A stretch of 64,000 nucleotides of DNA from Aquilaria yunnanensis (Eukaryota; Streptophyta; Magnoliopsida; Malvales; Thymelaeaceae). Location: contig CM077599.1 in NCBI GenBank assembly GCA_039654915.1, positions 28,705,501 to 28,769,500 on the forward strand. The letters run 5' to 3'. The notes below the pieces were generated by a model. It worked only from the letters and a program-made list of their open reading frames with translations, was not told where the DNA came from and did not search any database. This document shows positions 1 through 64,000 of this stretch, piece by piece. The position numbers and the translations under genes were made by a program. Numbering within the stretch: position 1 is the stretch's first letter; the number at the start of each line of letters is the position of its first letter.

Positions 1-1314
1 AAATCTAGACAAAGATTGTGTGAGATCAAAGTTCTCCTTTTTTAGCTCATCTCTTTCTTTAGTCAAGGATGCATTCAAAGCTTTCAATTCACCTACTTGT
101 TTAGCAAGTTTTTGAGAATCCTTGTAAAGAGCATTGAAAGCATTTTGTAATTCTAAGTATTCACTACCTATAGATATGTATGAGCTAGAAGAGTCACTTG
201 AATAACTTATTACCTCATCTTCTTCTTTTGCCATAAGACATAGATTGGAGTAGCTTTGATTTCTTGATGATGCTTCTATCATTAAGCACAAGTTGACATC
301 CTCACTTGAATCACTTGAAGTTGAACTTTCACTTGAGGATTGATTACTATCACTCCATGTTCTCATGGCTTTGTCATTTTTCTTATTGCTTCTTTTCTTT
401 TGCTTCTTGTGCTTCTTCTTCTTCTTCAATGGACAATCAAATTGTAGGTGCCCGGTCTCCTTACAATTGTAGCAAATTATATCATCCTTCTTCTTCTTAT
501 GCCTTTCTCTCTTGAAGTTTTTGCTTCTTGATTTCTTAAACAACTTGCTAAACTTCTTTGCTAAGAGAGCCTCATCAATGTCTCCATCTTCACTTGATGA
601 TAAGTTATCCTCTTGGACCTTCAAAGCAATTGACTTATTCTTCTTGATGTATCTTTCCTCAACTTGTTCCTTCATCTCATAAGTCAACAACTTTCCAAAG
701 AGCTCATCCACGTGCATGGTTTTGATGCTTCCTCCTTCATTGATGGCTTCAACTATGCTCTTCCATGGTGGAGGTAAGCTCCACAAGATCTTCCTCACCA
801 ACTCCTCATTTGTATACTCCTTCCCAAGTAATTTGAGTGGTGTGAGGATTTCATTGAATCTTCTAAACATTTCTTGGATGCTTTCATTTGGCTCCATAGT
901 GAACAACTCATATGCCCTCACAAGCATGTGCATCTTGGTGTCCTTCACTTGTGTGGTTCCTTCATAAGTCACCAATAGCTTGTTCCATATATCCCTAGCA
1001 TTTCCACAAGAAGAAACCAAATTGAATACATCGGGGGTTAGTGCACAATATATAATATTCATTGCCCTTGCATTCATAGTGCACATGAGATCATCCTCCG
1101 GTTTATATTCCGTTCGATCTTTTGGCACTTGGTTCCCATCAACTATTTTTGTGGGAATTCTAGGACCATCCTTAATGATCCTCCAAAGAGCATGATCCAT
1201 TGCTTGGATATGAATTTCCATTCTAGTTTTCCACCAATTAAAATTTGTAGAATCAAACAATGGTGGCCTAGATGTGCTTTGCCCCTCAAGATGCATAAAA
1301 CTAGTGGTTGCCAT
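1..1314 (-). CDS. copia gag / start of polyprotein (UBN2-type gag with CCHC knuckle), partial
   Basis: I read this frame codon by codon from the ATG at 1314 to the window edge: 438 codons with no stop. It begins MATTSFMHLEG and continues with an N-terminal block around NFNWWKTRMEIHIQAMD, typical of the copia gag (UBN2) family. A glutamate/serine-rich region and a single zinc knuckle follow (CYNCKETGHLQFDC, plus-strand positions about 430-475), flanked by lysine-rich stretches. After the knuckle comes a serine-rich and then a coiled-coil-like, leucine-rich section. Gag packages the element's RNA in cytoplasmic particles. Protease, integrase, RT and RNase H would lie to the left of the window. 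The intact frame cannot show whether the rest is functional. Confidence 0.88.
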   Translation of the reverse strand, partial: MATTSFMHLEGQSTSRPPLFDSTNFNWWKTRMEIHIQAMDHALWRIIKDGPRIPTKIVDGNQVPKDRTEYKPEDDLMCTMNARAMNIIYCALTPDVFNLVSSCGNARDIWNKLLVTYEGTTQVKDTKMHMLVRAYELFTMEPNESIQEMFRRFNEILTPLKLLGKEYTNEELVRKILWSLPPPWKSIVEAINEGGSIKTMHVDELFGKLLTYEMKEQVEERYIKKNKSIALKVQEDNLSSSEDGDIDEALLAKKFSKLFKKSRSKNFKRERHKKKKDDIICYNCKETGHLQFDCPLKKKKKHKKQKKRSNKKNDKAMRTWSDSNQSSSESSTSSDSSEDVNLCLMIEASSRNQSYSNLCLMAKEEDEVISYSSDSSSSYISIGSEYLELQNAFNALYKDSQKLAKQVGELKALNASLTKERDELKKENFDLTQSLSRF

Positions 1315-1363
1315 GGATCTTTTGATTTTGAAACCGCAAGGTTTTGAAAACAAAAATCACTAA

Positions 1364-1375
1364 GCTCTGATACCA
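1364..1375 (-). other. copia primer-binding site (tRNA-Met type)
   Basis: On the minus strand the sequence TGGTATCAGAGC lies two bases inside the LTR end. This is the canonical plant copia minus-strand primer site, complementary to the 3' end of initiator tRNA-Met. Confidence 0.88.
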
Positions 1376-1377
1376 AT

Positions 1378-2665
1378 TGTTGGCCCAAGTGCAACCAAGA
1401 GGGGGGGGTGAATTGGTTGTTTTAAAAAATTTAGCAAAATCAAAATTTACAACTAAATTTACTCAACCAAAGATCAAGAACAAACCAAGTAATGCTAAGC
1501 ACAAATAAAGCAAGTAAATAAAAGAGAATAAAGGAAAGAGTGCACCGGGATTTATAGAGGTTCAACTCCACCAACCGGAGTCTACGTCCTCTCCTCAAGC
1601 TTGCCCACTTGAGATTTCCTCCACTATTTCTTGATCAATATTACAATGGTGTTTTCTTCAAGGTTCACACCCAACCAATCACTAGTTTCCTAAAGGCTAA
1701 CTAGAAACCTTACTAACACCCTTTTCCTCACTAGTTTTCCTAGAGGCTAACTAGAAACCTCACCAACTCAATCTTCACAAAATGGTGTTTACAAGATTAC
1801 AAAGTGGTAAGAACAATAGAAGCCCTCAAAGCTAGATAAACAAGTGATAGCTCATTCTCTTAGCATTTCTCAAACTCAAGCTCTTTGAAGATTAAATCTT
1901 TTTTCTAGTTGCCAAGAGTTGTTTCCAAAGTGTTTCTCCATGTTTTTATACTCATATGGGGACCAAAGAGACGTTGGAAACCTGCTGGGGAAGTTTGGAA
2001 AAGTTCCTGAAATTCTGGTGACCGTTGCTCTGTTTTTTATGCAAGTTCCAGACTTCGCGTTAAGTCCTGAGTTTAACAGGTTAAACTCGACTTCTCTCTC
2101 CAACGGTCAAAAGCAGCTGAAGACAGAGCATTAAATGCGTGCCAGACGTGTACAGGTGGCGTCTTCTGATTCGCCCGAGCTCCATTTGAAATTTTGACTG
2201 AAAACGCGCCACTTGAGACATTTGAACCCAAGCCTTCAGACTTCAGTTTAACAGGTTAAAACCGAATTTTAACGCGTTGCCTGATGTTCTCCGAAAAGTC
2301 ACAGGAAACTTAACTCTCGAATTAACCCAGTTTAACGTGTTAAAATGTAAAACTTGGGAGCAAGCTAAACTTAGGTAAAACACATACTTGTTAAGCTGTG
2401 ACTTTAACGCGTTAAACTTAAAATCATTCCAAAACACTTGTCATTTGAAAATCAAAACTTGATTCAAACATTACCCTAAGTTAATAACTTACTAATTTCT
2501 TTTCAAAGACAATTTTTCCTTAATACTTCTAAAACACTTAACACACTTGGAAATTAAGCATAATTTCAATTAACCTTATTTTGACCAAACAAGTGAGATT
2601 AAAAATATTGACACAAATTATTTGTCATCATCAAAATTAAAGTTTTCTTTAGAACAAAGCCAACA
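1378..2665 (-). repeat. 5' LTR of the copia element (1,288 bp)
   Basis: The LTR is bounded by TGTTGGC and GCCAACA. On the minus strand a TATA-like box (TATAAAAACA) lies at plus positions 1941-1950, so U3 is roughly 2665-1950 and R-U5 lies to the left of it. The U3 part holds five copies of a near-palindromic TTTAAC-NN-GTTAAA motif (separate entry). The right end of the LTR contributes the first codons of an apparent open frame that continues into the receptor-kinase pseudogene; that fusion is accidental. Confidence 0.85.
2071..2416 (-). promoter_or_regulatory. cluster of five TTTAACNNGTTAA motifs in copia U3
   Basis: Copies lie at 2071-2086, 2246-2261, 2268-2279, 2330-2345 and 2403-2416. Variants have AG, GC or GT in the centre; the 2268 copy is degenerate in its right half. 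All lie upstream of the TATA-like box on the minus strand, where LTR enhancers are found. The GTTAA/TTAAC half-site resembles GT-box or MYB-type plant cis elements, but I cannot assign a factor. Confidence 0.5.
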
Positions 2666-4438
2666 GTGTCCACAGCTAAACTACTTATTGTTTGCAAGGA
2701 ACAGTTTCGCAGGTAGAATACCACCCGAGATGGAAGACTCAGCTCAGCTACATGTTCTTGATCTTTCTTCCAATCATTTGGAGGGAGAGATCCCCAGAGA
2801 ATTGGGCACGTTACAATCATTATTGGAGCTTGATCTGAATGGAAATCAACTAACTGGTAGGATTCCTTTGGAACTTGCACCGTTAGTTGATATTGAGTAC
2901 CTTGACCTATCCATAAACAATCGGAATCATTCCATCCCAGATAACGTTGGAGGTCTCTCCAAACTGACCTAATTGAATCTAAGCACCAACAATATTGGTG
3001 GAGAGGTCCTAGCCACGATAGGGAATCTAGGGAGATACCATTAGAAATTAGCAAGCTAGGGAGCTTGGAAACAATGAATCTTTCCCATAACAACCTTTCT
3101 GGTTTTATTCCTAGTGCTTTCAGAGAAATGCACGGCCTCTTCTCTGTAGACATTTCCTACAATGAGCTGCAGGGTCCTCTCCCTGAGAACAAGGCATTTC
3201 AGGCTGCTCCTAGAGAAGCATTAGAAGGAAATAAAGGATTATGTGGTAATGCATCAGGTCTTGCACCCTGCAATACCTTGAGACCCAAGCATAATTCGAA
3301 AACGGGTAAAAGAGTTGCCTATTTGGTCATATTTCCTACGCTTGGAGCTCTACTTCTCTTGCTTGTTTTCGTTGGAATCTTCTTCTTGATAAAGAGAAAA
3401 GAGACCGTGACTCGTCAGAGGGCAAAATGAAATGACAAAGAAGAGATATTAGTGGCACCACAACATTTTGATGGAAGAGTTATTTATGAAGAAGTCATTC
3501 AAGCAACCCAAGGTTTTGCTGCTATGTATTGCACTGGGAGCAACACATCATCAAGCATTTACAGGGCGAACTTGCCATCGGTTGGTGTCGTTGCGGTGAA
3601 GAAACTTTGATGCCTTAGCAGACGAGAATGATACAAACAAAAAGGATTTCCTGAACGGGGTAAGGGCCCTGACGGAAATCCGGCCTAGGAACATTGTTAA
3701 ATTTTATGGTTTTTGTTGCCGAGCAAGACAATCCTTTTTCACTATGAGCATGTGGAAAGGGGCAGCTTGGCAGCAATCCTAAGCCAAGAAAATGAAACCA
3801 AGGAGTGGCTTATGCCTTGTCATATCTGCACCATGATTGTTCACTTTCGATGATCCATTGGGATATATCCACCAAAACCATTTTGCTGGATTCTCAATAT
3901 GAGCCACATGTTTCAGACTTCGGCACTGCTAAACTTCTGATGCAGGACGCTTCAAGCTGGTCACAAGTTGCAGGCACTTATGGATATGTAGCTCCAGGTA
4001 ACTAATTTATCATATATTTGTCTAACTAAGACAAAGCACGCACACACGCAAGAGCGCGCACATAGAGAAATGTGTTTCCTTTTATACCTTTTAATTTTGG
4101 GTTTTTGTTGTCCTTTGTGCCAGAATTTGCTCACACAACAAGAGTAACCGAGAAATGCGATGTGTATAGCTTCGGAGTAGTGGCATTCGAGGTAATCAAA
4201 GGAAGACACTATGGAGATGGCATATGCGGTTCACCCTCTGCGCTTGAACCAGAGGATGTGCTGCAGAAAGATCTGCTGGATGACAGGCTTCCACCACCAC
4301 TTCTCCAAATCCAGAACAAACTCAAAAACAATTGTAAAGCTTGCAGTTAGATGCATAAACGAGAATCCACATTTAAGGCGAGCAATGAAAATGATTTCTC
4401 AAGTGCTTTCAGCAAGTCCCGCAACTCATGGGAACTGA
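2666..4438 (+). pseudogene. LRR receptor-like kinase pseudogene (MIK2/LRR-XI/XII-like), 5' part missing
   Basis: The order fits a plant LRR receptor kinase: LRRs (LxxLxLSxNxLxGxIP units, about 2690-3170), a juxtamembrane cap with paired cysteines (GLCGNASGLAPC), a transmembrane helix (about 3315-3395) followed by KRK, then kinase pieces. Kinase pieces include an N-lobe fragment ending VVAVKKL (about 3470-3610), the catalytic loop with HRD changed to HWD (about 3855), DFG (about 3918) and APE. A GT-AG intron at 3998-4123 restores GYVAPEFA across the junction, a usual intron position in this family. It is dead: in-frame stops (2970 and after VAVKKL) and several frameshifts. The 5' half was separated by the copia insertion. 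Confidence 0.85.
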
Positions 4439-7400
4439 TTCGAAGCGAAGGTTGTTGTTCATTTTTTTTTTAATACTTAGAAGTAAGCTACAAGATACTG
4501 ATAACAAGTTGGGGTTTCGTAGGTTTATTTAATGATAGAGGAGGAACGACCAAAATAAATGATCTTTGCACATATTTATTCCTTCTACTCAAACTCTTCA
4601 TCATCACTGAAGAAGCAAAGCCATGAATGACACTTTGCACACATTTTCAAATAAAATACTATACGTGCCAATGTAAATTGTTGTTATTTATATTAATAAT
4701 ATTTTATTACTCAGCTAAAATTAATTTATTAGTAACAATTAATATGATATACTAATTTGATTAATTAAATACATTAAAATCAGTAATTAAAAAAAAAACA
4801 GATAAACTAAGAATTGAAGCAAAATAGTCCAAATTATTTCTACGATTATTATCATTGTAGATTGCGATGATTATAATTATCACAATTGTATCAAGGCAAA
4901 ATCATCACAAACAGGAATCATTGTAAAGTCATAGCTGTCTTTGTGACGATTAAAATCATCACACATTTGCCTCCATATTGTGAAGATTCATATTTGCGAT
5001 GGCGGTTTTTGCGATGTTTACTTGCTATGGAATTTTTGTAGCAAAGTTAGTCTTTGCTATAATACACCTACAATAGACTCCATTTGTTACAAAGCAGGGT
5101 CCCAGTCCCCCGAATTGCTTAACTTATAGGTCCTTTGAGATTGTTATTTCACTTAGTTAATGTTGACTAATCATTACTTGTAGGTAAATTTAAAAAATTT
5201 AGATGTAACTAGTTTCTTAGCCTACCTTACAAGAAAATATGCATACCTTTGTCTTGGCGATGCAAACAATTAAGTAAATCATTTATGAAAACATTGCTCG
5301 AGCATTGCATTTAGAAAAATACTTAAATCATGCCAAGACAATGAAACACTAGTTACTTTAACTTTAAGTAATAGTTTGTGCATACTCAAAAACATTACCA
5401 TGCACCTAAAAGTAACTCAATGGTTTAACACTACAATGTATCCTTATAGAAGCAACATCTTAGTACCCAAGGTATTATATACATACAAGATAAAATTCTT
5501 AACTAAGATCCTTTACTTGAGCCCCACCTTTGAGCTATTAAGCTCCAAGTGCAAGCCCTTCCTTATCCTTGCGCACCACTTAGCCTTTATATTGTAAAGA
5601 CATAACACTTAGTTAGTACAAACTTAACTCATACGTAAACTTAGAATCTCAAGGATTCAGGAGAATAAGTACCTGCAAAAAGAGGAAACTTAGCCCACAA
5701 CTATCCACTAGTTGTTAGGCTCGGTGTTAGAACCTACACAACAAACTTAAGGGAGTGAGTACATGAATTTTCTCAGTAAGGGTCCTTTGGGGTACCTGCA
5801 AAGAAGATAGCAAGCAAGCATGCAATATGGCACACAAATTAACAATCAACACAAGACAATAGCATAAAAGATAAGCAACACATAAATGTATGATATGCAA
5901 CATACACATCCTTGGGACTTCTTGCAGCTTAAGTGCCTTATACTTGCCGTGAGCTCAAACGGCGGAGGTACTTGAGACATTGGCCATCGTATCCTGAATA
6001 CTTGACCTCCCTTAAGTCCCACTTACGAGTCATAGAGTAGGTCGTCACATTCTCTCGAAACTTACTTGTCTTACCCTTAATTTGTTATACAGGGTAGCCA
6101 TCTTATGTAATTTAACTTGCCAAGCTCTTAGAGCTTAGTTTGAAGCTCCTTAGTGGCTTACTTACTAAACCAAATGGTTCAATTCGGATCTTCTTAGGTT
6201 TCCTCTTCATTTCCCCTTAGGTGTAAGACTTCTCACTTAGGCCAATGAAGCCTTCGAAACCTGACCCTTTACTGCCCCTTTAGCAACTTGAGCACTTTTA
6301 CTTCAAAGCGACTCTACTTAGCGCTACCTTAACTATACTACTTAGCTACCACTTAAATAATGCATAATTCTCATCTTAATAATGAGTCTTAGACCTAACT
6401 GAGGCTACAGAACATCTTAAAATAGCCTAAGGATGATAACCAAGAGATTGAGACAATTTTAGGATGCCTTGAGCTTGAGAGACTTGTGCCTTGGCGGCGC
6501 CTTCGGTGATGTGTCACTGATAGCATCAACACTCGAGATTCTTGGAAAGTTGCCGGCAATGTGTCACCAATTCGTATCGCCATCGGCGACGTGTCGCCAA
6601 ATGGCGTCGCCAACGCTCTATTGCATTGCGTGACGGCATGCGAAGTTGCTCCAAACATGTTCAAACTTTCAATGCCCAAAGTCAATTCACATGAGTCTTA
6701 TTTTTACCTTATCCCCTCATGTAATATTGCATTTTTGTGCATTATTTGAGCTAAATTAACTTGACCACTTACCTCAAATTCAGCCGCAAAGTAAGAATAA
6801 AGTGCAAGCACACTTAAGCTCAGCCTAGCTCCCTTGAGTTCCAATCCTAAAACCAATGTAATATAGCACCAAAGACCTCAAATCAAGACCATTTATAGCT
6901 AGTCAAACAACTTAGAACCAGGTCAAACAAAACCAAGAAGCTTACCTTAGGTTTCAAGCCCAAAACAAGCATCAAAGAGCTAGATTGAAATAAAAACACA
7001 AAAAATGAGCTTGAGGCTTCTTGCAATCATCATGGGGCCTTTAAATTTTATGAAAACTTGAGGAATTGGGGTGCTTTGAAGTAGGAAATTTGGTGGGAAG
7101 AGGGAGCCACGAAATTTTGGAGAGAAAGAAATGAAAAAGGAAGTCAAAGACTTGGTAGAAATATCCTACCAACTCCACTAAGCTTACTTTTTGTCTTTTT
7201 GTCTTTTGGTTCCTAATTTCTCATTTTTTTTTTCACTTTGGCCACTAAACCTACACCCAAAACCATCCCTCCTTGGTCCTAAAGAAAGTTTAAAAGCATC
7301 TTACACTTAGCTTCTTCGACACTTAAACTACTTAAGACATAAATGGCTTATTTAAGCACTTAGTGTAATTTTTGCACTTTTCTTCCAAAAGATGGTTCTA

Positions 7401-8579
7401 ATAGCTAGAATAACTTATGGTCTTAACTTAACAAGTCAAAATTCCTTACATGACCCTAATTTCATGAAAATTACAACCATGCCACTTACCTAGGTCAAAA
7501 GTATTATTTTACTCTTTTGACTCTTAGGTGTCAAATCACACTTAGGAACCCACCTTTACTTAAACTTTGCTTGCTTTCTTACTTAATAAAATGCTAATTT
7601 GATGTGCTTAAATGAAAACACTTAAATGAAATATACTTATCGAGTCAAAATCAGTCTTTGACTAGGAGAGTTGTCAAGCATTTCGTCCCGGTCAATGTGC
7701 AACATTTGACATTGCATGGAAACCATGAAAGAATAGTTTTGCTTGTCTTGACTGATTTGCCCTTCCCCTACTCTCTGCCCTCTCCGCTTCAATCCAACGC
7801 TCTACGCTTGAATCGACCTCATCGATGTCGATGCCACCTGTCCCAGTCCAAATCGACCTCGCTGACACCTCATGTTCCCATTTTTTATGGCGGTCTCTTA
7901 TCCTACCAACTTAAGCTTTTAAAAAATCATATGATACTATGTCATATGTGGTATATATCTAGTTTGATAGATCTCTCTCGCTCGTTGAAAACCTCGTCCC
8001 ACTAACTCTAATTAGTTATTGGCCATAAATATGTTAAGAGACTGCCAAGTCTTGCCTCCTTTCCCTGAAGTCCAACTTACGGAAGCCACTACTTAGAGGA
8101 AAGACTTTTCCAGGATAGAAAAATCAGAAGCCAAGTTTCAAATTCAGAGACTCCACCCCACCCATTTCAGGTCGAGGTTCAATCATTCCTGAGTGAACGT
8201 ATTTGTCAAGTCTATGCATATGGTCAATGTTTGCCTCTTTTTTCCTTAGGAGTTTATAAGATGAAGAACTTCCGTCAAATTCAAAAGGAGAAGGCAAAAG
8301 ATGGATTCGCAGAATTCATTTCTGAAATAGCGGTCAAGCAAGCCACCATCTTGGAGCACAAAACAATCCTCAATGAAGGATTATAGTAGTAAACGCATTT
8401 CTAGCACAATCAAAGAAATCAAAACACAACCAAAATTATCAAAACCAATTTAGACGCCGAAATCAAATCACAGTGTAGTGCTCAAGTTTTACTGAACGAG
8501 AAGCTTCTCAAAGAAATGAAAGTCCTCGTCCCTAACGGGTTCAATACAGTTACCGACAGTTTAACACACCCTCTAAATC
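4439..8579. other. intergenic, decayed repeats, no supported gene
   Basis: Most of this stretch shows no coding signal. About 4790-5095 holds short alternating motifs of the gcgatgatt / aatcatcac type, resembling subterminal repeats of a DNA transposon (possibly CACTA), but no terminus is visible. About 5640-7650 is C/T-skewed with blocks such as cgacgtgtcgcc near 6585, reminiscent of old LTR sequence. A 41-codon open frame at 8261-8386 (MKNFRQIQKEKAKDG and on) follows a splice-acceptor-like tttttccttag; I do not recognise it. Confidence 0.4.
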
Positions 8580-10260
8580 ATAGATATCATAGGTATATCA
8601 GGTGATATACTGCGTTATATAGTTACCAATTTCGTAAAATAATATATATAAAAATATTATTTTAAGATGAAAAACAACAAAATACTAATTTCTTAGCATA
8701 TTTTAATATATATTCTAATTATTTTTATCATAATTTTCTTAATATACATAAAATATCTATGAAGATAATATGTTTTATATTAAAGCAAATAAAAATGGAA
8801 TATATAGGATAAAATAATTATTGTTCAGTGAAAAAAATATAAAAATTTCCAAATTCCAAGAATGTTGATATCATTTACCAATTAGATTTTATTTTGAAAT
8901 AAAAAAAATTATATCAATGTTTATGTCAAATATGTTTAATTAGTTACATTTTATCATTTTATAAACGTATATATGGTGTATATTGATGTAAAATGAAAAA
9001 CAATTTCATAACCCATTATAGGTAGTATACCCTGGTGTACTACACGGCATACGACAGTAAATTGATTAAAAAGCCACATAAAATATATTTCGGCATAAAA
9101 TACCATGATATTTCGTGCAAAACCTAACAATCGTGAAGCCAGTGTACCAGGGCGTAGCCAGAAATTTCACTGGGGGGGGGGGGGGGGGGGTGGGGGCGGG
9201 GGCGTGACGTGAAACGGGTTATTAGCATATATAAATTTACAATCACTAATAGAAAATACTAAATAATATTATATATATAGGCATATAAAATTTGAAAGTG
9301 TATAATAACTAAGTTTATTTCAAAAGTTTACAACCTAAAATTCATTAGACAGTTTACATATATGGACACATTGAATTAAAAAATGTATAATAATTAAGTT
9401 CAATTTATAGAGTAAAAATAGTTATTTGAATTTTCTATTAATTATAAAAAATATTATACAAATTAAATTTATTTTATAGCACTTACCGGATAGTCCAAAT
9501 TATGATCTAAAAAGTTGTTATCAGAAAAATACTTTGAGTTAACAAATTTCATGCAATGAAACCAAAATAAAACATTTTTTATAAATTTAGGGCTAAAACA
9601 AAATGTTTTTAATATGTTTGGAACCAAAACAGAATGTTTAATAGGATAGGGACTAAAAGGAAATAATAATTAAAGAGTAAGGACTATCACGTAATTTATT
9701 CAATAAGAAAATGACTGAGACCTTAAATGCATAAAATATATTAGAGCCCCTTATTAATTATAAAACTTACAAATAGGTACCTAATTTTAATTTTTCTACA
9801 ATTATATCACATATCCAAGTACCCAATAAATTTTTTTAAAATTTTAGGGGGGGTGGCTGCCCCCTCCCGCCCTTAAATAGATACGCCCCTGCAGTGTACC
9901 AAATACCAGCTATATACACGGTATACCACCTTACTGCATGAAATTTGCAACCATACAATGGCCTTAAATTTCATCTATAAGGCAATATATCACATGAAAT
10001 ACCGTGTATCATATGTATACGATTCATGGTACATTAATTCTTTTAGTTAATCGGGTTTTTGCATGAAATATTTTATTTCACTTATCAATATTTTTTTATG
10101 TATTTTTTTCAACTAGTTTACATATTTTGCACTGCCTCAGGATTTCAAGTTATATTCAGTATAAAAAAATAATATATATATTTAAATGGAATAAAATATT
10201 ATTAAAAAAATATTTTCACTGAAAGAATAATTTAAAAATCACTGTAAAGTATCAGAAATT
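8580..10260 (+). repeat. AT-rich repeat of unknown class, copy 1 (interrupted by hAT element)
   Basis: Extremely AT-rich sequence with recurring gtgatatac / ggtatacc / gtgtac motifs near both ends. Part of it (about 8680-8770) matches, in inverse orientation, the sequence at about 13,640-13,760, so it belongs to a dispersed family. Boundaries are approximate. No coding potential seen. Confidence 0.4.
9148..9891. mobile_element. non-autonomous hAT-type element (744 bp)
   Basis: The ends are CAGGGCGTAGCCAG on the left and TACGCCCCTG on the right, imperfect inverted repeats of the CAGGGGCGTA class. The element is flanked by a perfect 8-bp direct repeat, cagtgtac, at 9140-9147 and 9892-9899, the duplication size of hAT elements. 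Just inside the ends are G-rich (9171-9200) and C-rich/G-rich (9845-9870) tracts. The interior is AT-rich with no transposase, so it would depend on a transposase from elsewhere. Confidence 0.82.
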
Positions 10261-13200
10261 ATTTTTAAAACATAAATGTAAAAAGTGCTACTCTCTTTGT
10301 TCCAAAACCTTTAAAGCATTTGATTTTTGACGGGAAGATTTAAGATGTGATATAATTTATTATATTTTTTTTCCAATTTTTATCATATTAAAAATTAATC
10401 ACCAAACTATTATTTTTAAAACATTAATAATTTATTTGAAATTTTTATCAAAATTTTAGTCAACTTTGTAATTTTAAAAAAAAAATGAGAAAATGAAAAT
10501 TTACTAAAAAACTTAAAATGAAAATTTCTAAAGCTCATAGATTAACAAACAATAATTTTCTTCCTATGTTTTGTCCCCACAAAGGCCATGATCACTCAAG
10601 TCACTACTTGTTATAAGAACATTATGCACTTGTTACACCCTATACTTTCTCTATTTGGTTGATGAGTCATTGATGCTGTATTCATAGATTAAAGTTGATT
10701 GAATCATATTGCTGAAATGAAAGCCGCTATTGATGGCATTGACCATTAAATTGGAAACTCTCAATGCCTCCTGAAGGGCGTCCTTCTTGGCTTTCTTTGA
10801 TGCGGGCAAGAAATCTTGCACTTCATTATTTTATCATGACTTTCATAATTATTTTTAGGGGTACTTTATTTCCTTAGTTTATGATTTATTTTTTGGTTTT
10901 TTTAGATTAATTAGACTCCTTATCAATTATGGTATCAAGTAGGATTTCCCTAGACATTTAGGATTAGATTTCATAGCTAGAGTTAATTTTTATTTTTCCT
11001 ATTCTAGTTGGTTTAGGACTTTAATAGTTGCTCATATGAAGGCTTGTGCTTGTGTGCAAGAGATATAAACTTTTGGTTGATAGAATTGTTGAGATTTTTC
11101 TTTCTAAATTTTGGATTTTTGTATTGAAACTCCTTATTTTATTTTAGGGTTAGACGTGTTCTACCCTTATTCATGCTATTTGGTGTGCCACTCTTTCCCA
11201 ACGAAGCTGTAATTCTTTAGTGAAATAGAAAAAGTGGGGTTAGGGGGAAGGAAGAAATGAAGAGAGAATAGAAGAACTAGAGTAATTGAATAAGGTGAGA
11301 GAGTTGCAGTGGTTTATAGAGATTGAGGGGAGAAGACTTGAAATCGTCACTTTTATAAGTTTTTTTCCCAATAAAATCAGTTCTATGAAAGATGAAGATA
11401 GAGTTCTAATGAAGAAAAAAAAAATGATGATAACAAAGAAAGGTTGGATGATAATGGTAACTTGAATTAAAATATAGTTAAATAGCTAAATTATACAAGA
11501 TATTAATTGCCCATTCTTATCACTGTTTTTTTTTTGTTTTCCCATGGTGATGGTCTAACTCATCTTCTAGCCCTTACAAATTTTTTTTTGTTCTGTGTTG
11601 GTCCCTAAACTTTGTTTAAAGAGGTATTGTTCATACAACAACAGTAAAATACAGTTACAACAGTAAATTTAATTTGGGCTAAGGTAAGCATAGTTCATCT
11701 GCAATGATAAATGGTGTAGGTCACTTTTTTTTCCTTATTTCTTTTTGGATACAATTACTTCTTTTACAAACACGATCACCTTTTTAAAGACTTAGCATTT
11801 AGAGGGCCAATGTTGCATTTTCCCCATTTTCTTTTTGTTTCATTTTTTTTTGTTAAAACACGATTTGGATCACAAAATTGCTTTTATTTCCCATTTTAGT
11901 CCCTATGTTTGATCTGTCTAACGTTTTGGTCACCAAATTTAATAATTACTAAACTATAGTCTCTTTTTTTTTCTTTCTTGGTCCCCAATCTTTTTTTCTT
12001 TATTTTTTTTATGTACTATCTTCTAAAGTAAACTTTGGTCCCCATGGTTTGTTTGCTTTTTAGAAAATCATTTCTCTTTATTTTTTTTTAATTACATTTA
12101 TTAAGTCAACTGGTAGACTTTTAATATCTAAAGTTTTTCCATTTCCTCTTTCCGTCCCCAAATTACTTTTTCCATTCTCTTTCATTATTGTTTTCTCAAA
12201 TAAAACTTTAGTCATTATGATTTGTCCACTTTTTTTGTATGGTTTGAGTTAATTCGATTTTGGTTTATTTTTTTTTTATTTTTTTACATTTATTAAGTTA
12301 ATGGCTCAACCTTTAATTTGTTAATATAAATAAAACAATAATTTTATGTTTAGATAGTTTTTTCCTCATTGATGATTGAGTTTTTCTTTTTAGTTTGAGT
12401 TATTTACTTTGAAGGCCCTATGGTTTAATAAAACAATTTGGTCCATACTTGATAAAACTTAAAGTGAATTATTCTAAATAAATTTCTCATCAATATTAAG
12501 ATTTGGAATATGATTTGATAAGAGATGAAATTTTTTTGGTGAAATATTTTTTAATGATAAAAAAATTCATGGTGTCGAAGCATATATTATGTTGTGTTTC
12601 ACAATTTTATGTTTTGATCATAAATAATTATTTTAATAATAAAAATATAATATAAATAAATTAAATCACAAAATTTCTGTAAAAAGAAATTTTAATTGAT
12701 TTACATAAATTTATGAATGAGAATTTTTTAATTAATTATAAAAATTTATTTTATTGCTAAATTTATTAAAAAAATACCCACAACAATGTGTGGGCGGGCA
12801 GACATAACCTCGTGTATAGTAACTGTTAAATGGATCCTATATACTTGTAGGCTATATGCAAACCTGTTTTTTTTTTTTTTTAGTTGGGAATATTGTGTAA
12901 CCCTTTGTGACATTAGTTAAAATTACAGTTTGCTCATTTATGTTGCTGAAAATTTATAATAACCTCACTCAATTCATGAAATGTCATAAAATGGTGGGAA
13001 GAAATCCAAAGTAGGTTTATGATCAATCACGACCCATTTTAATCAAATCCTAATTTAATCCTATTTAGTTTATCTTTAATTCATATTTTGAAAAAAAATC
13101 AATAATTGTGAACTTTGGCTAGCATATGTCACTACAGTGTTGCTTCATAAATTTAGGGGCATATGTAGTAGATCATATGTAAAAAATTGCCATTACCTTA

Positions 13201-13283
13201 CTAAAAAAATAAACTGTGCCACGTGTCTACTCCACAACTCCTCTTATTAAGGAAAAGTCAAAATCACTCTTTGATATATCTTG
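10261..13283. other. intergenic, T-rich decayed repeats, no supported gene
   Basis: No open frame here has coding character. About 11,500-12,330 is T-rich with recurring phrases of the tttagtcac...gtttg...ttattaagtcaatggtt kind, shared with 14,750-15,470 and 34,600-35,470; it is a third, more diverged member of that family. About 10,860-11,160 looks like an old LTR-type stretch but has no recognisable ends. Confidence 0.4.

Positions 13284-13313
<30 letters not shown>
13284..13313. repeat. (TA)n microsatellite
   Basis: An uninterrupted TA dinucleotide run of about 30 bp at the left edge of an AT-rich repeat. An ORF reading through it (poly-IY) is an artefact. Confidence 0.9.
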
Positions 13314-13316
<3 letters not shown>

Positions 13317-13860
13317 GGTATACCAAGCAACATGCTTATGGTATATTATACCGCGAGTAAGGGAAGTTTTTATTTTTTATTTTCCATCAATTTACCACAT
13401 AATTGCATATATGAAATGAGAAAATATAATTAATATACATATTTTGACATAAGTATTGATTTTATTTCATTTTTTTATTTAAAAATAAATTTTTACAAGT
13501 AAATGATGTTAACATGATTGAGATTAAAAAATTGTTATAATTATTTTGTTTCATTTTAATTTCACTATTTCAATTTACATAAAAAAAATAACAAAAAAAA
13601 GATTAGTAGGGAAATTATGATGGCAAAAATTACATTTTAATATAATTATTTTATTTATATATTACAAGAATTATGATGAAAATAATTAGTACACATATAA
13701 AAATATGCAATAAATATTTGATATTTTTCATTCTAAACTGATATTTTAATATATATTATGTTGTGAAATCGATAATGATTTATGTTGTGATATACAGTGT
13801 GATATACTTACGATTGTAGGTGTGGTACACCTAATGGTACTAGTATTAAAAACCTTGGTA
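13314..13860 (-). repeat. AT-rich repeat of unknown class, copy 2 (inverted relative to copy 1)
   Basis: Starts near gtggtataccaagc and ends near gtgatatactta...ggtacacc. The reverse complement of about 13,640-13,760 resembles 8680-8770: both carry a gcatattt...taattattttcatcataatt...taatata block. This supports a shared family, but edges, class and target duplication are not resolved. Confidence 0.4.
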
Positions 13861-14749
13861 CTTATTAACTAAATTTCTGACTCTTTGTAAATAGAGAGTC
13901 TTGCCTTTAAAACTTCAGAAATCTTTGTTGACTAAGGCAGAATTTTTTTTTCCATTTTTCATAATGTAGTATTTTTATTTTTACCTTTTAATTTATAATC
14001 AATGCATTTAAAAGCTAATATTTTTCATGTTTAATTATCAATTTAATCATATTTTTCAAAAAAATTTATGGTTTTTGTTAATTATTTTCCTTACCCAACC
14101 TAAAGAAAAAGAATCCATAAAAGTTACTTACATTTTATGAAGAAAAAAGATTTTAAAACTGTTTCTCTCCCTTCTTAAAATATAAGGCTTCAATAAGTAC
14201 ACAATTTAAATAAATAATTCTATTTATACAAAAATAAGGCTTTAATGAGTATGTCTCTGTGTGTGTGTGTGTCTAAAGTAACTAGAATAGATACTAGAAA
14301 ACCTACTTAACCTAAATAATGAATTAAGTAATTGCAATCTCGAAATCTCACGTTAAACAATACATTCTTTTCAGTCATAGTCAAGAAAAATTAATAATAA
14401 GAATTTGAATTTTAAGCTTTTAATTAACTATCTATTACTAAACTAGTTTTATACCCGTTCGCTAGACGGATGACATTTTTAAAATAAATATAATTAAAGG
14501 TAAAATTTTTATGTTCATTGCCTTCATGCATATTCCTAATCTAAATACAAAAAAAGAAGAAGAAATATTACTCAAAATATGTAGATAAATGGAGAATAAT
14601 TAGTGATTTTCACAATCTAAAGACAAAAAAAAAAAATTACAGATTTTTCAGCCATAACAAATGTCTTAATCATATCTATGAATTTATATGGTATTTCTAT
14701 GTTCAAACTACCATTAGAAAATAGTTATGATGAAGCATACTTTGATATT
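13861..14749. other. intergenic, AT-rich, no supported gene
   Basis: AT-rich sequence with a short (GT)n run near 14,257-14,272. I see no gene or element terminus. Confidence 0.45.
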
Positions 14750-16044
14750 GTTTAGATTGAATTTTTTAATTATTTTATTATTGTTTCTTAAAATAAAAAT
14801 TTAGTCACTATGGTTTGTTTACTGACAAATCTTTTTCTTTGCTTTTAATTAGTTAATGGTTAAACCATTAATACCAAGAGTGTTTTCATTTTCTCTCTTG
14901 GTCTAAAGATTTTTTTTGTTGCTTTTTTTTATGTGTTGATCATTATATCTCACTTTTTGTCATTGAAATCCCACTTTTTCCCTTTTTTTTTTCTTAATTT
15001 TTCATATTATTTATCTTTTCTAAAATCTTACTTTAGTCACAATAGTTTGTCTACTTTTTTGTATGATTTGCAGTAATAAATTTTTTGCTAATTTTACATT
15101 TTTATTTTTTCCTTAACTTTTATTAAGTCAATGGTTAAACTCTTAGTACCTAGTCTTTTTGTTTGCTCTTTTAGTCTCCAAACTTTACCTTGACTTTCCG
15201 CACTTGATTTTAATTTTTTTTGTTGGTTCTTTTTAAAAATTTTTTTTTTGTATAAATGGTTAAACACCACTATTAATCATTAAAATATTTACTATATACA
15301 AATTAGATCGTAATTTTAAGTCAAATCAAAATCTTAGTTACTTGATTTTCATGAGAAAAATTCCCCTAGTCAATGATTGCTATTAATTATATTTGTATTT
15401 AATACTAAAATGGATTGAACTACTACAACATGCAGGTACTATGATCGCCATTATTAACTAAAGCCAGAAGGTGTGATGAGATGTTATGAACATTTTTTTT
15501 TGGCTTGCTACAGGTTTTTTTTGCTACAGCCCATTTTATATTTCTCGCTCAAAAGATGTCTAAAACAAAAAAAAAGTGTAAATTAAATAATAATGCTCTC
15601 TATTTATGATTATATCTTTCGGTCCTCCAACTTTGAAATTAGCCAATCAAGTATTTTTACTATTATCTTCCAATAAATACAAAAGATATCATAAACTTTT
15701 AGTTTTTGTGTTTTAAGCTATCAGTTATAGTCAAGGCCCCAATTTTGGGTTGAAATCCCAAATCAACTGCCTTTTATTGGGTAGAATGCATTCCGCTGTG
15801 GGTTATCAATCAATTGTATAATCATTGGAATTTGACGGATGATATGGTTTTTTTTGTCTTTTATATATATATAAAGCATAAAACCTCATCTTTCTAGTTA
15901 GGTCAAGAAAAATACTTTACAAGTTCGAGTTGCATATCATTAGGAATGTCCTAAGGCCGTGGGCGGTAAAGTCAAATTAATAATAATCAAATCGCACCAT
16001 CTTTGTAATAAGTAAATTCCTTATGTTATGTGTATTCTATTTAC
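14750..16044 (+). repeat. duplicated T-rich block, copy A (left segment)
   Basis: Co-linear with about 34,850-37,900 once the palindromic insertion of copy B is removed. Shared landmarks include the repeated tttagtcac...gtttgttta phrases, the ttaagtcaaatcaaaatct stretch (15,317 and 35,347), the tatgttatgaaca stretch near 15,480 and 37,590, and tttctcgctcaaaaga (15,540 and 37,651). The copies differ by many substitutions and indels. Copy A continues after its own insertion at 19,392-19,600. No coding potential; it could be part of an old large transposon. Confidence 0.6.
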
Positions 16045-19000
16045 TTATAACACCCACAATTTTATAAATCTTAATTCTAGAAAATATCTTAATTCTAGAA
16101 AATATCTTAATTTCTCATAGTTACTAAGCAATTAATTAAAAATAATTTAAGAAATGTGAGGTAAAACCCTTTTTTAAAAAATTTATTTCTTTTTCCAATT
16201 AATAAAAGTGTCAAGGCAAATCAAAATAATTAAGCAATAATCCCAGGAAACCAAAATATGAATAAAGATATAAATTTAAGGATCCATATTATCTAAAAAA
16301 AACATATGAATTAAAATCTAGTCTCAACCAATTTTCAAGGGGCTGCAGCACACCCTCACTCAATCTGCCTTGTATTCTAAATCTCATCACATGGTTCAGC
16401 ATACTCCATCTCCTCATAGTACTCACTTAAGGAAAAGAATTTAGAAGGAGGATGAGCACTACTTGCTCAGTAAAGGAGAAGTATCAGGCCCATCACATCG
16501 GTCATAATATTCCCTCTGCAAACAATTGAATAATAAAATTTAAGTTACAGTAATTTAATCAAAGAACAATTTCATGCAATATCATAACAACAACACTAAA
16601 TTCCTACTAGGATGCTTGAACTAATATGCATATGCATAGTTTCTTTTATTGATTAAATCATATCGCTTTAATCAATTCATTTAATCCAATACTTGAATGT
16701 TGTCGAACGAACCTAGGGTGGTGAGTATGTACATCACTCACTCTTAAGATAACTCTTAGGCAGTGCCACCAGGAATGCCACCAAGTCATAGCTTTTTGCG
16801 ATACCTACACTAAAGTAGAGCCTTTTATGATACCAGTTATAAGCATAAACCCCTGCTAGCTATGATTCGACAGCACATAAATCATATCTCCAAACTCCAT
16901 ATCAATATCAGGTCATGACTAGGGATGGTCCATCGCCACCTTAACATGCCTTTCTGGGTTTGAATTGTCCATTCCAAATCTCTCTTCTAAATTTACGGCT
17001 CGTCAAGTCATGCAAATATAGTCCCCTGCCAACCTTGCTTGCCTAATGTTTTATCTTACCCCTCAAATCGCTTACTTAATGCAGTCTCGTGTTTGACAGC
17101 CATCAATCATATGTGACAATCAAATGATGCATGACCATAACTCATTTCATTTCAAAACCTTTTTAGTATAGTGCCATAATTTTAGTGAATTTTATTTTAT
17201 TTTATTTTGTTATCTTGGTTTAGTTTTGCATGATAACATGACAATCAATAATATCTTTTTAAGTATATTTATACTAAATGTCCATATCTTCTTTTGTGAA
17301 TTCTTTCTAAGTTAGTCATTTAGTATATACATACATAATCCTTTATCAATCGGCTTATAGTAGTTTATTATGATTCTAGCATACCACTAATGGTTGCTTT
17401 CAGCCCTAATCATGTTGCTAGTGAGTTGTTGGCTCTAAATATAATACTAGCAGTGTTTGTCTTACTGGCCCTAAATATGGTACTAGTGGAGTTTATTCAA
17501 ACGGTCCTAGCATATTTTTAACTTAATTCATATTGTAAATGGTCCCAGCATGATACTAATGCCAAACAAACATCATATATTACATTATTACAACCATGCA
17601 ACCAACCAGTCAAATTTACATCTCAATGGGGAAGAAAAACTAAATAATATAAAAAAAATTCTGTAAAAAATAATTTAATTAATCAACCCATGTTGCCCAC
17701 GTTTAAGGATTTTATTTAGCTCAATTACTTACTTAAAATTTATTATTCAAGTTTATGCTTATTTTGGGCTTAAGAGGACTCACGAGAACTGACCCGCTCT
17801 TTCCCTTTACCTAGCATGGAATAACATAGCAGAACGGGGTAATTTCCTAGAATAGTCCTACAAAATATTAGTAAGGTAGAAAATTAGAAATTATGCTAAA
17901 ATTTAAAATATTTGTAATGGTACTTGGTAGGTTCACATTCTTGATATCTAGGCCGAAATTTTACTTAATGGGCAAAAATGGTTTTGAGGAGTCTTCGGTA
18001 GCATCGTGCCTACTCGAAATTGTGTCGGGAGCCTTTCTTTATGAAGATCTTTAAATTACAGCAACCATCACATTGGGTTATATGCTCATTTAATGGCTGT
18101 AAAAACCAAACTTGGAAGGACAAAATTTGATATTGATTACTGATGTGTTTTTGGGGTCTTTGGCATTCTGGGAGTCTGAAGAAGCGTTAAACCTTTTAGT
18201 AAGAATTTTCTAGGCCTTTGTAACAATATGGAAAGCAAGGAAAAAAGACTTGTTAGGGTTGTAAGATTTGAAATTAGCAGCCAAAAGAATTTTAAAAAGG
18301 CTATGGTGGCTTACCGAGGCTCAAGTGCAAGTAAGGGTTCGATTGCACCTGAAACGAGTGCACAAGCCTAAAATTTTGAATAGGAAAGAATTTACCAACG
18401 AAATACATCATAAATTTAAATGATTTAGGTGTTGGAAATATAAATAAAAGAGTGATATGGAAGGACTTAGACTTATGCAAACGAATTCAGATTCACCGAT
18501 ACACATAAGATCATTTTTGTGTCCCGATGGGATTTCCTTTTAATCTAATGAACATAGGCAAGATTAGGGCATAAACTGATGTTCTAATAATATATAATAA
18601 CCAGTAATCAAAGCATGAAGGGCTGAACTTATACCGTTTTGATGGAGGAATAACAAACAACCTCAGGAAGAGTACCAAAGGTTGTCCACGGCCTTCTTTC
18701 CAAAATCACTTATTTTTGTGGTTATTGTTTAAGCGGTCATGGTAGCTGTATTGTAGGTGGAATGGAAGAGGTGCAGGATTCTTGGAAATTTAGGATTAAA
18801 TTAAACTCCAAGGTGATTACAAGTGTGGCGAAGGAAAGAATAATAGATATAGAATAGGTTAATGATGGCCAATGTAATTAAATAGGAAAAGGTAGACAGG
18901 GTAAGTTTTAAACTTAGAGTTTCTAAGAATTATATTAGGTGTATGCGGTTGGAAGATTTATAAGATATAAATTAGGGTTAAGTGAGAAATTATCTTATAC

Positions 19001-19391
19001 AATAAAAGCACGAACCCAATATAAACTATGTAAATGTATAGGCTAAATTTTTGAAAACCTAAGCAAACAATTTTAGAATTAAGTGAGACAAAATTCTTTT
19101 AACTCATTTTTACAAGGAGATTCCAATGTTACACTCGGAATTTTAGTTCGATGCTCAGTTGAAAAGGGACAAAAATGCACTTAGCCTAAAAAAAATCACT
19201 TTGAGTTTCCGGCTTAAAATTTGACTTAGTGACCATTAAAGGAATTATCTAAAGATCAAGATTCTTGGTTTTATATTGATTTTCTAAATTGATAGGTAAA
19301 ATTATGAAAATATACCTGAGGGCAAAATGATAATTTTTTACATTTAGGGTAATTCTTTAATTTTTTTTTGTTAATTTCTAGGGTTATTACA
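16045..19391. mobile_element. 3.35-kb insertion, probably a degenerate LTR-type element (solo LTR)
   Basis: The ends are TTATAACACCC and GGGTTATTACA, reading like a worn TGTAACACCC...GGGTGTTACA LTR pair. A 4-bp direct repeat ttac flanks it (16,041-16,044 and 19,392-19,395). In copy B of the surrounding block the flanks are joined directly (ctatttaccaaatt, 37,895-37,908), giving an empty site. Inside are no clear open frames, internal primer site or second LTR, so a solo LTR or non-autonomous element is likeliest. Around 16,335-16,480 is GC-richer text typical of plant gypsy LTRs, but I cannot assign a lineage. Confidence 0.6.
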
Positions 19392-19600
19392 TTACCAAAT
19401 TGGTTACTAACAACTTTAAAATGTTTCATTTTTTAAAAAAATTTGAATTGATCATGACTTATCTTTAAGTCATAACGTTTTTTAACACATTTTTTCTATA
19501 AATATAATTAGTATTAAATTAAGATTCTCTGAGCAAACATGTCTTTTGTAATCGTAAAAATACTACATGTACGTACTATAGTTTGGGTCCACCAACACTT
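19392..19600 (+). repeat. duplicated T-rich block, copy A (right segment)
   Basis: Matches 37,900-38,095: accaaatt-ggttactaa, the tttctataaatataattagtat stretch, gagcaaacat, and the aaaaatactacatgta stretch. It overlaps the 3' end of the PB1-domain fragment on the other strand. Confidence 0.6.
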
Positions 19601-19961
19601 TTTTATTCACACTACTTTTGGTCAAACTGTTTTTATACCCAATGTGGTCAACTTCCCCTACGTGCTCAACAAACACATCCACATGACCAACTAATAAACC
19701 ACATCTTGCCATATCAAGTGCACTAGTATCATTATGTAACTCTCTTAATCCCACATCAAGAGATTTACCAGGGATTCTGTAGTAACTTTTTTTCAACTCA
19801 TTCTCTTCATATCCAACCTCTCGTAACCAACCTAAAATCCACTAATATGTAACTAAATCAGGATCCAATTTTTTCTTAAACACCTTTGCTCCAATGTACC
19901 TTGTATTTGGGTTTCTCACTAGTGTTCTACCATGGTAAATTACCACTCTCAACTCCCTCAT
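19563..19961 (-). pseudogene. MULE-type transposase N-terminal fragment (PB1-like domain)
   Basis: From the ATG at 19,961 the minus strand reads MRELRVVIYHGRTLVRN..., reaches one stop at 19,842-19,844, then continues in the same frame with LREVGYEENELKKSYYRIP, GKSLDVGLRELHNDTSALDM and GHVDVFVEHVGEVD. This pattern (YRIPGKSLDxGLRxLHxDTxAxxMA...VxVYVEH) is typical of the PB1-like domain at the N-terminus of many plant Mutator-type transposase proteins. The catalytic transposase and SWIM domains are absent. The last codons fall in the repeat shared with 38,0xx, so the frame probably ends in unrelated sequence. Confidence 0.7.
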
Positions 19962-22409
19962 TAGTACTGCACATAAACCAACATGATTCATCAATTACTG
20001 GATCCATAGTGACCATCAATTAATGAGGTTAGCACACTAATAACAATTTACAAACAGACACCAATTACAGAATACTACTGCACATAAATAAATAATAAAG
20101 CAAATTTTCTTAATGATTGTTTTCCAACCCTCTTGTTTCGTTTGTATGACTAAATATAATCAATAAAGCAAACATTTTTTCAATTTTTCTCTACCCACAC
20201 CCCACCTATCATTGTCCCAGGAAATATAAACAAAATTGGCCGAATTTAACACACTTTATATCCCACCTACTTTCCCTTATTGCAATTACTATATATATAT
20301 ATGGGGACCAGCTATATATATAAATATATAGGGCCAGCTAAGTAAAGTGGGCATGGAAATCAACAAAGCCTTTCCAAATTTTACCTTTTGTCTCTTCCTC
20401 TATGCAGATAAAGCCTCCTGTTGCCTCTGTTAGATTTTCACATCTTGTTCAAGCAATGGGCATATTCTTTTCTCTCCCTTAGCTCTTTTCATCTTAGCCA
20501 CAGTTTTCGTTTGCGGCATCAGCTTTTTACAACATCCTTGTCTGACCTCTCTCTCTCCCGCGCCACCTTTTTTTTTCCCGCTAACAAATCTGTTTTGTGT
20601 TCGTTTTTAACCAAATGGTAGAGAACGGCGTCTGAATAAAATAGGTCACGTGAGGAGTACACCAGGTTAAGGGGGGGTGACTGACCCCATTTTTAAAGTT
20701 CAGAGGCCGAGTTTGCACGAGTTAAAGTTCAAGGGGGAAAGTGTCCTGGTCAAGCGAGTTGGGGGGCTTCAGCTGAATTTTGGCCAAATAAAAAAGGAGC
20801 TGAAGTTAGGGTTATTTACGAGATAATATCATTGCTCATCACTCTCCTCACTCTCCTCCACCCCTCCACGTTTCGCACTCCACCAACAATCACCAACATC
20901 AAATCCAGTTACTTTTCGGTGAATCTATTGCCTGTGAGCTAGCCCGGCCTCTCATCTGTCTATTAGTCCTTATTGTTGGGCTAAGAAGCAAATTGACCAG
21001 TAGATTTGTAGCAAAGTAATGATGCTGATGACCTTGGAAAGGGTGCCCTCGATGGCATTCTTTGATTCCTAGCCATTGAAGTGGGTGCGAGAATGGTGGT
21101 TGCCGTATCGGGGAAGGTAGAGGGGGAGCATCACATCCAGAACCCTAGGATCCACTGGAAAGGTACTAGCCCCGTCCTCGTGCCGTTGCAGTCGAGCAAT
21201 TTTGATGCCCTTCATCGAGATACTAATCTCATTCTCATGTCGTGACAGTGGAGAAGCGGCAGAAGGTCATGGCCTCGTTTGGTTAAGGTCTGATGGAGAG
21301 ACATCGCAAGTATCTTTGATGCCATCTTCATGTTCGACAGTGAAGGTTGTTGTATGGGCGTTGGCGGAGAGACTTCCGAGGAGTAGAGTGCCACATTTTG
21401 TAAATACTATTAAAAACTGTGGTCAATTTCAATAGGCTAACCAAATCCGCGTTAAAACCCGACTTGACCCACTATTAATCAGATATCTTTAATTGCATTA
21501 AATTGAAACGAATTGTATGATAAATGAGAACGTGGAAAAAGAGACGACGTCGTTTTTCGTATTACCATCTAATTCTTCATTTTTCACTTTTTTTTTTTAT
21601 TTTGGCTTTATCTCTGCATTATTGGAATAGTTTTATATTGGCAAGTCTTTTAGTTCACATAGTTTTGGTTTTTGGGATGAACGGAAGAGACTACTTCTCT
21701 CCTTTTTTGTGTTCATTCAATAGCTCTTAATACATGAAATGTTTTTATACAGACACATGGACTGTTTTACACCCACTTTATAAAGATTATATTCATATAA
21801 GTTAATCAGTTATCGTTGATAAACTGATGGAGAAATTAAGTAAACCTCAATTTGGGGATTTAATACGGCATTAGCTCAAGTTATTCATCCACTATTCATT
21901 AATACGGCATTTTGCTAAGTGATATCTAATTAGTGTTATTCACCCAATTATTTTGTTATTTTTGTTTTGTTGTGCTTATTAACTCCTTTGATAAGAGCTA
22001 CGTAGATTAGATCCAATACTTTTAACTTAGCTTCAATTATATTTATATTAAATAATTATTTATTACATATTATATTTATATGCATTGTATTTAATTAAAT
22101 TATCAATTTATTGTAACCATACATTTTTAAAGTAAAAAAAAAACATTTCAAAGCATTTTTGAAACAAGTAAATTTCATTTATTAATTTATTCTTTTAAAA
22201 ATCTGAATAAACTAAAAAAAAATAGTTAAAGACTAACTTTTTAGGATAAAAAATTTTAAACTCATTTAATGAGTCGGCAACAAGGCCTTTTTCTCTTTTT
22301 TACTCGATGGGACCCGATCTCTTCATTAACTCATATCATTAAATCATTAAAAAAAGCCCCATTGTGCACTACGTTTTGTTTTCAATTGGTGTACCGGGTG
22401 TGTGTTTTC
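19962..22409. other. intergenic, no supported gene
   Basis: Several short open frames exist (20,421-20,621; 21,202-21,435; 21,524-21,730), but none has a recognisable domain. About 20,640-20,800 is a G-rich block with the character of an old retroelement end. About 20,840-21,420 is GC-richer than its surroundings and could be a gene relic; I could not identify it. A cggaatttaaca-like AT-rich stretch with TATA runs lies at 20,285-20,330. Confidence 0.35.
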
Positions 22410-22969
22410 TGTAGACTTTTTTTTCCCATTGGGGTTCTTTTGTTCTTTTCTGTTTCTTTCTTTTCTCTCTGTCTTTCTCATCTTTCTCTTGTTTTCTTTT
22501 TCTCTTCTTTTAGTCTAATGTTGCGGCTGTAGGTGCAGCAGAATAGGAAAACAGATGAAGAAGCAGCGGGGTACGGTGAAATTTTGACAGGAGTGAGACG
22601 AGCATTGCCTATAAAATGTTATCCTTGTTTCCTCATTTGTGGCAGTACCGTGCTCGATTATCTGATCAAATGAAAAATTGTGTGAGAGAGAGAGTGATGA
22701 TTTTTGAAGAGTGATAAAATAGTGAGATATTTATTTTAGGTATTTAAAAAATATTTAAATTTTATAATTTTGGATTTATCTCATACATGTAAAATTTTTG
22801 TTTAGAATAGATTTTCTCTCTGTAAACCTATTATTTTATTAGTGGAAGAAAATTACAGAGTTTGTCCCATAAACATAGCTCTAAATTAAAGGTGAACGAT
22901 GTAAATTTTCTAGTGTCTTTATTACTGATCATCTTGCCCTTAAAGTTATTACCTGCTACGGTCCTAATA
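22410..22969 (+). repeat. 5' LTR of decayed copia element
   Basis: Homologous along its length to 27,089-27,650; shared landmarks include ggggttcttttg, tttgtcccat and tactgatcatcttg. The end has degenerated (taata instead of caaca). Confidence 0.8.
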
Positions 22970-22971
22970 AC

Positions 22972-22983
22972 TGGTATCAGAGT
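22972..22983 (+). other. copia primer-binding site
   Basis: TGGTATCAGAGT, one base from the usual TGGTATCAGAGC, two bases downstream of the left LTR. Confidence 0.8.
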
Positions 22984-23113
22984 AGGACCTAATGTTTATA
23001 TCTACTTATTGTATGCTCTGTGGTTGCCACTAAAATGTGGATCATACAGATCAAAAAAATAAGTTAGATTATTATTAACTATTTTTACTTGATATTGGGT
23101 ATTTATTAACAAT

Positions 23114-26100
23114 ATGAAGGCGAAGACCAGCAAGATGATTAGTTTGAATGACTTGAATTACCACATATGGAAAAGTAAGATGAGGGATCTTCTACATGTG
23201 ACGAAGATGCACTTAAATGTGTTTGTGCAACCAAACTAGAGGACAGATCGGAAGAGGATTGGGCATTCGAGCATTCGAGCATGAGCAAGTATGTGGTTTC
23301 ATCCGATAATTTGTCGAAGATAATGTTTACAATCACATATCTACATAAACTTATACGCGGGCACTGTGGAACAAGCTTGAAGAGCTGCATGCTTCAAAAA
23401 TCAGTGACAACAAATTATTTTATCTGACAAGATTGCTTCAGATAAAATACCAAGAATGTGCATCCATGGCAGATTATCTAAATGATTTGTAAGGGATCCA
23501 AGGGATCATGGACCAATTGTTTACAGTGGGTATAAAGTTTGACAACGATGTACTTACCCTTATAATGCAAGCCTCCTTACCAGATTCTTGTGAGACTTTG
23601 AGAATTGGACTTACAAATTCTGCACCAAATGCTGTAGTAAATATGGAATTCCTCACAAGTGGAATACTTATGAAGAGATGAGACAAAGATCGTAATGTTC
23701 CTCTTCATCATAGTCAGACCTTCTTGTGGTAGATTACAGAAGGGAAAATAAGACCAGGGGGCCAAAACCAAGAGATAAAAATAGAAGAAGGTCAAACAAA
23801 TATGCAAATATTGAATGTTATTACTACAGGAAAAAAGGGCACAACAAAAGATTCCACCGAAAATTCAACCAAGAACAAAATAAGGGCAAATGACCAAAAA
23901 AGGATTACAGCAGTGATGATGAACAAGCAAATGTTGCTGATGAGTTCAACGTTGTCCATGATGAAGATACTGTTAATCTTGCAACCTATAAGACAAGCTA
24001 GGTGGTTGACAGTGGTGCTCCCATTCATGTCACTTCTCTGAAAGAATTCTTCTCATCTTACATATTTGGTAATTTTGGTGTTGTGAGAATGAGAAATGAG
24101 AGTCTCTCCCAAGTTATAGGAAAAAAAGATGTTTCTTTGGAGACTCAGGATGGTATACGATTAGTCTTGAAGGATGTCAGGCGTGTTCCAAATTTGTGCC
24201 TGAATCTAATTTCCACAAGTAGGCTTGATGATGAAGGTTACTTTAATACCTTCTTTAATGGTCATTAGAAACTGACTAAAGGAACCTTGATGGTGGCCAG
24301 AGGAACAAAGAAATCAAAATTGTACATGATGCAGGCAAAGTTCTCCTATGATGCTATGAATGTGGCGGAGAATGACAATATAGTGGAGTTATGGGTCATA
24401 TGAGTGAGAAAAACATGATCTGTCTTGCCAAAAAGAAGATGTTACTTGGGCTGGATTAGGTCCAATTGAAGAAATGTGATGATTGTCTGGTAAGAAAGCA
24501 AAACAGAGTGTCTTTCAAGAATTTCCCTCATTCCAGAATGAAAAATGTGTTAGATCTAGTACACTTATATTTGCGTAGGCCAATGCCAAAGTAACTTGGT
24601 GGTGCTCGATACTTTGTGACTTTCGTTGATGATCATTCTCAAAAGACATGAGTATACACTCTAAAGTTAAAAAATCAAGTGTTAGAAGTTTTGAAGAAAT
24701 TTCTAACCCTGGTTAGGATGCATACCAGCAAGAAGCTAAAGTGCATTTGAACAGACAATGGTGGAGAGTACATTGGATCACTTGATGCTTACTACAAAAA
24801 GCATGGTATTCGACATCAAACAACACCTTTTAAGACACCGCAATTAAATGGTTTAGCTAAAAGGATGAACAGGACTTTGATGGAGAGAGTGAGATGTTTA
24901 CTTTCACATGTAAAGTTACCTCAAATGTTCTGGGGTGGAGTATTGTTGTGTTGAATTTTTCACCGTTCTTTTATAGTATGATGTTCCAGAGAAGGTATGG
25001 TCAGGAAAGGACGTCTCCTATGACCATCTGCGAGTATTTGGCTGTAAAGCCTATGCGCATATTCCAAAAGATGAAAAGTCTAAACTTGATGTCAATACAT
25101 GATATTATGTGTTTATTCGTTATGGCCAACATCAATTTGACTATAGATTTTATGATCCAACCAAGAAGAGGCTTGTCAGAAGTTGTGATTCTATATTTGT
25201 TGAACATCAGACCATTGAGGATATTGAGAAAGCAGAGAAGAATACTTTAGGATCCGATGGTAGTTTAATAGACTTACAATTGATTCCTCCAATGGCATTG
25301 CAAAGACAAGTTGGAGATGATATACAAAATAATCAACTAGAATAAGGTTATCATAATGCTCTCATTGAGAATGAACTAGGTAATGCTGATGATGGTGGTG
25401 TTCATAAAAAACCACCAACACCAGTGGGTTCTCTAGTTTTAAGGAGATCTAATAGTGACAGATAATGCTCTCCAATATATCCTGAAAGTGAATATGTGTT
25501 ATTGATTAACAGGGGAGAACCAGAAAGCTTTGATGAAGCTATGGATGATGAACACAAGGAAAAGTGGATTGACACCATGTAAGAAGAAATGAGATCCTTG
25601 CCTGAGAATAGAACATTTAAGCTGGTGAAGTTGCCAAGAGGCAAAAGGACTTTGAAAAATAAATGGGTATTCAGAATCAAGTTTGAAGATCCAATTTACA
25701 GCCACGGTTCAGAGTCATATTAGTTGTCAGCCAAAGGAAATGTATTGACTTTAATGAGATTTTTTCACCAGTTGTGAAAAATGACATCCATCCGCACAGT
25801 TCTAGGACTTGCAGAAAGTCTCAACTTGGAGATTAAGTAGATGGATGAGAAAACTGTCTTCCTACAAGGTGACTTGGAAAAAGAAATATACATGGAGTAG
25901 CTAGAGGGTTTTGAAGTAAAAGGAAAAGAGAACTATGTTTGCAAGCTAAAGAAAAGCTTGTATCATTTGAAGTAGGCACCCAGGCAGTGGTATAAGAAGT
26001 TTGAGTCAGTTATGAGGGAGCAAGGTTATAAGAAGACTACTTCAGATCACTATGTGTTTTGTGCAAAAATTCTTTGATGATGATTTCATTGTTCTATTGC

Positions 26101-26837
26101 TCTATGTGGATGATATGTTGATTTTTGGCCAGAATATTTCCAGAATCAATAGCTTGAACAAGCAGTTGAGTAAGTATTTTGCTATGAAAGACTTAGGGTC
26201 AACAAAGCAAATTCTTGGCATAAAGATAACAAGAGATAGAAGCACCAAGAAATTATGGTTATCACAGGAGAAGTACATTGAGAAAGAACTTCAAAGGTTT
26301 AATATGGACAAAGTTAAAGCGGTTAGTTGTCCTCTTGCAAGTTACTTTAAATTAAGTTCCAAACAATGTCCTTCTACAAATAATAAGAATGAAAAAATGA
26401 AAAAGGTTCCATATGCCTCAACAGTTGAAAGTTTGATATGTGTCATGGTATGTACATGGCCAAATATTGCTCACTCAGTTGTTGTAGTGAGTAGGTTCCT
26501 TTCAAATTCTGGTAAAAAACATTGGACTGCAATAAAATGGATTTTCAGGTATTTTCATGGTACTTCTAAAATGTGCTTATGCTTTGGAAATGCAAAGTTT
26601 GTGTTAGTTGGCTACACATATACAAATATTGCTAGTGATATTGACTCAAGAAAGTCTACATCAGGTTACCTAATTACATTTCCAGGGAGAGTTGTGTCAT
26701 GGCACTCAAAGTTACAAAAATGTGTTGCTCTTTCAACAACTGAGGTAGAGTTTATAACAACAATGAAAGCATGTAAGGACTTGCTATGGATGAAAAAGTT
26801 ATTAAAAGAATTTGGTTTCCACGAGGAGAAATATTAG
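23114..26837 (+). pseudogene. copia gag-pol polyprotein, broken
   Basis: All copia domains are recognisable in order. Gag starts MKAKTSKMISLNDLNYHIWK (23,114). The zinc knuckle has a lost cysteine (about 23,810). Protease keeps DSG (about 24,007). Integrase keeps FVDDHS and TDNGGEY, but the catalytic glutamate after NGLA reads lysine (about 24,860). RT keeps YVDDM (about 26,105), and RNase H keeps RKSTSGYLITF and ALSTTEVEF but has lost a catalytic aspartate (GYTYT for the usual DADW-type motif). Many stops and frameshifts interrupt it; the longest intact stretch is 261 codons (26,052-26,837). It cannot make a working polyprotein. Confidence 0.88.
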
Positions 26838-27088
26838 TTGTTTAGTGATAGTTAAGCGTAACTCACCTTGGTAGGAATTCCTTTTTTCATTATAGATCCA
26901 AACACATTGATATGATATATCACTGGTTTAGAAATGTATTAGAGATGAATTTACTACAACTTAAGAAGATCCATACTAATAAATATGGATTTGGTATCCT
27001 GACTAAGACTTTACAGAAGGAAAAGTTTGAATATTGTCGACTGACAGCAAGAATGGTAGAATTCCTACATGAGGCAGAAGGGGGAGAT

Positions 27089-27650
27089 TGTGGACTTTTT
27101 CTTCCCCTACCATATGGGGTTCTTTTGCTCTTTTCTTTTTCTTGTTTTTCTCTTGTTTTCCTTTTCTTTTCATTTAGTCCAATGTTGTGGCTGGTGGTCC
27201 AGCAGAATTGGAAAACAAATGAAGAAATAGCAAGGTACGGTGACGAGCTCATTGAAATTCGAATAGGAGTGAGATGATGCCTTGCCTATAAAAAGTCATA
27301 CTCATTTCCTCATTTGTAGTAGTATCGTGTAGCTTGCGCAATTATTTGAGCAAACAAAAAATTGTGAGTGAGAGAAGGATGTATTTTGGGGAGTGATAAA
27401 ATAGTTAAATATTTATTTATGGTGTTTGAAAAACACTTGAGTGCTACTATTTTAAGTTTGTCTCATACTTTTAGAATTTTTGTCTAAAGAAGATTCTCTC
27501 TCCGTAACCTACTATTTTATTAGTGGAAAAAAATCACGAAGTTTGTCCCATGGATGTAGCCCTAAATTAAGGGTAAACCATGTAAATTTCATGGTGTCTT
27601 TTTTACTGATCATCTTGTATTTAAAGTTATCACCTGCTGCGGTTTCAACA
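27089..27650 (+). repeat. 3' LTR of decayed copia element
   Basis: Begins tgtggac immediately after the purine-rich tract cagaagggggaga and ends ttcaaca, so it keeps the TG...CA form. Confidence 0.82.
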
Positions 27651-27674
27651 CTTTCTTCTCTAAGTAAAAAATTG

Positions 27675-27823
27675 ATGGCAGCTTCAAGTTTCACATCTAT
27701 CTTGCCGTGCCTAAACAAAAGCGTTTCCCATTCGTTAACCCAACTTTCTCTGCCATTCAATTAACAAGAATAAGCCACATTTCAATAAGCTTGCACTAGA
27801 TTGCGAAACTTCAGTCTTCTCAG
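27675..27823 (+). pseudogene. possible first exon of a plastid-targeted protein gene, fragment
   Basis: After the copia target site an ATG opens MAASSFTSILPCLNKSVSHS followed by LTQLSLPFN and a stop at 27,762. The opening resembles a plant chloroplast transit peptide (MAAS start, Ser/Thr/Leu-rich, few acidic residues). Further text and a CTTCTCAG/GTTTGA donor-like site follow at 27,823. I cannot name the parent gene. It may be a relic split by the copia and CACTA insertions, or chance. Confidence 0.25.
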
Positions 27824-28296
27824 GTTTGATTAAGTTTTGAGCTTGGTATTTGTCAATTTAGATATACAAAATTAGAGAGCCAGGTAGGTTCACCTATATG
27901 GGTTGGTGGAATTTTCGATGATTATGTGTCAATACTTAGGAAAATTTGTCAAGGTTTTTATTGTATCAATTTAATGAACAATACAAATGAATTGTTCTTT
28001 TTACAAGAATGGTGCCCGGTAGAATTAGTAAAGGTTTAGGCAAATAATTTAGTTAGTTGTTAGTTTAGGCAAATAATTAAGTTAGTTGTTAAAGACTTTC
28101 GGGACTTGAAAACCATTAAGCCCCTGCTTAGCCACAACAAAAGGGCTGAGGAACCAACTTTGAACTTATTCAGGGATGCCTAGCTTATATGTTTAAGCCA
28201 CAACAATGGCATAGTTCTAACTTAATTTGACTTGGCATGTAGAAATCAACTTTTGATAGTAACCAAATTATCTTTTTTCCTAATTATTTTTACAGG
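27824..28296. other. gap between copia and CACTA coding remains
   Basis: No gene visible. A 28-bp-scale imperfect tandem repeat (tttaggcaaataatt-a-agttagttgtta) lies at about 28,034-28,092. A splice-acceptor-like tttttacag directly precedes the transposase ATG at 28,297. The expected CACTA 5' terminus (CACTACAAGAAA) was not found here. Confidence 0.5.
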
Positions 28297-31200
28297 ATGA
28301 ATAAAAATTGGATGAACATTAACAGAAGGCTTCTTGAGTATGAGATAGGTGTTAAGGTGTTTCTAAAGATGGCTTTTGATGGGCATGATAGTGGTAGATT
28401 ACGTTGTTGTGCTTATAGGAGATGCAAGAACAACTTTTCTATGACCTCGTAATATTATGTTTAAACACTTGATTACACATGATATAGAAAAAGATTATAA
28501 GCAATGGCATCATCATGGTGAGCTAATTTAGGTATCTATTTCGGAAAATGGTATGGATGATTCAAAATCTGATAGAATGCATGAAATGTTACATGATATT
28601 GGACATGCTGAAAACATTAATGGAGGTTTTAAAGCTGGAGAAAGTAGTAATGTTGATTCAAGTCCTGGATGTGGTAACTTCTCGAAATTATCTTTTGTGA
28701 TTTAAGTACTGAATATAAAATCGAAAGTATTTTTAACTGAAAATAAGGTGCCTTCATCATACTCAGATGCAAGAAACATTATCAAGAATTTGGGTTTGCA
28801 TTAGAAGATGATTGATTCCTGTGTAAATGATTGTATCCTGTATCATGATAAGTATGTTGATGCATTGTCTTGTCCTGTATGTGGTGCCTCTAAATGGAAA
28901 AATACACAAAAAAAAGTGCATGGTAAAAGAATTTCACAAAAGATTTTGCTTTATTTCCCACTAACACCATGGTTGCAAAGGTTGTACGTGTCTCCAAAAA
29001 TTGCATAAGAAATGAAGTGCCATAAAGAAAAATTGCATAATGACCAGAATATGAAGCACCCTGCAGATTCTTTAGGATGGAAAGATTTTGATAATAAGCA
29101 TTTTCCCTTTGTTGCTAGCTGGCATAACGTAAGATTAGGGCTTGTAACTGATGGATTTAACGCTTTTGGAAATATGAGCACCTGCTATAGTGTGTGGCTA
29201 GTGGTGATGGTTGTATATAACTTACCTCCCTAGATGTGCATGAAAAGTTCGTATTTTTTTATGTCATGACTTATTCTTAGTCCAAAAGCTCCAAGAAATG
29301 ATATTGATGTGTATCTATAGCCATTAATTGATAAGCTAAAATATCTATTGGAACATGGAGTAGAGATATATGATGCATCATTGAAATGTACTTTTCAATT
29401 ATGTGTGGCAATTTTATGGGGGTATCCATGATCTTTTAGCGTAAGTTGTATTGTCAAGATGAAGCACCAAAGGTAATTTAGCTTTACCCTTGTTATAACA
29501 TAGATATATGTTCACTCAGGCTTCCCAATGAAAGAAAAAAAAAGAATTGTTATATGGGTCATCGGCACTTTTTATCACTTGATCAACCATGAAGAAATGA
29601 TGCAAAATCATTTGATGGTGAAGTGGAGCACCAAATGCAGCCAAAACAATTATCAGACAGTGATGTGGTTGGACAATTAAAAACATTCAATTAGGTACTT
29701 TTTATTTTAATCATTTTATTCATGATTTTGCCAAACTTGTCCTTTAAATGAACTTTGATGCAACTAAAGCTGATTCTCTGCATTTTTCTTCATTTCTTTT
29801 TCTTTATTATGCACACACAGGACACATTCGACAAGAAAACAAAAAAAAAAAAAGGAGGATAAACTACCTGGCAATTGGAAAAAGAAGAGCATATTTTTTA
29901 AATTGCCTTATTGGTCAACCCTCATGATAAGACACAATTTAGACATCATGCACATTGAGAAAAATGTATATGATAGTGTGCTATGAGCACTACTGAATTT
30001 TTAAGGTAAGAAAAAAGATACCCTTAGTACTCAGTTTGACCTACAATAAATGGGCATAAGGCCAAAACTTCATCCAACTCAAATGAGTAATGTGAAATAT
30101 TTTTTTCATCAAACATGTTAAACAATTCCAGTGAATAAGAGGAAAAAGTACTATCCTTTCTTGGCTAATATAAAGGTTCTAGATGGGTATTCTTCTAATA
30201 TATCCCGACATTTGAAGGCTGATGAGTGAAAAATATTTGGAACAAAATGTCACGATTGCCATGTTTTCTACATCATTATCATCCATTGGCAATACGAGGT
30301 GTTTTGAGGAAAGATGTGTGTAAGGCATTAACAAATAAGATCTCGAGGCACTTGAGAAATCAATTCCTTTAACTTTATGCAAGTTAGAGAAGTTGTTTCT
30401 TCATTTTTTTTTTACATAATGATGCATTTACTAGTTCACATAGCTAGTGAACCTAAAATTGCTGGTCTAGTTCAATATAGATGGATGTTTTTTTGTTGAA
30501 AATTATTTACAAATGCTGAAATCATTTGTGGAAACAAAGCCCGTCTAGAAGGATCAATTGCTGAAGCTTACATTGTGCAAAAGTCTGTAACATTTTGTTC
30601 TAGATACTTGCATGGAGTTTAAACACATCTAAATCAAGTTGGTAGAAACTATGAGTGAGTTAATGAAGCACCAACTATGAGATTTTAGATATTTTCACAG
30701 ACTAATTTGCAGTTTTATGGAAAAAAAAAGGACAATTGAGCATGGTTGAATGGGAGCAAGCTAAGAATTATATATTAAAGAATTGTGACAATGTTGCAGA
30801 TTATGTCAAGTAAGTGAATTTGTTAGTTTTTTTGGTAAACTATTATACCTAGTATATTTTTTTATGTTTATTACTTAATATTTCCATTTATTTCATGTCA
30901 TTATGCATAAATTGCATAAGGAGGAGCTTGGGAAGGAGTGAAGATGTAACATAGAAGAGAGGCACGAGAAAGAATTTTTTCAATGGTTTAAAAGACATGT
31001 AAGTATTTAAAATCATGTGCTATTCTTATCACTCTTTATTGTACTTGAAGAATGCAATAACGATTATATCAATGTTAGAAAAAAAAACAGAAAAATAATG
31101 AATATACTTGTCATTTTACTATTGTCTATTATTTCTTACACTTAAAGAATGTTCTTTTGCACCACAACTTGGCCTTCATCATTTTTCTAACTAAATACAT

Positions 31201-31983
31201 TAATATTTGATTTTTTACTTTGTCTAAGTTTTTCAGTTAAAAGAGGAAAGAAATAAAGCAGTTTATGAAAAATTACTTGCATTAGCCTGTGACCTCGATG
31301 GAAAAGGTTGACACTACACCAATTATCTTGTTAACAGTTGGAGATCTCACACAAAAGAACAAGGTCTTAATTTGAAAACACAAAATAGTGGAGTTCTAGT
31401 TAAAAGAGATGAAAGTACAGGTACCATAGATTATTTTGGTACATTAACGGACATCATTAAAATGGAATATCCTTACAAATATAGTGTAGTTCTATTCAAA
31501 TGTGGTTTATGGGTTGTGTATTACAATGAAAGAGGCTACAAGGAAGATAAATATAGATTCACACTTCTTAATACAACTCGTTAGTTAAATACAAATGAGC
31601 CTTATGTGCTAGCAAATCAAGCTGAGCAAGTCTAATATGTTAAGGACATAAAAGACATAATTGGCAACATGTGATGAAGATAAAGCCTCGAGATTTCTAT
31701 AATATCCCTTATAAAGAAGTTGAGACTAAAACCGAACCCTGTTAGGAAAATAAGGAAATTGGTGGAACATTTTTTTGAACATGTCAACAATGTTGAAGTA
31801 ACAGCATTGCTAAATTCATCTAAGTTGGATAGTGTAGTTGCTCAAACACCTCCTATTACCCAAAAGTTTACATTAGAGGACATTTGTGAAATCGATGAGG
31901 TAGATGAATTATTGTTTTATGATAGTAATGATGATTATCCTACTGATAATGTTACTGAAGATGATCTTGACAATGATTTATGA
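28297..31983 (+). pseudogene. CACTA TNP2-like transposase (transposase_21 family), broken
   Basis: Recognisable in order: transposase-associated N-terminus (MNKNWMNINRRLLEYEIGV at 28,297; the usual form has Cys-rich IRCPCxxC, here RLRCCAYRRC); transposase_21 core with CPVCGASKWK, FPLTPWLQRLYVSPKIA, MKHPADSLGWKDFDNKHFPF, NVRLGLVTDGFNAFGNMS and YNLPP (28,870-29,235); the YMGHRHFLSLDQPWR stretch (about 29,552); the RHNLDIMHIEKNVYDSV stretch (about 29,930-29,980); a DUF4218-like part (about 30,280-30,500); and a DUF4216-like part (31,372-31,584, TQNSGVLVKRDE...DYFGTLTDIIKMEYP). Stops and frameshifts separate these. It would have cut the element at CACTA ends; this copy cannot. Confidence 0.88.
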
Positions 31984-32519
31984 TTGCATACTATTATTTG
32001 TTGAAATTTATAATCTTTCTTTTCTTTTTATGATTACTTGCTATGGATATCAGTTTTTTTTCTAAATAGTATGTTTTTTACAAATGATAATGCATTAAGA
32101 ACATTTGGTTTTGACTTAGAATTGTTATGATACTTGCTTCTCACAAAAAGATTGGAGTTGTTGTGATCCAAACAATCGTCACAAAAAGTACCATATATTA
32201 TCACCTATTCAATGGTAGACACAGGTAATCAATTCTTCAATGTCAAAGTTTTAGTGGCCTTTTTATGATCATGACCTATAATAATTGTTGTGACCAGAGA
32301 GTCGATCATTATAAAAAAATTATATTAATTGTCACAAAATTATTGGTTAGTCATAAATATATCACTTTCAGTGTGAAATAAGAGTGACTACTACCCGTTT
32401 CGCCATTCTATAATCACCATTTGGATAGTTGTGACCAACTACTTCGAATTGTCACTAAAACTACTATTTTCCATGACAAATTTACTATGATCATTGAAAA
32501 TTTGTCACTAAAAGCTATA

Positions 32520-32531
32520 TTTCTTGTAGTG
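32520..32531 (-). repeat. CACTA terminal inverted repeat (right end)
   Basis: Plus-strand tttcttgtagtg, reverse complement CACTACAAGAAA, a canonical plant CACTA end. Confidence 0.85.
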
Positions 32532-33479
32532 GTTGTTGATTTGAAGCAAGTTGGGCAGTTATGGATAGAAGATGGTAGATGTTTCCAGCTAAAGGGTGGA
32601 CAAGAGCATTGGCCGCAACGCGTGTTCTCTGACAGTTGTGACGGCAGTTGCTTTGTCTCTCATCGTGTCTTCATCTTTCATGGCAGTCATGGTTCGATTC
32701 CCTCCTAGCGTTCTCTTTATATATGGTTTGACTCAAAAATGGGTTTTTAATCTCATGAATTCTCCAACTCCAAAACCAGCAAATCAAATTCAGAAAAAAA
32801 AGCTCTAAATTAGAATATTTTATGTCCCATTTTGGCTACAATCAAACCACCCAAATGTACCATCTCGAAACAGTAAAACTAAAATACCAACCATCTTAGG
32901 CTAATATATAGGCAATTTAATAATGTACACATTTAAATATACATGTCCACACATAGATGATGAACAATCTAGTAATACCATAGTATTTACTATATATTTA
33001 TATATATAACTTGGGTTTAGTTACACCCCAGGTTGGTTCCATGTGGATGGAATTGAAACTAACCCAAAAAAATCAATTGTTCTTCTAGATTTGGAACCAA
33101 CCTATAAGCTATTATCTATTTTTATCAAACCCAACCCAGTAAAAGTGATTTGGATTGGATTTCAGGTTTACCTACCTTATGGTCGCCCACTAGTATGCGT
33201 GTTATTTCATAGTAACGACAATTGGCAAAGACGAGGAGCTCACATGATTTGAGTGCAAGATTTTGACTTGGAATTTGATTAATCAATTTTGCAATTTTTT
33301 TTATACACAGAATCAAACAAATAAGGAAACTAATGAAGGAGAAAGAAAGCGTACTTGTGCACTGGGGACACACGCTAGCGAGATACTACCATAAAAGCAT
33401 AGCGATGAAAATTCTCCATTATAGAAAGAAGAGATTAAATTAAGCTCAGCGATGAGGCGGGAAAAGTAAGATTACCTTG
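32532..33479. other. intergenic, no supported gene
   Basis: Two short overlapping open frames (32,421-32,808) straddle the CACTA end and are not credible. The GC-richer part at 32,560-32,710 could be a gene relic, unidentified. Confidence 0.4.
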
Positions 33480-34060
33480 AAGAGCTGCTAGAACTTAAAA
33501 GCAATCCATAAGAATAGTAATATTAGGTAGCACCAGGTGAGAGGCTACATTGACTACCCCTTGGATGGCCAGAAGTTCAGCTTCAAAAGTTGAAGCACAA
33601 TTTGGCAAAAGATTATTTTTCCTTAGCTATAAAGGGGTGTCAGCTCCCATCCACAGTCATACTGCAGCACCTTAACCTAATGACTGATGCTAAGCACCAT
33701 CAAAGACAAAAAGTTGTGAGGACTCGGACTGATGGTGCCACTTTCTAGAACCCCAGAAGTGCCAGAACAGATTTGGCAAATTGCCCATAAAAGTAGTTGT
33801 CTGCATTTTGAAGTCTTTAGAGGAATATAGGAGTTGGATTAACGAGTCTCTTCTAAAACAAAAGGATTAAATATTGAAGTCCACATTTTGAAAACTGACT
33901 GATCCCTGTCCAACCAGATAGTCCAAAGATTGACAACTAAATAGAAAAGTCAATTCAAAGGCCATTTTGGATAGGAACCAAGCAAAGATAGGAACCAGGT
34001 TTGGAAGGATTACAAATGAGATGAATGCAAAGTTAACACAAAATTACAATTTGCGCCCCA
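33480..34060 (-). pseudogene. LINE (L1-type) RNase H / zf-RVT end fragment
   Basis: On the minus strand about 33,600-33,500 reads CASTFEAELLAIQGVVNVAS then LVLPNITILMDC, the plant LINE-associated RNase H (RVT_3) signature EAExxAI...DC. Upstream are a worn LFVFDGA (usual FTDGA) and, further upstream (about 33,960-33,890), a VVNLWTIWLDRDQSVFKMW stretch like the end of a zf-RVT region. Several stops and frame changes interrupt it. The reverse transcriptase and endonuclease are absent. Confidence 0.65.
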
Positions 34061-34599
34061 TGTGTGGAAAGTATGTGAAGGTGCAATAACATTTTAGGAA
34101 TTTTTTTTCATAATGATAAAAGACTTTAGTTGTTATGCAAAATGTTTTTTTGCACTATTTTAAGTAGTTCTTGGTAATAAAAAATTTACTAATAGACAAT
34201 TGATGTTATTAAATGTTGTCATTTTAGCTACCTAATAATCATTTAGGAAGATAGTTTAAAAAGATGAAGGGTTTATATATGGTTTAAAAAGATGAAGGGT
34301 TTATATATGTACAATTTATACAATCTTTTATTGTTGGTAGATCATGTAAGCTATTTTTTCCGTTGATTGGGTGAGCACTGTAGCATGTAGTAATTCATAA
34401 TACATTAGTCTATCATGAATTCAAGTTACATTTGCTTATAAGTGCCATATATGTTAGTAATATAAGGTGCCAATTATTATTACTATATTCTAAATATGGA
34501 ACAAAATTACTGTTTAATGAATAATGCATTTGTTTTTCAAAATCCATTTCTTTTATGCCCTGTATCGTTATTTCTTCAGTTTCAGTCTATGTCACGTTC
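34061..34599. other. intergenic with a 28-bp tandem duplication
   Basis: No gene visible. At 34,254-34,310 the unit gtttaaaaagatgaagggtt + tatatatg is present twice head to tail with no difference that I can see, implying a recent duplication. Confidence 0.55.
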
Positions 34600-37500
34600 C
34601 CTTTGGTTAAATGTTTTAAACCCCTAAAATTTTGCTCTTTCTCATTTTACACCTTAATTGATATTCATTCATCAATTTAGTCCATAAACTTAATAACTAA
34701 TTTTTTTTATTTGCTCTTTTGGCCCCAAAACTTTTTAGTTATTTCTATTTACTATATTTTGAAGGAAAATCTTGGTCACATGGTTTGCTTCTTTTTTCTA
34801 ATCAACCATAGTGATTTCATTTAACTTTTTTTTTCTTTTTTTTTATTATTGTTTTTTTAAAAAAAAGTTCAGTCACTATAGTTTGTTTACTTTTTGGTAT
34901 GATTTAGGTTGACTTGGTTTTGGCAAATCTTTTTTCATTTTCTCTTGGTCTAAAGACCCTTTTATTTTTTGTAATGCATTGATCATTAAATCCCAATTTT
35001 TCATTGAAATCCTACTTTCTTCCTTACTTTATTAAAATTTTCATATTATTTCTCTATTCTAAAATAAAACTTTAGTCACATTGTTATGATTTGCGTTGAT
35101 AAATCTTTGCCTAATTTCACTTTTTTCTTTTTTTTTCTAACCTTTATTAAGTCAAGGGTTAAACTCTTGGTACTTAGAGTCCTTCTATTTAATCTCTTAA
35201 TTCCAAACTCTAGCTTGATTTTTTGCACTACATTTTTGCTTTTTTTTTACTAATTCTATTTTTCCATTTTATTTTTTTTATGCAAATGATTAAACAATAT
35301 TGTTAGTCATTGAAATCTTTATTCTATAAAAGTTAGACTCTAATTTTAAGTCAAATCAAAATCTCAGTTACTTGATTTTCATGGACAAAATTTCCCTACT
35401 CAATGATTGCTATTAATTATATTTGTATTTAATATTACCACGGATTGAATTGATGCGACACACAGATACTGGGAATGTCTTTATTAACTAAAGGGAAAAT
35501 TTACAAAAACCCTCCAACAATTGCCTTAACCTACACTTGCCCTTCTTTATTTTAGAAAACCTACAGTTTTCCCTTTCAAATTGTCACATTTATAGCTTGT
35601 CTGATATGCTAGTGGGCCAAATGCCCTGATTAACCAACAAGATTTTCAATTTGTGTAAATCAACCACAATATTCATCCCATGCCACCTCCACTCCATTTT
35701 CCCTAAATGTATGATATATTTCTAATAATTTTTTTGATTCATGAATAATTTCTATATTTATAAATTTACTATTATTTTCTAAATCTATAATATATTTCCA
35801 TGTTTATAAAGCAAGTTTAGTATTAATTTACTTTTTAACTTCTTATTCATTTTTTAATTAATTTAAAGGGAGAAGTGTCATTTTTTAGGACAAATATAAT
35901 TTAACTAATTTGATTCATATGTTATCACTAATTTGATGAATTTTTTATCTGAATACCTTCAATATGAACTAAACTGAATGATATAAAGTTAAGCTAGTTA
36001 TATGGGTGGAAGCATGTAGCTTTTTAATTGGTAGATGGTGACAAATAAGGGAAGTATAACGTGAACTAATCAGCTTAATTAGTGATACTGGTAATTACAA
36101 TAGATTTTGAAAGAAAAATTTTTTTTGCTTCCATATATTATCTTCCAATATGTGAATTTATTATTAGCTTTATTCAATATTATTCCAATTAATCAATCAC
36201 TAATCTCTCTCTATCTCCATCTCCATCTTCACTGGTGACTGATCTGTAGCTAATAAATTTGACTAGAAGACAACATAAAACTAACACAAATCAAGAAATT
36301 TATTCATACGATTTTTTCCTAAACAAGAGACTGGTGCACGAATTAATATGCTAATTTTAAAAGAAAAAGAAGAAAAAATAACATGATCTAGTCATATATA
36401 AATAAAATAAAATAAATCATGATCTAAGAAACAAAAAAAAAATCATAATCGTACATTACGTGTTACTAAAAATTGTAGAATGTGTACATTTTTTTTAGAT
36501 GGTGATAACCAGTCTTCAAAATAAAATAAAATTAGCTAAAATATATTTCATAAAAAAAGTACACATTTTCTATAATTTTTAGCAACATGTAATGTATGAT
36601 CATGTTTTTTTTTTTAGTTGCTTAGATCATGCTTTTTTTATTTTATTTATATATGACTAGATTGTGTTATTTTCTCTTCTTTTTCTTTTAAAATTATCAT
36701 ATTGATTTATGCATCAGTCTCTTGTGTGAAAAAAATCATATAAACAAATTTCTTGATTTGTGTTAATTTTATGTTGTCTTCTAATCTAATTTATTAGCTA
36801 CAGATCAGTCACCAGAGAAGAGAGAGAGAGAGAGAGAGAGAGATTATTGATTGATTAATTAGAACAACACTGAATAAAGCTGATAATAAATTTGCATATT
36901 GAAAGATATATATATATGGAAGCAAGATTTTTTATTTTTTTTCTTTCAAAATTTTTTATAATTACCAGTATCACTAATTAAGCTGCTTAGTTTACGTTAT
37001 ACTTCCCTTATTTGTCACCATCTACCAATTAAAACCTCACATGCTTTAACCCATATAACTAGCTCAACGTTATACCATACGGTTTAGTTCATATTGAAAG
37101 TATTCAGATAAAAATTCCATCAAATTGGTGATAACATATGCATCAAATTAGCTAAAATATATTTGTCCTAAAAAATGACACTTCTCCATTTGAATTAATT
37201 AAAAAATGAATAAGATGTTAAAAAATAAATTAATACTAAACTTGCTTTATAAACATGGAAATATATTATAGATTTATAAATTAATAGTAAATTTATAAAT
37301 ATAAAAATTATTCATGAATGAATTTTTTTTTTAGAAATATATAATATATTTAGGAAAAATGGATTAGAGGTGACATAAGATGAATATTGTTGTTGATTTA
37401 CACAAATTGAAAATCTTATTAGTCAATCAGAGCATTTGAGTCACTTACATATTAGACCAGCTAACTAATGTGACAATTTAAGGGAGAAATTGTAAGTTTT

Positions 37501-38095
37501 TTAAAATAGAAAGGGATAAGTGTAAGTTAAAATAAATATCGGAGGGTTTTTGTAAATTTCTTTGACTAAAGCCACAAGGCACGATGTGATATGTTATGAA
37601 CAGATTTTTTTTTCTTGCTACAGTTTTGTTCTTTTTCCTACAATCCGCTTCAATTTCTCGCTCAAAAGACATCTAAAATAAAAAAAGGCGTAAATTACAT
37701 AATAATGTCCTCGACGATGATATTTTTGGTCCTGCAACTTTGTAATCATCCAATAAGGTATTTTTACCACTATCTTCCAATAAACACAAAAGATATTATA
37801 AAATTTTAGTTTTTTTAAGTCCCCTGAACTTCCAAGGCCCTAATTTGTGTTGAAATCTCAAATCAATTGCCTTAGTCTTATGTTATGTGTTTTCTATTTA
37901 CCAAATTAGTTACTAATAACATGGAAACGTTTCATTTTTCAGAAACATTTTAATTAATCATGACTTAGTTTTTAAAGTCATAACTTTTTTTTAACACCTT
38001 TTTTTCTATAAATACAATTAGTATGAAAAATTTTCTGAGCAAACATATCTTCTATCACCGTAAAAATACTACATGTACTATAGTGTTGGTCCATC
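34600..38095 (+). repeat. duplicated T-rich block, copy B (interrupted by palindromic element)
   Basis: Co-linear with 14,750-16,044 plus 19,392-19,600. It lacks the 3.35-kb insertion of copy A and carries instead the palindromic element at 35,494-37,562. The left portion (34,600-34,850) also resembles 11,850-12,100. No coding potential. Confidence 0.6.
35494..37562. mobile_element. long-palindrome MULE-like / foldback element (2,069 bp)
   Basis: Left end ggaaaatttacaaaaaccct and right end, reverse-complemented, match with two differences near the tip. The inverted match then continues almost to the centre: left landmarks (caatttgtgtaaatcaacc, gtgacaaataagggaagtat, tgactgatctgtagctaata, ttaaaagaaaaagaagaaaa) recur inverted on the right. 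Arms are about 1 kb; the unmatched centre is near 36,490-36,550. Flanking 9-mers taactaaag (35,485-35,493) and tgactaaag (37,563-37,571) differ at one base. Copy A has a single taactaaag at 15,455-15,463, the empty site. A 9-bp duplication suggests the Mutator group. No transposase is encoded. Confidence 0.82.
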
Positions 38096-39325
38096 GTACA
38101 AAAGAAGTCTTGGCTTGAAACTTTAAAAGTCCTTATTAGCCCAAATTTTATGTTTTATTCGCTCAATGCCAAAATCATTACAATTTATTTTTTTGAAAAA
38201 TTGAAAATCTTTAAAAACATTTCATATTTAGAAAATTATTTTATCATATTACCATTGAAAGTATTATTTCAATATTAACTTTCTCTAACTTTCTTTATTT
38301 TTGTGTAAAAAGTTATGGGTAAAATAAAAATGTATTCCTATTTCTTAATTTATGTACGAAAACAAGTGTTTCAAAGGTTTTGGGAGGGAGGAAGTATTTC
38401 CCAACAAATTCACACTCCAATAAAGACCTTCTTTGATTTTGTGTGGGGAAAGAACAATTTAATAATAAAAGTTTCACAATATTTCGATTTAAGTCCTGAA
38501 GGTTTGTGTTTTTCTAAATGAATCCTGCAATTTTACAACCATATAAACAATAAATCCTAAAATTTTCCATTATATGTTTTGACTGAAAGGGAAAAATATA
38601 AATTGTAATAGGTTTCTAATATCAAATTTTTTAAATTCTAATTTAAACTTTAATATAACTTTTGGAACTTAATGAAACATCTATAAATTATCAATTTTTT
38701 TTTTTTTAAACTATGTTTCGATTTGATAACTATTTCCAATAAATTTTGGACCGCCTATTTTATTTTTATTTTTTATAGAAAGTTATTTATTTTATTAATT
38801 ATAGGTTGTACTATATCTGTAAAATAAATAACCAATCAATAGGGTACACAATTGAGTTAACTATAAACCTTACACCTATACATCCTGTACGCTGTATCCA
38901 TAGACTTCCAATAATAATTTATGTAATTCCAATATTTATGCTAACTTATCGATATAGATAAAGCAATAGAAAAAGGAGACAAATAAACTACATATAATTG
39001 AACTGAAAAAATAACACAAGATTGGACTGACACATAATCTAATAAAATAGATTGGCCTGACTCGACCCGATCAGACGGAGCTTCCCATTGTTGATGCTAC
39101 TTCAAGCCTCTGTGCCGCCGCCCAGTAACGGTGATGAACAATGTCAATCTGGGCCGAGAAAGCGTGAACTATTTAAAGATTAGGTAGGAGAAGAAAGCTG
39201 AGAGTGGCGCTAGGGTCTGGACTACCTATTTTACATAGTTACAAAAATTTAAAGAGACATATTTAAAAAAAAAAAACATAAACTTTTACCACTATAATTT
39301 AGAATAATTGTGAAATTTTTACTAC
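38096..39325. other. intergenic, no supported gene
   Basis: AT-rich except for a GC-richer stretch at about 39,050-39,190 (cgacccgatcagacgg and following), which I could not identify. The 68-codon frame at 38,315 has no coding character. Confidence 0.4.
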
Positions 39326-39660
39326 TCAACGTGTCCTCCTATTTACTTTCCAGGAGGACCAGGACCACAGGCCACAGCCATTCGGCCTACAACCAGGAGC
39401 AGGCCCTCCCCCAGGCCCGGGGACATAAATTGCCGTACGCTGCCGGAATCGCTTTTGTCCAGCTGTAAATCCAGGGGTTAGAGAGTGAAAGCTAAACTGG
39501 GGAGAAGTAATCAAGCATGATATGTTGGAAATTGAAAAGTAAATGAAGGGTGGAGAAGTTAATTACCTGGGGATCGAAAAGCAAGAGCTGGAGCTGCTGC
39601 CAAAATACAAAGGACGAGCATGAGGAGCACCAAACAGAGGCGAGAAGGACAAGCACTTAT
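39326..39660 (-). CDS. candidate two-exon small secreted peptide gene
   Basis: The minus strand at about 39,652-39,567 reads as a hydrophobic signal-peptide-like segment (SRLCLVLLMLVLCILAAAPA then LAFRSP), ending at a donor CCAG/GTAATT. A 104-bp intron (39,566-39,463) ends TTTACAG. Exon 2 (39,462-39,326) continues in frame as AGQKRFRQRTAIYVPGPGGG then PAPGCRPNGCGLWSW and a stop. The product would be a short secreted peptide with a basic linker and a Pro/Gly/Cys-rich tail, the layout of plant signalling-peptide precursors. The start is uncertain: the nearest in-frame ATG is at 39,621, which shortens the signal; where a longer signal would begin there is ATA (39,660-39,658). It may be a live gene with a short leader or a pseudogene. 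I cannot assign a peptide family. Confidence 0.42.
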
Positions 39661-39915
39661 TTGTTTTTTTTTTTTTTTCAACTTTTTGTTTTTCAGTTTG
39701 CTGCCATCCACTGCTCTAACCCTTCTAGCTTGCTAGTAGCGTTGTGTCGTTTGCTTCTCTTTATAAATAAATTGGGACCGTGAGTTACGGTGAACAATTA
39801 GTACTGGCTCTGTTCCGTTATTGTCATTGTTCACCACCTAACCACAGCCGACTTCCGGGTAATGTCGACGATGATGGCTATCCACGTTATCACAATCTGG
39901 AAAAATCTATTACTT

Positions 39916-40075
39916 AAGCTCCGTTTGGGAATAGCTTTTGTCATCAGCGTTAGAGTTTTGGATAATTTATTTGACGGTTGAGATGAAAATGTTGAAGCTA
40001 AAAACTAAAAGCTACCATTTGATAGCTTTTTCAAAACTCTAACGCTAACCACTGACGCTAATGCCAAACAGAGCC
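39916..40075. mobile_element. 160-bp MITE-like element
   Basis: The ends are inverted copies of each other (left aagctccgtttggga...agcgttagagttttg, right caaaactctaacgctaa...gccaaacagagcc). It is flanked by ttactt at 39,910-39,915 and 40,076-40,081. It is non-coding and its superfamily is uncertain. Confidence 0.65.
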
Positions 40076-40081
40076 TTACTT

Positions 40082-41785
40082 CCTTTGTATTCTTGTCTTT
40101 CTTTCGAGTAGATTGAATAAATGGTTCATAATTTTAAGTATTATTTCATTTTAATCTCTAACCTATTGAATGATCTATTTCGGTCATAAATATATTAAAA
40201 TCAGGTAAATTTATTAATTTAGAATAATTGTTTGCTACAAATTTTTAAAATTTTAATTTAAATAATCGATAACTATCTTCTAGTAAATTTCAACAAATTA
40301 ATATTTTTACAGTAAATAGATAATTTAAATTAATATTTTTTTCTTCATGAATGAACAAAGTTCAATTTGCAGAGAAAAAAAATTTTAAATTTTTAATTAA
40401 CCATAAAGAAATTATTATACATGTTAATTTTATTATAAGACAGTTACCAAATAGTTTTAATTATGATTTAAAAAATTATTATTAAACAAATACTTCGAGT
40501 TAACAAATTTTATCCAAAATGAAATATTTTTAATAAATTTGAGACCAAAATAGAACATTGAATATATTAGAAACAATAACTAAAGATTAAGTACCATTCG
40601 TGCAATTTACTCTTTTTTTTTTTTTTCTATTCTTGTGATTAAATAAACAACAACAACAACAATAATAATAATGGAAAATCTGGGATGTGAAAGTCCAACT
40701 TGCGTGTATTATGTTGCGGGCTAAAGGCCTCAAAGAAAGATATCTGTCTTCATTAAATCCAACATCCACTTTCACAAATTAAAGCAAACAGTTACTTGAC
40801 AACATGTTGTGGTTCATACTGTGATAGCAAATCGAGAGCTGAACGCCTGGTGGGCTTGCAAGTGGGTTGGTATTCCCTACACAAAGAGAGCCTTACCGGC
40901 TCTTAGAATTTTCATTTTGGAGAATATTTGGTAAAGATGTGGACCGAAAGAAATGGGTGCCATAAGTTGGACTTAAAATAAAGACAATGTTAGGGATCCT
41001 AAAGTTTTGTATTGTAGAAAAACCCTTTGATGCCTAAGTTACTAGCAGCCTAAGATGAGTGTAAGGGATTCAGTAAAGAAAATGAACATACCGGGGAGTT
41101 TCCGCGAAAAGCTTATTATAAATTGAACAGTGTCTACCAAGGAAAGAAATCCATGCTTCCTCGTACCAAAATCTAGTAGTTGGGGGATCTCATTCCTCTT
41201 TGAACTCTACCATAAATTCCAGGCATTAATGTCGGGTTGATATATGATAATGCATCCAATGTGCCAACCCATGAGAATGCCTTCAATGGACTGCTAGAAT
41301 GGTGGACCTAAGCCAAGTATGATAATGATGACCCCCCTAAAGTGAAATGGAGGGAAAAAGGTGACCTGCATTTTAAAACTATCCAGATGTTACTGAAGAG
41401 TGGGACACGTGATGGCCTAGGCGTAGTTGAAATGTTATTGCTGTGAAGGCTTTTAAAGCCCTCACCCAATCCCAAGATATACTTTCGCTTTTCTTGCACT
41501 ATCCGAAAATTACAAGAAAACTCTTTGTTGACACTCAATTTTGTCTAAGTGCTAATTTTAATTTTAGGTTTATATTTGTTTTTTGTAAAATTTTGAACTT
41601 ATCTTATTTTTTGGTAAATTCCACATTAGGCCTTTTATCTTATATTTGTGCCATGAAATGGCATCCCACCTTTAAGGTTGTCTTATAGAAGTCCCTTATT
41701 TCATATTACACGTCTCAATTGGATCATTTCCATAGATTTCACCATTAAGTTGAAAAAAAAAATGCCAACATGACATTAATTGATA
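40082..41785. other. intergenic, no supported gene
   Basis: A (CAA)n/(TAA)n microsatellite lies at 40,645-40,670. About 40,800-41,460 is less AT-rich and could be old LTR or gene sequence, but has no open frame of note. 41,776-41,785 (ttaattgata) is the left target copy of the MULE-like element described below. Confidence 0.4.
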
Positions 41786-42643
41786 CTCCCTCCGTCCCAA
41801 GTTTTCTTCACCATTTTTCATTTTGAGCCGTCCCAAGTCCTTTGCACCATTTTCTTTTTTAGTAAACTTTTTATATTTAAAATACCATAATACCCTTCTT
41901 TTAACTCTCTTAAGAAAAGGCAGAAGTCAAGTTTCTCTCTCTCTCATCAGGCTCTCTCTCTCGCATTTGATCAGGTGTTTCTCTCTCTTCATCGCAAAAA
42001 TCAGAGATCTCCTCCAACAATTTGCTACGGTGATGACAATTTCAGGCCATGGGTGGCTCTATTGATGATTGAGATGGTCTGGACATGGGTTACTGGACAG
42101 AGGGAGATCGAGTAGGAGATCAGGTTGGAGAATGTAAGTGACAGTCGGAGATCAAGGTTGATGACCTCGTCCAAGAAGGTGAAGGCGAGCAATGAGAGAG
42201 ATTGATTTGGGTGAAGGGCAATTGAGGCGAGCAAGGAGCAAGGGAATCGAAGGCAAGGGAACTAGAGGGAGGCGAGCAAATGAGCAAGAGGAATTAGAGG
42301 GAGGTGAGCAGAGAGAAGGGGGAATCGAAGGCTAGGGTACTAGAGGGAGGCAGGGAAGGAACCAAAGGAATTAGAGGGAGGTGAGCAAAGAGAAGGAGGA
42401 ATCGGAGGCAAGGAAACCGGAGGGAGGCGAGTAAGTGAGCAAGAGGAATTAGAGGGACATGAGCAGAGAGAAGGGGAATCAAAGGGTAGGGGAAGTCGGA
42501 GGTCAAGATGGACAATTGAGGTGTAGAGGCAAAGGAGGAGGAGATTTTGGTGAAGGGCAATTTTGGAAAGGAATGAAAAACAGTAGCTCTCCTTGGTATT
42601 TGTGTGAAATTGAAATGGAGCAGAAAATGTGGGGCAGAGGGAG
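41786..42643. mobile_element. mariner-like (Stowaway-type ends) element (858 bp)
   Basis: Left end ctccctccgtcccaagtt preceded by TA (41,784-41,785); right end ggggcagagggag followed by TA (42,644-42,645). CTCCCTCCGTCCC ends with TA target duplication are characteristic of plant mariner/Stowaway elements. No transposase is present. The interior holds a G/A-rich minisatellite (about 42,236-42,490) of a repeating gaattagagggaggtgagca-type unit. It lies exactly at the edge of the adjacent MULE-like element. Confidence 0.78.
42236..42490 (+). repeat. GA-rich minisatellite inside the mariner-like element
   Basis: Imperfect tandem units built from gaattagagggagg, gagcaaagagaagg and aatcgaaggcaagg phrases, about 60-70 bp each, four to five copies. 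Confidence 0.65.
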
Positions 42644-42645
42644 TA

Positions 42646-43856
42646 GGAAAAATTACGAAAATCCCCTGATATTTGGTCTAGCATATAGTTTTGTCTCCCA
42701 CTTTTCAGAAACCTATACTTGCCCTCATCATAAATTCACCGTCACAAAAAGAATAGGGAAAATGCTTAACTTTATCCTTTAATATTTTTTTCTTATAAAT
42801 TTTACCCCAAACTTCTATACCAACACAAGTAAATTTGGCGAAACCAAAAAATCTCCGATCTACCCAGTTCCGGCCGCATCTCGAGCTCCCCAACCAACCT
42901 CTTCTTCTTCTCCTCCATGCTGCCATTCCTGGATTCCATCTCCCTCCTCTCGTCTCTGCCTTTGTCCTCCCTCCTCTCCTCTCCTCATCGTCTCCACCCT
43001 CCCTCTCCTCTCCGCCTTCGTCACGCTCTTCTCCTCTCTACCTCCGTCCTCTCTCATCTCCTATCCTCTCCTCTCTGCCTCCGTCCTCTCTCCTCTCCTC
43101 TCTGCTCCACCTTCGTCTCTCTCCTCTCCTCTCTGCTCCACCTTCGTCTCTTTCCTCTCCTCCCTGCCGCCCTCATCTCGATTTCTAGCTAGCCACAACA
43201 AATTCGTGTATCCGTAAAAAATCTGTGCTTTCGTTGGCCTCAAGAATCTGGTACGATTTCTCAAAAGCGGGGGAGGATGGCCTTAGGAATCTGGTTCAAA
43301 TTCTCACAATCCAGTTCGATTTCTCAAAAGCCACAAAACGCATGCATCCATTGACCTCAGGAATTGGGCGAGGATAGTAGAATAATGGTACGAACACGCG
43401 GCGAAGCATGATTCTTCTTTCTTTTCTGGGTTTTTTTTTGCTGCAGAGATCGAAGAGGAAGCGGTAGGAGCAAAATTTACATGAAGGAAATCGACAGAAG
43501 GAAGGATTGATGGGAATGATAGAAAGCATGAAAAGAGCAAAATCGACAGGAGCAAAATTGGTAGGAAGGAGAATCGACGACAACAAGCATCTATCAATGA
43601 ACACGGAGGCGGTTGGTATTCAACCGAGCAAGGAAGTGATGAGGGAGGGGAGTAGCGTGTTACATGTATAAGTTAAGGGGTAAGATTTCAAGGGAACAAG
43701 GCTAGGATGGCAAAGTTAGATTTTCTCTTTTCTTTTGTAACAGTGAGCAACGGTGTTAAATTGTTAATGTTGGAGGGGGGGTACAAGTAAGTTTCTGAAA
43801 AATAGGGACATAATTGTAGGTTAAACCAAACCTCGGGGGGTTTTCTGTAATTTTTG
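42646..43856. mobile_element. MULE-like TIR element carrying a GC-rich low-complexity insert (1.2 kb)
   Basis: About 75 bp at each end match as inverted repeats: left aaaaattacgaaaatcccct and on, right (reverse-complemented) aaaaattacagaaaaccccc and on, including a shared tttttcagaaac. The tip resembles that of the palindromic element at 35,494. The target repeat is ttaattgata (41,776-41,785, left of the nested mariner element) and ttaattaata (43,857-43,866). The interior at 42,830-43,200 is C/T-rich (Ser-Leu-Pro-rich in one frame, Arg-Glu-Gly-rich in the other) and may be captured host DNA, as in Pack-MULEs, or plain low-complexity sequence. Confidence 0.65.
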
Positions 43857-44280
43857 TTAATTAATACTAAAATAAATGTAAAACAATAATTTTGGTCCTC
43901 AAAATTTTACAATCAATAAATTTAAACCTCACACTTCAAAAAGAAAAAAAAATCAACTACAAAGAAAAAAAGAAAAATGTGAGCAAAAGAAAATTCCAAC
44001 TTCTTTTTTATTTCTATATTCATTTCAAACATCATCTCCTCTATTTTCTCTTTCCAACTTCAATCAAATTAGAAAGAAAGACGAAAACCTAACCATAAAA
44101 AAAAAAAAAAAAAAAAGAAAGAAAAAGCCATGAACTTTATTCATTTTTGGATCAAATCCCAGAAATTTAAAACTGGGGTATTCTTCTTATCTTCTGTTCC
44201 TTGATTTGCTCCTCAGAATCTCGATAATCAACGAATTACATCCTTTACTCACCGCTGCTTGCACGCACCTCCCTCGCTAT
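43857..44280. other. intergenic flank of the large retrotransposon
   Basis: AT-rich, with an A-run at about 44,098-44,116. No gene. The last five bases (gctat, 44,276-44,280) would be the target duplication of the LTR element; the other copy lies beyond the window. Confidence 0.5.
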
Positions 44281-44797
44281 TGTTGACACCCAATTTCGTC
44301 CGGCCTTTTTTTTTTATTTTTTTAAAAAAAAAAAAAAAAAACTAATTAAAAAAATTATTATTATTATTATTATTATTGCTAAAAAATTTTAATTATGTTA
44401 ATTAGTTTAAAATATATTTTTATTTTGAGAAGATTTGATTTAAAATAATATATGTGTGAATATGTATGTGTTTGGAATAAAAATAAAATTTCAGAAAAAA
44501 ATGACAAAAAATTAAAAAGTTCGAGATAAAAATAACAAAATTGAGAAGTTTCAGGCAAAATTGACAAATTCTGAAAGTTCCAGGAGCATTTGGTAGTTTG
44601 TCACATAAAATTTTGAGCCTGCCGACGTTTTTGGCTCAAATTGACAGAAAACGACAAAATTGTCAAAATCAGAAGCTTCAGGAACTTATCCAGAGGCTGA
44701 GAGACGTAAAGGACTAAAATTGTCATTTTACCAATTTAAGAGATAAGTTTGAATTTTTTTATTAATTTATCCATCAACAGTTCAGCTAAACTTCCTC

Positions 44798-44805
44798 TAT
44801 AAATA
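44798..44805 (+). promoter_or_regulatory. LTR TATA box
   Basis: TATAAATA in ctctataaatagcccccc, within the left quarter of the LTR. Transcription would start about 30 bp downstream, near acacagagaaa. The copy in the 3' LTR is at 62,640-62,647. Confidence 0.7.
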
Positions 44806-45229
44806 GCCCCCCAAATTTTGTGCTGAACACAGAGAAAAATAGAAAGAAAAGCTTAGAGCTCCGTTTTTAAAATAGAAAAAATTACAGCCTTAGTCCCTAG
44901 CTCTCCTTCCTTTCCTCAGAAAATCTCAAAACTTTTCATTTTGACGATTAAGCCATCTTCTTCCCCCCGCGCGCCCTCTGTTTCCATTTCTCAGAATTCA
45001 GAATTTAAAATCAAGGGTACAACTCTCATTTAATCCTTCATCTTTTCAATTTCTTTCACTTTGGTCACTAACTTTGTATTTTATTCTTGCAGAATTAATT
45101 ACTAACCCTTTTAATTTTTACTTGTTTGTTTATTATTTGTTTATTACTAACCCCTTTTTTTATTGTTGTTATTAACTTACTAACAACTAACTTTTAATAC
45201 TATTATTGTTACTAACCTTTTAATTTTTG

Positions 45230-45640
45230 CATTATTACTAACTTTTATAATTGTTGTTAACAATTAATTAACTTTTATTATTGTTGTTAATTAATTAATT
45301 TAATTAACTTGGCTAGCTTTTTATTATTTTTGTTAATTAATTAATTTAATTAATTTGGCTAACTTTTTATTTATTGTTGTTAATTAATTTAATTAATTTG
45401 GCTAACTTTTTATTTATTGTTGTTAATTAATTTAATTAATTTGGCTAACTTTTTATTATTGTTGTTAATTAATTAATTTAATTAACTTGGCTAACTTTTT
45501 ACTGTTGTTAATTAATTAATTTAATTAACTTGGCTAACTTTTTATTATTGTGGTTAATTAATTAATTTAATTAACTTGACTAACTTTTTATTATTGTTGT
45601 TTAACAATTAATTTAATTAACTTTGCTAACATTTATTATT
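45230..45640 (+). repeat. LTR minisatellite (ttggctaactttttatt / ttaattaatt units)
   Basis: About seven to eight imperfect head-to-tail units of roughly 45-60 bp alternating ttggctaactttttatta and palindromic ttaattaatttaattaa. The same array is present in the 3' LTR (about 63,072-63,482). Confidence 0.8.
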
Positions 45641-46052
45641 ATTTTTAAAGTGGATGGCCAAAAAGCCCCACTTTATTATTATTAATTTTTTTTCTTTATA
45701 TAATTTTTTTATTTAATTCACCTTTACCCTTTACTAATTAATAAATAAATGAAAATTAAAAGAAGATTATTTTGTAATTAATTATTAAGGCTAATAAAAA
45801 TTATTTTTAAAAAAGCCAATTATTTTTATTTTTATATACATGTTTTTAATTCTCTAAAGATAACAAAAAGTTAAAATTAATTTTAATAGTTATTTTTATC
45901 CAGTAAAAATAATAAAAAAATAAAAATAAAACCTGTTTAAAAAAAATACATGAAAATTAAGACTTTATATTTTACTGATTTATTTAAAATATAACTTTTA
46001 AATCCACTAAAATAATAAATATTTTTCATTAAACAAGAAAACAAAAAGAAAA

Positions 46053-46150
46053 TTAAAACAAGATAAGAAAAAGATAAGAAAGATAAGAAAAAGATAATAA
46101 AGATAAGAAAGATAAGATAAGATAAGAAAGATAAGAAGGAAAAGAAAGAA
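46053..46150 (+). repeat. gataagaaa-type purine microsatellite in LTR
   Basis: An irregular run of aagataagaaagataag units, recurring at the right edge of the window in the 3' LTR. Confidence 0.8.
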
Positions 46151-46426
46151 AAGAAAGAAAAATATAGAAAATAAAAATTTTTAGATTATTAATGAATCTA
46201 AAAATTCTATAACAAAAAGAATTACGAATTAGTAATTAAACTAATAATTAATTCCATAAAAATAAGAATTAAATAATTAACTATAAATTAAATCAACTTA
46301 CATATCCGGATGATCCGTCAGGATCTGCGGTTTAAAAAAAATATCACCCTTTTAATTAAATAAAAAAAAAAAGATAAAAATCCATATTTACAATATGGAT
46401 TAAATTATTTAAAAGTTCACCAAATT

Positions 46427-46513
46427 CCGTGTCCAAATGACTCGGCAGAGTCCATGGTTCGGAATAAAAAATCTTCCGTGTCCAAATGACTCGGCAGAGT
46501 CCATGGTTCGGAA
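46427..46513 (+). repeat. tandem duplication in LTR R-U5 region
   Basis: The segment starting ccgtgtccaaatgactcggc and ending gtccatggttcgga occurs twice, about 47 bp apart, with no differences in that core. Confidence 0.8.
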
Positions 46514-46790
46514 GTATAAAATTTCATACAAATTAATTAATTTAAAAATCCACATTTCGACTAATCCAGTTAAAATTTCTAATTTTGAAAATTAACTGAG
46601 AATTATTTAAAAGCAAAGCAAAACAAAATTAAAATCAACTAAGGTGCCAATTTTTGGGCGTTTTAACAAAGTTGTTTTAACGTAACCGTACTCCCGATCC
46701 CCGAACTCTCGCAGACCAATTTTAAGGTGACCAATCGACCTAAGAAAACTGATTGGTGGCGACTCCCGAAAACCCGACGTTGCCACAGCT

Positions 46791-46808
46791 TGGCGACTCC
46801 GCTGGGGA
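46791..46808 (+). other. primer-binding site, tRNA-Arg type
   Basis: TGGCGACTCCGCTGGGGA begins three bases after the LTR end. It opens with TGG, the complement of a tRNA CCA tail, and fits the 3' end of plant tRNA-Arg, which is known to prime Ogre-type elements. The tRNA match is from recall, not a search. Confidence 0.82.
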
Positions 46809-47892
46809 CTCCACGTTAGTGAGTCGAGCCTAAAATTGATTTGTTTTGATTTACTTTGCTTATTATGTGGATTTATATGTTATATTTACTTATTCTAAAC
46901 ATGCATAATGCATTCACAATATGAAGCTCTATACCCGAGCTTTCTCAAATCGAACACAATTCTTTCTAAGCGGAATTGGTGTTGTTGTCCTTGTGAGGCC
47001 ATGGTCTCCAAGCCTTCACCGGTTTCAAAGTAGCAAAGTAGTGTATTGCCTCCTGAGACGGTTAGTCTCTGTATGGGCCCACGAAAAGCTATGACTCGAA
47101 TTAATCCATTCCTTACATTAACCCTAGAGGGTAAGGAATCGGGCCATCACTATAATTTAGTGATGGGATTCGGGAACTATCCCTTGCCTTTTTGATAAGC
47201 CACTTTATGCATATCGAACTCCCCACTTAACCATAGAACTGACCATAGAATTTCTACCATTTTACCAACGCCATAAGCACGTCCTTGTTATGCTATGTTG
47301 TTGCTCTACACTTTTATTTTCTTCGTGTCTTATATTTATGGTTTTAATTCATTTTTCCATAATACTTCATGAGTTGTTAATTGCTATTTAACTTATTAAT
47401 AACCTTATCTTTCTTGTGCAATTATTCTTCATGCATTAAAACCACGCATCAAATTATACTAACTTTTTGGTCTTTATAATGACAACTAAAAGTTTTGAAG
47501 TTCCACGATAGTGGATAATCAAATTCACTCATCGCATACATCCATTACATTAATCACGTGCATACAAAGTCTGATAAAAACATAATCTCATTGCATGCAT
47601 TCCATTACATTAATCACGTGCATATAAAGTCTGATAAAAACATAATCTCACTTTATATTGCATGCATCCATTACATCAATCACACGCATATAAAATCTGA
47701 TAAAAATAATCTCATTGCATGCATTCCATTACATCAATCACGTGCATATAAATTTTGATAAAAACATAATCTCATTGCATGCATCCATCACATCAATCAT
47801 ATACGCATAGAATCTAATAAAATAAATATTTCCTTTAAAAGGGTAAAATTGGACCTCAACACCGATATTCAACTCGACTCCAAACAAGATTA
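46809..47892 (+). other. retrotransposon leader, non-coding
   Basis: No open frame of note; some Ogre elements carry an extra ORF before gag, but this one does not. It contains a minisatellite just before gag (next entry). Confidence 0.6.
47529..47825 (+). repeat. leader minisatellite, five units of about 60 bp
   Basis: Imperfect repeats of a unit containing gcatgcatccattacatcaa, tcacgtgcatataaa and tctgataaaaacataatctc. The last unit is most diverged and stops 67 bp before the gag ATG. Confidence 0.8.
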
Positions 47893-50800
47893 ATGGCAGA
47901 ACAAGCCGAAGGACGTCTCATGGAGATGGAGTCCAAGATTGAAAGTATGTCAGAACAGATGAAACAATTGATGGAATTAATCAAAGGGAAAGCAACTCAA
48001 GTCCCCATCAAAGAAGTACAAGATCCCACTTATCCCCCGGGATTCACCCCGCAACGAGTCTCAGTCCAAGAAAACCTGTTTCAAGAATCAGGACCCTCTG
48101 CTAGTGTTCACCTGAAACAAGACACTGTACAGGAAGAGAAGAAGACATTACCAAAAGATGAAGCAGAATCTCAAAAAATCGAGACAATAGAGAAAAGACT
48201 GAGAGCCATTGAAGGAGGCACTATATTCGGATCCCTTTCAGTGGATGACCTCTGCTTAGTGCCAGACGTCGTAATCCCTTCAGATTTTAAGGTGCCAGAT
48301 TTCGTAAAATACGATGGAACGAGTGATCCCATCACTCACATCACTTTGTTTCTCAGAAGACTACAACCACTTACCAAAGATGAGAAGGTGTGGATCGCAC
48401 TTTTTCAGGAAAGTCTCACAAAATCAGCATTACAGTGGTATCTAAGCCAAGGTCCAAGAAACATAAAAACTTGGAATGACCTTGCTCAGGCCTTCATCGG
48501 CAACTATAAACATGTTATGGACTTAGCTCCGGATCGCCAAACTCTCCAAAACATGGAGAAGAAAAAAACAGAAACTTTTAAGGAATACGCCCAACGATGG
48601 AGGGACTTAGCTGCACAAGTACAGCCACCCATGACAGAAAGAGAAATGGTCACTTTGTTTGTCCAGACACTGAAATACCCATATTATGACAAACTTATTG
48701 GCAATGCGGCAACTAACTTCTCCGACGTAGTCATGTCTGGAGAAAGGATCGAGCATGGTATCAGGACCGGGAAGATTACTGAATCCTTTAGCGATCCTAT
48801 GAAAAGAGGAGGACCTTCTAGAAGAAAAGATGAAGAAATACAACAAATCGGACGAGGAAGAGGGATTCCCCTCGTGGGTACCGTGGCTACCGGACCTCGC
48901 CTATCCTATTCTGCCAACAGGCCCAATTATTATCCTACCAATAGGCCCAATGATTATCCTCCAAATAGGCCCAGTGATTATCTTCCCAATAGACCCAACA
49001 ATTATCCTCTCAACAGGCCTAATCAGTTACGGCCACCTGTTCCGACTCCTCCAATGCCTGCACCAAGACCAAGAGAAATTTTCGCACCGATTCCCATGAC
49101 TTATACTGAGTTATATCCAAAACTCATCCAGAGCCAACTCATTCACCCAATTCCCACAAGGCCATTCGAACCCCCATATCCAACATGGTATGACCCTAAA
49201 CTAAATTGCCCATATCATGATGGTGCCGTGGGCCACGGACTCGAAAATTGCATAGCATTGAAGCGTATAGTCCAACAATTAATTGAGTCAAAGTGGTTGG
49301 ACTTTTCCGATGAACCAAACGTCACTCATAATCCATTGCCTCCTCATCAAGCCAAACCAGTCAATATGATGGAAGAATACTGGCCGATGAAGAAAACAGT
49401 CAATGATATCATAACCCCTCTTAAGCATGTATATTCATGCCTTGTGAAAGAAGGGATTATCACAGGAAAGTCTTCTGGAAATAAAGAAGTCGAGCATGAG
49501 GAATGGTGCAACTTTCATAACAGTAAGAATCATTCTATCCAAGAATGCCCAGAATTCCGTAAAAGTCTACAAAGTCTCATGGACTCCTCCCAAATCATCG
49601 TTTTTATGTCAGATAAAGAGGATGACGTGAATGTGATAATTAAAGAACAAGAAGTCAATATCATGCCAAGGCCACTAGTCATTCCAATCTCAAAATCTGC
49701 TCTCAAGCCTTTAAGAATTCAAGTTCCAAAGCCATTCCCATACAAATCAGACAAAACTGTTCCATGGAACTATGGCTATACTTCTAACATCACATCAACT
49801 CCGTTAGAAGTTGGGGGCATGACTAGAAGTGGTCGGTGTTATTCTCCCGAGCAAATGAATAAGCTCCAACAAGAGAAGAATGTTACGGATCCAGCAAATG
49901 GACCTATTAACACATCTAAAGAGCAAGAGATGCCTCGAGCAGTAACAGATGAACAAGCTACTGAGTTTCTCAAACTCATAAAGCAAAGTGAATACAGCAT
50001 CGTAGAGCAGTTGAACCGTCTGCCAGCAAAGATCTCCATACTTTCATTGCTCTTAAGTTCTGATGCCCATCGAGAAGCTCTTCTCAAAGTCCTGAATAAG
50101 GCTTATGTTGAACAAGATATCTCCGTGAACAACTTTGACCACCTTGTCAACAACATCACGGCACAAAATCTCATCACATTCACTGACGATGAGATACCAG
50201 CAGAAGGAAGGGGTCACTCTAAGGCTCTACATATTTCGATTAAATACAAAGATCGGATTATGGCTAGAGTTCTGATCGACAATGGATCAGCTCTAAATGT
50301 AATGCCATTAGAAACTTTACATAAGATCGGTTTAGACCCATCACACCTCAACAACAGTCATATTGTTGTTCGAGCATTTGACGGAACGAAGAGAGATGTT
50401 GTTGGAGAAATAGAGCTACCAATAGGGATTGGTCCCTGTCTTTTCCACATCACATTCCAAGTCATGGATATTTGTCCATCTTATACCTGCCTGCTGGGAA
50501 GACCATGGATCCATATGGCCGGAGCAATTCCTTCTTCATTACACCAGAAAATGAAATTCATTATTGAAGGAAAGATAATCACGGTCTTCGCTGAAGAAGA
50601 CATCCTGCTATCAAGACCTGCGGATGCTCAATATGTCGAAGTCAATGAAAATGTACCTGATTGCTCCTTCAGGTCTTTTGAAATTGTCAATGCTGCTTAT
50701 GTCAGCGAATATGAAGAAGAACCCATTCCTAGCATCTCTAAAACAAGTCGCATGGTTGCCAAACTCATGATAAAAGGAGGATACTCACCGGGGTTAGGAC

Positions 50801-51204
50801 TGGGACAAGATTTACAAGGAATCACAGAACCATTGAAAATCACCACAAATGAAGGGAAATACGGCCTAGGCTTCACACCGACAAGACATGATAAAATGAA
50901 GGCAATAGCTGAAAAGAGAGAAAAGAGGATTGCACGATTAACAGGGCATCCTCTCCAGGAAAGAAATCTGGATATCCCTGAAATCACCGAAACGTTCGTG
51001 AGTGGTGGTCTCATTCCAAAAAATGAAAATGAAGGCAAGCTGACTATCAACATCAACAAGTCTTTTGAAAGTCTTTCTATTCAGGCAATCATCAGCGATT
51101 CACCTGAAGAGGAGGAGCTCATTCAACCTTGTGGCCCACGGGATGTGCTGAACAATTGGGAGGCGATAGAACTGCCTGTTATAATTGAAAGCTTTCCAAA
51201 GTAA
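47893..51204 (+). CDS. Gag-protease polyprotein (1,103 aa)
   Basis: A coiled-coil N-terminus (residues 1-33) is followed by a retrotransposon gag domain (about 167-305, WIALFQESLTKSALQWYLSQ to ERIEHGIRTG), then a repeated N-R-P-x-x-Y-P tract (about 342-380). Two Cys/His motifs (CPYHDGAVGHGLENC, CNFHNSKNHSIQEC) may stand in for zinc knuckles. An aspartic protease has LIDNGSALNV with the active aspartate at residue 796. A G-patch-like segment (about 953-997, GYSPGLGLGQDLQGI) follows. Gag forms the particle; protease cleaves the polyproteins. The stop (51,202-51,204) lies inside the predicted splice donor, so unspliced RNA gives Gag-protease alone. The G-patch is an RNA-binding module seen in some retroelement and retroviral proteases. 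Confidence 0.92.
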   Translation: MAEQAEGRLMEMESKIESMSEQMKQLMELIKGKATQVPIKEVQDPTYPPGFTPQRVSVQENLFQESGPSASVHLKQDTVQEEKKTLPKDEAESQKIETIEKRLRAIEGGTIFGSLSVDDLCLVPDVVIPSDFKVPDFVKYDGTSDPITHITLFLRRLQPLTKDEKVWIALFQESLTKSALQWYLSQGPRNIKTWNDLAQAFIGNYKHVMDLAPDRQTLQNMEKKKTETFKEYAQRWRDLAAQVQPPMTEREMVTLFVQTLKYPYYDKLIGNAATNFSDVVMSGERIEHGIRTGKITESFSDPMKRGGPSRRKDEEIQQIGRGRGIPLVGTVATGPRLSYSANRPNYYPTNRPNDYPPNRPSDYLPNRPNNYPLNRPNQLRPPVPTPPMPAPRPREIFAPIPMTYTELYPKLIQSQLIHPIPTRPFEPPYPTWYDPKLNCPYHDGAVGHGLENCIALKRIVQQLIESKWLDFSDEPNVTHNPLPPHQAKPVNMMEEYWPMKKTVNDIITPLKHVYSCLVKEGIITGKSSGNKEVEHEEWCNFHNSKNHSIQECPEFRKSLQSLMDSSQIIVFMSDKEDDVNVIIKEQEVNIMPRPLVIPISKSALKPLRIQVPKPFPYKSDKTVPWNYGYTSNITSTPLEVGGMTRSGRCYSPEQMNKLQQEKNVTDPANGPINTSKEQEMPRAVTDEQATEFLKLIKQSEYSIVEQLNRLPAKISILSLLLSSDAHREALLKVLNKAYVEQDISVNNFDHLVNNITAQNLITFTDDEIPAEGRGHSKALHISIKYKDRIMARVLIDNGSALNVMPLETLHKIGLDPSHLNNSHIVVRAFDGTKRDVVGEIELPIGIGPCLFHITFQVMDICPSYTCLLGRPWIHMAGAIPSSLHQKMKFIIEGKIITVFAEEDILLSRPADAQYVEVNENVPDCSFRSFEIVNAAYVSEYEEEPIPSISKTSRMVAKLMIKGGYSPGLGLGQDLQGITEPLKITTNEGKYGLGFTPTRHDKMKAIAEKREKRIARLTGHPLQERNLDIPEITETFVSGGLIPKNENEGKLTININKSFESLSIQAIISDSPEEEELIQPCGPRDVLNNWEAIELPVIIESFPK

Positions 51205-51407
51205 TCTAATAGTAAAAACCTCCTAAAGAAAGGTTCAATCAATAGGGTGTAGTCTTTGTTTAAGTGAACCTTTTAGTTATTGCTTTTTATTCCAATAAAG
51301 TTGTGATTTATGCACATTGTAAATAAAGTACCAGTTTGCATCCATCTCATTCGTGCCATTTTTTTTTTTTTTCTCTCTTCTCTTTCTTTCCTCTCTGGAT
51401 AATGCAG
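51201..51407 (+). other. predicted 207-bp intron joining gag-protease to pol
   Basis: The donor is GTAATC at 51,201, two bases into the last gag sense codon, and its TAA is the gag stop. The acceptor is TGCAG ending at 51,407, after a long pyrimidine tract (about 51,358-51,397). Splicing is phase 2 and keeps the frame: the pol frame is closed just upstream of the acceptor (TAA at 51,400) and open from it. An intron at this place is established for Ogre elements. Intron retention would give Gag-protease; splicing, the full polyprotein. RNA evidence is needed. Confidence 0.8.
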
Positions 51408-54400
51408 ACCCAAAACTCTCTTTGATGACAATGAAAGAATGAACTTTGATAATCCTGTAAACACTACCGACTCGGATGACGAAGATCTTCAAGTATCTCC
51501 TGAGCTATTAAAAATGATTGAGCGAGATGAAAAAGAAAGAGCAACAAGTCAAGAACCAACTGAGGTATTCAACCTGGGAGACAGTCAGGATGTAAAAGAA
51601 GTCAAGATTGGCCCTTTATTCCCTCCTGAAGAAAAAGAAGAATTAGTCCATTTATTGAAAGAATATGTGGATGTATTCGCTTGGTCATACCAAGATATGC
51701 CTGGCTTAAGCTCAGACATAGTACTACACAAAATACCTTTGAAGCCTGGGGCGAAGCCTGTCAGACAGAAGTTACGAAGATTAAAGCCGGAGTTAATCTT
51801 AAGAGTAAAAGACGAGATTCGAAAGCTGTGGGATGCAGGATTTCTTGGGGTCGCTGAATATACAGAATGGGTGGTTAACATTGTCCCAGTCGAAAAGAAA
51901 GAAAGTGGGAAACTAAGAGTTTGTCAGGACTACCGGCCTTTGAACGAAGCCAGTCCTAAAGATAACTTCCCACTTCCTCATATTGATACACTGGTGGATA
52001 ATACCGCAGGAAACTCCTACTTTTCCTTCATGGATGGTTTTTCTGGATACAATCAAATCAAACTTGATCCAGATGACATGATAAAAACTGCTTTTATTAC
52101 CCTTTGGGGTACCTTCTACTATAAGGTGATGCCTTTCGGGTTAAAGAATGCTGGTGCTACATATCAAAGAGCCATGGTCACGTTGTTCCATGACATGATG
52201 CATAAAGAAATTGAAGTATATGTGGACGACATGATTGCCAAAACTTTCACTGCTGGGGGGCATCTAAAAGTGCTAAGAAAACTATTCGATAGACTTCGCA
52301 AATATCAATTGAAGTTGAATCCTGCCAAATGTACTTTTGGAGCCTCTTCAGGAAAGTTATTGGGTTTCATAGTCAGCAAGGACGGGATTCGAGTTGACCC
52401 GAGTAAAGTCAAAGCGATACAAGAAATGCAACCCCCGAAGACTCCAAAACAAGTAAGAAGTTTTCTGGGTAGAATCAACTTCATAGCAAGGTTCATATCA
52501 CAATTGACGTCCAAGTGTGAACCGCTTTTCAAATCACTAAAGAAGAACAATCCGATTGAGTGGAATAACGAATGCCAAGAAGCGTTCGAGAAAATCAAAC
52601 GATATCTATCAAATCCACCAGTCTTGATACCACCTCGATCCGGAGAACCGTTGATTCTATATTTATCCATACAGGATTCTTCATTAGGATCCGTATTGGG
52701 TCAACGTGATGAGACAAGCAAGAAGGAGCATGCAATTTACTATTTGAGCAAAAAGCTTACCACATATGAAGCTAAATACTCAATAGTAGAAAAGTCCTGT
52801 TGTGCCCTTGCATGGGTAGCACATCGACTACGACACTACATGCTCAACAACACAACATTACTGATCTCCAAGACTGACCCCATTAAGTACATTTTCGAGA
52901 AACCCGCTTTATCAGGCAGGATTGCAAAATGGCAAATGCTGTTATCTGAATACGACATACAGTATGTCACCCAAAAGGCCGTAAAAGGAAGTGTGATCGC
53001 TGAATATCTGGCTGATAGAGCATTAGAGGATTATGAGCCCATGAGAATGGACTTTCCTGATGGAGATATAATGACGATAGAACAGGAAGTCGATGAAGAA
53101 AATGAAACATGGAAAATGGCATTCGATGGAGCATCTAATGCTTTGGGACAAGGGATCGGAGCTATACTCATCTCTCCAAGCGGAGAGCAGTTTCCCCTCA
53201 CAGCAAAAATTACATTTCCTTGTACCAACAATATAGTAGAGTATGAAGCATGTGCTATGGGACTCCAAATGGCATTGGATTTGAAAGTGCGAGATCTCCG
53301 AGTCTATGGGGATTCCGCATTAGTCATATATCAAATCAATGGAGAATGGGAGACAAGAGATTCAAAATTGATCCCTTACCAAAAGCTCATACTAAACTTG
53401 GCTCGAAAATTCAACAGTATAAGCTTCCATCATCTTCCAAGGGAAGATAATCAAATACCGGATGCTTTAGCTACTTTGGCTGTTATGTACAAGATCAGTG
53501 ACCCCGAGCATACTCCTATATTCGAGATGAGAATAATAGATTCTCCAGCTTATTGCATGAGCATCGAAGAAGAATTGGATGGAAAGCCTTGGTATCACGA
53601 TATCAAGAAATACCTCCAAGAAAGAGTATATCCACCAGAAGTATCAGAAAATGACAAGAAATTTCTACGAAGATTGTCAATGGGTTTTCTTTTAAACCTA
53701 GACATACTTTACAAGAAAACCCCAGACTCGATGCTACTTCGCTGTGTAGATACTCATGAAGCACGAAAGATCATGGAAGAAGTTCATTCTGGAATATGTG
53801 GAGCACACACTAGTGGTCATACTATGGCAAGACAAATAATGAGGGCTGGTTACTATTGGCTCACATTGGAAAGTGATTGCGTCAATCACGTAAGAAAATG
53901 TCACAAATGCCAAATATATGCCAACAAGATCCAAGCTCCACCTGTTCCTCTTAATGTAACAGCAATACCTTGGCCTTTTGCCATGTGGGGAATCGATGTT
54001 ATTGGAGCGATTACCCCTAAAGCTTCCAATGGTCACAAATTCATCCTAGTTGCAATTGACTACTTTACTAAATGGGTAGAAGCTGTGTCTTATGCAAGCG
54101 TAACTCAAAAGGTGGTATGCCGGTTCATTAAGAAAGAAATCATTTGTCGCTATGGACCGCCAGAGTGTATCATCTCAGACAATGCCACGAACCTGAATAA
54201 TGCAATGATGCAGACTTTGTGCCGGCAATTCAAAATCAAGCATCTCAATTCAGCACCTTATCGACCGATGATGAATGGTGCAGTAGAAGCGGCCAATAAA
54301 AATATCAAGAGAATTGTTGAAAAGATGATCGTCACTTACAAGGACTGGCATGAGATGTTACCTTTTGCACTGCATGCTTATAGAACTTCTACCCGTACTT

Positions 54401-54837
54401 CTACTGGAGCAACACCTTTTTCTCTGGTATACGGTATGGAGGCTGTATTGCCTATCGAAGTTGAAATTCCTTCATTAAGGGTACTAATGGATACTCAATT
54501 AGGAGAAGCAGAATGGGTCAAAGCTAGATACGAGCAATTAAATCTAATTGATGAAAGAAGAATGATAGCCCTCTGCCATGGGCAACTTTATCAAAGAAGG
54601 ATGATTCGTGCTTACAACAAAAAGGTTCGCCCACGACAATTTCACGAAGGTGACATAGTGCTCAAGAAAATTTTACCCATGCAACATGATTCAAGAGGAA
54701 AATGGACACCAAATTATGACGGGCCATATGTCGTGAAGAAAGCATTTTCAGGAGGGGCACTAATTCTGACAGAAATGGATGGACGAGAATTACCGAAGCC
54801 AGTAAATTCGGATGCAGTAAAGAAATACTTTGCATAA
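51408..54837 (+). CDS. Pol: reverse transcriptase, RNase H, archaeal-type RNase H, integrase
   Basis: The first ATG is at 51,439 (1,132 aa); the frame is open from the acceptor at 51,408. The RT has FSFMDGFSGYNQI and YVDD (residues 261-264). The classical Ty3-type RNase H follows but seems to lack its first catalytic aspartate (LYLSIQDSSLGSVL where TDAS is usual). A second, archaeal-type RNase H keeps D563 (FDGAS), E in VEYEA, D625 (GDSAL) and D in NQIPDALA. The integrase has an HHCC finger (about 775-825), a D853-D914-35-E950 triad and a C-terminal basic part. It copies RNA to DNA and inserts it. A doubled RNase H marks the Tat lineage. Confidence 0.93.
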
Positions 54838-56203
54838 TGAAGAAATTTTCGAACAGAAGGGGAGAAGTGGATACAGGGTTACCAAAGTTTATTTGATCAA
54901 AGTTATCAAAGAGAGCTTTCTTCCCTTACACTTTCATTATCTATCTGTACCCAAGATTTTCATATTCTTTTACCCATAAATAAAAGCCAATTCTCTTTAA
55001 CTTACCTTAGATTCTCACGTTCAAAATGCTAAAGTCGCTTCTATCCAGTTCTTTTCCTTCGAATCTCACATTCCTACTAGCCTTAAGTGTGCAATAAATT
55101 GTGACTTTTGAAGGAAGAATAGTAATAATTAAAACTTAGAAAAAACAAAGACCGTAGATTACTTTGATAAGCTTTATGAATTAAAACAGGTAAGATTGAG
55201 GTCCTGCTTTGCGAGCGGCACAGAACATAGGCTAACAAAGAAGAAGGAGTAACAAATCTTTGGGAGATAGCCTTGGTGGTAGCCTGAATGATCGCTTCAG
55301 AAGTCTTAACACGTCCATGTCAGCAAGAAAGAATCATACTCACGAATATCTCAACAGGGACAATTATCCAGAGAGGCATAAAGTACGAGGCGGACATTAA
55401 GGAAATTGAAGCCAAAATTTAAGAACAAATCAAGGAAAGAAGATTTTTGAAAAGAGTTAGGCTTTTGAGACAATGGACAATAGCTGGAAAGCGAGACAAT
55501 GAACAACAGCTGGAAAGCAAGACAATGAACAACAGCTGGAAAGTGAAACAATGGACAACAGTTGGAAAGCATAAAGAGATTCAACGATAGAAGGCAATTA
55601 CAAAGAGGATCCAGTAAAGCAAAGATATAAAAAATAAATCCATCAGTTACACATGCTCTGCATTCATGCATTTCACATCATGCATGCATGGCATACAGAA
55701 CAAGGATCAAATGGGAAGCGTATCCACCGCACAGTCACAGCAGTATAAGCTGACGTCTCAGTGACATCCGTTTTTACCAATCTACCGCTGGATGCACAGC
55801 TGATATAGTGGACCCAGCCCCATCAGCAATTCAAGGATAAAGTAGACAATATTGTCAAAATCCTGGTAATCAATTCAATAATCGAGGCTACACCGGGATG
55901 GACAGAATTGACGCCAGCTTAGCGGTATCCAAGATAAGAAATAACTATGGTCAAAGATAAGTGCGGATATCGAGAAATATTGTCGTCCAAAGCAGACAAT
56001 GGATTCAATAATCAAGGACTGGATCAATGTCATGCCTGATGAGATATCAAAGATAAGAAATATCTATGATACTAAAATAAAGCAGAATCCACTTTTCCGG
56101 TTAAACGGCGGATACGGTACTCCGTGACTCTCAAGTCGGTTCTCTCAGTTGCCCATAATAACTGATACCTTCACCCCTTCTTTCTTTTACTTCCTCCTAG
56201 AAA
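54838..56203 (+). other. spacer between integrase and accessory genes
   Basis: No sense-strand gene. A 106-codon antisense frame (55,351-55,671) overlaps a repeat and is not credible. Loosely repeated phrases (attcaataatc, atcaaagataagaaatatct) at 55,870-56,070 suggest old tandem duplication. The end (56,105-56,200) resembles the regions upstream of accessory copies 2 and 3, so it is part of the duplicated gene unit. Confidence 0.6.
55467..55570 (+). repeat. 26-bp tandem repeat, four copies
   Basis: Unit of the form gagacaatgaacaacagctg + gaaagc, with one to three changes between copies. Confidence 0.9.
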
Positions 56204-56752
56204 ATGGATCCTACTTTTTCTGCCTTGCGAAAGTATTTCCCTTCTCTCCCAATGAACATCCTAAAAAAGATCTACCGAGTTCGCTGTGAACGATTAAGAG
56301 CTCTGATGCATAAAGGAATCCCTGAAGATGTGCGGTGGTTAATTGAAGCTAAGGTTCGTCTGGCAGGCGAAATCCCAGAGGCATTTGTGTCTTACATGCC
56401 TGGTGTTGGCAAAAGTTCTTATGCCAGAAAAAGAAGAGCGAAAAGATTACAAGTCTGCCATAAATGTGGTAGGTGGACTTGTAAGACTAGGTGTCGTTCT
56501 TTAGGAATGATCTCCAATAATCGAGAAGATAAAATACGGTTCATCAAGAATGGCTTGAGTAAGGACTCATTGGATGATATCCAATTGACTCTTGAGACGC
56601 ATTCTTGTGGATCTGTGCAACGTGAAATTCTTGATTTATGGAGTATTTTTCATGAAGAACGAGACCGTTACAGTCCCGGGAATCTGACTTTAAACGACCC
56701 TGTTTGCCGGTTTGTAAGAAAGCTGGATGGGAAGCAGATCCTCGACTCATAG
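56204..56752 (+). CDS. accessory gene copy 1: basic cysteine-rich protein resembling carlavirus NABP (182 aa)
   Basis: A helical N-terminus (ALRKYFPSLPMNILKKIY, residues 7-24) precedes a central basic segment GKSSYARKRRAKRL (69-82) and a cysteine cluster C85-x2-C88-x4-C93-x3-C97. A conserved FIKNGL follows (113-118), then a C-terminal THSCG (132-136) and LNDPVC. The order G-[KR]-S-x-Y-A-basic-RRA, paired cysteines, then F-I-x-x-G resembles the nucleic-acid-binding cysteine-rich proteins of carlaviruses (Pfam Viral_NABP); the cysteine spacing is not the same. The basic stretch could bind nucleic acid and act as a nuclear signal. Viral relatives are linked to silencing suppression and altered host transcription; that function here is inference. 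About 70% identical to copy 2 by hand count. Confidence 0.8.
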   Translation: MDPTFSALRKYFPSLPMNILKKIYRVRCERLRALMHKGIPEDVRWLIEAKVRLAGEIPEAFVSYMPGVGKSSYARKRRAKRLQVCHKCGRWTCKTRCRSLGMISNNREDKIRFIKNGLSKDSLDDIQLTLETHSCGSVQREILDLWSIFHEERDRYSPGNLTLNDPVCRFVRKLDGKQILDS

Positions 56753-56914
56753 AAGCCGTTAATGCCGTTACTGGACGTAAAACCAGTGGAAGATGTGAGC
56801 CACAGTCACAATTACTGTACATACAGTTTGTTATATTTGGAAAAATTTGCATTTTCTTTTGACAGATGTACATGCTCCCCTAAGTGTAATCGACACGTTA
56901 TCCCTTTTCATCAC

Positions 56915-56922
56915 TATAAATG
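56915..56922 (+). promoter_or_regulatory. TATA box upstream of accessory copy 2
   Basis: TATAAATG within tcatcactataaatgcgtgt, 120 bp before the ATG of copy 2. The same 25-bp neighbourhood recurs upstream of copy 3, so the promoter-like segment was duplicated with the gene. Confidence 0.55.
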
Positions 56923-57041
56923 CGTGTTCTTCCTTCTGATTAAACAACAGATAAGATACCCCGTGACTTCTAAAGTCGATTATTCCAGTTTCCTGTAATA
57001 ACTGATTCATTTCCCTCTTCTCTCAAATTCTTCTCTCATCA

Positions 57042-57590
57042 ATGGATTCTACTCTTTCTGTACTGCGAAAATACTTTCCTTCCCTCCCACTAAAAGTCCT
57101 TAAAAAGATCTACCTTGCTAGATGTGAAAGAATCAGAGTTTTTACACGCAAAGGCATTCCCGATAATGTGCAGTGGATAATTGAAGCTAAGGTCCGTTTG
57201 GCGGGTGAAGTTCCAGATGCATTCATGCCCCGCATGCCCGGTTTAGGTAAAAGCCGTTATGCCAAAAGGCGAAGAGCAAAGAGACTAGGCGTGTGTTATA
57301 AATGTGGGCGATGGAATTGTAATACTAAATGTCGCTCTTTAGGATACATCTCCATAAATCGTGAAGATAAAAGAAAATTCATTAAGAATGGCCTGCGTAA
57401 GGAGTCTCTGAAAGATATCCGAGAGACTCTTGAAACGCATTCTTGTGGAAAAGTGCAAGGTGAAATTATCGGTTTATGGAGGACTTACCATAAAGAACGA
57501 AACCGTTACAGTCTTGGGAATGTGATTTTAAACGACCCCGTTTGTCAGTTTGTAAGAAAACTAGATGGGAAGCAAATCCCCGACTTATAG
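57042..57590 (+). CDS. accessory gene copy 2: basic cysteine-rich protein (182 aa)
   Basis: Collinear with copy 1 without gaps: LRKYFPSLP, the basic GKSRYAKRRRAKRL (69-82), cysteines C85, C88, C93 and C97 (CYKCGRWNCNTKC), FIKNGL, ETHSCG and LNDPVCQFVRKLDGKQ. 127 of 182 residues match copy 1 by hand count, so the duplication is much older than this insertion, yet the frame is intact. Its upstream region holds a TATA box and a stretch like that before copies 1 and 3 (ccccgtgacttctaaagtcg...ataactgatt). Length matches copy 1 exactly. Same family call and uncertainty as copy 1. Confidence 0.8.
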   Translation: MDSTLSVLRKYFPSLPLKVLKKIYLARCERIRVFTRKGIPDNVQWIIEAKVRLAGEVPDAFMPRMPGLGKSRYAKRRRAKRLGVCYKCGRWNCNTKCRSLGYISINREDKRKFIKNGLRKESLKDIRETLETHSCGKVQGEIIGLWRTYHKERNRYSLGNVILNDPVCQFVRKLDGKQIPDL

Positions 57591-57739
57591 AAGGCATTGA
57601 AGCCATTACTGGACATGAATTAGTGGAAGATGAGAGCCACAGTCATGATTGCTGTACATATAAGCTGTCATTTGTCTTTTCTTTTGGCAATAATGTACTT
57701 ACTTCCGTAAGTGTAATAAACGCATTATCCTTTCATCAC

Positions 57740-57747
57740 TATAAATG
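57740..57747 (+). promoter_or_regulatory. TATA box upstream of accessory copy 3
   Basis: TATAAATG in tcatcactataaatgcgtgt, 108 bp before the preferred ATG of copy 3 and nearly identical in context to the box before copy 2. Confidence 0.55.
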
Positions 57748-57854
57748 CGTGTTCTTCCTTCTGGATACGGTACTCCATAACTCCCAAATTCAGTTATTTC
57801 CATTTCCTACAATCACTAATTTCTTTCTTTTTCTCTTAAATGCCTCATTCATCA

Positions 57855-58403
57855 ATGGAGCCTTCTCTTTCCGCTCTACGAAAATATTTCCCTTCTTTCC
57901 CAATAAATGTTCTTAAAAAGGTTTATCAAGCTAGATGTGAACGATTCCGACTATTTATGCACAAAGGCATTCCTGATAATGTGCGATGGCTAATCGAAGC
58001 TAAAGTTCGTTCGGCTGGTGAAGTTCCAGATGCGTTCTTTCCCCGTATGCCCGGCTTTGGTAAAAGCGTTTATGCCAAAAAGAGAAGAGCAAAGAGGCTA
58101 GGCGTCTGTCACAATTGTGGATGGTGGATTTGCGGCAATAAATGTCGTTCTCCAGGAGTGATCACCAGAAATCGTAATGATAGAATAAAATTCATCAAGA
58201 ATGGCTTGCGTAAGGAATCTCTGGAAGATATCCGAGAGGTTCTTGAAGCGCATTCTTGCGGAATAGTGCAATTTGAGGTTGTTGGATTATGGATAATTCT
58301 CCAAAAAGAACGAGAACGTTACAGTCTTGGGAATCTGACCCTAAACGACCCTGTTTGCCAGTTTGTGAAAAAGCTAGATGAGATGCAAATCACTGATTCA
58401 TAG
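57855..58403 (+). CDS. accessory gene copy 3: basic cysteine-rich protein (182 aa)
   Basis: The frame also has an ATG at 57,840, but the ATG at 57,855 (MEPSLSALRKYF) aligns with the starts of copies 1 and 2 and gives the same 182-aa length, so it is preferred. It keeps the basic GKSVYAKKRRAKRL block, all four cysteines (CHNCGWWICGNKC), FIKNGL, AHSCG and LNDPVCQF. It departs most at GRW to GWW and near the C-terminus (KLDEMQ). It is followed at once by an array of 85-bp repeats derived in part from its own 3' flank. Same family call as copy 1. Confidence 0.8.
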   Translation: MEPSLSALRKYFPSFPINVLKKVYQARCERFRLFMHKGIPDNVRWLIEAKVRSAGEVPDAFFPRMPGFGKSVYAKKRRAKRLGVCHNCGWWICGNKCRSPGVITRNRNDRIKFIKNGLRKESLEDIREVLEAHSCGIVQFEVVGLWIILQKERERYSLGNLTLNDPVCQFVKKLDEMQITDS

Positions 58404-58442
58404 AAAGCATTGAAGCCGTTACTGGACGCAAAGCCAGTAGAA

Positions 58443-58925
58443 GACGGAACAAGGTCACGATTACTGTACGTGCTAGCTGTCGCTTTTGAAATTTTCCTCC
58501 CCTTTTGATAATAATGTATCCACTCCTGACATGAACCAAAGTCACGATTACTGTACGTGCTAGCTGTCGCTTTTGAAATTTTCCTCCTCTTTCAGCAATA
58601 ATGTATCCACTCTTGACATAAGCCATAGTCACGATACTGTACATGCTAGCTGACGCTTTTGAAATTTTCCTCCCATAATGTACCCACTCCTGACATGAGC
58701 TATAATTATGACTACTGTATATACCTGCCACTTTTGAAATTTTCCTTCTCATCCGACAATCATGTACCTACTCCTGACATAAGCTACAGCCGCGACTACT
58801 GTACATGCTAGCAGCTATTTTGAAAATTTTCCTCCTCTTTTAATGATAGTGTACCCATACCTGACCAAAATCATACTCGTGACTACTGTGAATAGCTGGC
58901 AATAATGTATCCATTCTTGAAAATA
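58443..58925 (+). repeat. imperfect tandem repeat, about six units of 80-90 bp, between copy 3 and LOG
   Basis: Each unit contains cacgattactgtacgtgcta, gcttttgaaattttcctcc and aatgtatccactcctgacat in that order. The first units are most alike and the later ones progressively diverge. The gtcac-gattactgtac part also follows copies 1 and 2 once each (about 56,805 and 57,640), so the array amplified a flank of the accessory gene. Confidence 0.85.
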
Positions 58926-58951
58926 AAATTATTGCCTTATCTCTTCATCTC

Positions 58952-58959
58952 TATAAATA
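58952..58959 (+). promoter_or_regulatory. TATA box upstream of LOG gene
   Basis: TATAAATA in cttcatctctataaatatat, 33 bp before the ATG at 58,992. If used, it gives a very short leader and rules out the earlier in-frame ATG at 58,905. Confidence 0.5.
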
Positions 58960-58991
58960 TATCCTCTTTTCTCACAAGGGTAAGGATAGAA

Positions 58992-59621
58992 ATGGAGAAA
59001 ACCCCAACTCGTAAATCCCGAAGTATTTGTGTATTTTCTGGGGCTTTTCCTGGAAAAGATGAAGAGTATTTAAAAGCAGCCAACCATTTGGGTAGAGTAT
59101 TAGCTGAGCGAAAAATACATTTAGTTTATGGAGGAGGTAGTGTCGGATTAATGGGAGGTGTAGCATCAGCAGCATCTCTAGGAGGAAGTCAAGTTCTGGG
59201 CATTATTCCTGGACCTCTGAAATTTATTTCTGGGGGCACGATTGGAGAAGAATTAGTGGTTAAAAATTTACAAGAGCGTGTGTTACAAATGCTTTTAAAT
59301 GCTGATGTTTTTATCGCTCTACTAGGTGGTTTTGGCACATTGGGAGAAGTCTTTCAAATTGCTTCCATGGCCCAACTTAATTTGCATAAGAAACCCATTG
59401 GGCTTTTAAATGTTAACAATTTCTTTACAGGTCTGATAGCTTTTATGGATTATGCTATGCAGAAGAATTTTATATCAAGAGTGGCACGGCGAATCATAAT
59501 ATCCGCAACAACTGCTGAAGAATTGCTAGATAAAATACAAGCTTTTGTTCCTGAACCAGATCCAGCAATGATTCAGATAGACTGGACGCGACAGTCTTTC
59601 CCGAACAGTTCAATCCCATAA
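58992..59621 (+). CDS. LOG-family cytokinin riboside 5'-monophosphate phosphoribohydrolase (209 aa), intronless
   Basis: The LOG family releases active free-base cytokinins from riboside monophosphates in the cytosol and nucleus. Here ICVFSGAFPGKDEEY (12-26), LVYGGGSVGLMG (44-55), the arginine of the MHxRKxxM motif (R96 in LQERVLQM), GGFGTLGE with E119 (112-119), and KPIGLLNV all fit. 209 aa is a normal LOG length. Three departures from usual LOG: S16 for the cysteine in VFCGSS, V97 for lysine in RK, and L111 for proline in PGGxGT. The first ATG (58,905) would add 29 hydrophobic residues; 58,992 matches normal LOG starts. Plant LOG genes usually have several introns; none is present, fitting capture of a spliced mRNA. 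Activity is plausible, not certain. Confidence 0.85.
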   Translation: MEKTPTRKSRSICVFSGAFPGKDEEYLKAANHLGRVLAERKIHLVYGGGSVGLMGGVASAASLGGSQVLGIIPGPLKFISGGTIGEELVVKNLQERVLQMLLNADVFIALLGGFGTLGEVFQIASMAQLNLHKKPIGLLNVNNFFTGLIAFMDYAMQKNFISRVARRIIISATTAEELLDKIQAFVPEPDPAMIQIDWTRQSFPNSSIP

Positions 59622-60136
59622 TAGTCCTCTACTAACCCGGTTGAAATATTGTGGAAGAAGAAGTGATCCGATCCGTTTTGCTTGTCCTTTAGTTTTATTA
59701 TCAGCATTTTCTTTCGTGTTTTAGTTTTTCTTTCAGGGAATTTCTTTTTTTATCTTATAAGATAGTCTCGTTCATGCTGATATTAAAACCATAGGACAAT
59801 GCCTTTAGGTTGGAATGGCTGAGTAAAGAGTAATTTTTATTGCTCTTGAGACGCATCCTATTAGGTCTACTAGGCATAACATTTTAGGATAGTTAAGCTT
59901 CAACCTTATTTGGATGACATATCTCTCAAGCGAATCTATATTTACTAAAGAAAATATTAGATGAACCTTGGATATTGATTCCAAACATCCGTTCCCTTTA
60001 CATAATTTGTTAGCGATATTGTCATCATCAAGATTCACTCATTTTATCGAAGTCTAAAATTTCGCACTCGCCTATTATGCAAATTCACACTTTCGAAGAA
60101 AATTATTCCAATTCTAATTGCTTTCATATAAATTTC
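59622..60136 (+). other. 3' region of LOG gene, no further gene
   Basis: AT-rich, no open frame of note. The pyrimidine-rich stretch at about 59,690-59,760 could be part of a 3' UTR. I cannot place a polyadenylation site. Confidence 0.45.
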
Positions 60137-61967
60137 GCTCGAGGTTCAAGGAGATTTCCTTAACCTCATTCCATCAATTTTCCTTCAAACGATAGGAGAG
60201 TTCCTATCGTCGAGGTTCTAAGGTAGGGCCCTTAACCTCAAAATCATCAATTTTCCTTCAAACGATAGGAGAGTTCCTATCATCGAGGCTCTAAGGTAGG
60301 ACCCTTAACCTCAAAACAATCAATTTTACTTCAAGCGATAGGAGAGTTCCTATCGTCGAGGTTCTAAGGTAGGACCCTTAACCTCATTCAAACAATTTTC
60401 CTTCAAACGATAGGAGAGTTCCTATCGTCGAGGTTCTAAGGTAGGACCCTTAACCTCAAAATCATCAATTTTACTTCAAACGATAGGAGAGTTCCTATCG
60501 TCGAGGTTCTAAGGTAGGACCCTTAACCTCAAAACAATCAATTTTACTTCAAGCGATAGGAGAGTTCCTATCGTCGAGGTTCTAAGGTAGGGCCCTTAAC
60601 CTCAAAATCATCAATTTTCCTTCAAACGATAGAAGAGTTCCTATCGTCGAGGTTCTAAGGTAGGACCCTTAACCTCAAAACAATCAATTTTACTTCAAGC
60701 GATAGGAGAGTTCCTATCGTCGAGGTTCTAAGGTAGGACCCTTAACCTCAAAATCATCAATTTTACTTCAAGCGATAGGAGAGTTCCTATCGTCGAGGTT
60801 CTAAGGTAGGACCCTTAACCTCAAAATCATCAATTTTCCTTCAAACAATAGGAGAGTTCCTATCATCGAGGTTCTAAGGTAGGACCCTTAACCTCAAAAC
60901 AATCAATTTTACTTCAAGCGATAGGAGAGTTCCTATCGTCGAGGTTCTAAGGTAGGACCCTTAACCTCATTCAAACAATTTTCCTTCAAACGATAGGAGA
61001 GTTCCTATCGTCGAGGTTCTAAGGTAGGACCCTTAACCTCAAAATCATCAATTTTACTTCAAACGATAGGAGAGTTCCTATCGTCGAGGTTCTAAGGTAG
61101 GACCCTTAACCTCAAAACAATCAATTTTACTTCAAGCGATAGGAGAGTTCCTATCGTCGAGGTTCTAAGGTAGGGCCCTTAACCTCAAAATCATCAATTT
61201 TACTTCAAACGATAGGAGAGTTCCTATCGTCGAGGTTCTAAGGTAGGACCCTTAACCTCAAAACAATCAATTTTACTTCAAACGATAGGAGAGTTCCTAT
61301 CATCGAGGTTCTAAGGTAGGACCCTTAACCTCAAAAACAATCAATTTTACTTCAAGCGATAGGAGAGTTCCTATCGTCGAGGTTCTAAGGTAGGACCCTT
61401 AACCTCATTCAAACAATTTTCCTTCAAACGATAGGAGAGTTCCTATCGTCGAGGTTCTAAGGTAGGGCCCTTAACCTCAAAATCATCAATTTTCCTTCAA
61501 ACGATAGAAGAGTTCCTATCGTCGAGGTTCTAAGGTAGGACCCTTAATCTCAAAACAATCAATTTTACTTCAAACGATAGGAGAGTTCCTATCATCGAGG
61601 TTCTAAGGTAGGACCCTTAACCTCAAAAACAATCAATTTTACTTCAAGCGATAGGAGAGTTCCTATCGTCGAGGTTCTAAGGTAGGACCCTTAACCTCAT
61701 TCAAACAATTTTCCTTCAAACGATAGGAGAGTTCCTATCGTCGAGGTTCTAAGGTAGGGCCCTTAACCTCAAAATCATCAATTTTCCTTCAAACGATAGA
61801 AGAGTTCCTATCGTCGAGGTTCTAAGGTAGGACCCTTAACCTCAAAACAATCAATTTTACTTCAAACGATAGGAGAGTTCCTATCGTCGAGGTTCTAAGG
61901 TAGGACCCTTAACCTCAAAATTATCAAATTTTCCCTTCAACGATAGGAGAGTTCTTATCGCAGAGGC

Positions 61968-61970
<3 letters not shown>
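60137..61970 (+). repeat. 73-bp tandem array, 25 copies, each with a short hairpin
   Basis: I located 25 successive hairpin cores, from 60,191 to 61,942, spaced 72-74 bp. Each unit carries cgatagga-gagt-tcctatcg, a perfect 8-bp stem with a 4-base loop in most copies, then tcgaggttctaaggtagg and cccttaacctca. Linkers come in a few types (aaatcatc, aaacaatc, attcaaac), and units 17-20 and 21-24 repeat the same order 292 bp apart, so blocks of four units duplicated recently. A degenerate copy precedes the array. 3' tandem repeats are known in Tat elements and can seed satellite DNA. Confidence 0.95.

Positions 61971-62003
<33 letters not shown>
61971..62003 (+). repeat. 33-bp A tract
   Basis: An uninterrupted run of 33 A directly after the last, truncated 73-bp unit. 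It may be a fossil poly(A) tail or slippage product. Confidence 0.9.
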
Positions 62004-62007
<4 letters not shown>

Positions 62008-62108
62008 CTTAACCACATAGTTTAGGCGGCGAGAAGGTTCTCAATGGCTAGCTAAGACGGACGAAATTTGGTAACTACTTTGCATACATCATGTCCCATG
62101 AAGCATGC

Positions 62109-62120
62109 AAAGGGGGGCAG
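62109..62120 (+). other. polypurine tract
   Basis: AAAGGGGGGCAG ends one base before the 3' LTR start (TGTTGACACC at 62,122), the usual place for the plus-strand primer. Confidence 0.88.
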
Positions 62121-62121
62121 C

Positions 62122-64000
62122 TGTTGACACCCAATTTCGTCCGGCCTTTTTTTTTTTATTTTTTTAAAAAAAAAAAAAAAAAACTAATTAAAAAAATTAT
62201 TATTATTATTATTATTATTGCTAAAAAATTTTAATTATGTTAATTAGTTTAAAATATATTTTTATTTTGAGAAGATTTGATTTAAAATAATATATGTGTG
62301 AATATGTATGTGTTTGGAATAAAAATAAAATTTCAGAAAAAAATGACAAAAAATTAAAAAGTTCGAGATAAAAATAACAAAATTGAGAAGTTTCAGGCAA
62401 AATTGACAAATTCTGAAAGTTCCAGGAGCATTTGGTAGTTTGTCACATAAAATTTTGAGCCTGCCGACGTTTTTGGCTCAAATTGACAGAAAACGACAAA
62501 ATTGTCAAAATCAGAAGCTTCAGGAACTTATCCAGAGGCTGAGAGACGTAAAGGACTAAAATTGTCATTTTACCAATTTAAGAGATAAGTTTGAATTTTT
62601 TTATTAATTTATCCATCAACAGTTCAGCTAAACTTCCTCTATAAATAGCCCCCCAAATTTTGTGCTGAACACAGAGAAAAATAGAAAGAAAAGCTTAGAG
62701 CTCCGTTTTTAAAATAGAAAAAATTACAGCCTTAGTCCCTAGCTCTCCTTCCTTTCCTCAGAAAATCTCAAAACTTTTCATTTTGACGATTAAGCCATCT
62801 TCTTCCCCCCGCGCGCCCTCTGTTTCCATTTCTCAGAATTCAGAATTTAAAATCAAGGGTACAACTCTCATTTAATCCTTCATCTTTTCAATTTCTTTCA
62901 CTTTGGTCACTAACTTTGTATTTTATTCTTGCAGAATTAATTACTAACCCTTTTAATTTTTACTTGTTTGTTTATTATTTGTTTATTACTAACCCCTTTT
63001 TTTATTGTTGTTATTAACTTACTAACAACTAACTTTTAATACTATTATTGTTACTAACCTTTTAATTTTTGCATTATTACTAACTTTTATAATTGTTGTT
63101 AACAATTAATTAACTTTTATTATTGTTGTTAATTAATTAATTTAATTAACTTGGCTAGCTTTTTATTATTTTTGTTAATTAATTAATTTAATTAATTTGG
63201 CTAACTTTTTATTTATTGTTGTTAATTAATTTAATTAATTTGGCTAACTTTTTATTTATTGTTGTTAATTAATTTAATTAATTTGGCTAACTTTTTATTA
63301 TTGTTGTTAATTAATTAATTTAATTAACTTGGCTAACTTTTTACTGTTGTTAATTAATTAATTTAATTAACTTGGCTAACTTTTTATTATTGTGGTTAAT
63401 TAATTAATTTAATTAACTTGACTAACTTTTTATTATTGTTGTTTAACAATTAATTTAATTAACTTTGCTAACATTTATTATTATTTTTAAAGTGGATGGC
63501 CAAAAAGCCCCACTTTATTATTATTAATTTTTTTTCTTTATATAATTTTTTTATTTAATTCACCTTTACCCTTTACTAATTAATAAATAAATGAAAATTA
63601 AAAGAAGATTATTTTGTAATTAATTATTAAGGCTAATAAAAATTATTTTTAAAAAAGCCAATTATTTTTATTTTTATATACATGTTTTTAATTCTCTAAA
63701 GATAACAAAAAGTTAAAATTAATTTTAATAGTTATTTTTATCCAGTAAAAATAATAAAAAAATAAAAATAAAACCTGTTTAAAAAAAATACATGAAAATT
63801 AAGACTTTATATTTTACTGATTTATTTAAAATATAACTTTTAAATCCACTAAAATAATAAATATTTTTCATTAAACAAGAAAACAAAAAGAAAATTAAAA
63901 CAAGATAAGAAAAAGATAAGAAAGATAAGAAAAAGATAATAAAGATAAGAAAGATAAGATAAGATAAGAAAGATAAGAAGGAAAAGAAAGAAAAGAAAGA
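62122..64000 (+). repeat. 3' LTR, partial (first 1,879 bp of about 2,507)
   Basis: Matches 44,281-46,158 with one extra T in the first T-run and no other difference noticed in the lines compared. The window ends inside its purine microsatellite. Confidence 0.92.

Follow-up and report, generated by a model that had tools for sequence, protein, structure and literature searches.

An abundant Ogre/Tat retrotransposon family of Aquilaria carries three NABP genes and a LOG-like gene under purifying selection

The window, a stretch of 64,000 nucleotides of Aquilaria yunnanensis DNA, contains a complete and very young element belonging to an abundant Ogre/Tat retrotransposon family. Three NABP genes and one LOG-like gene lie between its integrase and its 3' LTR, and they constitute a stable accessory cassette of the family. 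This conclusion is based on linkage to pol at each of 51 loci or in the best-scoring pol partners, on the presence of many copies, on open reading frames, on purifying selection and on a promoter motif. Our main reading, to which we assign a probability of about 0.75, is that the cassette is element-borne, selected and has a host-directed role.

The Ogre-type (Tat) element extends from 44281 to 64629 (20,349 bp), its final stretch lying beyond the window end at 64000. When the next 1,000 bases past the window are included, the two LTRs (2507 and 2508 bp) differ by a single 1-base indel with 0 mismatches; within the window alone, 44281-46158 pairs with 62122-64000 at 99.95%. GCTAT is found on both flanks as the target-site duplication. 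The first-pass annotation had described a young element with near-identical LTRs, which is borne out; it is corrected in that the 3' LTR runs beyond the window. Its four open sense-strand genes between integrase and polypurine tract were all recovered. The features are as follows.

44276..44280, + strand: GCTAT target-site copy, just before the 5' LTR
44281..46787, + strand: 5' LTR, 2507 bp, TGTTGACACC...GTTGCCACA
46791..46808, + strand: primer binding site, TGGCGACTCCGCTGGGGA
47893..51204, + strand: gag-protease ORF, 1103 aa, with Retrotrans_gag and G-patch; Asp_protease_2 only under cut-off
51205..51438, + strand: 234-bp stretch separating two ORFs that share a frame, a probable (predicted) Ogre-type intron
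51439..54837, + strand: ORF for RT, RNase H, second RNase H (RVT_3) and integrase, 1132 aa
56204..56752, + strand: NABP1, 182 aa
56907..56921, + strand: TATA promoter motif upstream of NABP2, 15 bases
57042..57590, + strand: NABP2, 182 aa
57732..57746, + strand: TATA promoter motif upstream of NABP3, 15 bases
57855..58403, + strand: NABP3, 182 aa from the ATG at 57855; the ORF opens at 57840 (187 aa)
58450..58865, + strand: about five 87-bp repeats, by eye like the stretch separating the NABP genes
58944..58958, + strand: TATA promoter motif upstream of LOG, 15 bases
58992..59621, + strand: LOG-like gene, 209 aa; the ORF opens at 58905
60158..61972, + strand: 73-bp tandem array, about 25 copies
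62109..62121, + strand: polypurine tract, AAAGGGGGGCAGC
62122..64000 in the window, + strand: 3' LTR, running on to 64629 and followed by GCTAT

The domains of the pol product are arranged in the order RVT_1 (153-312), RT_RNaseH (403-505), RVT_3 (570-680), H2C2 (770-827) and rve (846-943). As predicted by eye, splicing from the GT at 51201 to the AG that ends at 51407 would excise 207 bases as the putative intron. The primer binding site may be of the tRNA-Arg type, which is linked to the Ogre/Tat lineage. Two units of the 73-bp array form hairpins when folded as RNA.

The cargo was present in all 51 loci examined, although L055, whose stretch ends early, has just part of the LOG gene. It was also carried by all 40 pol copies scored, which were the best 40 of 1273 candidates in the same genome. 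For 20 of the 40, a pol place fits a cargo place at roughly the offset expected (5,561 bp); the other 20 were fetched and aligned. NABP ORFs of at least 180 aa numbered three in 41 of the 51 loci, two in 7, one in 2 and four in 1, and a LOG ORF of at least 205 aa was found in 49. L018 and L038 have two NABP genes only. All 150 scored matches to NABP2 and all 150 to LOG were free of stops, giving at least 150 such copies of each. NABP copies are spread over contigs C1 to C8, and on C6 a LOG match lies 1.8-2.0 kb downstream of an NABP2 match in 22 of 29 cases. The own-genome copies are the best-scoring matches, in which older or broken ones are under-sampled and open frames are therefore over-represented. 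The first-pass claim that the cargo belongs to the element and moves with it is upheld by the 40 pol copies, and a check of other copies found neither a cargo unique to this element nor, among the best 40 of 1273, a copy of the same pol without cargo.

The same 15-base TATA motif precedes NABP2, NABP3 and LOG (3 found against 0.04 expected; none of 100 shuffles reached 3); NABP1 is without it. Two motifs rather than three were found in 7 of the 51 loci. Since each follows the same motif, NABP2, NABP3 and LOG look like independent transcription units, and they could be expressed apart from the gag-pol transcript.

NABP1-3 all score above the Pfam cut-offs for PF05515 and PF01623, with 26.6-32.7 bits against a gathering score of 23 for Viral NABP and 21.9-24.8 against 20.9 for Carla_C4, a modest match to the viral families that spans only about residues 34-127. 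The NABP3 gene of the first-pass annotation stands, its start moved to a probable 57855, the ATG that aligns with the starts of NABP1 and NABP2. There are 146 NABP homologues at E<=1e-3, most of those listed covering 80-100% of the query. In a tree of 84 NABP matches of 175-206 aa plus P0071, P0002 groups with NABP1 (100/91) and P0001 with NABP3 (100/99). L001, which we take to be an Athila-like element, has an NABP gene downstream of an integrase only 31% identical to the window pol, and in a gene model from Rhamnella NABP and LOG are fused. Named relatives of the pol include Theobroma, Populus, Cicer, Durio, Hibiscus, Vigna, Medicago and Vicia. NABP and LOG matches share three contig sizes (0.14 expected, the size range having been picked post hoc), a hint of little weight that the two lie on common contigs elsewhere. 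A scan of viral contigs for NABP relatives found none, and a profile search of solved structures with NABP gave a single chance-level match (E 0.77).

The cargo genes are under purifying selection. The median dN/dS of LOG was 0.065 (90 pairs with dS > 0.05), and with all pairs included the ratio of mean dN to mean dS was 0.083. The eight pairs with the greatest divergence (dS about 0.26) all include L051 and have a dN/dS of 0.05-0.07, so that the strongest figure depends on one copy. The LOG dS of L051 is about three times the adjoining noncoding divergence (9%), and for this reason its LOG may have been acquired by recombination from a more distant element. Compared with L010, synonymous and nonsynonymous changes numbered 31/6 in L051 (Fisher p = 1.4e-15), 7/0 in L015 (3.5e-5), 7/3 in L014 (2.2e-3), 5/2 in L050 (9.3e-3) and 2/0 in L042 (0.055); the smaller comparisons mostly agree with the L051-based ratio. 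The dN/dS values of LOG come from 45 of the 51 loci, leaving out L025 (shorter), L055 (cut), L059 (broken) and three with open LOG ORFs that a start-motif filter dropped (L036, L037 and L056). The NABP paralogues of the window gave dN/dS of 0.185-0.350, with bootstrap 95% ranges within 0.15-0.45, and NABP copies across loci gave medians of 0.133, 0.319 and 0.150. Selection on coding sequence is silent about which function is retained.

How else could such a cargo be explained? A one-off nested insertion of foreign genes into a single element copy has nothing in its favour and was rejected as next to impossible: the cargo was found in every copy examined, and of the 20 fetched pol places 16 give one unbroken alignment that starts at the end of pol and extends beyond LOG, the other 4 aligning in blocks. 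That annotation error produced the NABP genes, or that they resemble the viral families by chance, would agree with Pfam scores only 1 to 10 bits over the cut-offs, but it is very improbable given the number of homologues, the spread of copies over eight contigs and a C-x2-C-x4-C-x3-C pattern in 105 of the 120 matches listed (120 of 146); the protein family is real, and its kinship to viral proteins is the part in question. A neutral history deserves more thought, in which host genes were transduced by chance, amplified as passengers and stayed intact only because the copies are young. Of 31 cargo places, 26 are indeed 98-100% identical, as are all 40 pol places, and host gene capture is known for plant LTR elements (PMC7264820, in part). 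The excess of synonymous changes in LOG (L051 and L015 in particular), the constrained divergence of the three NABPs and the NABP gene of the Athila-like element all speak against it, and the dN/dS values leave it improbable.

The LOG gene raises the further question of whether it is still an enzyme. The gene itself is confirmed, but the earlier start at 58905 gives way to the ATG at 58992 as the most likely one, because the ATG at 58905 precedes the TATA box (58951) and the 209-aa form is the longest LOG ORF in 10 of 51 loci. The product scores 96.9 bits against PF03641 (Lysine_decarbox; cut-off 27), and Arabidopsis At2g37210 matches it at 6.1e-50. The catalytic R and the motif E are retained. 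The window LOG deviates from the PGGxGTxxE motif at the first residue (Pro), a correction to the first-pass annotation; the motif is intact in 44 of 45 family LOGs scored and exact in 103 of the 120 LOG matches listed (120 of 1983). In the Aquilaria family G replaces E before the final E of the motif. The Arg-Lys pair of Arabidopsis LOG is R followed by M, L or I in 104 of the 120 listed retro-type LOGs of the database and R-K in 6. Phosphoribohydrolase activity is uncertain on account of these changes and of the Pro lost in the window copy. One LOG comparison drew on 115 of the 120 listed matches (190-240 aa) and just two host LOGs; P0121 is a LOG at 89%. It is conceivable, if unlikely, that the retro-LOG has lost the cytokinin role and is a nucleotide-binding or regulatory protein, perhaps working alongside the NABPs in the nucleus. 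Besides the substituted pair, many retro-LOG matches carry at their C terminus a basic stretch and LxLxL, which we take to resemble the TOPLESS-recruiting EAR motif. LxLxL falls within the last 12 residues in 99 of the 120 listed (98 of 110 at 206-240 aa), with at least two K/R just upstream in 94 of the 99, and elsewhere in 2 of the 120. However, neither the window LOG nor P0121 has this tail, the catalytic residues (R and E) are conserved, and of the four cargo genes LOG is under the strongest purifying selection.

To return to the selected, element-borne cassette, the retention of its genes by selection suggests that the element may act on its host beyond copying itself. Of the three steps proposed, the likeliest is that the cargo proteins would benefit the element by acting in the host cell. 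That the NABPs would be zinc-finger proteins of the nucleus that bind nucleic acids and weaken RNA silencing or alter host transcription, by analogy with their carlavirus relatives, has slightly less than an even chance. It is rather doubtful that LOG would raise active cytokinin locally, keeping cells dividing and favouring germ-line passage. Silencing or growth effects together with cytokinin would fit the purifying selection, and also what is published on the activities of carlavirus cysteine-rich proteins (PMC12172455, in part). Silencing suppression and changes in host transcription and growth are linked to these viral proteins. A broader and tentative proposal is that Athila and Ogre/Tat (plant OTA) elements share a mobile NABP-LOG kit for host manipulation, with active NABPs and retro-LOG and a common origin with flexivirus suppressors through effector exchange between viruses and retrotransposons. 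The multiplied, separately promoted NABPs would suppress silencing or reprogram transcription, and the retro-LOG would activate cytokinin so that host cells keep dividing. In many cases no known domain is recognised in the extra ORFs that plant retrotransposons carry. The NABP-LOG cargo is directly testable, because it has recognisable domains, purifying selection, its own promoter motif and very young copies. Should the NABPs act like their viral kin, this would be an LTR retrotransposon with anti-silencing or growth factors of its own, and an active LOG would mean that a transposable element performs a plant-hormone step for its own spread.

Among known systems, two Athila-like elements with LOGL4 similarity were reportedly described by Steinbauerova in 2011. 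A LOG-bearing retrotransposon, at first thought unheard of, is already published: LOG-type (YgdH) domains occur in Ty3/gypsy LTR retrotransposons of Citrus and Populus (PMC9289625, in part, which cites Steinbauerova et al. 2011). The likeness is a LOG-type ORF aboard a plant LTR retrotransposon; the window LOG differs in that it belongs to a Tat/Ogre element, in which three NABP genes precede it and a promoter motif is shared. The literature searched held no report of NABP in retrotransposons, and the main text of PMC9289625 has no mention of 'carla', 'NABP' or 'nucleic acid binding'. The cysteine-rich (NABP) proteins of carlaviruses, allexiviruses and mandariviruses (PMC12172455, in part) share with ours a Cys zinc finger with a basic stretch ahead of it, and PF05515 and PF01623. 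The retro-NABPs differ from them in having 182 aa, N- and C-terminal regions that are conserved beyond the Pfam match and usually three paralogues, and they sit in an LTR retrotransposon, not in a flexivirus genome. The VANC proteins of VANDAL DNA transposons are transposon-coded and counter host silencing; they resemble the NABPs as candidate anti-silencing proteins, for which the activity is inferred only, and differ in element class and in protein.

Retand with its antisense TRP28 ORFs (PMC11963269, in part) is alike in its long region between pol and 3' LTR, accessory ORFs and tandem arrays, and has the same domain order as Ogre (PMC6317226, in part). Athila membership, marked by lack of a second RNase H, was rejected, RVT_3 being present in the window pol. 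The element agrees with Ogre (Tat, Ty3/gypsy), as described in parts of PMC6317226, in the following: a two-ORF polyprotein, an additional RNase H (here RVT_3) placed after the first one and ahead of the integrase, a long LTR, tandem repeats, eORF space and a short inter-ORF gap, of 234 bp here and a mean of 274 bp between the published gag-pro and RT-INT ORFs. The plant mobile domain, common but not universal at 57% of published Ogre eORFs (PMC6317226, in part), is absent from all six ORF products scanned in the window element, and its eORF region has no ATG-started antisense ORF > 120 aa. In contrast with the published Ogre eORFs, this region has three NABP genes and a LOG gene in the sense direction.

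The Ogre-type (Tat) element is delimited by the following features.

44281-46787, plus strand, 5' LTR, 2507 bp, with the primer binding site (PBS) directly downstream
after the 5' LTR end at 46787, PBS, TGGCGACTCCGCTGGGGA
62122-64629, plus strand, 3' LTR, 2508 bp, its end seen after 1,000 bases past the window were added

The LTRs had been described as near-identical in the first-pass annotation, and the alignment of 2507 with 2508 bp bears this out, with no mismatch and one 1-base indel. Since the LTRs differ by this indel alone and GCTAT flanks the element at both ends, the insertion is complete and very recent. The gag-pro ORF (1103 aa) and the RT-RH-aRH-INT ORF (1132 aa) are both open and share a frame, with a gap of 234 bp between them. 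Theobroma, Populus, Cicer, Durio, Hibiscus, Medicago and Vicia are among the named sources of pol relatives in the protein search; by precomputed Pfam lists, neither domain of the cargo, NABP or LOG, occurs in any of the best 120 of 1294 pol proteins. A 73-bp array of about 25 units occupies 60158-61972, and two folded units form hairpins more stable than all 200 shuffles (z -3.7). The array length seems to vary among copies, because many match ends of the genome copies step by about 73 bases. By eye, the window also holds a Ty1/copia-type reverse transcriptase fragment (26016-26837) and a leucine-rich-repeat receptor-like fragment (2945-3430); G+A-rich and C+T-rich minisatellites lie at 42224-43179, about 1 kb upstream of the insertion.

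The cargo between the integrase and the PPT consists of four sense ORFs. NABP1, NABP2 and NABP3 are each 182 aa counted from the homologous ATG, pass the curated Pfam cut-offs for Viral_NABP and Carla_C4, and are 67-72% identical in protein sequence; LOG scores above the curated cut-off for Lysine_decarbox. The two stretches between the NABPs are homologous (205 of 262 aligned bases identical). The motif TTCATCWCTATAAAT precedes NABP2, NABP3 and LOG, three occurrences in the window against 0.04 expected; it is absent upstream of NABP1 and, with one mismatch allowed, from the rest of the 64 kb. The sequences upstream of these three genes also align with one another. We read the arrangement as a multiplied gene-plus-promoter unit, with LOG behind a putative promoter of the same type; on this reading the LOG start is most likely at 58992.

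Copies were sought in the 842-Mb genome (345 contigs, the window on C7 at 28705501-28769500). The cargo DNA search (best 31 of 6184 candidates scored) gave 31 main places on contigs C1-C8, the window's own among them, at 95-100% identity, and the pol DNA search (best 40 of 1273) gave 40 places at 98-100%. Twenty of the 40 pol places lie at about the expected distance of 5,561 bp from a cargo place. The remaining 20 were fetched, and 20/20 run on from pol into NABP and LOG, 16 as a single alignment and four more diverged loci (L050, L051, L055 and L056) in blocks. Looking for the cargo beside pol in other copies had been proposed at the outset, and it was present in all 40 of these best-scoring places. 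Among 51 loci, which are best-scoring matches from which the share of broken copies is not readable, NABP ORFs of at least 180 aa number three in 41, two in 7, one in 2 and four in 1, and a LOG of at least 205 aa is open in 49; in the other two, the L055 stretch ends before LOG does and the L059 LOG ORF is short. The promoter motif, with its seventh base free, occurs three times per locus in 44/51 and twice in 7/51. L018 and L038 have two NABPs and L055 has four. L018 contains a chimera of NABP1 and NABP2 that opens with a codon other than ATG, a sign of recombination between NABP paralogues; unequal recombination within the cassette likely lies behind both the varying NABP number and this chimera. 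Protein searches of the genome gave at least 150 stop-free matches each for NABP2 (best 150 of 8655 candidates) and LOG (best 150 of 3663). On C6, the only contig tabulated, 22 of the 29 NABP2 matches listed are followed 1.8-2.0 kb downstream by a listed LOG match.

Pairwise dN/dS was calculated for 45 LOGs. The median was 0.065 (90 pairs with dS >0.05) and mean dN over mean dS was 0.083 for all pairs; the eight most diverged pairs, all involving L051, had dS of about 0.26 and dN/dS of 0.05-0.07. Counted against L010 (148 synonymous and 479 nonsynonymous sites), synonymous/nonsynonymous differences were 31/6 in L051, 7/0 in L015, 7/3 in L014, 5/2 in L050 and 2/0 in L042; the L042 count does not reach significance by itself (p 0.055). 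The L051 LOG may have been exchanged via recombination with a more distant element, because its dS of 0.26 is about three times the divergence of the noncoding DNA 3' of LOG (about 9%); such an exchange leaves the excess of silent changes as it is. Median dN/dS among NABP copies was 0.133 for NABP1 (356 pairs), 0.319 for NABP2 (146) and 0.150 for NABP3 (183). Between the paralogues it was 0.185-0.350 (several methods; YN00 without one pair), with bootstrap 95% ranges of 0.16-0.39, 0.15-0.39 and 0.19-0.45. By the low dN/dS and the silent excess, selection has preserved the cargo proteins, LOG most, during the spread of the element.

Relatives were also found beyond this genome. The NABP protein search returned 146 proteins at E<=1e-3, with Xanthoceras, Acer, Rhamnella and Orobanche among the named sources of the best 120. 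The LOG search returned 1983; Reevesia supplies many of the best 120, and Paulownia, Populus and Xanthoceras are among the sources of the others. In the NABP tree, whose bootstrap is not fully settled, database protein P0002 groups with NABP1 (100/91) and P0001 with NABP3 (100/99), so the triplication is older than the split between the window family and the elements encoding P0001 and P0002. The two proteins may belong to a different species or to a subfamily of greater age within the same plant. The window LOG sits among database LOGs, apart from the Arabidopsis LOGs, in a tree that included two host LOGs. In L001, an outside contig, an integrase ORF, which we take to be Athila-like, is followed about 200 bases on by a NABP in sense orientation that shares 71% identity with NABP1. 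L001 is plant-like retrotransposon sequence filed under a Candidatus Nomurabacteria MAG, and P0247, a plant-type pol, is filed as Salmonella enterica; both filings are probably contamination. Two Rhamnella proteins show related arrangements: P0082 joins an integrase end similar to that of L001 to a NABP (by eye), and P0094 is a gene model with NABP then LOG. Because of these three arrangements, NABP is judged common to two Ogre-Tat-Athila clades, and perhaps the NABP-LOG pair is too.

In the window LOG family, G replaces the E usual in most LOGs just before the final E of the motif, and the residue following the conserved R is not K. R is followed by M, L or I in 104 of the 120 best of 1983 database LOG matches (R-K in Arabidopsis LOG). 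The window LOG is the one of 45 family copies to deviate at the first motif residue, and it departs from 10 of 87 columns conserved at >=90%, the most among 116 aligned LOGs. Such departures count against a simple enzymatic reading. A C-terminal LxLxL, presumably EAR-like, ends 99 of the same 120 database LOGs, preceded by at least two K/R in 94 of the 99; it is absent from the window LOG and from P0121, a database protein. C-x2-C-x4-C-x3-C occurs in 105 of 120 retro-NABPs (best 120 of 146), 97 with a preceding basic stretch. In the proposed function, the NABPs would work inside the nucleus to counter silencing or to affect host transcription, and LOG would raise cytokinin; both actions would aid expression and transmission of the element in dividing cells.

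LTR retrotransposons with LOG-type domains are already described in PMC9289625. Among the titles listed in searches of open-licence full texts, none concerns NABP genes in retrotransposons. Accessory ORFs of other kinds are described in PMC11963269 and PMC7264820. According to PMC6317226, Ogre elements carry a second RNase H between RNase H and integrase, plus an inter-ORF gap, which in the Ogre elements of pea and Medicago is an intron; the window element is alike in having a second RNase H before the integrase and a gap, here of 234 bp.
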